Part shown: positions 1-35,498 of the stretch, in pieces
Position numbering within the stretch: position 1 is the stretch's first letter
How the letters are laid out: the number at the start of each line of letters is the position of its first letter
Virus record (IMG/VR): IMGVR_UViG_3300023223_000225
Location: 1-35,498 of that record
From: a virus
Length of the DNA: 35,498 nucleotides
Strand: one strand, 5' to 3'
Notes under the pieces: model-generated
Database searches by the model: none
What the model saw: the letters and a program-made list of their open reading frames with translations, nothing else
What the model was told of the DNA's origin: nothing
Program-made: the position numbers and the translations under genes

Positions 1-23
1 AATCCATTGCAAAAACGAATTAC

Positions 24-1019
24 CTAGTTACCTTCTGCCGCATTGCGTGACGTGAACTTCATCTTGTTGGCGTCGTCATCGATTTCACCGATAACCGACT
101 CGATCAGATCTTCATCCATATCCACATAACCAATGCCTTCCATCGTCGGGAAACTCACCCTCTGAAAGCCAGAACCACCGACAGCGGTGACGTTCGGCTT
201 GTAACCGTTCGCCAGCATTGCCCGTGCGAACACGGTCGCCGCAGCTTCCTGGAATTTCGGGTGACTCTCGACAGGCACGAAAGCCGACAACTCTTCCGAG
301 TAGGCAACCTTCTGCGCGTTGCCCTCTGCATCGAGCACAGTGGCCGCAGTAATATGGCCTTCACGCACAGAAATCGCCGTCATCTGGTGGCGATACAAGT
401 CCAAGGCCAATGCCTGCGCTTCTGGAACATTGCTCTCAAAACCTGTCCGCACAGCTTGTTCCATTACGCAGTCTTCATCACGTATCGGTAGGCTGAAGCC
501 CAGGCTGAAAACGCTGCCTGTGCCACCAGAACCACCGGACGCGGAATACGTCGTGATGCAGTTGGTTGTTGAACGCGAACTGATACTCGGAGCAAATGCC
601 GCAACACGATTGCCGCTGGCGTCACTCTGAATGTTGACCGTGTTCGATGCCTTCTGCTTGTTGCCTTGCAACTGACCCTGAATGCCGAGCACTTTGTTGC
701 TGTTGTTATTCTTATTGATCCCAATCTGGCCTTGCGCCTGTCCCTGGTGCGCATTGCCACCATAGGCTTTCGCGTAGCCGTTTCCGCCATAGGCATTCTG
801 GTTCTGCTTGTTGATTCCGATCTGGCCTTGCGCCATCCCTTGCTGCTGTCCCTGGCCCTGGCCCTGAAGTTGGCCCTGAAGTTGGCCCTGGCCTTGAGCT
901 TGGCCTTGGATTTGATTGTCGTCGCAATTGCTGATGCCCGCGCATGGGGAACCGGCTAGCACCGGCCCACTCACGGAGAGAGCAAAGGCAGCGAGAATGC
1001 TTGCAAGCAATTTTCTCAT
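24..1019 (-). CDS. Secreted Gln/Gly-rich repeat protein
   Basis: 331 aa, not assigned to a named family. Residues 1-22 form a clear signal peptide: MRK, a hydrophobic core, then a VLA cleavage site before GSPC. Residues 35-120 are a low-complexity region of QGQ/LQGQ units, with two copies of GQIGIN followed by K and N/Q-rich runs (66-75 and 99-108) and Gly/Asn/Tyr-rich spacers. Residues 150-330 look like a folded acidic domain. Cysteines at 26, 32, 154 and 184 could pair outside the cytoplasm. The ATG is preceded by AAGGAGAAGGGGAAA, a good ribosome site. The QxGxxN-like repeats recall curlin or other Gln/Asn-rich fibre-forming proteins, but that is only a resemblance. It is the last gene of the cluster, set off by a 118-base gap with a possible promoter. 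It may be exported from the host rather than built into the virion (inference). Confidence 0.8.
   Translation of the reverse strand: MRKLLASILAAFALSVSGPVLAGSPCAGISNCDDNQIQGQAQGQGQLQGQLQGQGQGQQQGMAQGQIGINKQNQNAYGGNGYAKAYGGNAHQGQAQGQIGINKNNNSNKVLGIQGQLQGNKQKASNTVNIQSDASGNRVAAFAPSISSRSTTNCITTYSASGGSGGTGSVFSLGFSLPIRDEDCVMEQAVRTGFESNVPEAQALALDLYRHQMTAISVREGHITAATVLDAEGNAQKVAYSEELSAFVPVESHPKFQEAAATVFARAMLANGYKPNVTAVGGSGFQRVSFPTMEGIGYVDMDEDLIESVIGEIDDDANKMKFTSRNAAEGN
700..915 (-). repeat. QGQ / LQGQ coding repeat tract
   Basis: Short in-frame repeats inside the secreted protein gene. On the plus strand the unit ttggccctgaag and its variants recur around 855-905, and the GQIGIN block is coded twice (about 809-826 and 710-727). 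The repeats keep frame, so the tract could expand or contract by whole units. Confidence 0.7.
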
Positions 1020-1080
1020 TTTCCCCTTCTCCTTATTTCACCTATACCACGAACTGGGGAATCCAATTCGTTACCGGCGA

Positions 1081-1109
1081 ATACTACGCTGCCACCGACT
1101 CTGTCGCAA
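1081..1109 (-). promoter_or_regulatory. Possible sigma70-type promoter for the secreted protein gene
   Basis: On the minus strand, TTGCGA (1104-1109) and TAGTAT (1081-1086) are separated by exactly 17 bases. Each matches four of six consensus positions. The site lies in the only gap over 110 bases in this half of the window, about 60 bases upstream of the ATG at 1019. Two four-of-six boxes are expected often by chance, so this is a suggestion only. Confidence 0.3.
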
Positions 1110-1137
1110 ATTGACGACATATTTACACGGTTACTTA

Positions 1138-1437
1138 TTATTTGCACTGTCCCTGCAACACTTCTAGGATTCGACGTTGTATACGGTTCGCTTCGGCCTG
1201 ATGCACGGCATAGGTGGCAAAAATTTCATTCCTCTTCTTTGCCCCAACCGAAGCGTCGGCCAACGCGTCAGCAATGTTTGCACTTATTCCCCGTTGCTGC
1301 ACCATATCTTCTTCAAGTAGTGCGACGTATCGACCGCCCACTGTCTGACCAAGATACACGAAGCTGACAATAGCAAGAGCCGCGATGCTCAGCCTTGACC
1401 ACCACGGCCCATTGCCGATCTCCGTTGGATCCGCCAT
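1138..1437 (-). CDS. Small membrane-anchored protein, possible lysis component
   Basis: 99 aa, family not recognised. A short N-terminal segment is followed by one hydrophobic helix (about residues 16-35, LSIAALAIVSFVYLG). Residues 40-99 are a charged, Ala/Gln-rich, probably helical region ending with Cys-Lys. The layout (one N-terminal membrane anchor plus a long helix) is that of inner-membrane spanins and of some pinholin- or Rz-like proteins. It starts three bases after the stop of the 41-aa membrane protein, so the two are co-translated. A lysis role is inferred from position after the tail genes and from topology. No endolysin is visible here. Confidence 0.65.
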   Translation of the reverse strand: MADPTEIGNGPWWSRLSIAALAIVSFVYLGQTVGGRYVALLEEDMVQQRGISANIADALADASVGAKKRNEIFATYAVHQAEANRIQRRILEVLQGQCK

Positions 1438-1440
1438 GTA

Positions 1441-1566
1441 TCAAGATGCAACCGGTGGATTACCGAATGCACCAGCGACCGCGCCAATAATCAACCCCAG
1501 TAGGCCGACTACTGCGTACCGTTGCCAGGGCTTCAACGCGCCCCACTTCTCTGCTAACTTACCCAT
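1441..1566 (-). CDS. 41-aa single-helix membrane protein
   Basis: A short gene that reads MGKLAEKWGALKPWQRYAVV, continues with a Gly-rich hydrophobic stretch (GLLGLIIGAVAGAFG), and ends PPVAS. The ATG at 1566 has an almost ideal ribosome site, GGAGGT, six to seven bases upstream, which is the main reason to believe it. One transmembrane helix with GxxxG-like spacing covers about residues 18-34, preceded by a positively charged face. It lies in the 150-base gap between the DUF4376-like gene and the 99-aa membrane protein. A holin-like or spanin-partner role is possible but unproven. Confidence 0.65.
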   Translation of the reverse strand: MGKLAEKWGALKPWQRYAVVGLLGLIIGAVAGAFGNPPVAS

Positions 1567-1594
1567 ATTTTACCTCCAATGATGGTGGCAGCCA

Positions 1595-2227
1595 TCAAGC
1601 TCCTAAATCGTCAACGAGCGCGGGACAGTGCCCCGATAGCTCAAGCCAATCCTGTGCGGCAGTGCGTGCGTCCGCTGCGTCCGCTGCCGTGTTGATGTTC
1701 TGTTTCGCCGTCGTGTCTTCGCTTTCGATCAGATCCATCTGATCAGCGTAGTCATCGAAAAATGTATTCATCTCGGCAACGTCATTGATGTTAACACCGC
1801 CGCGTCCGTCTTGCTCAAGAATGCGAAACGGATAAGTGAGATTGTTACGATGCAAGCGTAGTCGATTCCAACGTGACTGACTATCGGAATCAAGCGCATA
1901 GATATCGTTTGCCGCAGTAGGATGTTCGAAACCGCGACGGATTCGTTTGCGAGTGCATCGGTCAATCACACGTCGATATCGGGCTTTAGCTGTCAGTTCG
2001 CTCTCGCCACCTGTAGAGACATCAGTGACCACGAAATCGAATGCATCGAGTAGATCAGCATTCACTTCATCTTTTTCGGCATCAGTCAGATCTTCGTTAA
2101 GGGTAATCTGTCGGAATGCCCCATCTATCGTAAACCCCTGCACAGTAAATCCGCGATCAATGAAAAACTGATCTGTGATCTCTGCATCCGCATAGTTAGA
2201 CTTTCTTACCCTGATATTTGTAGCCAT
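1595..2227 (-). CDS. DUF4376-like tail fibre-associated protein
   Basis: 210 aa from the ATG at 2227; a GTG directly upstream at 2230 is the alternative start. The N-terminal part (to about residue 95) is acidic with a beta-rich pattern. The C-terminal half contains YALDSDSQSRWNRLRL, then an aromatic stretch and an Ala-rich helix ending AQDW. That order (a DSQ motif, a Trp/Tyr strand segment, a final Ala-rich helix) is what I know from DUF4376-type domains, which are common in phage tail fibre and fibre-assembly proteins. It follows two fibre-like genes, which fits. Whether it is a virion part or an assembly factor cannot be told. Confidence 0.65.
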   Translation of the reverse strand: MATNIRVRKSNYADAEITDQFFIDRGFTVQGFTIDGAFRQITLNEDLTDAEKDEVNADLLDAFDFVVTDVSTGGESELTAKARYRRVIDRCTRKRIRRGFEHPTAANDIYALDSDSQSRWNRLRLHRNNLTYPFRILEQDGRGGVNINDVAEMNTFFDDYADQMDLIESEDTTAKQNINTAADAADARTAAQDWLELSGHCPALVDDLGA

Positions 2228-2236
2228 CACCCTGCC

Positions 2237-2881
2237 CTATACGATCATGTCATGTGTTTGTGCGGCAACCGGTGCTGCTGGTTCTTGTAGTGAAATACCG
2301 GCCGACGACCAGTTCCCTGATCCCATACCTGACCAATCCATTGTGACATTCGGCGCTGCGCCATCTTGACGGCTCGCGGCTGATCGAAAATCACCAATCA
2401 CGTTCACATCTGCTAACTCAGTCTGCCCCGCGCCAACTATTGGATTATTACCATTGTTGTCATGACAGAAATTGTCAAGTACCAATTCTCCGGCCGCCGA
2501 TGGAACCACTACTGTAGGTGTAGCACTGCTGCCGCTGTTTGCTGCTGAGCCACTGACCGGCGTTGATTGATCAACCGTCTGCCAGGACGTAGCAATCATC
2601 GAAACATCCGCATTCGCTATCGACACAACAATGTTCGCCGTCGTAACGGGTGGATTCACCAACGTCCATATCGATGTTCTCCTACCACTACCAGGACTAT
2701 CGATCTCTTTCGTGAGGCTCTGACCGTCGAACGTCACGGTGTTGTGCGAAGACAAGCCCTCGGTAGAAACCATGACGACCAGAATTAAATTTGCACCAGC
2801 CGCTTGCGTATACGACGTGGTCAACACGGTCGTCATGCCGTTGTCGAAATCTGTTGTTGTTGAACCTACCTGTGTTGGCAT
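2237..2881 (-). CDS. Beta-rich fibre or receptor-binding-like protein
   Basis: 214 aa. The core reads as a beta sandwich: NLILVVMVSTEG, TVTFDGQSLTKE, then TSIWTLVNPPVT followed by NIVVSI and SWQTVDQSTPV. This pattern (a first-person measurement of a weak surface domain: F-D-G-Q-S-L, a W-x-L-V-N-P motif and a V-D-Q-S-T-P motif) is one I associate with an uncharacterised beta domain found in phage fibres and bacterial surface proteins. No catalytic residues are evident. The ATG overlaps the stop of the 738-aa fibre gene (TGATG), so the two are translationally coupled. It may be a distal adhesin on that fibre (inference). Confidence 0.6.
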   Translation of the reverse strand: MPTQVGSTTTDFDNGMTTVLTTSYTQAAGANLILVVMVSTEGLSSHNTVTFDGQSLTKEIDSPGSGRRTSIWTLVNPPVTTANIVVSIANADVSMIATSWQTVDQSTPVSGSAANSGSSATPTVVVPSAAGELVLDNFCHDNNGNNPIVGAGQTELADVNVIGDFRSAASRQDGAAPNVTMDWSGMGSGNWSSAGISLQEPAAPVAAQTHDMIV

Positions 2882-5097
2882 CAGCCAGTCACTTCAATGA
2901 AAATGGTGACTGTCATATTCTGCGGCGTGCCCGAGACGGCTGTCACCACCACGGCAACTTCATCATTATTGGATAACACAATGTCTGACGGATCTGTATC
3001 CGTTGGCGTAGTCGTGATCGACATGCCCGTAAAACCAGTAGCGCCGACACCGTTGATTTCGAGATCCGCAGTAACCGATGTACCCGACTGGATTTGATGG
3101 CGTGCTTTCACCAAACTCGCAGTCTGACCGGCAGCAAGGGACACAAACATCGGCACAATGAAATCGGTCTGACCGACTGGAACTTTAATTTCGGCACTGA
3201 TAGCCCACGTATGCGGGATGCGCATCGTAGAGCCGCCACCGCCCGGTGCGCCTTGTGGACCTGTTTTCCCGGTAAGGCGAATCGCGCCCATCATCGTGCG
3301 GTTTGCGGCTGCATTGATAACGCCACCAGTATCACTTTCTGTCTTCTGAATCTGAAGTGTCAGAAAATCACCAGCGGTCGCGCTGTAGAGAAACCCGCGA
3401 ATCAGAACGGCACTGACAGTCTCATCGCCGACCAGTGACGCATCTTCAAGAACGTCGTCGCCGCAAAGCGATCCGGGCAGTGCGCCGCCCGCGTCGTTCA
3501 CGCGAACGCGCGCCTCGACAAAGGCGTGGAACTCTGCGGAAGCGGTACTGACCTCGGCATCGACTGCATAAAATATCCAATGTAGCCCCGTTTCCTTGAG
3601 GTCGATTCGATCCGTCGTAACATTGTGCTCCAGTACGCTGGCGTCGTTCTCCTCATCCGTCGTGTCGAGATCGACATCGACGAATGCAGTTGTAAATAAT
3701 TGATCGGTCGTACGCCGTGCTTGAACTCCAGGCATATCCGATGGCGTGTCACCAGGGATCGTGATCAGTTTCGTCGTGCCGGTACCAGAAGCAGTTACTC
3801 CGGCTCCGGCGAAATTCAGTGTATCCGCTTCAGTAGCAAGCGGAGTGCCTTCGTCCTCGACAGTAATACCGCCACTGCCTCCGGAGACTTGAAGGCTGCC
3901 AGAAAAAGCAACGAGATCCCAATCAGGAGAAGCAGTTAACTCGGCGGATTTTATATCGACACCGTAAGCATTGTCGTCCAGGCTCGCGCCGATAGTCGTA
4001 ACATCTGTGACATTGAATCCATCAACATCAGCGACATTCAACCATTCGTTAGCAAGACTCGGAATGTCAACATTGGACGGTGCGCCGGTATTCTCGCCAT
4101 GTATATCGCAGCTTCGATTATTTCGGATTGCCTGATCAACGTAATCGAGTGTCACATCGTATTCAACCCACGTTCCTTGATCCGTGGCCGAAACAATCGT
4201 GTAGTGCTCGACGCGTCGTGTTGAGCCAGCTTCGTTTATCTCAATCTTGTCACCGGCTCCGAGTGTCGCGAGATCGGCACTACGATCCGTCGAACCAGCA
4301 TCCGTTTCATTGATCCGAATAGTCGTGAAAAACGAATCGCGAGACCAGTTACCAGAACCAGGGTCAACACCGATGTCATCCGGTATATCCGAATCCCATA
4401 AGTGCGTGAACTCTGAAGCGGGCGTTTGCTTCAATTGAAAGGATCGAAGATCGAAGACTTGTCCACTGGTCATTAAGAACGAACCGATATCGACTTCCAC
4501 CCATCCTTGTACCGAATTATCGATTGAACCGTCGAATAGAATGTTCTCATTCGATGAGTCAGTAACATCGACAAGCTGAAAGAAATACTCGGTATCGGCG
4601 TCTGTATTTTCTACCCAGATACGTATTGCTTCCGCAATTACTATCTCGTCAGTGATCGTGAATCTAGCACCAGTGACTCTCAGCGTAGTCTCGCTCGCCG
4701 TTACCCACGCAGGAGCATCCTCCAGAGCAAATTCAGGTTCCCCCTCAGTAACAGGCCCAGCACGATCCGTCGTAGTCGTGTTGGCGATCATTGTGAAATC
4801 GCCATCACGCACCATCTCATTGAGATTGTAAGTACCTGCCTGCCAAAGATTCCTCCACTTCACACGGTCGGCCGATCCCTCCTTCGGATGGAATATCCAA
4901 TCGGCTTCTATACCCGAACCGGTGTCTTGGAACTTCGTGTACTGAGTACCATCAGGGCGCAGGAAAAGCGAACCAACCGGGGCATCCGGGGCGTCAACCC
5001 ACGGATTCCCCGTAATGGCTACAAATAACCCTGCGCTTTCGTTCAGGATTATCCCGGCTTGCGGGACTTCAAAAGCATTATCTGTTTGTGCGCCCAT
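2881..5097 (-). CDS. Tail fibre protein with C1q/TNF-like domain and collagen-like linker
   Basis: 738 aa. Residues 1-75 include VGSLFLRPDGTQYTK, typical of phage fibre N-terminal repeats. Residues 81-112 (LWQAGTYNLNEMVRDG and a Met-Ile-Ala-Asn segment) match a recurrent fibre motif. Residues 411-449 carry VEDEGTPLATEADTLNF followed by GAGVTASGTGTTKLITI, another common fibre linker. Residues 455-608 resemble a C1q/TNF-like jelly roll (GLHWIFYAVDAEV, VEARVRVND, GDFLTLQIQK). A short collagen-like linker GPQGAPGGGG follows (613-622), then a C-terminal beta domain to residue 738. Such domains normally trimerise. This is probably a receptor-binding or side tail fibre; the domain assignments rest on pattern recognition. 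Confidence 0.75.
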   Translation of the reverse strand: MGAQTDNAFEVPQAGIILNESAGLFVAITGNPWVDAPDAPVGSLFLRPDGTQYTKFQDTGSGIEADWIFHPKEGSADRVKWRNLWQAGTYNLNEMVRDGDFTMIANTTTTDRAGPVTEGEPEFALEDAPAWVTASETTLRVTGARFTITDEIVIAEAIRIWVENTDADTEYFFQLVDVTDSSNENILFDGSIDNSVQGWVEVDIGSFLMTSGQVFDLRSFQLKQTPASEFTHLWDSDIPDDIGVDPGSGNWSRDSFFTTIRINETDAGSTDRSADLATLGAGDKIEINEAGSTRRVEHYTIVSATDQGTWVEYDVTLDYVDQAIRNNRSCDIHGENTGAPSNVDIPSLANEWLNVADVDGFNVTDVTTIGASLDDNAYGVDIKSAELTASPDWDLVAFSGSLQVSGGSGGITVEDEGTPLATEADTLNFAGAGVTASGTGTTKLITIPGDTPSDMPGVQARRTTDQLFTTAFVDVDLDTTDEENDASVLEHNVTTDRIDLKETGLHWIFYAVDAEVSTASAEFHAFVEARVRVNDAGGALPGSLCGDDVLEDASLVGDETVSAVLIRGFLYSATAGDFLTLQIQKTESDTGGVINAAANRTMMGAIRLTGKTGPQGAPGGGGSTMRIPHTWAISAEIKVPVGQTDFIVPMFVSLAAGQTASLVKARHQIQSGTSVTADLEINGVGATGFTGMSITTTPTDTDPSDIVLSNNDEVAVVVTAVSGTPQNMTVTIFIEVTG

Positions 5098-5109
5098 TTA
5101 CCTTACCGA

Positions 5110-6102
5110 TTAGTAGCTGACCGGGATTCTCCGTGAGAAGACATCCGCTGACGCAGTTGTCGTAACTCGCAACCGCATTGTTTGCGCAACACCAACGCCA
5201 TCAAGATCAACAGCGAAGCCCAATCCTGAGATGTTCGGCAGGATCTTGAGGCTGGCATACTGCGTCTCATCGATATCAGTAGCATCGACGCCGCCATCAA
5301 CACCGTCATGTCCAGCGAAGATTTCTCTTGCTGCCATCGAGTCCCCCTGGCGAACTACGACTAACCACTTCACAGCGGTTTCGTCATCTACAAGCACAGA
5401 GTCTTGCGTGTTCGTACCGGAGACGGCGAGATTGGTGACGTTAACGATGTCACTAAGGGCACCGGTTGCCGCATCCAGTTCTCCAATCGCAGCTTCCAGA
5501 TCCGTATTCTGGGTTACAACATTGCTACTGGAGTATGTCGGGGTCTCTGCGCCGAAACCAGACTTGCCGATGAAGTCATGGATGAATCCAAATTCATCGA
5601 CTGACGCCGCATCGGTCTGGACCCATGCCGTACCGTTGAAGGTGTACGACTTGCCAGCATCCGTGCCTGCCTCGATGAACAGCGTATCGCCGGTCGTGGC
5701 TTCGTTGGTGTCCTGACTGTATGTGCCGGTCGTGAAGTCGTAGATGTAGACATTCGGATCGACCGTCAGGGCAGAGAACAGAACACGGTCTTCATCGAAG
5801 ATAGTAACGCCGTCCTGCGTGTCGTTCGTTGCCGGTGTTGCGGTTGGCAGAGTTGTAACGATGTTCTCACGAACCTTCGCAGGTTCACGGAACGACTTAT
5901 CTGCGCCGATGAATTGCCACTTTTCCAGGCCCGATCCGGCTTCGTTCTTCTGATACAGATGACCGTTTGCGAAGTCGATGGCAAGTGAACCAACAACAAC
6001 TACATCTGCATCGCCGCCTGACGGTGGACCATTGGTGCCAATGATTTGTACGCTTTCATCGAGGTTTAGACCCCGGCGTACGTCATGAAAATTAAGTGCC
6101 AT
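5110..6102 (-). CDS. Fibre-type structural protein
   Basis: 330 aa. The N-terminal third (DVVVVGSLAIDFANGHLYQK, then GLEKWQFIGADKSFREP) has the form of the short beta repeats that attach fibres to baseplates. The middle has two look-alike segments (YIYDFTTGTYSQ and YTFNGTAWVQTD). Residues 185-215 contain a helical stretch, NTDLEAAIGELDAATG, typical of a trimeric coiled-coil neck in fibres. The C-terminus is a beta domain. The start has AGGAG nine bases upstream. It lies just upstream of the 738-aa fibre gene, so it may form the proximal part of the same appendage (inference). Confidence 0.6.
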   Translation of the reverse strand: MALNFHDVRRGLNLDESVQIIGTNGPPSGGDADVVVVGSLAIDFANGHLYQKNEAGSGLEKWQFIGADKSFREPAKVRENIVTTLPTATPATNDTQDGVTIFDEDRVLFSALTVDPNVYIYDFTTGTYSQDTNEATTGDTLFIEAGTDAGKSYTFNGTAWVQTDAASVDEFGFIHDFIGKSGFGAETPTYSSSNVVTQNTDLEAAIGELDAATGALSDIVNVTNLAVSGTNTQDSVLVDDETAVKWLVVVRQGDSMAAREIFAGHDGVDGGVDATDIDETQYASLKILPNISGLGFAVDLDGVGVAQTMRLRVTTTASADVFSRRIPVSY

Positions 6103-6114
6103 TGTCGTTTACTC

Positions 6115-6555
6115 CTAGATCAGAATGGCGTGAATGAGAACTCTCGTATCGAGATCGACTGCTTCGTTGTTGGTCAACTCCAAGTCCAATGTCGTTCCGT
6201 TGTCAACAACATCAATATCGAAATCGATCAAGTCCCCTAGAGTCGCGTAGATCGTGTGGTATGCACCAGTCGTAGGCGAATGCACTGCATCAACCTCAAG
6301 CCACCGTTTCAAGCTATTCGTATCGTCTATCACCAACACCCTGAAGTTCGCCGCGCACTCATCTGCTAAGGTGAGTGACGCAATGATTTCTGTAGCCGCA
6401 GGCGCAATATCGTCTGTGTCCGTTTGCCTAACGCCAGCAGGCCGCCCCGGAGGCCCCTGCGGGCCTTGTTTGCATTCGGCAATGATCTCAACCCGTTCGG
6501 GTTCAAGAACAATTTCGAATACGTTTTCTTCGCATTCAATGCAACCAGTAGTCAT
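6115..6555 (-). CDS. Small tail-tip/fibre protein with a collagen-like stretch
   Basis: 146 aa, family not recognised. The N-terminus is Cys-rich (C5, C8 and C28) with an acidic strand pattern, then GPQGPPGRPAG at about 31-41, one to three collagen triplets. The rest (VRQTDTDDIAPAATEIIA to the end) is a beta-rich domain that resembles the C-terminal part of the neighbouring 330-aa protein (a KRWLEVDAV segment here, a VKWLVVVRQG segment there). The ATG overlaps the stop of the upstream gene as ATGA. Probably a structural tip or fibre component. Confidence 0.55.
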   Translation of the reverse strand: MTTGCIECEENVFEIVLEPERVEIIAECKQGPQGPPGRPAGVRQTDTDDIAPAATEIIASLTLADECAANFRVLVIDDTNSLKRWLEVDAVHSPTTGAYHTIYATLGDLIDFDIDVVDNGTTLDLELTNNEAVDLDTRVLIHAILI

Positions 6556-7187
6556 GGCGTTGTTACCGTTGCTGTATCTCGCGTATGTTCTTTGCTTACC
6601 TTGAACTTGCCTTCAAGAAGACGCGTAACGAATCCATCTGGGTAAAGCGGGGGATTGTCTGGCGCGATCATTTCAAGATCGTAGCCGGAGGGATCCCAAT
6701 CAAACGTCTCCGTTGTTCCCGGTTGTATCGTCAGACGGATCTCGCCACCAGTTGTACCGAGACGGATTCCGTTATCGTCTGCGTCGATCACAGTCGTCAT
6801 TTCGAATAGCACGACGCTACTGTTCTCGTCGGCGAAGTCGTCACGTATCTGTAGCCGCGCTTCGTACCCTGTTATATCGACGGGTTGACGCGTGCTCAGT
6901 ACTGTATCTCCAATGACGTACGCTGTGTTGGCTAACCACTCCGCAATTGCGTCGTCGCCTTCTTTATCTTCTTCCTCGGCGAGTCTGGTGTTCTCCCACG
7001 TTATGGTGTTGTCCACGACAGTATCGCCGACATCGGGCGGCCAATCTGGAGCAGTCCCACCAGAGTCTCCTGCAACAGTGGCAGTGAAGACACTTGTTGG
7101 GTTAATCCAAACGAGCAGCTTGTCGAAAGTGGCACCTTGGATAAGATCCCAATCTTTCTTGGCTACACAGTCTTTCGATGAGGACAC
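6552..7187 (-). CDS. Baseplate/tail-tip protein with a split binding-module insert
   Basis: 211 aa using the GTG at 7187, which has AGGAG seven bases upstream; a longer reading to TTG 7208 would start before the ribosome site. The backbone (DWDLIQGATFDKLLVW at 12-27, DITGYEARLQIRDD at 104-117, then GGEIRLTIQPGTTETFDW and YPDGFVTRLLEGKFKVSKEH) is a layout I know from a widespread phage protein resembling sugar-binding upper baseplate components. Between the first strand and the DITGYEA strand are about 75 extra residues. These hold pieces of the repeated module in swapped order: the TVAGDSGGTAPDWP...TVVDNTITW half first (36-64), then WLANTAYVIGDTV (84-96). Confidence 0.6.
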   Translation of the reverse strand: MSSSKDCVAKKDWDLIQGATFDKLLVWINPTSVFTATVAGDSGGTAPDWPPDVGDTVVDNTITWENTRLAEEEDKEGDDAIAEWLANTAYVIGDTVLSTRQPVDITGYEARLQIRDDFADENSSVVLFEMTTVIDADDNGIRLGTTGGEIRLTIQPGTTETFDWDPSGYDLEMIAPDNPPLYPDGFVTRLLEGKFKVSKEHTRDTATVTTP

Positions 7188-7214
7188 GCTACTTCTCCTA
7201 ATTTGCAATCGTGT

Positions 7215-10200
7215 TCAAAGATACACGACCTTATACTGATTGTTGCGCTCGATGGTGTGCGTGAACGGATCGTAGGTGCACGATATGTCGTCGCCATAGT
7301 CTCTGTCCTGCAACCAAAATTCTATACCGACTGTCGGTGATCGTTCGTTCAACGTTGCTTTAGTCGGCTCCTCGGCGTCAGGACCGAACACACCAAACTG
7401 CTGCCATGGAAAATCGTTCGGCTCCAGTACACTATCGTATTGAACGTCTTGACCAATCCCCGGATGCCTCTTTCTGCCCACGACTAGCGGACCTACGAGC
7501 TTTGGGCTGTAGATCGTAGTAAGAATGGCGGGTACTGGATCGCCTTCATCTTTTTGCCTTTGTGTTCTTTGTGGACGAAAATCAAATTGATCATCGGTGA
7601 CGGGAGTGATCGGCTCCAGGACTACAGTGCCACCGACCAAACTCGTCAGATGTGGTCCAGGAAACGCACGGATATCAGGATTGAAAGCTCGCCTAAAAGC
7701 AACCAGGAACGCGTCCATATACGTATTATCAATGAACTGAAAGGTCAGGCCGCTACAAAAATCATTATTCCGTCCATTCGGCCCCCAGTCTGCTTTTTGA
7801 AAAGATCCTACCGGGAAATCCGTATTGCCATCATCAAACTTACTGAAGGTCTCGTTGATTTCACCATACAACTCGGCTTCCAAAAAAACTTGTAAAGTCC
7901 GACTGCCTGCCGGATCCCAAGTAAGCGGATAGGTAGAAAAGTTTTCTGTCCAGATATCTTCACCGGATGCCGTGGCTTGAGCAAGGATTGTTATCTCATT
8001 CCGCTCCGTCCCATCGGTTCTGAAGATATACGTCAGCTTTTCATCGACTGTCGATGGGCCTCGATTTATCTGACCGGAATAGACGCCCACGTCGTCATCC
8101 TTCATGCCTAATGGATTATCGGCAAGAGGAAACTCTGTTCTACCAAAACCATTCCAGCAGATATCAATATCGAGATCGCGTTTCGTCTGTTCATAGCGCA
8201 AATCGATGGTGTAGTCCCTGATGGAATTGTCATCCTTGAAATTCGCCCAGACATAAACATCCTTGACATGAAAATCGATATCGAGGTTTTCTGCCTTGTG
8301 TCCTGTTACCCCTCTGCCTATACCGGGAGGACCAGGAGGAGCACCACTGCCCCCGCGACCAAGATGGTACGCAGGGCCGCCAATACTGTCAGCTAGTGCC
8401 ACGGGGCACACTGTTGGTTGTGTAATTGTTTCTACCCAAAATGCACTAGGAGGCCGAGTGTCATCAGTAGATGTATGCAGGAGAACGCACGTATAGCGCA
8501 AATCATCGCCGCCAGTGCCAGTGTTATCTACTACGACACCTGGACTGAATTCAACGGGCGGCACCCACTCGTCTTGAAAGGTACCAGCCACATTGGCTTT
8601 TTCCCAAAAAGTTCTCCAATTCGCGCCCGTTCCAGGTTCCGTAATAGCGGATGATTCATGTGAACGAATAACTTTGAACCGCGCCGTGTTGACATCGAGA
8701 TCAGCATCGGCTGAGAACGCAGGCTCCGTGTACTCGTGTCGAATGATCCAACCTTCAAAGAAGAGTCTATCAGGCACCCAGAAATCAGCGACGGCGACAA
8801 GAAATGGACCCTCCCAGAAATTCGGCCAATCACTACCGGCTCCAGGTTCATTGATTGACTCATCAGCATCGTCAGACTCATGTGTACCTTTGGCGATGTA
8901 GTAATCGAATGCGGCGTCATGTACAGCATCGAAACTACTGTAGTTAGTCTCTTGTTCCCATAATGGAATATCGCCGATAACCATCTCAGGATCATCAAAC
9001 AAGACTTTCCAATTATCCTGCCACGCGCCGCCGACTCCAGGCCGAACAACTGGGTCAGACGTATGCTCAACAGTAACTTCAAATGCAAAACCGTTGTACT
9101 TCACAAAATCTTCATCTGGGAAAGCAGGAGGCGGCTTGTATTCAACAGACGCTTCCCATTCCGTGATGTCACCGTCGTCCGTCTGATCGGGATCCCCGGT
9201 ATGTATGATCCATTGAGTATCCGTGGGGTTTTCTATATCTAATGCAAGAAAATCGTTGCCCTGGCAGTCCGTTCTACCCCAACCGCAAAAAGCAAGATCC
9301 TCTTTGGAGATGAAGCCTAGAGAAATGTGCGGCAGAATCGCACTAACTTCATCCTCAGTACTACCTGGAGGTACAGTCGTCAAGTTCGGCCGACTAAATG
9401 GATTAGTGTCCCTCGCTGCGTAATACGCACTCCAGACACGAAAAGAAACCTCATCGTCCTGATCATTCTCTGTCGTACCTGACGCTGTGACCTGATCCTT
9501 GTATATCGAGAGTTCAACTACAAAAGGATCATCCGGATCATTGGGTGTACCAGAAAGCGTAAAAAGTTCAATCGCATGTATTTGGTGGTGATTAGGAAAC
9601 TGGTTGTCCATGGCGTTAGCCACTGTCTTCCTAAGATTTATAGCAGCGCCTAAAGTAGTTTGATTAAAGAGAGGGTATAAATTCTCTGCCGGTCTACCGA
9701 GAGCAACTAATGCCATCGTCCCATCATTAGAAATATCCAGGATGTATGGATCAAAAATTGTCCCAGTCGAATCAGAAACGCCTGCGGGGCCATCTATCTC
9801 AAAATTGAATGAAGGGAAATCATCGTCAGGCTCGTCTTCGATACCCCAGAATTCATTCAAGTATTTGAACTCACCGAAAGGAGTTGCCACTAACGAACCT
9901 GTGATTCGATCAGGTTCAAAATAAGTAAAAATAGCAGCGATGCTCCATCGAGACTTATCGGGGGCTGTGTATATCCATTCAGCACCAGCAGAATTCAATC
10001 GAGTATAGAATTTCGATATAAATCCGGTTCCATTAACGATGGCTTTGTTGCGCCATTCATTCCCCCGCTCTAGATCGAAATCCGCCAAATTCGGATTGCG
10101 TTCGAACGTTGAACCAGTATCCACTAGCCGCGCGGCCGGAGTCGATTGCCAGTTATCAAACGACCTGTCTATACGAATAGCCGGATCATCAACAAAAGTA

Positions 10201-10343
10201 ATCACGCCACTACGATCATTCGGAATGAGTGCAGCTTCGACTGCCACAGGATCACCATAGATAAATTCATAAACCCCGTGCAATGGGGTTCCCCATGCAC
10301 CGTAGACGAGGCTTTGTTGATCGATGGGTGTGAAAGGAAACAT
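7215..10343 (-). CDS. Large tail-tip/fibre protein with four Trp-rich repeats
   Basis: 1042 aa, no single named family recognised. Residues 1-380 form an N-terminal structural region. Residues 395-638 hold four imperfect repeats of about 50 residues with the pattern W-x5-Y, an aromatic strand, H-x-S, then P-G-x-G-x-x-W-x-x-F-W; DWPNFWEG and NWRTFWEK are the clearest ends. They resemble chitin-binding (CBM5/12-like) modules. A Gly/Pro stretch GAPPGPPGIGRG (667-678) looks like a short collagen-like hinge. The C-terminal 360 residues are beta-rich. By size and place after the tail-tip genes it may be the central fibre or tip protein, and the repeats may bind surface glycans (inference). Confidence 0.6.
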   Translation of the reverse strand: MFPFTPIDQQSLVYGAWGTPLHGVYEFIYGDPVAVEAALIPNDRSGVITFVDDPAIRIDRSFDNWQSTPAARLVDTGSTFERNPNLADFDLERGNEWRNKAIVNGTGFISKFYTRLNSAGAEWIYTAPDKSRWSIAAIFTYFEPDRITGSLVATPFGEFKYLNEFWGIEDEPDDDFPSFNFEIDGPAGVSDSTGTIFDPYILDISNDGTMALVALGRPAENLYPLFNQTTLGAAINLRKTVANAMDNQFPNHHQIHAIELFTLSGTPNDPDDPFVVELSIYKDQVTASGTTENDQDDEVSFRVWSAYYAARDTNPFSRPNLTTVPPGSTEDEVSAILPHISLGFISKEDLAFCGWGRTDCQGNDFLALDIENPTDTQWIIHTGDPDQTDDGDITEWEASVEYKPPPAFPDEDFVKYNGFAFEVTVEHTSDPVVRPGVGGAWQDNWKVLFDDPEMVIGDIPLWEQETNYSSFDAVHDAAFDYYIAKGTHESDDADESINEPGAGSDWPNFWEGPFLVAVADFWVPDRLFFEGWIIRHEYTEPAFSADADLDVNTARFKVIRSHESSAITEPGTGANWRTFWEKANVAGTFQDEWVPPVEFSPGVVVDNTGTGGDDLRYTCVLLHTSTDDTRPPSAFWVETITQPTVCPVALADSIGGPAYHLGRGGSGAPPGPPGIGRGVTGHKAENLDIDFHVKDVYVWANFKDDNSIRDYTIDLRYEQTKRDLDIDICWNGFGRTEFPLADNPLGMKDDDVGVYSGQINRGPSTVDEKLTYIFRTDGTERNEITILAQATASGEDIWTENFSTYPLTWDPAGSRTLQVFLEAELYGEINETFSKFDDGNTDFPVGSFQKADWGPNGRNNDFCSGLTFQFIDNTYMDAFLVAFRRAFNPDIRAFPGPHLTSLVGGTVVLEPITPVTDDQFDFRPQRTQRQKDEGDPVPAILTTIYSPKLVGPLVVGRKRHPGIGQDVQYDSVLEPNDFPWQQFGVFGPDAEEPTKATLNERSPTVGIEFWLQDRDYGDDISCTYDPFTHTIERNNQYKVVYL
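8430..9161 (-). repeat. Four tandem Trp-rich module repeats in the 1042-aa protein
   Basis: Approximate spans are residues 395-447, 461-511, 532-581 and 592-638. Shared features are W near the start, an aromatic centre, H-x-S, and a PGxGxxWxxFW-like end. The last copy is the most diverged (PPSAFWVE). Confidence 0.6.
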
Positions 10344-10345
10344 CG

Positions 10346-10684
10346 TTAACTGCTCGGCTGATCGAATATGAACTCTACTAGGTTGCCGTTGGCGTCATTC
10401 ATCTCGACTTTCTGGATGTCACGAATTTCAACGGTGTATACACCATCCGTCGATGTGATGGTTCTCGGTGTATCGTGAAACTCACGGGAGTCAGCGTCAG
10501 ATTCCGTTAGCGGGGAGGCTACGCCCGCACCTTCACCAACAGGCCCGATACCATTGACCCCCGTAATCGTCGGTCGTGCGACGGTACCGGGCTGCGCACG
10601 TATTACAGCGCGACGTGACGATGCTTGCGCGAGCGCACGAACGCTTTTCGCAAACCTTCTATCAGTATGATCCCGTTCTGGCAT
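10346..10684 (-). CDS. Small tail protein, function unknown
   Basis: 112 aa, not recognised. The N-terminal 35 residues are basic (DRRFAKSVRALAQASSRRAV), the middle is a Gly/Pro-rich linker, and the C-terminus has two beta strands (GVYTVEIRDIQKVEM, LVEFIFDQPSS). Its ATG overlaps the stop of the gene before it (ATGA), and its stop is two bases from the ATG of the 1042-aa gene. It may be a linker or adaptor at the tail tip; nothing in the sequence fixes a role. Confidence 0.5.
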   Translation of the reverse strand: MPERDHTDRRFAKSVRALAQASSRRAVIRAQPGTVARPTITGVNGIGPVGEGAGVASPLTESDADSREFHDTPRTITSTDGVYTVEIRDIQKVEMNDANGNLVEFIFDQPSS

Positions 10685-11109
10685 CAGACATCCAACTCAA
10701 TCAACAGATTGGTCTCCAAGAAAAGTTCGATAGTAGTACCGATAACTCCCGTAGCGTCATCGACACGGATGTAAACCTCCTGCGCATTAGCGACTTCGCT
10801 CAGTAGCTCAGTACCGAGATTCAAGCTAACACCGGCGACAGCGGAGTCCAAGCCTAGCAATGTGGTTGCCAGCTTTACCTCCGTATCTTCGTGTCCACTA
10901 CCGGGAGCCAGATCATCGATGTCCAGAAGAATGTCATCGATTCCGGGATTTGAGTCAGCTTGGAATTTCCTGGCTACCTCAGTTGAGCCAAGAAAAAGCA
11001 AGTTATCCACTGGTCCTGTTGAACCGTCCGATTTTTGCGTAACCTGCAACGGGCCAGGAAATGGCGTCAGGAGACCAGCATCCGAGAAAAAACCTAAACT
11101 AAACGCCAT
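10684..11109 (-). CDS. Minor tail protein (distal tail region)
   Basis: 141 aa. The sequence GFFSDAGLLTPFPGPLQVTQ, then a PVDNLLFLGS segment, ARKFQADSNPGIDDILLDI, and a C-terminal segment of two long strands, follows a pattern I know from siphophage minor tail proteins encoded next to the large tail-tip proteins (a P-V-D-x-x-x-x-x-G-S segment followed by a Q-A-x-S-x-P-G motif). The family has no known enzymatic role. It is coupled by ATGA overlap to the following gene. Confidence 0.6.
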   Translation of the reverse strand: MAFSLGFFSDAGLLTPFPGPLQVTQKSDGSTGPVDNLLFLGSTEVARKFQADSNPGIDDILLDIDDLAPGSGHEDTEVKLATTLLGLDSAVAGVSLNLGTELLSEVANAQEVYIRVDDATGVIGTTIELFLETNLLIELDV

Positions 11110-11119
11110 CGGGCCGCTC

Positions 11120-13291
11120 CTATGCTGCTAATTCTAAGAAGTCGTTTGGTACACAGATTACGACTGGACTGTCAGCCGAGAATTCTTGCTCTTCTCGATC
11201 TAGTTCATCGATTTCCGTTGTACGTATAACAAAGCGTTCGTTGTAGATGTTCGATCCGATATCTTTTGGACTCTTGTTCCCGACGTACCCAGTAAACTGA
11301 TCTTCGTCAAGTGTGTTCGGATCATCGGCCGGATCAGGTATCGACCGTTTATGAATCGCTCTATTACCTGTCGTCAACGGAGAGATAATCCCGCCATACT
11401 CCGTGGGAAGCTGGATAAGGATTCTCTCTTCAGCAGCCGCTTCTGCGGCAGAAATCGTATCCGGCTGATTCAAGGTTTCAGATTCCACACACGCATCATC
11501 GTTTGAACGACTCAGCGCAAGTTGTACAGACGTGATTGCTGAGCCTCGTGTGAGATCCATGACGTGTGTGAAATGCGAGACCTTACCGCGACAGTCCATC
11601 GTCTCTGTATCGATCTCTAATGTGTGAAACCGCTCAAGTACTGGGAACAGACAAAGATCAAAACTGGCAATATTCTCGCGATGCGCGGCGAGTATTTCCG
11701 TTCTTGCAACAGCTATCTCGATGTCGATGACTTCATCAGCATCAACACGCGCAGTTTTGTCTTCGGAGTCTATATCCGTATCGTGGAACGCTTCTGAAAC
11801 AGTGCCGCTAAAAAATGTCGTGTCGATCTCTGTCTCACAAGCATTCAACTCCCACTCACTCGTGTCGTACACAGACGTTAACTGTGATGACTTATCGAGT
11901 TTCTGTTGACCGTAGACTGCCTGTGACTGCGGCGATTGCAAACGGATATTCCAGTTCTCTTTAATGGACTGCGCAAAACGTTTCTTGATAGATCCGCTGG
12001 CACCAAGAATTAAACTATCGCGTAGCTCTGAGCCGATCACCCAGATAACCAATCCAACAGAACATGACACGAGTTGCGATTGAGGTAGCCTTTTGAACGT
12101 CACTGATTCCAGACACCAGTTGCCACTTTCCGCAGCAGCAATCACCATGTCACGTCGCGGTATCGTATAACTGCCTGTGAGAATAGTGTCTTGACCTAAG
12201 AACTCGCAGAACGCACCAGGGAAGTCCCACTTGAAATAAACGAGACGTTCCCGCAATCGTTCAAAGCGGTAACTGAACTCAATGCAAATATCGTTTGTCA
12301 CATCACCCGCAGACGCAAGCTCAATTGCCAGTGATTGATCGACAATATTGGACACATCGAATGAGAAATCTGGAGTTACTGCTGCTGCCCACTCTGTATA
12401 GTTGAAAAGGCCATTGGCATTTTTGTCAACAAACCGATCAATAGTAGATAAACGATCTTGCAGATAGCTGAAATTATCCGTGTCCTCTTCGAATAAGGCT
12501 TCATGCCACAGCGTACCCGGCGTCAAATCATCAATTTCAGTACGCGTCAGTCCTTCGATTTCGTTCTGAAGGTCGTCAGTGCATTCGAAGCGTGTGATGC
12601 GTGTATTCGGATCGTAGTTCGGCACGTCTACTTTCCCGGTGAACAATCGTACCTGCACGAGAATGACACCGTCGCTGTCTGTCGTCGCGTAGTCAATCGT
12701 TACTGTCTGCCCAACCCAGTCAAGCAAATTGATAATGCCAGAGAATGGCCTTGTAGAAAATTCGGCGATGCGAGCCGTGCCTTCTTCAGCCTCTACGCGT
12801 ATAGCGCCGGTAAGCCGCGCCGATACATCGACACCGCCCAGCAAAACTACTGGAGTCCAGAGCTTGGTTTCGCCTGCACCAGAAGGTATGAACGAAGCAT
12901 CATCCCAAATGCTTTGCTGAATATCGACACTGACCAACTCTGGTGGCGAATGAATGATCTGCTCGATTTGCACAGACACCTGACCAAGATCGGCATCAAT
13001 AATGATCTGTTCTATGTCGAGCGAAACCGTATCAATTGCGCTAAGCGCCTGCTCGATGTATATCGTTACCCGACCAGTGATACCGGCGATCTCTTGCTCG
13101 ATGTCCATCGTCACTTGCCCGAAAGCAATGACGAACCAACCTCCAGGCACGAAGTTCAGGAATTGCAGATCCATCGGCGACTCTGCTTCTGGCAGATTCA
13201 CCGGAACCTCGATATCGATATCCAACAGAGTTATCTTGAACTCCATCGTGGTTCGCAGTGTCGCGCCTGTGCCCCAATTTGCTTGGAGCAT
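11120..13291 (-). CDS. Large minor tail protein (IEQ repeats; C-terminal part of a probable split gene)
   Basis: 723 aa if read from the ATG at 13291, which has only a weak AGAG ribosome site. Residues 60-128 hold five copies of a V-(T/S)-x-x-I-(E/Q)-Q-x-(I/L) strand repeat. Then comes LWTPVVLLGG and TGAIRVEAEEGTARIAEFS, followed by W-V-G-Q-T-V-T-I-D-Y and RLFTGKVDVPNYDPNTR. These are signatures I recall from large minor tail proteins of YuA-like siphophages, where the whole chain (an ING-type N-terminus, IEQ repeats, RVEAEEG domain) is one protein. That suggests the N-terminus here lies in the other frame at 13550-13292. It probably forms part of the tail-tip hub. The last 60 residues may be a separate small domain. 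Confidence 0.75.
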   Translation of the reverse strand: MLQANWGTGATLRTTMEFKITLLDIDIEVPVNLPEAESPMDLQFLNFVPGGWFVIAFGQVTMDIEQEIAGITGRVTIYIEQALSAIDTVSLDIEQIIIDADLGQVSVQIEQIIHSPPELVSVDIQQSIWDDASFIPSGAGETKLWTPVVLLGGVDVSARLTGAIRVEAEEGTARIAEFSTRPFSGIINLLDWVGQTVTIDYATTDSDGVILVQVRLFTGKVDVPNYDPNTRITRFECTDDLQNEIEGLTRTEIDDLTPGTLWHEALFEEDTDNFSYLQDRLSTIDRFVDKNANGLFNYTEWAAAVTPDFSFDVSNIVDQSLAIELASAGDVTNDICIEFSYRFERLRERLVYFKWDFPGAFCEFLGQDTILTGSYTIPRRDMVIAAAESGNWCLESVTFKRLPQSQLVSCSVGLVIWVIGSELRDSLILGASGSIKKRFAQSIKENWNIRLQSPQSQAVYGQQKLDKSSQLTSVYDTSEWELNACETEIDTTFFSGTVSEAFHDTDIDSEDKTARVDADEVIDIEIAVARTEILAAHRENIASFDLCLFPVLERFHTLEIDTETMDCRGKVSHFTHVMDLTRGSAITSVQLALSRSNDDACVESETLNQPDTISAAEAAAEERILIQLPTEYGGIISPLTTGNRAIHKRSIPDPADDPNTLDEDQFTGYVGNKSPKDIGSNIYNERFVIRTTEIDELDREEQEFSADSPVVICVPNDFLELAA
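12908..13114 (-). repeat. Five V-(T/S)-x-x-IEQ-x-I protein repeats
   Basis: Units VTMDIEQEI, VTIYIEQAL, VSLDIEQII, VSVQIEQII and VSVDIQQSI start at residues 60, 75, 89, 105 and 120, so spacing is 14-16 residues. The regular period suggests stacked beta strands. The same repeat in DNA explains the long antisense reading frame over this stretch. Confidence 0.75.
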
Positions 13292-13550
13292 TTCGAATCT
13301 CTGCCGACACCGGCAATGGCGTCAACAGCATCTCGATAGTATCTGGACTGTAGAGAATGCCCACTTCTGGGGCGAACGTCTCAAACGAAAGTATTATCGG
13401 TTCCGCAGTGACGGTCACACCAGCAGAGAAAGTCGTGCTCTCACCAATAGTTGTGGTGATCTCCATGACTTCACCGACGACGACTCCCGCAGCACCAAAC
13501 AGTGCTCCGTTGATCGGAGAGCCGTCCATCGGGTTGAAGTTTATAGCCAT
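13041..13550 (-). CDS. N-terminal part of the minor tail protein (frame-shifted or separate gene)
   Basis: The frame gives 169 aa, but only about the first 87 look like real protein: NFNPMDGSPINGALFGAAG, then strand patterns ending LLTPLPVSAEIRN. Past that point it turns into Arg/His-rich sequence of the kind produced by reading a real gene out of frame, and it overlaps the 723-aa gene by 251 bases. Moving to the +1 frame between about 13320 and 13285 would join the two into one chain of roughly 800 aa. The SPING-type N-terminus is what I recall at the start of YuA-like minor tail proteins. Options are an assembly or sequencing indel, a real mutation, programmed slippage, or a true overlapping gene. 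Confidence 0.6.
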   Translation of the reverse strand: MAINFNPMDGSPINGALFGAAGVVVGEVMEITTTIGESTTFSAGVTVTAEPIILSFETFAPEVGILYSPDTIEMLLTPLPVSAEIRNAPSKLGHRRDTANHDGVQDNSVGYRYRGSGESARSRVADGSAIPELRAWRLVRHCFRASDDGHRARDRRYHWSGNDIHRAGA

Positions 13551-13551
13551 A

Positions 13552-14391
13552 TCAGAACAGTCTCAGGATTCCGTCCGTGTTCCACTTGATGATGAAATCC
13601 GCATCCACGGATCCCACATCCTGGGGCGTGTCGTTAAACAGCACCAGACCTACCAATGGATTGATCCAAAGATCGATAGTGCCGATTTTGTAGATCTGCC
13701 CCCATCGTGCAGTGACCGTTGCTGTCGTGTAGGTGACATCATCACCATCCCACGTCGCACGTCGATTGAGGAAGTTGATGATCGAACTTGTGATGGTTTC
13801 GCCGCCCGGTGTATAGCCAGTACCGGAGGCTTCATCGCCAGCCGGATTCTGTCCGATATCCAACCATGTCACCGTACCGTCCACGACGGTCGATCCATCT
13901 GTCGGGAATACCGGCTCCGTGACATCGGACGTGCCCGCTACAGTTGCCTCGTAGACGTGGCCGTTCACCACGGTTGGGATAACGAAATCACCGAGTAGAT
14001 ACCCGGTTGACAATGTCCACGTCGAGACCGGTGTGACAAAGCCACGATCCTGCGTCTCGCTCAACGGAGGGTTGATACCCAAGTCCAACCAAGTAACGCC
14101 GCCATCGACAATCGTGCCGCCGCCTCCAGGCGTTTCAATGCCAGCCCAGACAGGCTCAACGCCTGAACTGGTACCATCGCCTTGTGCTTCGAATGCATGA
14201 CCGTCTGGTGTCGTCGGCTTGACGATGTCACCGAAGACGTATGCAGTTGTGGGTGCCCAATCGGGCCATGAAAGGTGCGGCTGAAATGTGCTTCCGATGA
14301 GCGCAACATTGATGGTATCGTCATCCAAGTCGATGCGCCCTGCGAGCATGTTCTGCCGCAGTGAATTGTTTGCCGTTACTCTTACCGTCAT
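13552..14391 (-). CDS. Minor tail protein carrying two binding-module inserts
   Basis: 279 aa. The backbone, SLRQNMLAGRIDLDDDTINV at the start and SGTGYTPGGETI (189-200), then ATVTARWGQIYKIG, LVLFNDTPQDVG and FIIKWNTDGILRL at the end, matches a common small phage tail protein of unknown exact role (normally about 130-150 aa). The length difference is explained by two copies of a 55-60-residue module (residues 45-105 and 125-180): W-x3-T-x-Y-x2-G-D-x-V, then an aromatic strand, GTS, and a V-D-G-x-V-T-W end. Both sit in one loop of the backbone. They resemble chitin- or glycan-binding domains. It probably sits at the tail tip and could touch the host surface. Confidence 0.7.
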   Translation of the reverse strand: MTVRVTANNSLRQNMLAGRIDLDDDTINVALIGSTFQPHLSWPDWAPTTAYVFGDIVKPTTPDGHAFEAQGDGTSSGVEPVWAGIETPGGGGTIVDGGVTWLDLGINPPLSETQDRGFVTPVSTWTLSTGYLLGDFVIPTVVNGHVYEATVAGTSDVTEPVFPTDGSTVVDGTVTWLDIGQNPAGDEASGTGYTPGGETITSSIINFLNRRATWDGDDVTYTTATVTARWGQIYKIGTIDLWINPLVGLVLFNDTPQDVGSVDADFIIKWNTDGILRLF

Positions 14392-14400
14392 TGCTCGCTC

Positions 14401-14820
14401 CTAAAGTGTCAAGACGTTACCTTCCGCACCGACCAACACCGACATACCATCAGTCAGAATGTCATCAAAATTTGCAGCGCCGCCACCGCCACCAGTCGCA
14501 AAGTCTGCATACTCTGTAGCAATCACCCGCATGCTTATCAACGTTCCCTTCGACCAAACGAGATTGCCCGCAGGACCATTGACTGCACCACGCGATGTTG
14601 CTGTAAATGTATTGCCAACTGGATTCGTATCAATCAAAAAGATTTCCCACACTGTCTCCAGCGGGAAATCCGAAAACGTCACGTAGTAAAAATCTCCAGC
14701 GCCAAGTACAGGAAACAAAGCCTCGTCGCCTGACGTAACATCGAATACCAGCGTTACATCATCAATGCCGCCCGCATCATCGAGTTCGGTAATGACGTTG
14801 TCTTTGAATAGCCTAGCCAT
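14401..14820 (-). CDS. Tail-tip protein with DUF-like beta domain
   Basis: 139 aa. Pattern: LFKDNVITELDDAGGIDDVT at the start, then a phenylalanine-rich strand, FYYVTFSDFPLETVWEIFLI, and NTFTATSRGAVNGPAGNLVW followed by a Gly-rich C-terminus. The order (a strand with FP, a Y-x-V-T-x-x-D strand, a T-x-x-x-R-G turn, then a W-x-x-G strand) matches a small beta domain that I know from many siphophage tail-tip and fibre genes. Its stop lies nine bases before the next ATG. Function in the family is not known to me. Confidence 0.55.
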   Translation of the reverse strand: MARLFKDNVITELDDAGGIDDVTLVFDVTSGDEALFPVLGAGDFYYVTFSDFPLETVWEIFLIDTNPVGNTFTATSRGAVNGPAGNLVWSKGTLISMRVIATEYADFATGGGGGAANFDDILTDGMSVLVGAEGNVLTL

Positions 14821-15365
14821 CAGATTTGCTCCGCTTCCAACGTCCAGCTTTGATCTTTCGGATGCACATCGACATTTTGACTTGGTTTCTCGGAGAACAC
14901 TTCGAACTCCGGAAAGTACCGAACCTGATAATTGAGCGCACCAGCGACAACCGTCAGTGTCACAGTATCAACAACGATGCTGACGATTGCTGTCTCCTCC
15001 CATGCGCCACGGTTCTTTCCCTCCGGATCCGTATAGGCGAATCCTCTTGGTTCGAAGCCAGCGTCAGTTCGTCGCTCTGCTGGAATTACAATTATGTTTG
15101 AAGTCGATGTCACTGCGCGATCAGCCGCACACTTCATCAACTGCGATACGGAATAGTCAAGCCCTTCCAGGCCAGACGGAATCGTACCTCTTCCTTGAAT
15201 CGTTGTGCCGATCTTTTCCCAGTTCTGTTGTTTGAGTGCAGCACCATTCAACATACGAATAGTCACAAAGCCGCCAAGCGGTTCATACGTCTGCGACAAT
15301 TCGAATGCAGAATGAATCGGAACGATGACCGTACCGAGTTCGAAGGTTGTAAACTGGTCACTCAT
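14820..15365 (-). CDS. Probable distal tail protein
   Basis: 181 aa. A single beta-rich domain (FELGTVIVPIHSAFELSQTY, GGFVTIRMLNGAALKQQNWE, then WTLEAEQI at the end). It lies directly downstream of the tape measure, in the slot where siphophages encode the distal tail or adaptor protein, and it overlaps the tape measure stop as ATGA. The sequence similarity I can see is weak, so the function rests mostly on position. Confidence 0.5.
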   Translation of the reverse strand: MSDQFTTFELGTVIVPIHSAFELSQTYEPLGGFVTIRMLNGAALKQQNWEKIGTTIQGRGTIPSGLEGLDYSVSQLMKCAADRAVTSTSNIIVIPAERRTDAGFEPRGFAYTDPEGKNRGAWEETAIVSIVVDTVTLTVVAGALNYQVRYFPEFEVFSEKPSQNVDVHPKDQSWTLEAEQI

Positions 15366-18300
15366 GCGCCTCTCGCCCCTCGCTTCCTGGCCTCACGCTT
15401 GAACATCCGTATAACCGTCTGTGAGTCCGTTTGCCCCTCGCGTAAGCGCACAACGTCGCCAGAGGGTAGATGGATGTTGACTGGAGCGCCGCCCGCGCCT
15501 GCGGCCTGTATAACCGGCTCAAAGCCGGAGATGCCTCCGACCATCCCACCAACGCCAAACCGGGGAACTGTGAGGCCACCACGCGCCATGCGCTGAAGTC
15601 CCTGGAAAAACGGTGAACCAAAGAATCTGGTCGTCGCAGCATTGATAACAAACTCACCATTGCTGAGCATCGCGGGGATGCTGTCGCTGATGCCCGTGCC
15701 ACGACCGCTTATCAGCCCGCCGCTGGCAATGCCGCGACGACCCTCTAACGCAGCGGAGATCTCTAGGTTGGACGCAGTAAGAGCGGTTACGGCCCCCGTT
15801 AACCCTTCCGTGGCGTCACCCTGAGATTCTATGGTGTCAGCTAACCCTTCCGTGGCCCCGCCCGCTAATCCTATCGCAGTTTCTATACCGGCGAGGGTTT
15901 GTGGGCCAGAAACTCCGGCAGCAACGTCTCCTACATCACCAGCGACTATACCCCCAGTTATATCCCCTCCCTGTACTTGCCGAATGATTTCGGGTATAGC
16001 TTTATTAAACCCTTCGATATTCTTAGCCATCAACTGCAACTGACCATTTACCTCGGCCAACTGTTCGTTGGTAATTTTTGCCGTGTTCTTAAATGTCTCA
16101 AGCGTCGTCTCAGTAGACTCTTTCAGAGATTCATTGATACGCGCCACGTCTACCTGCACATCACCGGATAACGCCTGTACCTGACCGACAAGAGCCTCAA
16201 GATCTCCCGTTGGAACCAGGGGCGTTCCTTCACCGGTAGTCAGCTTGCTCAACTCTGTGAGTTGATTAAACAGATCCGGGATCTGTTGCTTTGCAAGTTC
16301 TTTGAGACCAAGAGCTTCGTCAAGACGACCCTGTTCAGCAAGCTGTTGCGCACGCGCTAAGAAATCTCTGGTACGCGCTTCGATAGCGGCGAACTCAGCT
16401 TCTAACTGTGCACGCTGGTTCTGCTGCTGCTGTTGCTCTATAGCAGCTTGACGTACGGTTAATTCTTCAAGTTCGGCTTTAGTTTTGTTTTTCTCAAAAG
16501 TAAACACGCCCTGTAAGCGGCTATCTTGTTCTTCTTTTTCTATCTCCGTCAGTCGCTCTTCAAGTGCCTTGCGTCGATCTTCGATAGTCTCAAGCTCAGC
16601 CTCCAACGCCTCCGTATCTACCCTTATCTTTAGCTCAAGAGGCCGCTGCGCTAATGCAATATTGAATTCTTCGACACTGTTGATGAGAGCACGATTGAGG
16701 GCGCGAACTTCAGTGACCGTATTGTCAAAGACGGCCTTAGCCGCCTTAGCCAATTCTGACAGAGATTTGATCTGTGCGTCTTGTCCTTCCTTTACTTGGT
16801 CCAATGCTAATTTCTGTCGTACCAAAGAAGCGACATTTGCATTAAACGCATCCTGCAAAACGCGAGCAGACTGAAGCCCCGCGTCTTCAACCTCACCAAG
16901 CGAAGTCTTTGTAGCCGCCAACCCTTCGGTAGTCTTCGCCAAATTGGGTATATGACGATTAAATTCAAACTGTTCGGCGGAAGTCAAACTACTAACAAAA
17001 TCATCAGTCGCCTCTTTCGCAACTCCTGCCCTCGCTGTAAATATATCTACCCTGGTGGATAATTCTATGATTGTTTCCTCTAGCCGTGCTGCTGCAAGCG
17101 TATCGGCCCCACCTAGCTGCTGCACAGAAGATAATTCTGTACGTGTCTCTCCGAGTTTTTGTACGACGCCTGCGAGATCCAGTTCCGCCTGACGCGCATC
17201 TATCTCCAGTACAAACGCGGTTCTAATTCCTTCAGTCAAGCCTTGAGCAATACGTTCGAATATTTCCGCCTGCTCTTCCGCAGCCTTAGAGCCTTCTTCT
17301 GTAAACTCCGTTGCTTGCACTCGCCGACGATTAGCAGCATTAAGCAATTCTTGCCTTTCTCTAATCGTAACATTCAGAGCCTCTTCAGCGGCAGCAACAC
17401 GCTCTTGGGCATCTATGATGTCCTGTGGGTCAATGCCAGTAACATCTCCTATACCTTCGACATCAATGCCCGTCACTGCCAGTTCTTGCAATCGTGCAAG
17501 ATCTGTCTGCGCTGCCGTGAGTGCTTGCTGCGCCGTAACAACAACATCCAACTGCTCAGTAGCAGCCGCCCGGAATCTATTCGCAGCACGAGCAAACACT
17601 TCTGCTTGAGTAGCTGCGGCAGCCGCCAATTCACCGAGTACTTTTATGCGCTCCTGGGCAACAAGAACGGCATCATTCAGTTTCAAAACATCCTTTTCGA
17701 TAATAGAGGCGAAACTTTCATCTGGTAAAGCAAGTGCTTCACTTTCGAGTTTCTTGCGAGCTTGCAAAATTGTCGCAGATGCCTCTTCGAAAGCCACTAC
17801 ATCTGCATCCAACTGCTCTTTAAGATCATCAAGAGTCTTAGCTGTTTCTGTCGAAACAAAACCGAAAAAGTTCAGGAAGTCATTAAAAAGTACTTTGATC
17901 TCATCACCAAATACCGCAAAGAGACCGCCGAGTACCGTCACTACAATACCAACGATTGGAATAAAGCGAAGTAGCACAGCGCCTAAACGACTAAACGCCG
18001 TTAAGATTCCTCCAACAACTTGAGAACGAACAGCACGAAGCCCGATTGCTGCCGACCCAGTAGCTCTGGAGAACTGGAAAAATGTACCGATGAGACCACC
18101 GAGTGGCGCTTGCGCAATAGCTGCTGCTCTACCTATCCCCGTAAGACTAATCAGCGTTTGCGCCAATCGTGCAGTGACGCCAAGAAGCAATCGACCGATT
18201 TGCAATGCAATGATGAGTTTAAGAATCGCAAATAAATTTCGGAACTCGATATTGAGATCCGCGATTATTCTGACCCCCCTAACGAGAATGTCGAAAAAGG

Positions 18301-19426
18301 ATCGTGCGCTCTCACCGATACCACGGAAGAATGCTGTCGCTGCTGGCGTCTTTAAGAATTCTATTAGTTCTCTCGTGAGTGACAATAGACGCGGAATAAA
18401 TTGCTGACCAACCGCTTGTGTCAGAGCAGTGAAATTATTCCTGAGTATGCCAAGCTGTACGGTCAGGGCTTTCGATATGTTTTGATACTCTGTGATCGCC
18501 GACAGCCCGCTATCGAACGAAGTGTTCGCGGTCGTCAAGTTTCGATTCAAGACGGCAAAGCCATTACCCGCATCATTAGTGAGCTTGTTCACCAGAGCAA
18601 AGATACGGCCACCGCCAGCGAGCTTCGTGATCAGATTGGCTTGTACTTCATCCGTCTGCGTGGACAAGAACGATAGAAAGTTTTGAAAACGATCCAACGC
18701 AGGTAATGCTGTGAACTCTTCCAGCGACACACCGATAGCTTCAGCGAACCCCTGCGCATTAGATTGGATGCGTGAGAACACTTTCACGAGAGAGGTACCA
18801 GCAACTTCGGCCGACACACCTAAGTCGATGGCTGTAGCAGCAAGGGCCGCCACTTCCGTTACACTTAATTTTGCCGTATTACCGATACGAGTTACCGTAT
18901 CGATGAGTTCTCCGGCGTTTGCAGTCGTGGTATTGGATAACTCGTTGATTGTCGAGAACAGGTTTTCTACCTGTGCCGTGGGCAATTGGAAGATGTTGAG
19001 CAGCTTCGCCGATGCTCGCGCCGCTGCATCAGTAGATAAGTCCAGAGTCGTAGATGCGCGGGCGACCGATTCGGAGAAAGCCAAAATAGCTTCCGTACCC
19101 TGACGACCGAGACCTAACTGACCGGCTGCCGCCGCGATACCAGCGAGAGATAATGCACTCTGATCAAGATTACGACTGAGGTTAACGAGATCGTTGCCTA
19201 GTTGCTTGATCTCATCATCCGCAAAACCGGTCGTCTTCTGCACATCACGCAATGCGCGGTCAAATCGCGTGGCCTGAACGATGGGGAAAGTAATGGCACC
19301 GAGAGCAGCAATCGTAGCCGACACTGCACCGACGAATCGAATGATACTCGATTCAAGCTGCTTGACCGTAGGTGTGGCGCGGTCAATCGCTGTCAGTGTG
19401 ACTTGTAGGTCTGCTCTAGCTACCAT
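15362..19426 (-). CDS. Tail tape measure protein
   Basis: 1354 aa. The N-terminal third matches TP901-type tape measures: FDRALRDVQKTTGFADDEI, a helical segment rich in Ala/Ser (85-215), and a V-F-S-R-I-Q-S-N-A-Q segment at about 216-225. Residues 395-520 hold hydrophobic stretches (RFIPIVGIVVTVLGGLFAVF). Residues 530-1150 are mostly charged heptad-like helix. The C-terminus has AMLSNGEFVINAATTRFFG, the usual C-terminal motif. Family knowledge: length sets tail length at about 1.5 Angstrom per residue, so about 200 nm here (estimate). It overlaps the frameshift product of the chaperone gene by 11 bases. Confidence 0.9.
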   Translation of the reverse strand: MVARADLQVTLTAIDRATPTVKQLESSIIRFVGAVSATIAALGAITFPIVQATRFDRALRDVQKTTGFADDEIKQLGNDLVNLSRNLDQSALSLAGIAAAAGQLGLGRQGTEAILAFSESVARASTTLDLSTDAAARASAKLLNIFQLPTAQVENLFSTINELSNTTTANAGELIDTVTRIGNTAKLSVTEVAALAATAIDLGVSAEVAGTSLVKVFSRIQSNAQGFAEAIGVSLEEFTALPALDRFQNFLSFLSTQTDEVQANLITKLAGGGRIFALVNKLTNDAGNGFAVLNRNLTTANTSFDSGLSAITEYQNISKALTVQLGILRNNFTALTQAVGQQFIPRLLSLTRELIEFLKTPAATAFFRGIGESARSFFDILVRGVRIIADLNIEFRNLFAILKLIIALQIGRLLLGVTARLAQTLISLTGIGRAAAIAQAPLGGLIGTFFQFSRATGSAAIGLRAVRSQVVGGILTAFSRLGAVLLRFIPIVGIVVTVLGGLFAVFGDEIKVLFNDFLNFFGFVSTETAKTLDDLKEQLDADVVAFEEASATILQARKKLESEALALPDESFASIIEKDVLKLNDAVLVAQERIKVLGELAAAAATQAEVFARAANRFRAAATEQLDVVVTAQQALTAAQTDLARLQELAVTGIDVEGIGDVTGIDPQDIIDAQERVAAAEEALNVTIRERQELLNAANRRRVQATEFTEEGSKAAEEQAEIFERIAQGLTEGIRTAFVLEIDARQAELDLAGVVQKLGETRTELSSVQQLGGADTLAAARLEETIIELSTRVDIFTARAGVAKEATDDFVSSLTSAEQFEFNRHIPNLAKTTEGLAATKTSLGEVEDAGLQSARVLQDAFNANVASLVRQKLALDQVKEGQDAQIKSLSELAKAAKAVFDNTVTEVRALNRALINSVEEFNIALAQRPLELKIRVDTEALEAELETIEDRRKALEERLTEIEKEEQDSRLQGVFTFEKNKTKAELEELTVRQAAIEQQQQQNQRAQLEAEFAAIEARTRDFLARAQQLAEQGRLDEALGLKELAKQQIPDLFNQLTELSKLTTGEGTPLVPTGDLEALVGQVQALSGDVQVDVARINESLKESTETTLETFKNTAKITNEQLAEVNGQLQLMAKNIEGFNKAIPEIIRQVQGGDITGGIVAGDVGDVAAGVSGPQTLAGIETAIGLAGGATEGLADTIESQGDATEGLTGAVTALTASNLEISAALEGRRGIASGGLISGRGTGISDSIPAMLSNGEFVINAATTRFFGSPFFQGLQRMARGGLTVPRFGVGGMVGGISGFEPVIQAAGAGGAPVNIHLPSGDVVRLREGQTDSQTVIRMFKREARKRGARGA

Positions 19427-19778
19427 AGTCGCCGCTTTCTTTCTTCAGTGCGTTCAAATGTTCCTTCAAGCCTTTACCTGTAAACGAGCCAGATATTGCT
19501 GCATTCAGATCAACCAACTCTTGCTGTCGTTTTCTTGACTCCATTCTGCGCGCTGAACTTGTATATTCGTTAAACAAGTTCATTGGGAGATTTTTCGCTT
19601 CCTCTTCCGAGAACCCGTTCCTGACGAGGAGGAGGACTTGGTCGAGGAGATTTTTGTAGATCCGGTCTTTGGAGATAGAGAGTCGTCGTCCCCGGCTGCC
19701 GGGGTGTCGCTTACCGTCAATAGACCCTGGACCAGAGGCAGGATCTTCAGTAAGAAAAAATTTTGATTGAGAAGCCAA
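19416..19778 (-). CDS. Tail assembly chaperone, frameshift (T-like) extension
   Basis: The frame reads 120 aa from a TTG at 19778 that has no convincing ribosome site. It is in the -1 frame relative to the chaperone gene. Slippage at 19757-19763 would attach 113 residues (reading on from FLTEDPASG) to residue 135 of the zero-frame product, giving a fusion of about 248 aa. The C-terminal part is basic and helical (NLFNEYTSSARRMESRKRQQ). The position (just before and overlapping the tape measure gene by 11 bases) is exactly that of lambda gpT. Known role in the family: the GT form loads tail tube subunits and shields the tape measure. Confidence 0.75.
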   Translation of the reverse strand: MASQSKFFLTEDPASGPGSIDGKRHPGSRGRRLSISKDRIYKNLLDQVLLLVRNGFSEEEAKNLPMNLFNEYTSSARRMESRKRQQELVDLNAAISGSFTGKGLKEHLNALKKESGDYGS

Positions 19779-20161
19779 ACCTCCCTGACGATCAAGATAG
19801 CGTCGTCCATCTCCAGTTCTTCCATCTCTTTCTTATCGAGACTGGTCAACATCGCAGCGACTTCAAAAACCTGATCCGCATAATTTGCAAACAGTTGCAA
19901 AATCAATGCAGGGTTTTGTAGATCGATTGCGGGGAGATCGCCTAGCTTCGTGACTTTCAGTTCATTGAAAAAGTCACTGACCAATCGAAGAACACGACTG
20001 ATCTGTAAAACTTTACACCGACGAATCTCGACATCCCTGCCATCAGCGAGTTGAATAAGGACAGGCTCATTCGCGATGACATCGCCTGCTTCTATCGTCG
20101 CCTGTGTCGCCTCACTGTCAGAAGCGGGTTGATTCCGCATCTGTGCTGCTGGTCTGCTCAT
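19580..20161 (-). CDS. Tail assembly chaperone, zero-frame (G-like) product
   Basis: 193 aa. Residues 35-135 are a compact helical domain (VLRLVSDFFNELKVTKLGDL, then LFANYADQVFEVAAMLTSLD), as in many siphophage G-type chaperones. After residue 135 the frame continues as a Ser/Thr/Lys-rich tail (SSSSSGTGSRKRKRKISQ) and stops. That tail is low in complexity, which suits a sequence translated in two frames. The gene lies directly before the tape measure gene, where G/GT genes are always found. The start has a run of purines but no strong ribosome site. Confidence 0.8.
   Translation of the reverse strand: MSRPAAQMRNQPASDSEATQATIEAGDVIANEPVLIQLADGRDVEIRRCKVLQISRVLRLVSDFFNELKVTKLGDLPAIDLQNPALILQLFANYADQVFEVAAMLTSLDKKEMEELEMDDAILIVREVWLLNQNFFLLKILPLVQGLLTVSDTPAAGDDDSLSPKTGSTKISSTKSSSSSGTGSRKRKRKISQ
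19757..19763 (-). promoter_or_regulatory. Programmed -1 ribosomal frameshift site
   Basis: Minus strand, in zero-frame codons: CAA AAT TTT TTC TTA. Two overlapping X-XXY-YYZ heptamers fit: A AAT TTT (19757-19763) and T TTT TTC (19754-19760). Both move the ribosome from the G-like into the T-like frame. I did not prove a downstream stimulatory structure, although a GC-rich stretch with a CCCCGG/CCGGGG-like inverted repeat lies about 50-65 bases downstream (19690-19702). Confidence 0.7.
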
Positions 20162-20191
20162 GTTTCACCTTTACCATGTTGCACCTGAAAA

Positions 20192-20932
20192 TTAGGTTCC
20201 GTCAGAGGTCTGCGAAACCACCAAACCGCCCGTGGTATTTCCTCCTGTATCCTGATTGTGCGGGGCGAAGAGATCGATCTGACCGGCCACGACAGTTTTC
20301 ACACGTCCCTGAAAATTCTTGAAATTGCCGACCTTCGATTGTACGAGAACGTCGTCGCGTGGCTTTACTTGCGTCGTGAAATCACCAACGTCTCGCGTGA
20401 TGATGTTCGGCGGAACCAATGCCATCACTGAACTACTGAGTACTTGGTCAACCACATTGACCGGCTTATTGAGCTTACGTGTCGGGATGGTCAACGGCGC
20501 AAGCTGCGCAACGTTTGAACTGACCGAACAAAACATGAAGCCATCCTCAGTGCATTCTAAAAAGACGCACCAGTTAATACCGAAGAGATTGGTAGTAGGG
20601 AGCGACCAAGCGAAGGGCGAATCACCAGAATCTCTTGGATTCATTTCACTGCCACCGCCAGTGGACAGCGATACATACACACCATCTCCAACGTTGACGC
20701 CATCGTTGCTGCGCTCCGCGTACGCGGCACTAACAGTGTAAGCCTCGCACTTTGTGATCGGTGCTATGGTGATGAGTTCCTGACGAATCTCCCCAACCTG
20801 AAGTAACTCAGTTCGCTGTCCCACTTTCGCGTTTGGCTCAGCGATACTAGCCGCCCAAGTACCGTCCGTTTTAACCAGAACGGTCCACTTCAGTTCCGGA
20901 GATTCCTGGATCCAAAATTTTGGAAGTGTCAT
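20192..20932 (-). CDS. Tail-associated protein, function unknown
   Basis: 246 aa from the ATG at 20932, chosen because AGGAG sits six bases upstream; a TTG at 20953 would start before that site. The sequence starts MTLPKFWIQE and continues through a Gly-rich turn (VYVSLSTGGGSEMNP) and an aromatic strand (FGINWCVFLECTEDGFMFCS) to a Gly/Asn-rich C-terminus. I do not recognise a family. It is between the lectin-like paralogue cluster and the chaperone gene, in the region that usually holds tail tube partners and accessory tail genes. Confidence 0.6.
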   Translation of the reverse strand: MTLPKFWIQESPELKWTVLVKTDGTWAASIAEPNAKVGQRTELLQVGEIRQELITIAPITKCEAYTVSAAYAERSNDGVNVGDGVYVSLSTGGGSEMNPRDSGDSPFAWSLPTTNLFGINWCVFLECTEDGFMFCSVSSNVAQLAPLTIPTRKLNKPVNVVDQVLSSSVMALVPPNIITRDVGDFTTQVKPRDDVLVQSKVGNFKNFQGRVKTVVAGQIDLFAPHNQDTGGNTTGGLVVSQTSDGT

Positions 20933-20953
20933 GATCGTCTCCTGAGACAGCAA

Positions 20954-21706
20954 TCAAGCGTTAGCTCTTTGCACTACCACTACGTTGAAGTCGCTCAATC
21001 CTGCCACAAAAGGCTCATAGACGATGACGTTATTCGCATCTATGATTTCTTTGATCGTGTAGACACCGAGATTGAGTGAACTGTTTGATTCCTCCCAGGC
21101 CGCGAAGGTTATGAAGATACGATCCCTCACCGCTACATCCGCCGTCCAATCGATCAACCCACCTGATTGAATGTGGTACACCGGACCCGGATCTACGAGA
21201 TACGTCAGGGTCTCTTCGTCTCCGATTAGATCCCCGTAGTAGGTACCGCGCGCTATCAACCGTCCTCCGTGCACGGCCCACAAACCAACTGTCGCAGGCC
21301 ATGTGTTATTGCGAAGAGACACAGACCATTCATCAAGCGGAGATGGATTGCTGGATGGCGTGTCGAGAACGAATCGCCAGTGAGTAGCAGTTGCCGGAGG
21401 AGCCAAGAGGCTATCCGTCCATTCGTCTGGGCGAGGATCGCGGCCATTGCCTTGATTGTTGCCGGTACGAGCAATCGTGGCGTGCTCAATATGCGCCGCT
21501 CCCCCGGCCCCAGGCGAAGCCAATACCGTGCTGTAAGGCGCAGACACCGCCGCAGGATTCAAAGGCATCGGAGGAGAGGTCTCCGTAAGACGAGCCAAAC
21601 GAACCGAATTGAGAACACCAGTCTCAGGCGTGATATCAGCACGTAGACTCGACGTGTCTACATTGGGATCGGATTGAAACAATCCTGCTTGTTGCATTAC
21701 TGGCAT
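20954..21706 (-). CDS. Tail-associated protein, function unknown
   Basis: 250 aa, family not recognised. Residues 1-120 are Pro/Ala/Thr-rich and probably loosely folded. Residues 130-250 form a beta domain with ATVGLWAVHGGRLIARGTYY, a VYHIQSGGLIDWT segment, and a C-terminal strand, FNVVVVQRANA. The ATG has AGGAGG seven bases upstream. It follows the four-paralogue cluster with ten bases between genes. It could be another surface-exposed tail protein, but I see no domain that would prove it. Confidence 0.55.
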   Translation of the reverse strand: MPVMQQAGLFQSDPNVDTSSLRADITPETGVLNSVRLARLTETSPPMPLNPAAVSAPYSTVLASPGAGGAAHIEHATIARTGNNQGNGRDPRPDEWTDSLLAPPATATHWRFVLDTPSSNPSPLDEWSVSLRNNTWPATVGLWAVHGGRLIARGTYYGDLIGDEETLTYLVDPGPVYHIQSGGLIDWTADVAVRDRIFITFAAWEESNSSLNLGVYTIKEIIDANNVIVYEPFVAGLSDFNVVVVQRANA

Positions 21707-21718
21707 GATCTTTCCTCC

Positions 21719-22078
21719 TCAGAGCGTTAGCTGATCCACGCCGTAGTACCGGGCGCTTTCAGCGCCACGGAAAAATCCAGGTACATGGAAAACTGTAGGA
21801 CCGGGCTGACTAAGGCTGCCGACGACAGTGATCTCAACAGCGAGTTTCCTGGTGCCAGCCGGTACCGTTGTAAGCACACCGGGAGTAACTGCAAAATTGC
21901 TCCACTTACTCTCGGCTCGCAAACTCGCAAGAGGATCATCAGTAGTGCGTACAGCGAGAGTTTGCCCCTTGAAATTTTCAATCTGAATCTGGTGCGGCTC
22001 ACCAAGCTGCGACATGGCGAGTTCAACGCCAAAGCCGAGTTCTTTTCGGAGTGTGTATGTATGTTGTGGTTGTGACAT
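21719..22078 (-). CDS. Paralogue 4: stand-alone tail-decoration-like domain
   Basis: 119 aa. It consists only of the domain shared by its three upstream neighbours: TYTLRKELGFGVELAMS at the start, a T-T-D-D-P-L-A-S-L-R segment, GTRKLAVEITVVG, and an ARYYGVDQLTL end. Compared with the 444-aa and 352-aa neighbours it stops right after the Y-G-V-D-Q-L motif and has no lectin-like part. It may be the base form, with the others built by adding a C-terminal domain. Ribosome site AGGAG six bases upstream. Confidence 0.7.
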   Translation of the reverse strand: MSQPQHTYTLRKELGFGVELAMSQLGEPHQIQIENFKGQTLAVRTTDDPLASLRAESKWSNFAVTPGVLTTVPAGTRKLAVEITVVGSLSQPGPTVFHVPGFFRGAESARYYGVDQLTL

Positions 22079-22087
22079 CGTGATCTC

Positions 22088-23422
22088 CTACGTGTTCAAT
22101 CCTAGTGAGACACCCAAATCGTAATGCGCTTGAATCTTTGCTTGCGTTAGTGCCGTATGATGCACAGCCACGAAAGCAGCCCCGCCGTGCCACTGTTCCT
22201 CTCCATCAACTCCCGATGCACCTATAGCAAACCCCGCACCGGAAGTTTGAGTGCCGGAACCAGGACTGTAATCCACCGACAGTGCTAACTTTTTCGGTGT
22301 ACCAAACGAACCCGGAGTCGTATCGTCAGCGGCGACAAGTATGTCCATCGCCGTGTCTTGCACCCCGTTGATATAGACTTTGAAGCCAGTTGCGTCTCTC
22401 GTAAACGCAATGTGGAACCATTCATCGAGAGTAGGAGTAAAGCCGCCAGTGAAGACACCGGAGTCGTGGAAACTGAATCGGTTTCCTGTATTCCGCCAAG
22501 TCACTGTCCCATCGACAACCGTCAAATTTAGCGCAGGCCACGTTGGTTCGGCCGCATCGCTGGTGCCTGCAACTTCTGCCTCAAAAACATTTCCCGGCAA
22601 ACCAGGGTCGCTAACCCTATCGCCCTGCGCGTAAACAGTCAGAGCTACCCAGTCTGGTGGTTGCGGTAATGGTGGACCGTCGATCTGGCCTTGCTTTATC
22701 GGGCCGATAGCGTTTGACATCTGAAGTCGCCCGCCATCACTCGACAGCATGAGATTAAATGTCTGACTGCCTGTGCTGCTGACTTTATACCAACCCTCGT
22801 AGGTACCCGAAATGCCCGAATCGAACATGTCGGAATTCTCGGTCCAGTCTTTCCATTCTATGCCGTCATCATTGAACATACCCTTGGAACCCGGCCACGG
22901 CCCGTCGATCTCGGAGGTAATTCCCGGATCCTTCGCAATCATGTCCACGCTGGCATCTGGACCAGTATCAGTGAGAGGAGAGATAGTTCCGTCCTGCATT
23001 TCGAAAAACGAACCGAATGATGCTCCCATGTCCGCGAGAACAAGCGCCGGATAATCAGCAGGATTACCGAACGACGGTATTGTTAATTGATCGACGCCAT
23101 AGAGACGCGCCTGCTCCATGTTAGTGACGCCATCGCTTACAACTACTACCGAAGGTTGATCATTTGCGTCCACTGAAGTTGCTTCAATAGCGACTTTACG
23201 AGTGCCTGCTGGGACATCGAATGAACCAGAGCTTCCCGGCTTGGTGAACTTTGTCCAGTTGGCTATGTCCCGTAAAGTATGCAATGGGTCAGGTGTCGTA
23301 TAGATCTCGACAGTACCGCTATTGTCTGCCCATTCAACAGACGTAGCCGACAAGGGACTCAACGCAGCCTCGACAAAAAAACCAATTTCGCGTGGCGAGT
23401 ACGTGTGTCGTGAAATGCTCAT
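22088..23422 (-). CDS. Paralogue 3: shared domain plus LamG-like lectin with inserted binding module
   Basis: 444 aa. Residues 1-113 are the shared domain ending ARLYGVDQL. Residues 180-440 look like a concanavalin-like (LamG) fold: GISGTYEGWYKVSS, then DEWFHIAFTRDATGFKVYI and NGVQDT, and a final strand that ends with an HTALTQAKIQAHY helix, typical of LamG-like domains. In the middle, at residues 257-313, is a complete copy of the W-x3-T-x-Y-x2-G-D module (DWVALTVYAQGDRV to TVVDGTVTWRNTG). The module interrupts the lectin between two strands. Such domains bind glycans, so this protein may give the tail extra host-surface contacts. Confidence 0.7.
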   Translation of the reverse strand: MSISRHTYSPREIGFFVEAALSPLSATSVEWADNSGTVEIYTTPDPLHTLRDIANWTKFTKPGSSGSFDVPAGTRKVAIEATSVDANDQPSVVVVSDGVTNMEQARLYGVDQLTIPSFGNPADYPALVLADMGASFGSFFEMQDGTISPLTDTGPDASVDMIAKDPGITSEIDGPWPGSKGMFNDDGIEWKDWTENSDMFDSGISGTYEGWYKVSSTGSQTFNLMLSSDGGRLQMSNAIGPIKQGQIDGPPLPQPPDWVALTVYAQGDRVSDPGLPGNVFEAEVAGTSDAAEPTWPALNLTVVDGTVTWRNTGNRFSFHDSGVFTGGFTPTLDEWFHIAFTRDATGFKVYINGVQDTAMDILVAADDTTPGSFGTPKKLALSVDYSPGSGTQTSGAGFAIGASGVDGEEQWHGGAAFVAVHHTALTQAKIQAHYDLGVSLGLNT

Positions 23423-23425
23423 ATC

Positions 23426-24484
23426 CTACACCCAAACAATCCCGAACCTACCGGTCATATAAAGCTCCAATCCAGCCCGCTGATTGGTAGTAAGAGCGGG
23501 TGCCCACATCGCAAGTTCTAGCAATACGCCTGTCCACGGTAACAAGTTCGCATCGCTGTTTGCACCAAGGACGAAATCTGTGTTGTTGGCCGGAAAAAGA
23601 TCTGCCGCCACGTTGGTAAAGTCACCGGTCTCGCTGTAGCTGACAAACTTATTAGTATCCCCCGGCGCAGTTTGGATGGCTCCATTCACGAGTCCAATAG
23701 TGAGACTGCCGCCTGGACCAGTTGAAAAGTCACTACCTGCAATTCGACCGGCCATATGATCAGTTACGTTCTGAGCGAGAGAGAACCTAAATCCGTCCCA
23801 AGCCCACCAATTCTGAGTGAGGCTACCCAAAGTAGGGAAAGCCGCCGTCATCATCGTGTACCCGCCCGAGAAGTCCTGTAATGCGAAATTCTGTACGAGT
23901 CGGTTGTTGCCCGAATGCAAAATGCCTCCGGCTGCGTTCAAACCGGTATCCCATTCGGGATTTTGCGTGGCCCGCGAAGTGAAACCTCCAATCGATCCTT
24001 TGTTGTTGACTCGCCGTACCGGATCGCCATCGACGGCAACCGGAACCGTACCTGCCGTGTCCTGAAAGAGAGTCGAAAGATCCGTGGCGTCATAATGGAT
24101 GAGTGACCCCGATGGAAAAGCAGCCACTATAAGACTGGGCGAATCCAATTGGTCAACACCGTACAATCGTGCCTGTTCCATATTGGTGACACCATCGCTG
24201 ACGACTGTCACCGCAGAGGGATCATTTGTGTCATGAGAAGTCGCTTCAATAGCAACTTTGCGCGTGTCTGCCGGAAGATTGAATGTTCCAGAGCTACCGG
24301 GCTTAGTGAACCTCGTCCAGTTATCTATGTCTCGTAGAGTGTGCAATGGGTCAGGCGTCGTGTAGATCTCAACGACTCCCCCATTGTCACTCCACTCGAC
24401 AGATGAAACAGACAAAGGACTCAACGCGGCTTCAACAAAGAAACCGACTTCGCGAGGCGAATGCGTATGTCTTGAAGTAGTCAC
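23426..24484 (-). CDS. Paralogue 2: shared domain plus lectin-like C-terminus
   Basis: 352 aa from the GTG at 24484. A longer frame starts at GTG 24508, but the inner start has AGGA six bases upstream and gives an N-terminus (TTSRHTHSPREVGFF) that lines up with that of the next paralogue (SISRHTYSPREIGFF). Residues 1-113 are the shared domain, nearly identical to paralogue 3 (GVTNMEQARLYGVDQL). Residues 117-352 look like a LamG or concanavalin-like domain, with a final LLELAMWAPALTTNQRAGLE helix and strand. No inserted binding module is present. Confidence 0.7.
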   Translation of the reverse strand: MTTSRHTHSPREVGFFVEAALSPLSVSSVEWSDNGGVVEIYTTPDPLHTLRDIDNWTRFTKPGSSGTFNLPADTRKVAIEATSHDTNDPSAVTVVSDGVTNMEQARLYGVDQLDSPSLIVAAFPSGSLIHYDATDLSTLFQDTAGTVPVAVDGDPVRRVNNKGSIGGFTSRATQNPEWDTGLNAAGGILHSGNNRLVQNFALQDFSGGYTMMTAAFPTLGSLTQNWWAWDGFRFSLAQNVTDHMAGRIAGSDFSTGPGGSLTIGLVNGAIQTAPGDTNKFVSYSETGDFTNVAADLFPANNTDFVLGANSDANLLPWTGVLLELAMWAPALTTNQRAGLELYMTGRFGIVWV

Positions 24485-24507
24485 GTTGAGTCCTGCCCCA
24501 CTCTCCA

Positions 24508-24963
24508 CTAAGCCTGCGGTACCGCTGGCGAAGCCTGTTGGTTCGGATGATCGGCGCTATTGGACGAACGCTGGTTCTCGACACCATTCACGTTATCCGC
24601 GACGATAGTCAACGAAGCGGGATCGGTCACGCGGTTGTGACCCGTTCCGATTGTGTGAACTTCCGCCATGATAGAACGCACGTCGGAAGCGATGGCGACA
24701 CCACTGGCATCACCGTCCACGCCGGAATCCGTATCCCGGATCTTCGTCCAGTCCGGTCCTGGCTGTACACCAGGGCTAGCACCATCATCTTCATGAACAC
24801 TGGCGAAAACATCGGTGCTCGTGTAGATGTTCATCTGCATGTCGTCACTTTGGCTGTCGGTAGAAAACGTATACCCGGATTTGCCGTTCAGCCGGATAGC
24901 GTTACCGAAGCCAAGATCCCGGAGTACCTGCCGGTTCGTGACATTCGCTGCAATCTTACTCAT
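24508..24963 (-). CDS. Paralogue 1: diverged copy of the shared tail domain
   Basis: 151 aa. It starts MSKIAANVTNRQVLRDLGFG and holds IYTSTDVFASV, PDWTKIRD, VRSIMAEVHTIG and DPASLTIVADNVNGVENQR. These line up in order with IYTTPDPLHTL, NWTRFTK, TRKVAIEAT and the VVSDGVTNMEQAR segment of the next two proteins, so all four genes probably arose by duplication. The YGVDQL end is replaced by a Ser/Asn/Pro-rich tail. AGGAGG lies about eight bases before the ATG. It directly follows the tail tube gene and its terminator-like hairpin. It could be a tail tube decoration protein (inference). Confidence 0.65.
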   Translation of the reverse strand: MSKIAANVTNRQVLRDLGFGNAIRLNGKSGYTFSTDSQSDDMQMNIYTSTDVFASVHEDDGASPGVQPGPDWTKIRDTDSGVDGDASGVAIASDVRSIMAEVHTIGTGHNRVTDPASLTIVADNVNGVENQRSSNSADHPNQQASPAVPQA

Positions 24964-24978
24964 TTCTCAAATCCTCCT

Positions 24979-25016
24979 AAAAAACAGGGCCGCACCCCAG
25001 TTGGAGGAGCGGCCCT
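24979..25016 (-). terminator. Intrinsic terminator after the tail tube gene
   Basis: Minus strand: AGGGCCGC (25009-25016), a 15-base loop, the matching GCGGCCCT (24986-24993), one G, then six T. An eight-base perfect GC-rich stem with a T run, 39 bases past the tube stop, is a textbook intrinsic terminator. Genes downstream are on the same strand with no obvious promoter, so it is probably partial and lowers expression past the tube gene. Confidence 0.85.
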
Positions 25017-25054
25017 AATCGCGTGACACCCCGGCTAGGAGCCGTTACCCCAGA

Positions 25055-26035
25055 TTACACGCTTGAACAGTTGTCCACGTCACCCACTTGACGCCATCTG
25101 AAGAACTGGTCTCCAGTTGGTCGCCCTTCATCGATGAGCATGTTTCCGTTCAACGTAATCTGTGCGATTTCCTCGTTGATGAGCGCGAAGCCCGTCAACG
25201 GATCGAAACTCGCTTTGTAGATCTCGACAAGCACGGGTAAGCCGTCAACCGTGTTCAGCCCCTCGAAACGCAGATACCGTTCCTGACTGAGAACTGTCAG
25301 TGCATCGGTGTTCACGTATCCAAGATGCGCGTAACCGACATCGAGATCGTTACCGCCAAGTACGGGATTACCCCGAAGGATTAACGTACCCCACGGATCA
25401 TCGATATCGAAATCAGTTCCTTCCACGAATGTCGTGTTGCCCTGCATTTCCCATGTGACAGTGGCGTCAACCACTTCCTCACCAATGGTTGTCGGGAAAA
25501 TAGGCTCACCCACATCCGACGTACCGGCGACGATGGCTTTATAGAAGAAGCCATTCGGTGAAATCGGTATGACGGTATCGCCGAGAGCGTAAGCTGTGAG
25601 CGTGGTCCAGGTAGTTGGAGTAACTGCGAGGACCACTGTGTTGGTTCCGTCTGGATCAACGTTCATGTTGTCCAGTGCGTGTCGTGCACCGACTACTTCA
25701 CCATCTGTGCAATCGAAGATCGGGACAATCTCGGAAGCAATCACAGCAGCCGCAATGGTTGAGGATGTTCCCCACATCGCAAGAGCGAGGTTGTGGCTGT
25801 TGATATTTTCCAAGATCATCGTGAACGTACCGTTCTTCTCCTGCACGATGGTCAAATCGATGGCCCGTTGGCCCGTCTTCGCTTCTTTGTGTTCGAACTT
25901 GGTGATATCGATGGATATCTCCAGGCTCGGAACGTTGCAAAGATCGATGAAGTTCTCTGGGCGAGCGGGTGTCACCGATTCGTCGCGTTCCGCGACATAG
26001 ACGATGCCTTGACCGGAGAAGTAATAATTAGCCAT
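25055..26035 (-). CDS. Major tail tube protein with inserted binding module
   Basis: 326 aa. The N-terminal half (YYFSGQGIVYVAERDE, LEISIDITKFEHKEAKTGQR, then an NGTFTMILENINSHNLALAM segment) matches siphophage tail tube proteins. The C-terminal half contains TTFVEGTDFDIDDPWGTLIL and a YGxTLNGN-like end strand, also typical. Between them, residues 143-199 are a copy of the W-x3-T-x-Y-x2-G-D module (TTWTTLTAYALGDTV to a VDATVTWEMQG end). Tube subunits are present in six copies per ring, so this module would be repeated along the whole tail surface. The position between tail terminator and chaperone genes, plus a strong downstream terminator, agrees with a highly expressed tube gene. Confidence 0.8.
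   Translation of the reverse strand: MANYYFSGQGIVYVAERDESVTPARPENFIDLCNVPSLEISIDITKFEHKEAKTGQRAIDLTIVQEKNGTFTMILENINSHNLALAMWGTSSTIAAAVIASEIVPIFDCTDGEVVGARHALDNMNVDPDGTNTVVLAVTPTTWTTLTAYALGDTVIPISPNGFFYKAIVAGTSDVGEPIFPTTIGEEVVDATVTWEMQGNTTFVEGTDFDIDDPWGTLILRGNPVLGGNDLDVGYAHLGYVNTDALTVLSQERYLRFEGLNTVDGLPVLVEIYKASFDPLTGFALINEEIAQITLNGNMLIDEGRPTGDQFFRWRQVGDVDNCSSV
25439..25609 (-). other. Putative carbohydrate-binding module in the tail tube
   Basis: About 57 residues (143-199). Shared pattern of this module family in the window: W-x3-T-x-Y-x2-G-D-x-V, then an aromatic-A strand, GTS-x3-EP-x-(W/F)-P, and a VV-D-x-T-V-T-W end. Related copies lie at 22484-22654, 14077-14259 and 13852-14019, with a rearranged one at about 6890-7082. 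Confidence 0.6.
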
Positions 26036-26060
26036 GAGTTTGCTGCTCCTGTCTTAGCGT

Positions 26061-26564
26061 TTAATGGTTAACGAACGTACCGACGTGGGAGACTCGTGTC
26101 ACCCATTGTTGGCCGTACCAAACTACACCTTCCAATTCACCTGCTACTGGCGTCTCACCGGCCAATCGCCATACGCGCGTATGTACACCCTTAAACCCAA
26201 GTAGATGCTCCCGAATCGCATCCAAAAGATCCACTGCGGAGGGGAGCGTATTTTCAGCATCAATCGCTTGATACTCTTGTGCAACCAAAACATCGAAGTG
26301 CATATCCGTATCGGTTATGCGACGACCACAGTTAGGGTTGTTGTCTGGGCTGCGGTCGATCACGGTAAGGCCCGCGTACGCAACCGCAACCAGAGGAAAC
26401 TCGGTAAAACGAGTTTGACGCGACATGTCCGTCTCGTTGAAGACGTAGAACATGTCACTGCCTTCGAAAAAATCCAATTCCTGAATTCGATCAAGTAACT
26501 CCTGCGCCAGATCTTTCGTAGCAGGAACTTTAACGGCTTGCAGATTGGTGACTGAATGACTCAT
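26061..26564 (-). CDS. Tail terminator protein (Gp37-like)
   Basis: 167 aa. An N-terminal helix (AQELLDRIQELDFFEG), followed by a strand-rich core (FTEFPLVAVAYAGL, MHFDVLVAQEYQA), a helix containing VDLLDAIREHLLG, and VWRLAGETPVAGELEGVVWY. This alpha/beta order is that of tail terminator and Gp37-type neck proteins, which cap the tail tube and join it to the head. The gene is in the expected place, between the virion morphogenesis gene and the tube gene, and overlaps the upstream stop as ATGA. Confidence 0.65.
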   Translation of the reverse strand: MSHSVTNLQAVKVPATKDLAQELLDRIQELDFFEGSDMFYVFNETDMSRQTRFTEFPLVAVAYAGLTVIDRSPDNNPNCGRRITDTDMHFDVLVAQEYQAIDAENTLPSAVDLLDAIREHLLGFKGVHTRVWRLAGETPVAGELEGVVWYGQQWVTRVSHVGTFVNH

Positions 26565-27160
26565 TGAATGTCAGCCCCCGGTAGTGATCGGTTTGGTGCC
26601 CGTCGCGTAATACGCGGATTCGCGCCCGCAAGCACTCCTGTTTCTGCCCGACGCATGATGCGCTGAATCACTGCCTCGACTGCCTTGGCGTCGTCAGTGC
26701 TAACTCCGAGAAACCGACGTTCCGGCGCTGGCCCCAAGCCTGTCTGATGTACGATGGCGTATTCCGCAACTGGCTTACCGCGTTCACCCATAGCAGTCGG
26801 GCTTACACCGATTCGCGAGTTGGCACCAGTAGCACGCCCCAAGGCTTTGCCCATCCCGAGTTGAAGAATGGTGATGGAATTCACCAATGCCGTAGTCTCG
26901 ACAAGTACCTGAGAACGATCCGTATTCGTTCTGCGTCGTGTCGCTGTCGCGAGACGTTTCCACGTTCTGCCTACCGGATCTTTTTGTGCACGAGGGTTGG
27001 TACCGAGCGGCGCAAAACGATCTTTCGTCCGCTTCACTATCAAACGCTCGATGCGTCCTTTAGCGATAGATTCGAAAATGCCATTCTCTAACGAGTTCAG
27101 CAATTGCCGAAGCCGACTAGCGCCGCGAACCTTGATCTGAATGAATGAGTCGCGTGCCAT
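26561..27160 (-). CDS. Virion morphogenesis protein (HK97 gp10 / Mu gpG-like)
   Basis: 199 aa. The N-terminus is FIQIKVRGASRLRQLLNSLE, with basic helix segments to residue 75. The middle holds ITILQLGMGKALGRATGANSR. The AIVHQTGLGPAPERRFLGVS segment (about 144-163) is the family hallmark: a V-H-Q-x-G followed by a P-x-R-x-F-L-G-(L/V/I)-S turn. This family occurs between connector and tail terminator genes and takes part in joining head to tail. Coupled to its neighbours by overlap at both ends. Confidence 0.75.
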   Translation of the reverse strand: MARDSFIQIKVRGASRLRQLLNSLENGIFESIAKGRIERLIVKRTKDRFAPLGTNPRAQKDPVGRTWKRLATATRRRTNTDRSQVLVETTALVNSITILQLGMGKALGRATGANSRIGVSPTAMGERGKPVAEYAIVHQTGLGPAPERRFLGVSTDDAKAVEAVIQRIMRRAETGVLAGANPRITRRAPNRSLPGADIQ

Positions 27161-27798
27161 TAGTGCATGACCTTCGTGTGGTACGGGTAAGCTCCGTACT
27201 TTGTGCGAATGTGCGCGGTCAGGCTCATTTCCAGCATACGATGGATTTCTTCCTTGGTGTCAGCAATGTCCTTGTTGTTCCACTTTTGCTGAAACCCTCT
27301 CATATATCGAATAGCGGCTGAGACTGCCGCGTTAGACAACCATGGAGGCACATCCTGATAGTCGCCGTTGCTCTCCGTGAATCCAGCTTCGTACCGCACT
27401 GTCAACCAGTCACCAATCGCCGAAGTGGTTTTGATCCAACCATCTTCGAAATCAGTGAGTACTTGCTTTTTATCGATCCGCCTACCGTTGTCGTTTTCGA
27501 TGGCATCTTCCATGTTCTCGAAAGACTCGACACGAGGAGTAGTGTCAACACATACAAGTCCTGAATTGAGCAGTAGCTTCACGTTCCCGGAAAAGAAAAC
27601 ATCACTAGACCGCCGTTCCCAAAGTCGATCAATAGAAAACAAATCTTCGTAGGTCGTACGATCAAATGACGGCATCCCGAGTACATTCGCAATAATCGGG
27701 GCCGTAATTTCTAACGCCTCGTTTGCCGACGTGAGGTTTTCGCCTCTGTCTTGCAAAGCGAGTGCCGTTAGGACTTTGGTAGCGGTCGTGAGTCTCAT
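27160..27798 (-). CDS. Head-tail connector (adaptor) protein
   Basis: 212 aa. A helical N-terminus (TKVLTALALQ, then SANEALEITAPIIANVLG) is followed by a strand segment (GWIKTTSAIGDWLTVRYEAGF), then VPPWLSNAAVSAAIRYMRGF and a C-terminal helix. The V-R-Y-x-A-G-F strand followed by V-P-x-W-L-x-x-A helix is the usual core of adaptor proteins (gp6 or gp15-like) that bind under the portal. Its place right after the head genes and before the morphogenesis gene agrees. ATGA overlap with the upstream gene. Confidence 0.65.
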   Translation of the reverse strand: MRLTTATKVLTALALQDRGENLTSANEALEITAPIIANVLGMPSFDRTTYEDLFSIDRLWERRSSDVFFSGNVKLLLNSGLVCVDTTPRVESFENMEDAIENDNGRRIDKKQVLTDFEDGWIKTTSAIGDWLTVRYEAGFTESNGDYQDVPPWLSNAAVSAAIRYMRGFQQKWNNKDIADTKEEIHRMLEMSLTAHIRTKYGAYPYHTKVMH

Positions 27799-28238
27799 GC
27801 CTTCTTCGATTTCTTTTTCGCGATTTTCTTTTTCGCAACCTTCTTCTTGGCTACGGGGGGTTTCTTCCTCACGCGGGGCTTCGCTGCAATTTTGGCTGCG
27901 CGTTCTGACGACGACGGTAGATCCGCATCATCAGTGCCTTCGACACCGTAAGGATCCTGTGCTTCCATCCCCTGCCGGAGCAGCTTGGCGTTATCCCGCT
28001 CTTCGCGCTCACGCGCAGGACGTACACGACGGCCACGTACTCGCTCCGGGGGAGGAGTGACGATGCCTTCCTCCCACAACGGATATTCGTTGTTGGAAGC
28101 ATCCACGGTGTACCGGTCCAGTAGCATCTCTGCCACGTTCCCCGGTACCACGACTTGCTTGTATCGTTCACAGAGTCCGTGCCCTGTGACGAAGCAACGC
28201 TCTGCACCAGTCAGAGTAAGCGTTACAGTGTTCATCAT
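27795..28238 (-). CDS. Small head protein with a Lys-rich tail
   Basis: 147 aa from the ATG at 28238 (a second ATG follows at 28235). GAGG lies five to eight bases upstream; a longer frame to 28298 would run through a hairpin and repeat and is rejected. Residues 1-60 are a small beta domain (TVTLTLTGAERCFVTGHGLC, KQVVVPGNVAEMLLDRYTV) and residues 65-90 are Arg-rich. The last 25 residues are made of A-K-K-K units (VAKKKVAKKKIAKKKSKKA), like histone H1 or bacterial nucleoid proteins. Such a tail suggests contact with DNA or another polyanion. The role in the virion is unknown. Confidence 0.65.
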   Translation of the reverse strand: MMNTVTLTLTGAERCFVTGHGLCERYKQVVVPGNVAEMLLDRYTVDASNNEYPLWEEGIVTPPPERVRGRRVRPAREREERDNAKLLRQGMEAQDPYGVEGTDDADLPSSSERAAKIAAKPRVRKKPPVAKKKVAKKKIAKKKSKKA

Positions 28239-28250
28239 TTCACCCTCAGT

Positions 28251-28268
28251 TTTGCACTTGATTGCAAA
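28251..28268. promoter_or_regulatory. Inverted repeat TTTGCA-N6-TGCAAA, copy 1
   Basis: TTTGCACTTGATTGCAAA: six-base arms, six-base spacer. It lies in the leader of the Lys-rich protein gene, between its ribosome site and the hairpin that follows the decoration gene. It matches copy 2 at 32497-32514 in 16 of 18 bases. It could be an operator, or form a small RNA hairpin in the leader. Confidence 0.4.
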
Positions 28269-28290
28269 GGGGGAAGGAAATTCCTCCCCC
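28269..28290 (-). terminator. Terminator-like hairpin after the decoration gene
   Basis: Minus strand: GGGGGAGGAA, a short loop, and TTCCTTCCCCC reading into TTTG. The stem pairs five G with five C, then about five more pairs with one bulge. Only three T follow, so it may act as a weak terminator or an mRNA-stabilising hairpin. It begins 12 bases past the stop at 28303. Confidence 0.6.
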
Positions 28291-28302
28291 CAATGCACTT
28301 AT

Positions 28303-28953
28303 TTAACCGCTGGCGTCATCGCCTGTCGGCTTGTCGTTCCAGGTGATGTGGAGTTCATCACCAGTGGTATCGACATCGGTTGAGATGCCGCCCGTATCCG
28401 TGCCGCCCGTGAGGGTTGCACCAGAGACCGTGAGGCCGCCACTGGAATCAGCCAGTGTGATCGCATTGCCAGTGGAACCTTCCTGTTGCGCAGTCAAATC
28501 GACCACACCGCCACCGGCATCCGATGCTTCGACACTGTCGATGCGCCGACCGAGAACGCTGTTGATTGACTCCACGAGGTTCGCGGCAGTATCCGCGTCA
28601 CTCACGCCCTCGGAGAAACCGATATCTTCCTCGCCAGTCAAACTGGTTTGGAGAACGGTCGTACCGGCTGCTCGCATGACGAACACGACACCATCGACGG
28701 TGACGCTGTCATCTACGGCAGGGCCGGAGACCGTAATCGTACCGACAGCACGAATATCGAAGATGCTCGCATTCCCGGTGAGATCCACGAATACGCCAGC
28801 CGTGTTGTGCAGGACACGTTTGATCGTATCCCGCTCGCGGATATCGACTACGTCGATTTTGATACCGACGTTGGCACCGGCAGAGATTTGAAACCGCTCG
28901 TCTTGCAGTTCCTTGATTGCACGCGTTACGTGCGTTGATCGTTCGTACGTCAT
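28303..28953 (-). CDS. Probable capsid decoration protein
   Basis: 216 aa. Residues 20-60 (FQISAGANVGIKIDVVDI) may be a small N-terminal arm. Residues 70-185 form a beta domain that recurs in phage structural proteins: TITVSGPAVDDSVTVDGVVF, then TAANLVESINSVLG, VVDLTAQQEGSTGNAITLA, and a GGLTVSGATLTGGTD end. In other phages this repeat occurs in tail or head decoration proteins. Its place directly after the capsid gene and hairpins on both sides point to a high-copy head protein. The start has GAGG eight bases upstream. Confidence 0.6.
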   Translation of the reverse strand: MTYERSTHVTRAIKELQDERFQISAGANVGIKIDVVDIRERDTIKRVLHNTAGVFVDLTGNASIFDIRAVGTITVSGPAVDDSVTVDGVVFVMRAAGTTVLQTSLTGEEDIGFSEGVSDADTAANLVESINSVLGRRIDSVEASDAGGGVVDLTAQQEGSTGNAITLADSSGGLTVSGATLTGGTDTGGISTDVDTTGDELHITWNDKPTGDDASG

Positions 28954-29012
28954 GTTTTCTTCCTCGCGTAAACTTCGTCCCTAAAGACTAGACACTCACT
29001 CCGATGTGGATG

Positions 29013-29042
29013 AAAACCAGGGGGCAGGTTGCCCCGCCCCCT
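29013..29042 (-). terminator. Intrinsic terminator after the capsid gene
   Basis: Minus strand: AGGGGGC (29036-29042), a ten-base loop that can pair further (GGGGCAACC), GCCCCCT (29019-29025), GG, then TTTT (29013-29016). It begins 16 bases past the capsid stop. The T run is short, so termination is probably partial. Confidence 0.75.
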
Positions 29043-29057
29043 AAAGGCCCTTCGCCG

Positions 29058-29993
29058 TTACACGTTGATGTACTTGACCACCGCCTGCTCTTCGTCGTAC
29101 AGGATATCGACCCTCGTGCTGAGCACGATGATCAATTCGCGTGAGCGAATATCCTTGTCCGTTTCGATGAGTATGTTGCGTTGAATACCGAAGATGATGT
29201 TGTTCGGGAACGTAAACAGTCCGAACCCGACAGGCATCAGCGGAGCATTCTCCACCATCACACCGAAAGCGAGGAGCGTGCCGTCGCCCTGCAATGCACT
29301 GTCACCGTAACCGGTGGCACGCTTTGCGACGTTGGCGCGATAACGGATGGTGTCAGCGACCGTGTTCCAGTGCTTCAATGCGCTGAGATTGCGCAGGTAG
29401 CGTTGGGGCATGGTCAGCATCCCGGCCTCGTAGAGATCGGGACTGATACCGGCACCGAGATTGTCCACCACGTTCGATGTGGCCGACTTCAACAGACCGT
29501 CGTTCAGGGCAAGGAACGGATCGGGCGATGCAGTATCTCCCTGCAACCCCCACTCCTCCAAGTCCTGCGCCGAACGTTCTGCCATCAGTCGGATGACATG
29601 GGCTTCGAACTCTTCCCGCTCGATGTTGTCTTCGAAGACTTCATACGGGATTCGAACTTCGCCCATCACTTCGTTCGTGATGAGTTCGATCTGTCGAGTG
29701 ATCGGCTTGGACCGATCCGCTGCGAGCAGATGTCTGGTATTGGAGCCATCATCTTGGGCACCACCACTCTGCGGCGCAGCCCGCAAGATCCTCTGGTCGA
29801 AACCGAGTTTGTTGATCTTACGTTGCGGCGACGACATGCGTACGACGCGTGACTGACGCAGAATAGTTGGTTGCTCCACGATGAGATCGATGAAGCGATT
29901 CGCCTGTTCCGGTAAAAGCAGACCACCGTTGGCCTCCAGGTCGGACAGTGCGAGGTCAGCCCGCCGAACAAGCTCGTTGTTGCTCACTGGCAT
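29058..29993 (-). CDS. Major capsid protein (HK97 fold)
   Basis: 311 aa. The N-terminus (NELVRRADLALSDLEANGGL, LPEQANRFIDLIVEQPTILR) is followed by a charged loop (QSGGAQDDGSNTRHLLAADR), ITRQIELITNEVMGEVRIPY, and EEFEAHVIRLMAERSAQDLE, which forms the long spine helix. Later segments (HWNTVADTIRYRANV, then an AFGVMVENAPLMP stretch and a FTFPNNIIFGIQRNI strand) match capsid proteins of the PBSX XkdG/HK97 type. AGGAGG lies nine bases before the ATG. The gene is flanked by hairpins, which is normal for the most abundant virion protein. Confidence 0.85.
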   Translation of the reverse strand: MPVSNNELVRRADLALSDLEANGGLLLPEQANRFIDLIVEQPTILRQSRVVRMSSPQRKINKLGFDQRILRAAPQSGGAQDDGSNTRHLLAADRSKPITRQIELITNEVMGEVRIPYEVFEDNIEREEFEAHVIRLMAERSAQDLEEWGLQGDTASPDPFLALNDGLLKSATSNVVDNLGAGISPDLYEAGMLTMPQRYLRNLSALKHWNTVADTIRYRANVAKRATGYGDSALQGDGTLLAFGVMVENAPLMPVGFGLFTFPNNIIFGIQRNILIETDKDIRSRELIIVLSTRVDILYDEEQAVVKYINV

Positions 29994-30013
29994 TTGCTTA
30001 TTCCTCCTGATAG

Positions 30014-30036
30014 AAAAATCGTGGTTACGAACGATT
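30014..30036 (-). terminator. Weak terminator-like hairpin between scaffold and capsid genes
   Basis: Minus strand: AATCGT (30031-30036), eight-base loop, ACGATT (30017-30022) running into TTTTT (30014-30018). A six-base AT-rich stem is weak. It sits directly before the capsid ribosome site, so it may also be an RNA processing site. Confidence 0.45.
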
Positions 30037-30053
30037 AAGCTCGCTGACCCCGT

Positions 30054-31895
30054 TTACTGACGACGACCGCTGCCGTTGAAGTTCCGGCCGAGTGAACCAG
30101 AGAACAACTTACTGTCGTTCTCGTCCGCACTCATGCCAGTATCGTCACCGACGTACTCTTCGTCATCGTCATCGGAACGAACCACGGACTCTCCACCAAT
30201 CTGATCGACCGTGCTTTCGATGTCTTTTACGGAGCGTGAAAGCCTCCGCATATGTTCACCGGATCTTACGAGACGTGCCTTGATATCGTTGGTCGTCTCA
30301 TCGAAATGAGCCTGTTGTTTGCTCATAGCTTCGCCAAGAGGCTTGATCGCCGAACTAACGGCTCTAGCGACCAAATCACCGATCTCCTGGCCCTCAACCG
30401 AGCGTGCTGTCGCAGCCCCGGTTCCTGCCGCCTGATCCCCACTAGGCTGGCCCTTGTCGCCTGCCGCGTCAGCGGCCGGTGCCTGTTGGCCCTCCGTGCC
30501 GGTTCCAGTTCCGCTAGCTGCTGCGGTCCTGTCGCCAGTGTTCGCCTTTCGTTTGTCGGCAGGAAGCGAAAGCCCGAGTCCCTGCTTGCCGCCGCCAGCT
30601 TGGGATGCTGCCGGGGATCCATCCTCCCGCTCCAGAGTGTCGCCGTCCGTGATCGTGTCGTAGACATCGGTGTCACCCTTGGTTTCCGTAGTGGGAGCAG
30701 CAGAATCGCCCTCGCGCCACGAATCATCGAAGCTGGAGTTCATCCCATCCGATACGGCAGTGATAGGCATCATGCCGCCGCCCGGTCCTGGACCATCACC
30801 ACCGCCCATCGGATCGCCTTTCCCGGCACCACGCTGACGACGCTCGTCACCGCGCTCTGCTTTCATGTTCTCCAGTACCACCGTAGGCAAGTTATCCATG
30901 AGGTTCCCCATGAACTGCCCGAACTGCTCCGTCGCGCGGACGATCAACTGCTTGCGATCATCCATCGGAAGATTGGAGCGGAAGATGATGTTCTGAAGCA
31001 CATCCTGCAATTGGAAAATGGCGCTCTCACTCCGAGATGAGAACTCGGGATCAGCCAAGGCAGCCGCGAAGTCGAGATGGCCGAAGCCAAACTTCCCGAA
31101 CGCCTCTTCTACGACGGCGCGTGAGATCCTGGTCGGTATGTCGTTCTGATCGGTGCGAGCTACGTAGCCCACGATGCCATCGGCGAGTCGGATCTTGTGG
31201 CAATCCTTCTCTTCGATTTCATCGTTACGCTGTACGATGATCCCACCGTCTACAGACTCGACACCATTTTCCAGGTAATCGATGCCGAAGTGGTTGAGCC
31301 ATTTGCTCACCTTTGTCGTATCGAACCGACGACCGTCGAAATCGATACGAGTTAGTGAGCATCCGTCACCGACTTCATCGCTGCGTTTGCGACTCATCAT
31401 CGGGTTCAGAAGACTGGCATCAACCTCGGCGACGATGCCGTTGTTGAGTTGAATGGGGATGGTGTCTTCCACGTCTCCCGCTTCCCGGCGATGCAGAATA
31501 ATACGACCATCATCGTTCTGTACGATCTCATAATCATCACTGAGACCGAAATGCTCGATGACATCCATCGCATCATCTTTGGTCGCGCCGGAGGGCAAGA
31601 TAAGGTTGAGCAACCCGGCATCCCGACGTTTGGTTCGCGCTAGGTCGTGAGACCCGAGTGCTACCTTACGGGGAGACGTGAGTTGGGCCTTTCGTGGAGG
31701 ATTCATCCCGGCCCTGCGCCGCATCTTTGCGGGCATTCTGTCGAGATCGATCATTTCGTTTTCCTCCGTTTCATCACTGCGGACAACTTTGAAGCCTGAC
31801 CGGTTCGCTGGCTTCCTCGTTAACGTTAAATTGAACGGCTCTGCGAGCCGCGCAAGGTTCACCCTTCGACGTTTCATTTCCTGTTCTCTAGCCAC
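30054..31895 (-). CDS. Probable scaffold/capsid assembly protein
   Basis: 613 aa from the GTG at 31895, supported by AGGAGG eight bases upstream (the ribosome site lies inside the end of the protease gene). Residues 14-38 (LARLAEPFNLTLTRKPANRS) resemble the segment that follows XkdF-type proteases. Residues 104-161 and 191-248 are two copies of one module (EHFGL/NHFGI, then DDGRIILHR/DGGIIVQR and LNNGIVAEV/LADGIVGYV). Residues 260-345 are helical. Residues 350-500 are low in complexity and rich in Gly, Pro and Asp. Residues 505-560 are a probable coiled coil (AHFDETTNDIKARLVRSGEH). Its place between protease and capsid genes fits a scaffold that the protease removes. Confidence 0.6.
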   Translation of the reverse strand: MAREQEMKRRRVNLARLAEPFNLTLTRKPANRSGFKVVRSDETEENEMIDLDRMPAKMRRRAGMNPPRKAQLTSPRKVALGSHDLARTKRRDAGLLNLILPSGATKDDAMDVIEHFGLSDDYEIVQNDDGRIILHRREAGDVEDTIPIQLNNGIVAEVDASLLNPMMSRKRSDEVGDGCSLTRIDFDGRRFDTTKVSKWLNHFGIDYLENGVESVDGGIIVQRNDEIEEKDCHKIRLADGIVGYVARTDQNDIPTRISRAVVEEAFGKFGFGHLDFAAALADPEFSSRSESAIFQLQDVLQNIIFRSNLPMDDRKQLIVRATEQFGQFMGNLMDNLPTVVLENMKAERGDERRQRGAGKGDPMGGGDGPGPGGGMMPITAVSDGMNSSFDDSWREGDSAAPTTETKGDTDVYDTITDGDTLEREDGSPAASQAGGGKQGLGLSLPADKRKANTGDRTAAASGTGTGTEGQQAPAADAAGDKGQPSGDQAAGTGAATARSVEGQEIGDLVARAVSSAIKPLGEAMSKQQAHFDETTNDIKARLVRSGEHMRRLSRSVKDIESTVDQIGGESVVRSDDDDEEYVGDDTGMSADENDSKLFSGSLGRNFNGSGRRQ

Positions 31896-31896
31896 G

Positions 31897-32496
31897 CTAC
31901 ATTCCTCCTACACCCGACACAAAATTGTAAATGTGCTGGTGCTTTTGAGACATTTCCGTAAACGTGTGGCTAGAGATCGAATGCGTATGACCGTCGATAT
32001 CCGATGGAGTTGTGCCGCCCGTCAGTACGCGACCGTCATCATCGAGCAGCACGAAAAATCCGTGCGTATGCCCGTCAGCACGATCAACTGCGGTCTGGCC
32101 GAATCTTGTGGTTTCGATAGGCACATTCACGTCTAGCTCAAAGAACTTGACCATGGCCTCATACGAAAATCCATTGATATCGCCGCGTAGCACGGCATTC
32201 CAAACTTCGTCTTCCATGATATGCATTCCCACCACCCAACTACCGGGAACGAAATCTGGATCGCCATCTCTGGCGATGAAGCTCTCAACCACTGCAACTT
32301 GTGTGTCGCTGACATCCTCATTGTCGTGCTCTACGTTGATGCCGAATCCATTCATCATAAAACCGTAGGCGAATTCCCTTACCGAGAGTTTGGTGTGTAG
32401 ATCACCAAACACATTCGGCTGGTCGGGTATCAATACCTCCCCGTAAACCAACCGTTCGTGGCCTTCGTCATCCCTTTGAAAAACACGTAAACTCAT
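31897..32496 (-). CDS. Prohead protease, XkdF-like
   Basis: 199 aa. The core VYGEVLIPDQPNVFGDL, then FAYGFMMNGFGINVEHDN, AVVESFIARDG, PGSWVVGMHIMEDEVWNAVL and INGFSYEAM matches the putative serine protease family XkdF (PBSX). His57 and Ser72 sit where the family has its catalytic His and Ser. The C-terminal extension (residues 135-190) adds two DGHTH motifs (141-145 and 168-172), which may bind metal. Known role: cuts scaffold and other head proteins during maturation. It lies before the scaffold gene as expected. No strong ribosome site; it is preceded by an 18-base inverted repeat. Confidence 0.7.
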   Translation of the reverse strand: MSLRVFQRDDEGHERLVYGEVLIPDQPNVFGDLHTKLSVREFAYGFMMNGFGINVEHDNEDVSDTQVAVVESFIARDGDPDFVPGSWVVGMHIMEDEVWNAVLRGDINGFSYEAMVKFFELDVNVPIETTRFGQTAVDRADGHTHGFFVLLDDDGRVLTGGTTPSDIDGHTHSISSHTFTEMSQKHQHIYNFVSGVGGM

Positions 32497-32514
32497 TTTG
32501 CACTCAATTGCAAA
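32497..32514. promoter_or_regulatory. Inverted repeat TTTGCA-N6-TGCAAA, copy 2
   Basis: TTTGCACTCAATTGCAAA. It fills exactly the 18 bases between the stop of the propeller gene (32515) and the ATG of the protease gene (32496). It differs from copy 1 (28251-28268) only in two spacer bases. Confidence 0.4.
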
Positions 32515-33522
32515 CTACTGAGAGCTTGCGCCCTGGCTGTTCAGCAGAACCGATCCGTATTTACCGTTACCGGAAAGATCGTCTTGATAGTTCAGAGGCG
32601 ATCCCCACCACGCACTACCGTCAACGGTGTGCCAGCAAACTAACCTCGGATCGATGGTGTCTACCGTGAATGAACTGTTGAACCCTCTGCGATGCGTTTT
32701 CGATCCATCCCACAGCCACTTACCAGGACCGCTTATAGTGAAATTTATAGTTGCTGCGGCTTGGCCGCCTGGACGTATGGTGGCTGATTCTTTCCATGAC
32801 GAGAGATCGGCTAAGTCATCATTGAAGTACAGGAAATTTCCGGTGTTCTGGAACATACCGAAAAGATTGCCATTGCCGTCAACGAACATGGCATCGCGAT
32901 CATCCATGCGCAACCATGGTGCCGCCGCATGCGTTAGCACTGAACTGAGAGCAGCAACGCCATCGGCGCTTACCTCGATACCACCAGTCGTTGTATCGAC
33001 ATCCCAAACGACCAATCCGTACACCGGATGGATGAGAAAATCCATCTCGACAGCGGCGTTGTCATGGAATGAAACCCAATTGTCGCCATTATCGGTGGAC
33101 TTCCATAGCTCGTTTTGCGCACCAGTATCTAGGCGTAGGTGCCACCACGCATTGAGGCCGTACGCGAAGTGGGGTACTCCTCTTGTGGGATCCCATCCAG
33201 TGCCTCCAGCAATGCCCGTGGTGCGCGCCCAACTGTCGCCACCATCGGTGCTACGGAATTGTCCATCCGCACCGGCAAGTTCATCGACCAGGATGATGTA
33301 GGTATCTACGCCATCCCAAGATGGCAGGATATAAGTCTCGCCGTTCAACGGCACAAAGTTGGCGAGTTCAATCCATGTGAGGCCGCCGTCATTACTGACT
33401 TTGACGATTACGTTGCCGCCACCAATCCAATCGTCTTGCGCGATGGACAGTCGATGTGTCGCGTCGTAGACACGATCAAAGAGCAGTACGCCCGGTACGT
33501 TAAGCGGCGGCAGAGGCAACAT
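32515..33522 (-). CDS. Asp-box (BNR) beta-propeller protein
   Basis: 335 aa with three Asp-boxes, SNDGGLTW (43-50), STDGGDSW (91-98) and STDNGDNW (142-149), each followed by the strand pattern of a propeller blade. These boxes occur in sialidases and in many non-enzymatic propellers. I see no sialidase Arg triad, so a binding role is more likely. Residues 180-335 hold two more blade-like regions without boxes (WLRMDDRDAMFVDGNGN). The ATG has AGGAG eight bases upstream and overlaps the end of the radical SAM gene by 23 bases. Unusual in a head gene cluster; it may continue the blade pattern that starts in the 110-aa protein. Confidence 0.75.
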   Translation of the reverse strand: MLPLPPLNVPGVLLFDRVYDATHRLSIAQDDWIGGGNVIVKVSNDGGLTWIELANFVPLNGETYILPSWDGVDTYIILVDELAGADGQFRSTDGGDSWARTTGIAGGTGWDPTRGVPHFAYGLNAWWHLRLDTGAQNELWKSTDNGDNWVSFHDNAAVEMDFLIHPVYGLVVWDVDTTTGGIEVSADGVAALSSVLTHAAAPWLRMDDRDAMFVDGNGNLFGMFQNTGNFLYFNDDLADLSSWKESATIRPGGQAAATINFTISGPGKWLWDGSKTHRRGFNSSFTVDTIDPRLVCWHTVDGSAWWGSPLNYQDDLSGNGKYGSVLLNSQGASSQ

Positions 33523-34561
33523 GGGGCAAACTCCTATACAGAGGGATCTTGCGATCTACCTTCTGAGTCGGGCACTTGTTCGGGAAGTGACCTGGGATCT
33601 TGTGTCCGCAGTTCACGCACTCATCCACCACGGGGCCGTGACAATGGACCAATCTGTGCGAGTCGCGGGAGATGACTGAATGGCCGCACTCTGGGCAGTA
33701 CGTAGTTTGCATCGACGTAACGTTCACATTGCCAAGGTAAACGTACTTTAGGCCGACGTTCCTCGCTTCGTTGTACGCTAATGCAAGTACCGACATGTCC
33801 GTCACTTCGATACCAGTTAGTCGATGCGCTGGTCTCGCTGCTGCAAAACGGAGCGGTACTTGTTCCCCCAAATTCTCCAGGTGCCATTCGCAGTACCTCT
33901 TGATTTCTTCGGAACCCCAGTTGTGGTCAGTGACCATGGTGATGGTGACTTCCAACCACACACCGTGCTCGATGACTTCACGCATGAAATCAAACGCGAT
34001 GTGCGAATGTCGCTCCGGTGCGCGCGTGATCTCTTTGAAGATGTCCGGATACAAACCCTTGGGGCTGCACTCGACAGCATCAACATGCTCCAACAAAAAA
34101 TTCGATGTTAGATGGGTCATGTAACCGGCCGTGGCAATGGTAGTCTTGATGCCCATCGGTGCACACATATTCGCTACGTCTACGACGTATTCCGGCATGA
34201 TGGCTGGATCGTTGAACGTGAAGAGAACGCCATCGCAGCCATTCGCTTTCGCAAACGATGGCACGGCAACAGGCAGCAGTGTGCGCAGTTGCCCCGAAAG
34301 CTCATCTCGCGATTGCGAAAAACGCGAGTTATGGCACATCATGCAGCCGAGATTGCAACCGAGACTACCGAGCATCAACACGGTACTGCCCGGTGCGAAA
34401 TGTTCGAAGTGAATTTCGACTGGACCTTTGTAGACAGGGAACACTTGTGCGTAGAGATCGTGCACGACTTTGCCGTTCTGGTTCGAACGTACGCGACAGC
34501 GTCCGACTTGACCTTCATCAAGTTCGCAGTAGTACGGACAAATTGTGCAAGTCGTTTTCAC
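33500..34561 (-). CDS. amrS: AmrS-type radical SAM enzyme (AmmeMemoRadiSam family)
   Basis: 353 aa, start GTG. Radical SAM motif C-x3-C-x2-C at C69, C73, C76 (GCNLGCMMCHN). N-terminal Cys set C5, C8, C12, C22 followed by LDEGQVGRCRVRSNQNG, the usual AmrS start. HFAPGS (54-59), FTFNDPAIMPEY (114-125), VDAVECSPKG (160-169), LRFAAARPAHRL (237-248), GLKYVYLGNV (270-279) follow in family order. The C-terminal zinc-ribbon-like part has CPECG (289-293) and CVNCG (315-319), ending in KIPG. Length and motif order match cellular AmrS, related to pyruvate formate-lyase activating enzymes. In cells AmrS is associated with Memo and AMMECR1 proteins; neither is present here. I cannot state its substrate. 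It may act on a host molecule or a virion protein (inference). It lies between two Asp-box genes. Confidence 0.9.
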   Translation of the reverse strand: MKTTCTICPYYCELDEGQVGRCRVRSNQNGKVVHDLYAQVFPVYKGPVEIHFEHFAPGSTVLMLGSLGCNLGCMMCHNSRFSQSRDELSGQLRTLLPVAVPSFAKANGCDGVLFTFNDPAIMPEYVVDVANMCAPMGIKTTIATAGYMTHLTSNFLLEHVDAVECSPKGLYPDIFKEITRAPERHSHIAFDFMREVIEHGVWLEVTITMVTDHNWGSEEIKRYCEWHLENLGEQVPLRFAAARPAHRLTGIEVTDMSVLALAYNEARNVGLKYVYLGNVNVTSMQTTYCPECGHSVISRDSHRLVHCHGPVVDECVNCGHKIPGHFPNKCPTQKVDRKIPLYRSLPHVASAAA

Positions 34562-34563
34562 GA

Positions 34564-34896
34564 TTAGGTGCCGCCAACCACGATGATGTCGCCTACAGCT
34601 TGGACAGCCCCGGCAATCGGACTACCCACGCTATCGGGAGAGACCAATGTCGATTTGAATGACTGCCCGCCATCTAAACTAAACAAGACAGTCACATCAC
34701 CGGAACTCGCTTCCAAATCTCTATAGTAGATTCGGCCGCCAGTCGAACCGGCACCCCCACCTAGTAACCAATCATCGACACTGGCTGTCCCGTTACCGAG
34801 ATAGATGTCGCCGTTGTTCGAATCGATGTAGTGCGCACCGATACTCGGCGGCGCTTCTGTTGGCGGGCCTGCCTGTTCTACAACATGTTGTGCCAT
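34564..34896 (-). CDS. Asp-box containing small protein, possibly a separated propeller N-terminus
   Basis: 110 aa. Residues 18-45 (SIGAHYIDSNNGDIYLGN, then DDWLLGGG) resemble fibre N-terminal segments, a common Y-I-D-x-x-x-G-D-I-Y-L element. Residues 65-110 are one blade of an Asp-box propeller: VTVLFSLDGGQSFKS (68-82; box at 73-80) followed by AVQAVGDIIVVGGT, where the frame stops. A complete blade would continue with the next box after V-V-G-G-T. The next such sequence is in the 335-aa gene, past the radical SAM gene. The ATG overlaps the portal stop (TAATG) with GAGG eight bases upstream. Confidence 0.6.
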   Translation of the reverse strand: MAQHVVEQAGPPTEAPPSIGAHYIDSNNGDIYLGNGTASVDDWLLGGGAGSTGGRIYYRDLEASSGDVTVLFSLDGGQSFKSTLVSPDSVGSPIAGAVQAVGDIIVVGGT

Positions 34897-35498
34897 TACT
34901 TTGCCCTCGATGGCCTTTGTCGAGTCTGTTCTTTTGCGACACCGCCCGTGCTACCGGGATCGATATCTCCCTCGACTTCTTTGGTGTCTTTATCCTTCAA
35001 TTCTTGTTCTTCGTTACTGGAACTGGCAGGACGGCCCGTAGGCGGCATCGTATCGCTGCGCCCGAGACCCTTGAGCGTCATGGAGATTGGTTGGTCCATG
35101 AATAACTCATGGCCCTCCGCGCCTTCCTCTGGGTACTCTGGGATGGAAAGCTCCATCGCTTCGTTGATAGCGAGTTGCGCGTTGCGTGGCGTAAGTGCCC
35201 CCATCACGTTTGCAGCCGTCAAGGTTTTGATCACCTGTTCCGGCGCAGTGATCTGCGGTCCCTTGGATTCCAATTTGACAGTCTGGAGATTGAGGCCGGT
35301 CACTGCGTTGACAAATCTCTTGTTTAGAGTTTCGTCATGGCGACGACGTTCCGGTAAGAACACTTGCTGCTCAGCGATGAAGGCACTCACATTGGCTGTC
35401 GCAAACGTAATGTCCTGTGCTTTACCGATTAGTACTGGAGGGAGACGGAACGCCGATTGGATTTTTGCTTGGTTGGCCTCATCGTACTCTGAGAACAG
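34896..35498 (-). CDS. Portal protein, C-terminal part (cut by window edge)
   Basis: 200 codons visible, open at the window edge. The frame is open across 35391-35498 and codes AFRLPPVLIGKAQDITFATA just before a GTG at 35390, so that GTG is internal, not a start. The visible part (RLPPVLIGKAQDITF, EQQVFLPERRRHDETLNKRF, ANVMGALTPRNAQLAINEAM) matches the clip and crown end of HK97/PBSX-type portals: an R-(L/V)-P-P-V-L-(I/V)-G motif and a final TPxxAxxxxNEAME helix. The last 60 residues are Glu/Asp/Lys/Gly-rich and disordered. The portal forms the dodecameric DNA channel at one capsid corner. A terminase gene is expected further right. Confidence 0.9.
   Translation of the reverse strand: MFSEYDEANQAKIQSAFRLPPVLIGKAQDITFATANVSAFIAEQQVFLPERRRHDETLNKRFVNAVTGLNLQTVKLESKGPQITAPEQVIKTLTAANVMGALTPRNAQLAINEAMELSIPEYPEEGAEGHELFMDQPISMTLKGLGRSDTMPPTGRPASSSNEEQELKDKDTKEVEGDIDPGSTGGVAKEQTRQRPSRAK

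Follow-up and report, generated by a model that had tools for sequence, protein, structure and literature searches.

Phage Ig-like domains (Big_1, Big_2, I-set and FN3) are a known case of an accessory beta-domain found in varied virion proteins. In two accounts they are placed in tail fibre, baseplate, tail tube and major capsid proteins as well as in Hoc, and weak binding to cell-surface glycans is proposed for them (PMC9022992, PMC8718954). Carbohydrate-binding modules (CBMs) have also been described inside tail proteins, i.e., in the evolved Dit and Tal proteins of phages of lactic acid bacteria, where they are thought to aid adsorption (PMC8540738), and the shuffling of domains among phage proteins has been treated in general (PMC10684548). 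The module presented here is a CBM-like counterpart of the phage Ig-like domains. It differs from them in having another fold and a smaller size, and it is inserted into loops, nested and permuted, whereas Ig-like domains are mainly C-terminal. The Dit and Tal inserts, in turn, are of CBM4, CBM15 and CBM22 type and sit in tail-tip proteins, unlike this small module in a tail tube. A search of the literature on phage CBMs, Ig-like domains, tubes, shuffling, chitin binding and permutation, covering few subscription journals, showed no description of the module in tubes.

The window, i.e., the whole stretch of 35,498 bases analysed from the virus record IMGVR_UViG_3300023223_000225, carries on its minus strand a block of large ORFs with family matches, comprising a structural head protein, the tail tube, the tape measure (15362-19426) and minor and tip proteins. 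All features of the window given below lie on this strand. The major tail tube protein (326 aa, 25055..26035, NF052337 tail_tube_6XGR and phrog_807) holds one module at residues 141-200 (25436..25615), delimited by alignment, insertion and model. Alignment and profile placed one more at residues 256-314 (22481..22657) of a LamG-type lectin-like protein (444 aa, 22088..23422, Laminin_G_3 match), and two in tandem at residues 43-106 (14074..14265) and 123-181 (13849..14025) of a minor virion protein (279 aa, 13552..14391, phrog_644). The original prediction had reported these four straight copies with coordinates tighter by a few bases. The module is about 59 residues long (59-64), with 20 invariant positions in the alignment of the four copies and pairwise amino-acid identities of 41-61%. 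A profile seeded with the window copies, and then built without them from copies in other virus records only, recovered all four: the tube with an E-value of 1.7e-25, the LamG protein with 4.6e-18, and the first and second copies of the minor protein with 4.1e-18 and 2.6e-22. The residue two places after EP was aromatic in every one of 99 copies (W 81%, Y 10%, F 9%).

An AlphaFold2 model of the tube, made with 28 relatives, had a mean pLDDT of 84.0, with 93-96 in most of the ten-residue blocks spanning residues 141-200. The nearest solved fold was the receptor-binding domain of the cyanophage Pam1 tailspike: tube residues 138-202 superposed on 7eea_B 585-643 with Z 9.5, rmsd 1.5 Å and 59 aligned residues, 29% of them identical. 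The two have AGT...A-x-P-T and DG-x-V-x-W in common, although the Pam1 domain is part of a beta-helix tailspike while the window module is a tube insert. Residues 140-200 further superposed on three entries of chitin-oligosaccharide or chitin deacetylases (Z 5.9-6.1, rmsd 1.9-2.0, 48-49 aligned), namely the Vibrio deacetylase 3wx7 at 332-380 (Z 6.1, rmsd 2.0, 49 aligned) and likewise 4nz1 and 9jeo; a Z around 6 is also reached by unrelated folds, and one under 8 can reflect a common arrangement. The stretch 332-380 of 3wx7 is presumably a CBM12. Among solved chains, the two leading matches of a 28-row module profile were 7eea, with E 0.0088, and the chitinase A1 chain 1ed7, with E 0.01; viral coat proteins from the same search (E 0.015-0.24) were judged to be chance matches. 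Based on the deacetylase and Pam1 superpositions and the profile matches to 7eea and 1ed7, we call the predicted fold CBM5/12-like.

Membership in the Pfam family is another matter: the window copies scored 12.5-14.7 bits, and the whole minor protein 18.3 bits, against the PF02839 CBM_5_12 gathering cut-off of 26.2 bits. In 48 module-bearing proteins from bacterial genomes, scored per protein, CBM_5_12 was found at E <= 0.001 in four, the best at 5.6e-9. The N-terminal half of the motif, W...T-A-Y-x2-G...V...G-x2-Y, is common to the module and CBM5/12, whereas the C-terminal half, GTS-x3-EP-x-WP ... DGTVTW, differs. No Pfam or NCBIfam profile exceeded its cut-off on the module in the window; among PHROGs it is contained in phrog_20658, annotated as 'head decoration'. 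A likeness to Ig-like domains, also put forward for comparison, gained nothing from the Pfam matches of ten window proteins, since no Ig or FN3 profile was among them at E <= 1. Distant Trp-rich relatives of the module had been named in a 1042-aa protein, which has four Trp-rich segments (8418..9161), and were not accepted as such: the module profile reached only E 0.75, CBM_5_12 gave 18.0-19.2 bits under the same cut-off of 26.2 and profile-profile comparison a probability of 14%, which leaves kinship unproven. Further matches of this protein were sulfotransferases, judged to be due to chance.

The tube protein scored 150.3 bits against the NF052337 equivalog (cut-off 60), and its family is YSD1/Chi-like. 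Taken as a whole, its model matched the solved JBD30 and YSD1/Chi tubes (8rk3_f, Z 15.0; 6xgr_A, Z 13.1). Ninety-three records of cultured phages, mainly of Pseudomonas and Vibrio, matched the tube, all at less than 60% identity, and a scan for close relatives of the window tube found none. The module segment was absent from six cultured tubes. With a query alignment that included the window tube, 81 tube ORFs were collected from 80 loci; two of them, at L098 and L100, held the module with tube sequence flanking it on both sides, and 11 had a different insert of about 90 aa. The L100 locus has two neighbouring tube genes: that at 2434-3264 is plain, and that at 3313-4269 carries the module. 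The pair resembles gp17.1/gp17.1* of SPP1 as presented in PMC8718954 and PMC9022992. On a tree of 95 tubes, 15 of them with the module, its presence demanded at least four gains or losses by well-supported branches and five by parsimony, in a set enriched for the module by its sourcing and with long branches that blur the details. The insert fell within alignment columns 181-194 in 14 of the 15 module-bearing tubes, and at column 146 in that of L060.

Domain 2 of the YSD1 tube is described as wrapping adjoining subunits on the exterior of the ring, which it braces (PMC7385642). The window insert follows the tube helix, and this position together with the 6xgr match suggests that it lies in a hairpin of the equivalent domain. 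Outward display, six modules per ring, is therefore likely by homology with YSD1, and this is where the original prediction expected it, exposed along the tail.

In the minor protein both copies occupy a loop at column 66 of the phrog_644 alignment, while all 11 module-bearing relatives carry a single copy at columns 106-109; the family thus shows two distinct insertion sites. A tblastn search of cultured phages with the whole minor protein returned no match, and with the module alone ten weak records (E 0.005-9), including tail, capsid and head-decoration proteins. For the LamG protein, the Laminin_G_3 match covers profile positions 54-110 directly after the module, from which we infer that the module interrupts the LamG domain.

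The fifth copy lies in a 218-aa protein (6552..7208), which matched phrog_1084 with E 5.7e-18 over residues 15-213, the module forming an extra loop, placed in a hairpin. Here, the module profile matched in two halves in reversed order (about 6885-7094), so that the rearranged copy of the original prediction is real. The C-terminal half is placed first, at residues 39-74 (6987..7094), and the N-terminal half second, at residues 90-108 (6885..6941); profile positions 23-55 matched at residues 40-72 (E 2.8e-11) and positions 1-17 at residues 90-106 (E 0.0037). In its cultured relatives ACP17 and DC31 only a few residues separate QGATF..W from VDLTG; the window protein has about 70 at this point, and the loops found there in AP1 and two Pseudomonas phages are longer but unrelated. 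The 80 top-scoring phrog_1084 loci of virus contigs, obtained with a query that had no insert, gave matches of 110-130 aa with no room for one, and a scan for close relatives of the 218-aa protein found none.

Since the aligner put phrog_1084 relatives partly onto the module, the permuted copy was modelled with AlphaFold2 as a 114-residue fragment with 12 module rows, an alignment that held no permuted homologues. The best model had a mean pLDDT of 73.5, with 90-96 in most module blocks, and the other four 46.8-57.8. In it the strands are predicted in the order E23-29, E47-50, E53-60, a short helix and E86-88, equivalent to E163-169, E187-190, E193-200 and then E154-156 of the tube. The break would fall in the turn that leads from the G-D-x-V strand into the following one, with the old ends joined by a linker of about 15 residues. 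In a structural search with this model, the part that superposed on 7eea was the C-terminal half alone (Z 2.8, rmsd 1.6, 39 aligned). Judging by the half matches and by one of five models, the fifth copy looks like a circularly permuted module with the same strands in permuted order. No further permuted copies were detected among 10,794 ORFs (262 loci) or 50 module ORFs of bacterial genomes, samples that had been picked for other reasons. Straight, tandem and permuted copies are found together in the window.

Outside the window, the module was encoded by 368 of 598 pattern matches in virus contigs, among the matches listed, and the 80 loci retained contained 95 copies in 88 ORFs. With the module masked, these ORFs and the four window proteins fell into 42 BLAST groups, an upper figure, because some of the groups have a PHROG in common. 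One protein was scanned from each of 30 groups, and in eight of these proteins the module fell inside a region matched by another PHROG: phrog_212 (major head), phrog_778 (tail assembly), phrog_290 (minor tail, two proteins), phrog_687, phrog_11262, phrog_394 and phrog_2913 (glycoside hydrolase). A whole module was nested inside another at L071, and twice at L281. Fifty records, mostly picked for holding the module, were searched whole; eight had it in at least two genes, with the window, at four genes, the highest. A single pattern run on bacterial genomes, one for each of 84,980 species, yielded 50 loci, six of them tubes. Cultured environmental strains with a module-bearing tube gene include Pseudothauera (locus L300). 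Of 48 proteins scanned from these genomes, 46 matched phrog_20658, and other families represented were tail spike, tail assembly, nozzle and capsid. The module was also present between the D1 and D2 matches of a flagellar hook protein, FlgE, in a deltaproteobacterial MAG, adjoining genes that match the fliK, flgD, fliL, fliM, fliN and fliO families. A general trait of many phages, the module is not special to the genome in the window.

Taken together, the original prediction largely holds as far as the copies themselves are concerned: one module occurs in unrelated virion proteins, in loops, with a CBM-like predicted fold. By sequence comparison, the modules of the tube, minor and phrog_1084 proteins are true insertions, with relatives that lack them at the same place; in these three proteins the segments appeared as neither normal family parts nor different folds, in favour of the prediction, and interruption of a recognisable domain was only inferable for the LamG protein. 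As the best explanation we propose an old, promiscuous surface-display module, spread by ordinary recombination and used for weak polysaccharide contacts. The reading as a whole seems to us reasonably probable, limited mainly by the function. Its structural part, an old, promiscuous, CBM-like insert facing outward, is highly likely, and glycan binding, argued by analogy, would be likely given that part.

The module would be an independently folding beta-domain of about 55-60 residues, CBM5/12-like, that phages acquire in exposed loops of their virion proteins through ordinary recombination, the module not being mobile by itself. Because its ends appear to lie close together, it would fit a beta-hairpin and leave the host fold undisturbed, and nesting and circular permutation would become possible. 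Placed in the hairpin of tube domain 2, it would give six modules per ring along the whole tail length, and further copies would equip the LamG-type, minor and phrog_1084 proteins. Numerous weak contacts with polysaccharides of the surface or matrix could then keep the virion close to the host until it binds its specific receptor. Polysaccharide contact appears the most likely use because of the analogy with FN3 and Ig-like tail domains and the match to the Pam1 tailspike, for whose receptor-binding domain extracellular polysaccharide of the host is the proposed target (PMC9382816). Adhesion does not follow simply from the presence of the module in a phage nozzle and a flagellar hook.

An alternative, unlikely but more probable than the other rivals, casts the module as a structural brace or spacer, which stiffens or shields surface loops without any ligand, in the manner of YSD1 domain 2. 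Tube, capsid, nozzle and flagellar hook are all self-assembling shells or filaments, and domain 2 does brace its ring (PMC7385642). However, the module is absent from the majority of the tube and phrog_1084 relatives sampled; it also occurs on proteins of LamG, tail spike, lipase and glycoside hydrolase type, which are typical company of a carbohydrate-binding module, and the nearest solved match is a proposed polysaccharide-binding domain.

Recent duplication from gene to gene inside the window genome, the spread that had been suggested earlier, is quite improbable. It would agree with the four genes matched in the window, more than in each of 49 other records searched, and with the tube and second minor copies being mutual best matches at 61%. 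The AU test did not reject a single clade of the four window copies (p 0.546), a tree slightly likelier than the free one; nor did it reject a grouping of the tube copy with the second minor copy (p 0.584) or one of all tube copies (p 0.312). Yet pairwise DNA identity, the age check that had been advised, was 48-56% among the four straight copies, and synonymous positions were saturated, for which reason recent spread within the genome was rejected. Of the 161 cases over the six pairs in which two copies share a residue, 43 had identical codons, where 53.0 were expected from the codon usage of the window; identical codons being no commoner than expected, no copy was recently duplicated from another, and any duplication is old. 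The four copies also took four places in the free tree, but this module tree (79 copies, 59 columns) was unresolved and missed a better one, so its topology was not used as evidence. That the segments are ordinary inherited parts of their families, without any insertion, is very improbable indeed: one site in 11/11 phrog_644 relatives and one alignment region in 14/15 module-bearing tubes would fit it, whereas the module's presence in 2/81 tube ORFs, the module-free relatives, the differing phrog_644 site in the window and the unrelatedness of the host families weaken it.

With the surface-display module as the preferred reading, we tentatively suggest, at somewhat less than even chances, that it is a portable display cassette for self-assembling surfaces, i.e., phage tails, capsids, nozzles and at least one flagellar hook, whose compact fold and neighbouring ends let it be inserted, nested and permuted in nature. 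For a long time phage Ig-like domains have been under discussion as possible accessory glycan binders, with their function unsettled (PMC9022992). Another module, smaller and unrelated to them, that likewise occurs in tail tube, capsid and tip would offer an independent test of the glycan-binder idea. Its recurrent insertion provides related proteins with and without the module for comparison, e.g., the tube pair of L100, and the insertion sites may serve as a natural catalogue of tube, capsid and hook loops that tolerate a foreign domain.

In the window, four tandem genes (21719-24963, minus strand), located between the tube and tape-measure genes, encode proteins with a common domain, some 110 aa long, at the N-terminus. 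Relative to the LamG protein, this domain is 79, 44 and 20% identical in the other three genes; a LamG match was found in one gene of the set, and a longer C-terminal part in another. The virion gene block is adjoined by a gene for a radical-SAM protein (33500-34561, minus strand), assigned to phrog_2076 and QueE-like (E 2.7e-7).

Among the loci outside the window, two neighbouring tail tube genes were observed at L100:2434-4269, one plain and one with the module. An insert of about 90 aa that differs from the module was present in the tail tubes of L118, L120, L121, L127, L132-L135, L143, L153, and L154. A flagellar hook protein, FlgE (L285:3458-4900), carries the module placed between its domain matches D1 and D2, and its gene is part of a flagellar operon in a deltaproteobacterial MAG. 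One module was nested within another at L071:4452-6260 and L281:1934-4750, with slightly different nesting points. At L321:2615-5125 and L323:3479-5959, some 200 aa lie between parts of the module, and these separated parts look as if they were modules split in turn by a large insert.

Follow-up and report, generated by a model that had tools for sequence, protein, structure and literature searches.

What is an enzyme best known from cells doing among the head genes of a phage? Bacteria usually keep AmrS with two partner proteins, Memo and AMMECR1, whose conservation extends from archaea to humans and which have links to disease. To our knowledge, the bacterial and archaeal Memo-AMMECR1-AmrS trio has no settled molecular function, and it was seldom mentioned in the open literature that we searched. 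Radical SAM genes as such are well known in phages. The stretch of DNA analysed here (the window) is an entire IMG/VR record of 35,498 bases from an environmental phage, representing a partial genome that ends inside the portal gene. Its minus strand carries, between the portal and head protease genes, a 353-aa open reading frame (ORF) with a GTG start (33500..34561), which had been assigned to the AmrS family from its letters in the original prediction.

The frame is uninterrupted, with 353 codons and no internal stops. In an hmmscan against NCBIfam, it matched TIGR04337 (AmmeMemoRadiSam radical SAM enzyme) with 256.9 bits (E 2.3e-76), residues 2-337 covering model positions 11-343 of 349, above the curated cut-off of 220 bits. 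The Pfam family Radical_SAM (PF04055) matched with 42.8 bits, and both matches are far beyond chance. The next-best NCBIfam family, PFL activase (TIGR02493), reached 40.8 bits, below its cut-off of 231.75 bits, and the NrdG2 activase (TIGR02495) reached 28.6 bits, below its cut-off of 131.15 bits. Since the AmrS score exceeds its threshold and the PFL activase score falls far short of its own, the enzyme is not a PFL activase. The original prediction was thus right about both the family and the exact coordinates, and the competing family that could have overturned it did not fit better.

All eleven cysteines expected of an AmrS are kept (C5, C8, C12, C22, C69, C73, C76, C289, C292, C315, and C318), and these cysteines and R25 align with near-invariant positions in a set of 63 AmrS proteins from cells or plasmids. 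The N-terminal AmrS motif C5xxCPxxC12....G17xxG20xC22xxR25 (34487..34549), which also served as a search pattern, is complete in the alignment, including P9, G17, and G20, which are near-invariant in the same 63 proteins. The radical SAM cluster motif C69-x3-C73-x2-C76 (CNLGCMMCHN, residues 69-78; 34328..34357) has the cysteines that are invariant in the AmrS alignments, and the C-terminal zinc-ribbon-like cysteines C289/C292/C315/C318 (33608..33697) each show a conservation of 98% or more in cellular AmrS; all three motifs are read from the minus strand. The open frame and the retained metal ligands agree with the view that the gene is not a remnant. However, the accompanying statement that all AmrS features are intact holds only in part. 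It is correct for the metal ligands and the GLKYVYLGNV segment, which was found as described, but of the 48 columns with a conservation of at least 90% across 48 other AmrS proteins, 12 are altered (G38A, K50I, K51H, a deleted P, S63M, F75M, Q77H, Y116F, N164E, D166S, Y175F, and H238R). This is the largest departure from the consensus among 49 AmrS sequences. K50, K51, and the deleted proline are parts of the PIEKKP motif, which is eroded to PVEIHF (residues 47-52; 34406..34423, minus strand). Position 166 aligns with the aspartate of the DLK of PFL activase, and because it is a serine here, activity of the enzyme cannot be presumed.

An AlphaFold model made from a 42-sequence alignment (pLDDT 85.4, pTM 0.87) confidently predicts a radical-SAM barrel. 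The solved folds nearest to the model are PFL activases (best 3cb8/3c8f), and 3cb8 has a bound peptide substrate. The cluster motif is followed by CHN, as in PFL activase.

The AmrS gene lies in a tightly packed run of genes on the minus strand. Upstream are the portal gene, of which the contig end leaves only the C-terminal part (34896..35498; TIGR01540, 36.7 bits; the position is homologous to that in sister contigs L004 and L084), and a gene for a 110-aa protein (34564..34896), the first half of which resembles phrog_9464 of unknown function (58.1 bits) and which has partial matches in 37 Pseudomonas phages. Downstream are a gene for a 335-aa protein with weak BNR/Asp-box similarity (32515..33522; 20.4 bits, below the cut-off), an XkdF-like Peptidase_S78_2 head maturation protease (31897..32496; Pfam 61.9 bits, phrog_15223 191.6 bits), a 613-aa gene placed at the scaffold position by synteny with the gene between protease and major capsid protein (MCP) in relatives (30054..31895), and the MCP itself (29058..29993; phrog_1623, 311.9 bits). 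These surroundings are as originally claimed. With its counterparts in 80-100 kb siphophages of Pseudomonas, Stenotrophomonas, Vibrio, Aeromonas, Rhodobacter, and Agrobacterium, the MCP shares 43-51% identity, and the minus-strand genes beyond it continue with neck, tail, and tape measure.

The stop codon of the portal gene and the start codon of the 110-aa gene overlap (TAATG), and the stop of the latter is two bases from the AmrS start (TAA-TC-GTG; TAATCGTG). The 335-aa gene overlaps the AmrS 3' end with its start: its start codon and ribosome-binding site sit within the AmrS gene, with AGGAG eight bases ahead of the ATG. The GC content of the AmrS gene is 0.530, and its GC and codon usage fit inside the range of its neighbours. 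No recognisable precursor-peptide feature was found in either neighbour. Neither Memo (PF01875) nor AMMECR1 (PF01871) was found in the 35.5-kb record, a partial genome outside which the partners could lie. With the searches used, no homologue of the 335-aa BNR-like protein was found in 50,697 phages or in IMG/VR. A role for this protein as a sialidase, with a sialic-acid link to the NeuB-containing island of jumbo phages described below, was considered and rejected, as the Asp-box match is below the cut-off and the predicted fold has a pLDDT of 31. Elsewhere in the window, two large adjacent paralogues of 444 and 360 aa (22088-24508) have a common N-terminal domain, one also having a Laminin_G_3/ConA-like domain, and are possible virion decoration proteins. 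An ORF at 24-1019 on the minus strand begins like a signal peptide and contains a long repeat rich in glutamine and glycine (GQGQLQGQ...).

The order portal, protease, scaffold, MCP is common to the sister contigs L004 and L084 and to isolated phages, and the protease gene comes immediately after the portal gene in L004, L006, and Pseudomonas phage PA_L9. The gap between these two genes holds an 84-aa gene in L084, a 225-aa gene without a family in L005, and several genes in L007, including those for dCMP deaminase and deoxynucleotide monophosphate kinase (Pfam). L010 also has several genes in the gap, whose ORFs look similar to those of L007 by appearance alone, and phages DLP5 and JP1 have, respectively, a gene whose product weakly matches Mu-F and ParB-like proteins and a gene annotated as tail fibre. 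The portal-protease interval (31897-35498 in the window; also L004-L010 and L257-L262) is a cargo hot spot. No AmrS was found in L084, which was reached via the protease search. Searches with the portal fragment or the BNR-like protein retrieved no further relatives, and no second phage with AmrS in the same portal-protease arrangement was found with protease, portal, or BNR-like queries. Vibrio phage PG28 has another annotated radical SAM gene several kb upstream of its head genes (L261:1-87; record 51203-51964), which is not an AmrS according to tblastn.

The AmrS gene is thus missing from close relatives and occupies a slot of changing content within a phage operon, as is characteristic of an accessory or moron gene. 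Because the gap is variable in related phages, the position of AmrS alone is no proof of a head-assembly factor, and the earlier suggestion that it belongs to the head module by its place did not hold. The gene is most plausibly late-expressed accessory cargo. It is a divergent member of the AmrS family used as phage cargo, and it is no evidence for an AmmeMemoRadiSam system in this phage.

No AmrS was detected by tblastn in 50,697 annotated phage records, consistent with the claim that no described phage module carries it, and our literature search, narrow and confined to open papers, found no published AmrS in a phage. TIGR04337 found no match in 50 other IMG/VR records reached by MCP or protease homology, and the window AmrS alone, as query against IMG/VR, retrieved only an unrelated radical SAM protein (L002/L003, 33% over 80 residues). 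Searches with a DNA pattern of the N-terminal motif, scored with a model of cellular AmrS, and alignment searches of IMG/VR located AmrS in 14 other contigs. TIGR04337 matched all of the 13 contigs on which it was run, with three passing the cut-off. AmrS in phages is therefore not a single oddity, as had been thought, and recurs in other, mostly very large, phages. It should be noted that many of these contigs are fragments, with a viral status that comes mainly from IMG/VR, synteny with a 548-kb contig, and phage-type neighbours; terminase and capsid searches confirmed two records only.

Both Memo and AMMECR1 were undetected in 12 of the 14 viral AmrS records tested (window included; up to 548 kb). 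Eight contigs (L235, L236, L237, L239-L243; 47-548 kb) have AmrS in a conserved island without its partners, together with NeuB, HAD phosphatase, DUF1257, peptide deformylase, glycosyltransferases (fused GT1-GT2), and methyltransferases, with local losses. The family names were obtained mainly from contig L240, and the other contigs were assigned by homology to it. The island looks like a nonulosonic-acid or glycan pathway containing AmrS. In the 548-kb contig (L241), which has a terminase match, AmrS is split directly after CxxxCxxC by a long insert with intein-like sequence (L241:6177-10116). Two other contigs, of 34 and 71 kb, have Memo, AMMECR1, and AmrS fused in one ORF of ~735 aa (L238:1888-4089 and L245:8061-10253), and the 71-kb contig (L245) has a terminase; these fusions imply that phages are able to use the whole system. 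On a 57-kb phage contig (L092:3076-6123), the AmrS gene and the end of a 235-aa gene without a recognised family overlap; genes for N-glycosylase/DNA lyase and DNA ligase precede AmrS, and glycosyltransferase-like genes follow it.

In GTDB genomes, an alignment query retrieved 80 loci from many phyla that were 33-38% identical to the window AmrS, and a single-protein query with the window AmrS retrieved none. AmrS of the window type occurred in 101 of 398 sampled Pseudomonadota genomes, and no cellular sequence found exceeded 39% identity. Memo was present in 23 of the 28 cellular AmrS genomes tested and lay near AmrS in at least 67 of 96 fetched cellular loci (a lower bound from a single-sequence query). 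In Planctomycete loci, long ORFs of about 950-1,110 aa start with AmrS and were taken for putative fusions with partner proteins. Descent was inferred from an LG+G4 tree; a mixture-model tree was dropped, as both viral rows received limiting branch lengths. In the LG+G4 tree, the window AmrS attached to the zinc-ribbon cellular clade at its base (100/95), with a branch of 2.6, and an eight-member viral AmrS group (98/83) was separate from it. The tree suggests, but does not prove, independent viral captures of AmrS, since a single viral AmrS clade was not rejected (AU test, p 0.29). It is clear that the window AmrS is no recent copy of any sampled host gene.

We tentatively favour, at somewhat less than even chance, the explanation that the gene encodes an orphan, phage-adapted AmrS: a late accessory radical-SAM maturase that works without Memo and AMMECR1, probably on a co-expressed phage protein. 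That it is an AmrS-type enzyme of this kind is argued by its TIGR04337 score, its Fe-S and zinc cysteines, the pTM of its model, and the PFL activases as nearest folds. That it belongs to the phage operon as cargo is argued by the tight coupling on both sides, the neighbour-like codon usage, and the other or missing cargo in relatives. The orphan state is suggested by the absence of partners from most viral AmrS records as against the presence of Memo in most cellular AmrS genomes, by the alteration of a quarter of the near-invariant AmrS positions, and by AmrS-related domains reported in peptide-processing conflict systems (PMC7159879). The enzyme, carried in the variable portal-protease slot and expressed late with the head genes, would hold a [4Fe-4S] cluster on C69/C73/C76 that reductively cleaves S-adenosylmethionine, and the resulting 5'-deoxyadenosyl radical would take hydrogen from whichever protein or peptide occupies the open mouth of the PFL-activase-like barrel. 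It would be expected to act alone, with Memo and AMMECR1 dispensable. The likeliest substrate would be one of the late phage proteins co-expressed with it, perhaps encoded by either adjacent gene, and a virion protein is a possible target. A 2019 JBC study reportedly linked Memo contexts to nucleotide-base and isoprenoid modification, and if this is right, a non-protein substrate may also be possible.

The original prediction had also suggested, as one possibility, that AmrS could act on host Memo and AMMECR1. As an auxiliary gene, it would supplement, replace, or jam the host AmrS, and the full-length architecture including the zinc ribbon, the grouping with the cellular clade (100/95), and the two phage contigs with whole Memo-AMMECR1-AmrS fusions are consistent with such a role, as is the occurrence of such AmrS in about a quarter of the sampled Pseudomonadota, to which the hosts of the isolated phage relatives belong. 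However, PIEKKP, N164/D166, and H238, all near-invariant in AmrS, are altered, which weakens this proposal, and the very long branch and the identity of at most 39% to cellular proteins are unlike a recent host gene. We consider this role unlikely, yet the strongest of the alternatives. It is rather improbable that the gene is an old passenger drifting in the portal-protease slot with little present function. The window AmrS is the most deviant of the 49 compared, and the content of the slot turns over among relatives; however, drift should have cost some of the eleven metal-ligand cysteines, all of which are kept in an open frame with codon usage like that of the neighbours. A glycyl-radical activase (PFL- or NrdG-like) that aids the phage anaerobically, e.g., by activating ribonucleotide reductase, would agree with the nearest solved fold and the CHN after the cluster motif, but this is very improbable given scores far below both activase cut-offs, an N-terminal cysteine set and zinc ribbon that are AmrS features, and the fact that none of the window proteins searched was recognised as a glycyl radical enzyme. 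Finally, a chimera joining cellular and phage DNA at the AmrS gene, conceivable for an enzyme best known from cells that lies 0.9 kb from a contig end, is scarcely credible, since phage homologues flank the gene in the order seen in L004, L084, and isolated phages, the gene ends overlap or abut, codon usage matches, and no close cellular sequence was found. The probability left by these five readings belongs to explanations that we have not thought of.

A broader idea, which we regard as doubtful, is that phages have freed AmrS from the Memo/AMMECR1 trio and use it as a solo maturase of phage-made proteins or glycans, both in the siphophage head operon and in the jumbo-phage island. If true, AmrS would have a self-standing catalytic activity that can be studied without its partners. 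The partner-less phage AmrS and the three-domain phage fusions are small, tractable proteins for comparing what AmrS does alone with what the partners add, and a virion or glycan target, if shown, would be a new kind of phage modification.

Compared with the AmrS family as defined by TIGR04337, the orphan enzyme proposed here shares the whole-length match above the cut-off, the N-terminal motif, CxxxCxxC, the zinc-ribbon cysteines, and the conserved residues K168, E204, and N278. It differs in the altered PIEKKP (conserved in the family, though not a formal membership criterion), NxDLK, and H238, in that no Memo or AMMECR1 was seen, and in its location in a phage late operon. PFL activases (3cb8, 3c8f, 8fo0) have the closest solved folds (TM to target 0.75-0.78), share CHN, and act on a protein or peptide, as is expected of the window AmrS; however, the window AmrS scores far below their cut-off, has the extra N-terminal cysteine set and zinc ribbon, and has a serine for the DLK aspartate. 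AmrS-related radical SAM domains outside the Memo/AMMECR1 trio were described in FtsH-ternary peptide-processing conflict systems, where they were proposed to modify a peptide (PMC7159879). This likeness is by description, not sequence, and the window has no recognised vWA-MoxR-FtsH genes or effector peptide. Other phage radical SAM proteins (QueE-like phrog_2076 and BFVD matches) share the radical SAM core and are likewise accessory phage genes, but phrog_2076 matches the core of the window AmrS only (31.3 bits), and the BFVD matches have a common fold with about 8-20% identity. The orphan AmrS proteins of jumbo phages (L235-L243 and others) are similar in lying on phage-type contigs without Memo or AMMECR1. 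In contrast to the window AmrS, most of them keep PIEKKP, they often have no zinc ribbon, and they reside in the NeuB/deformylase/glycosyltransferase island and on a separate branch of the tree.
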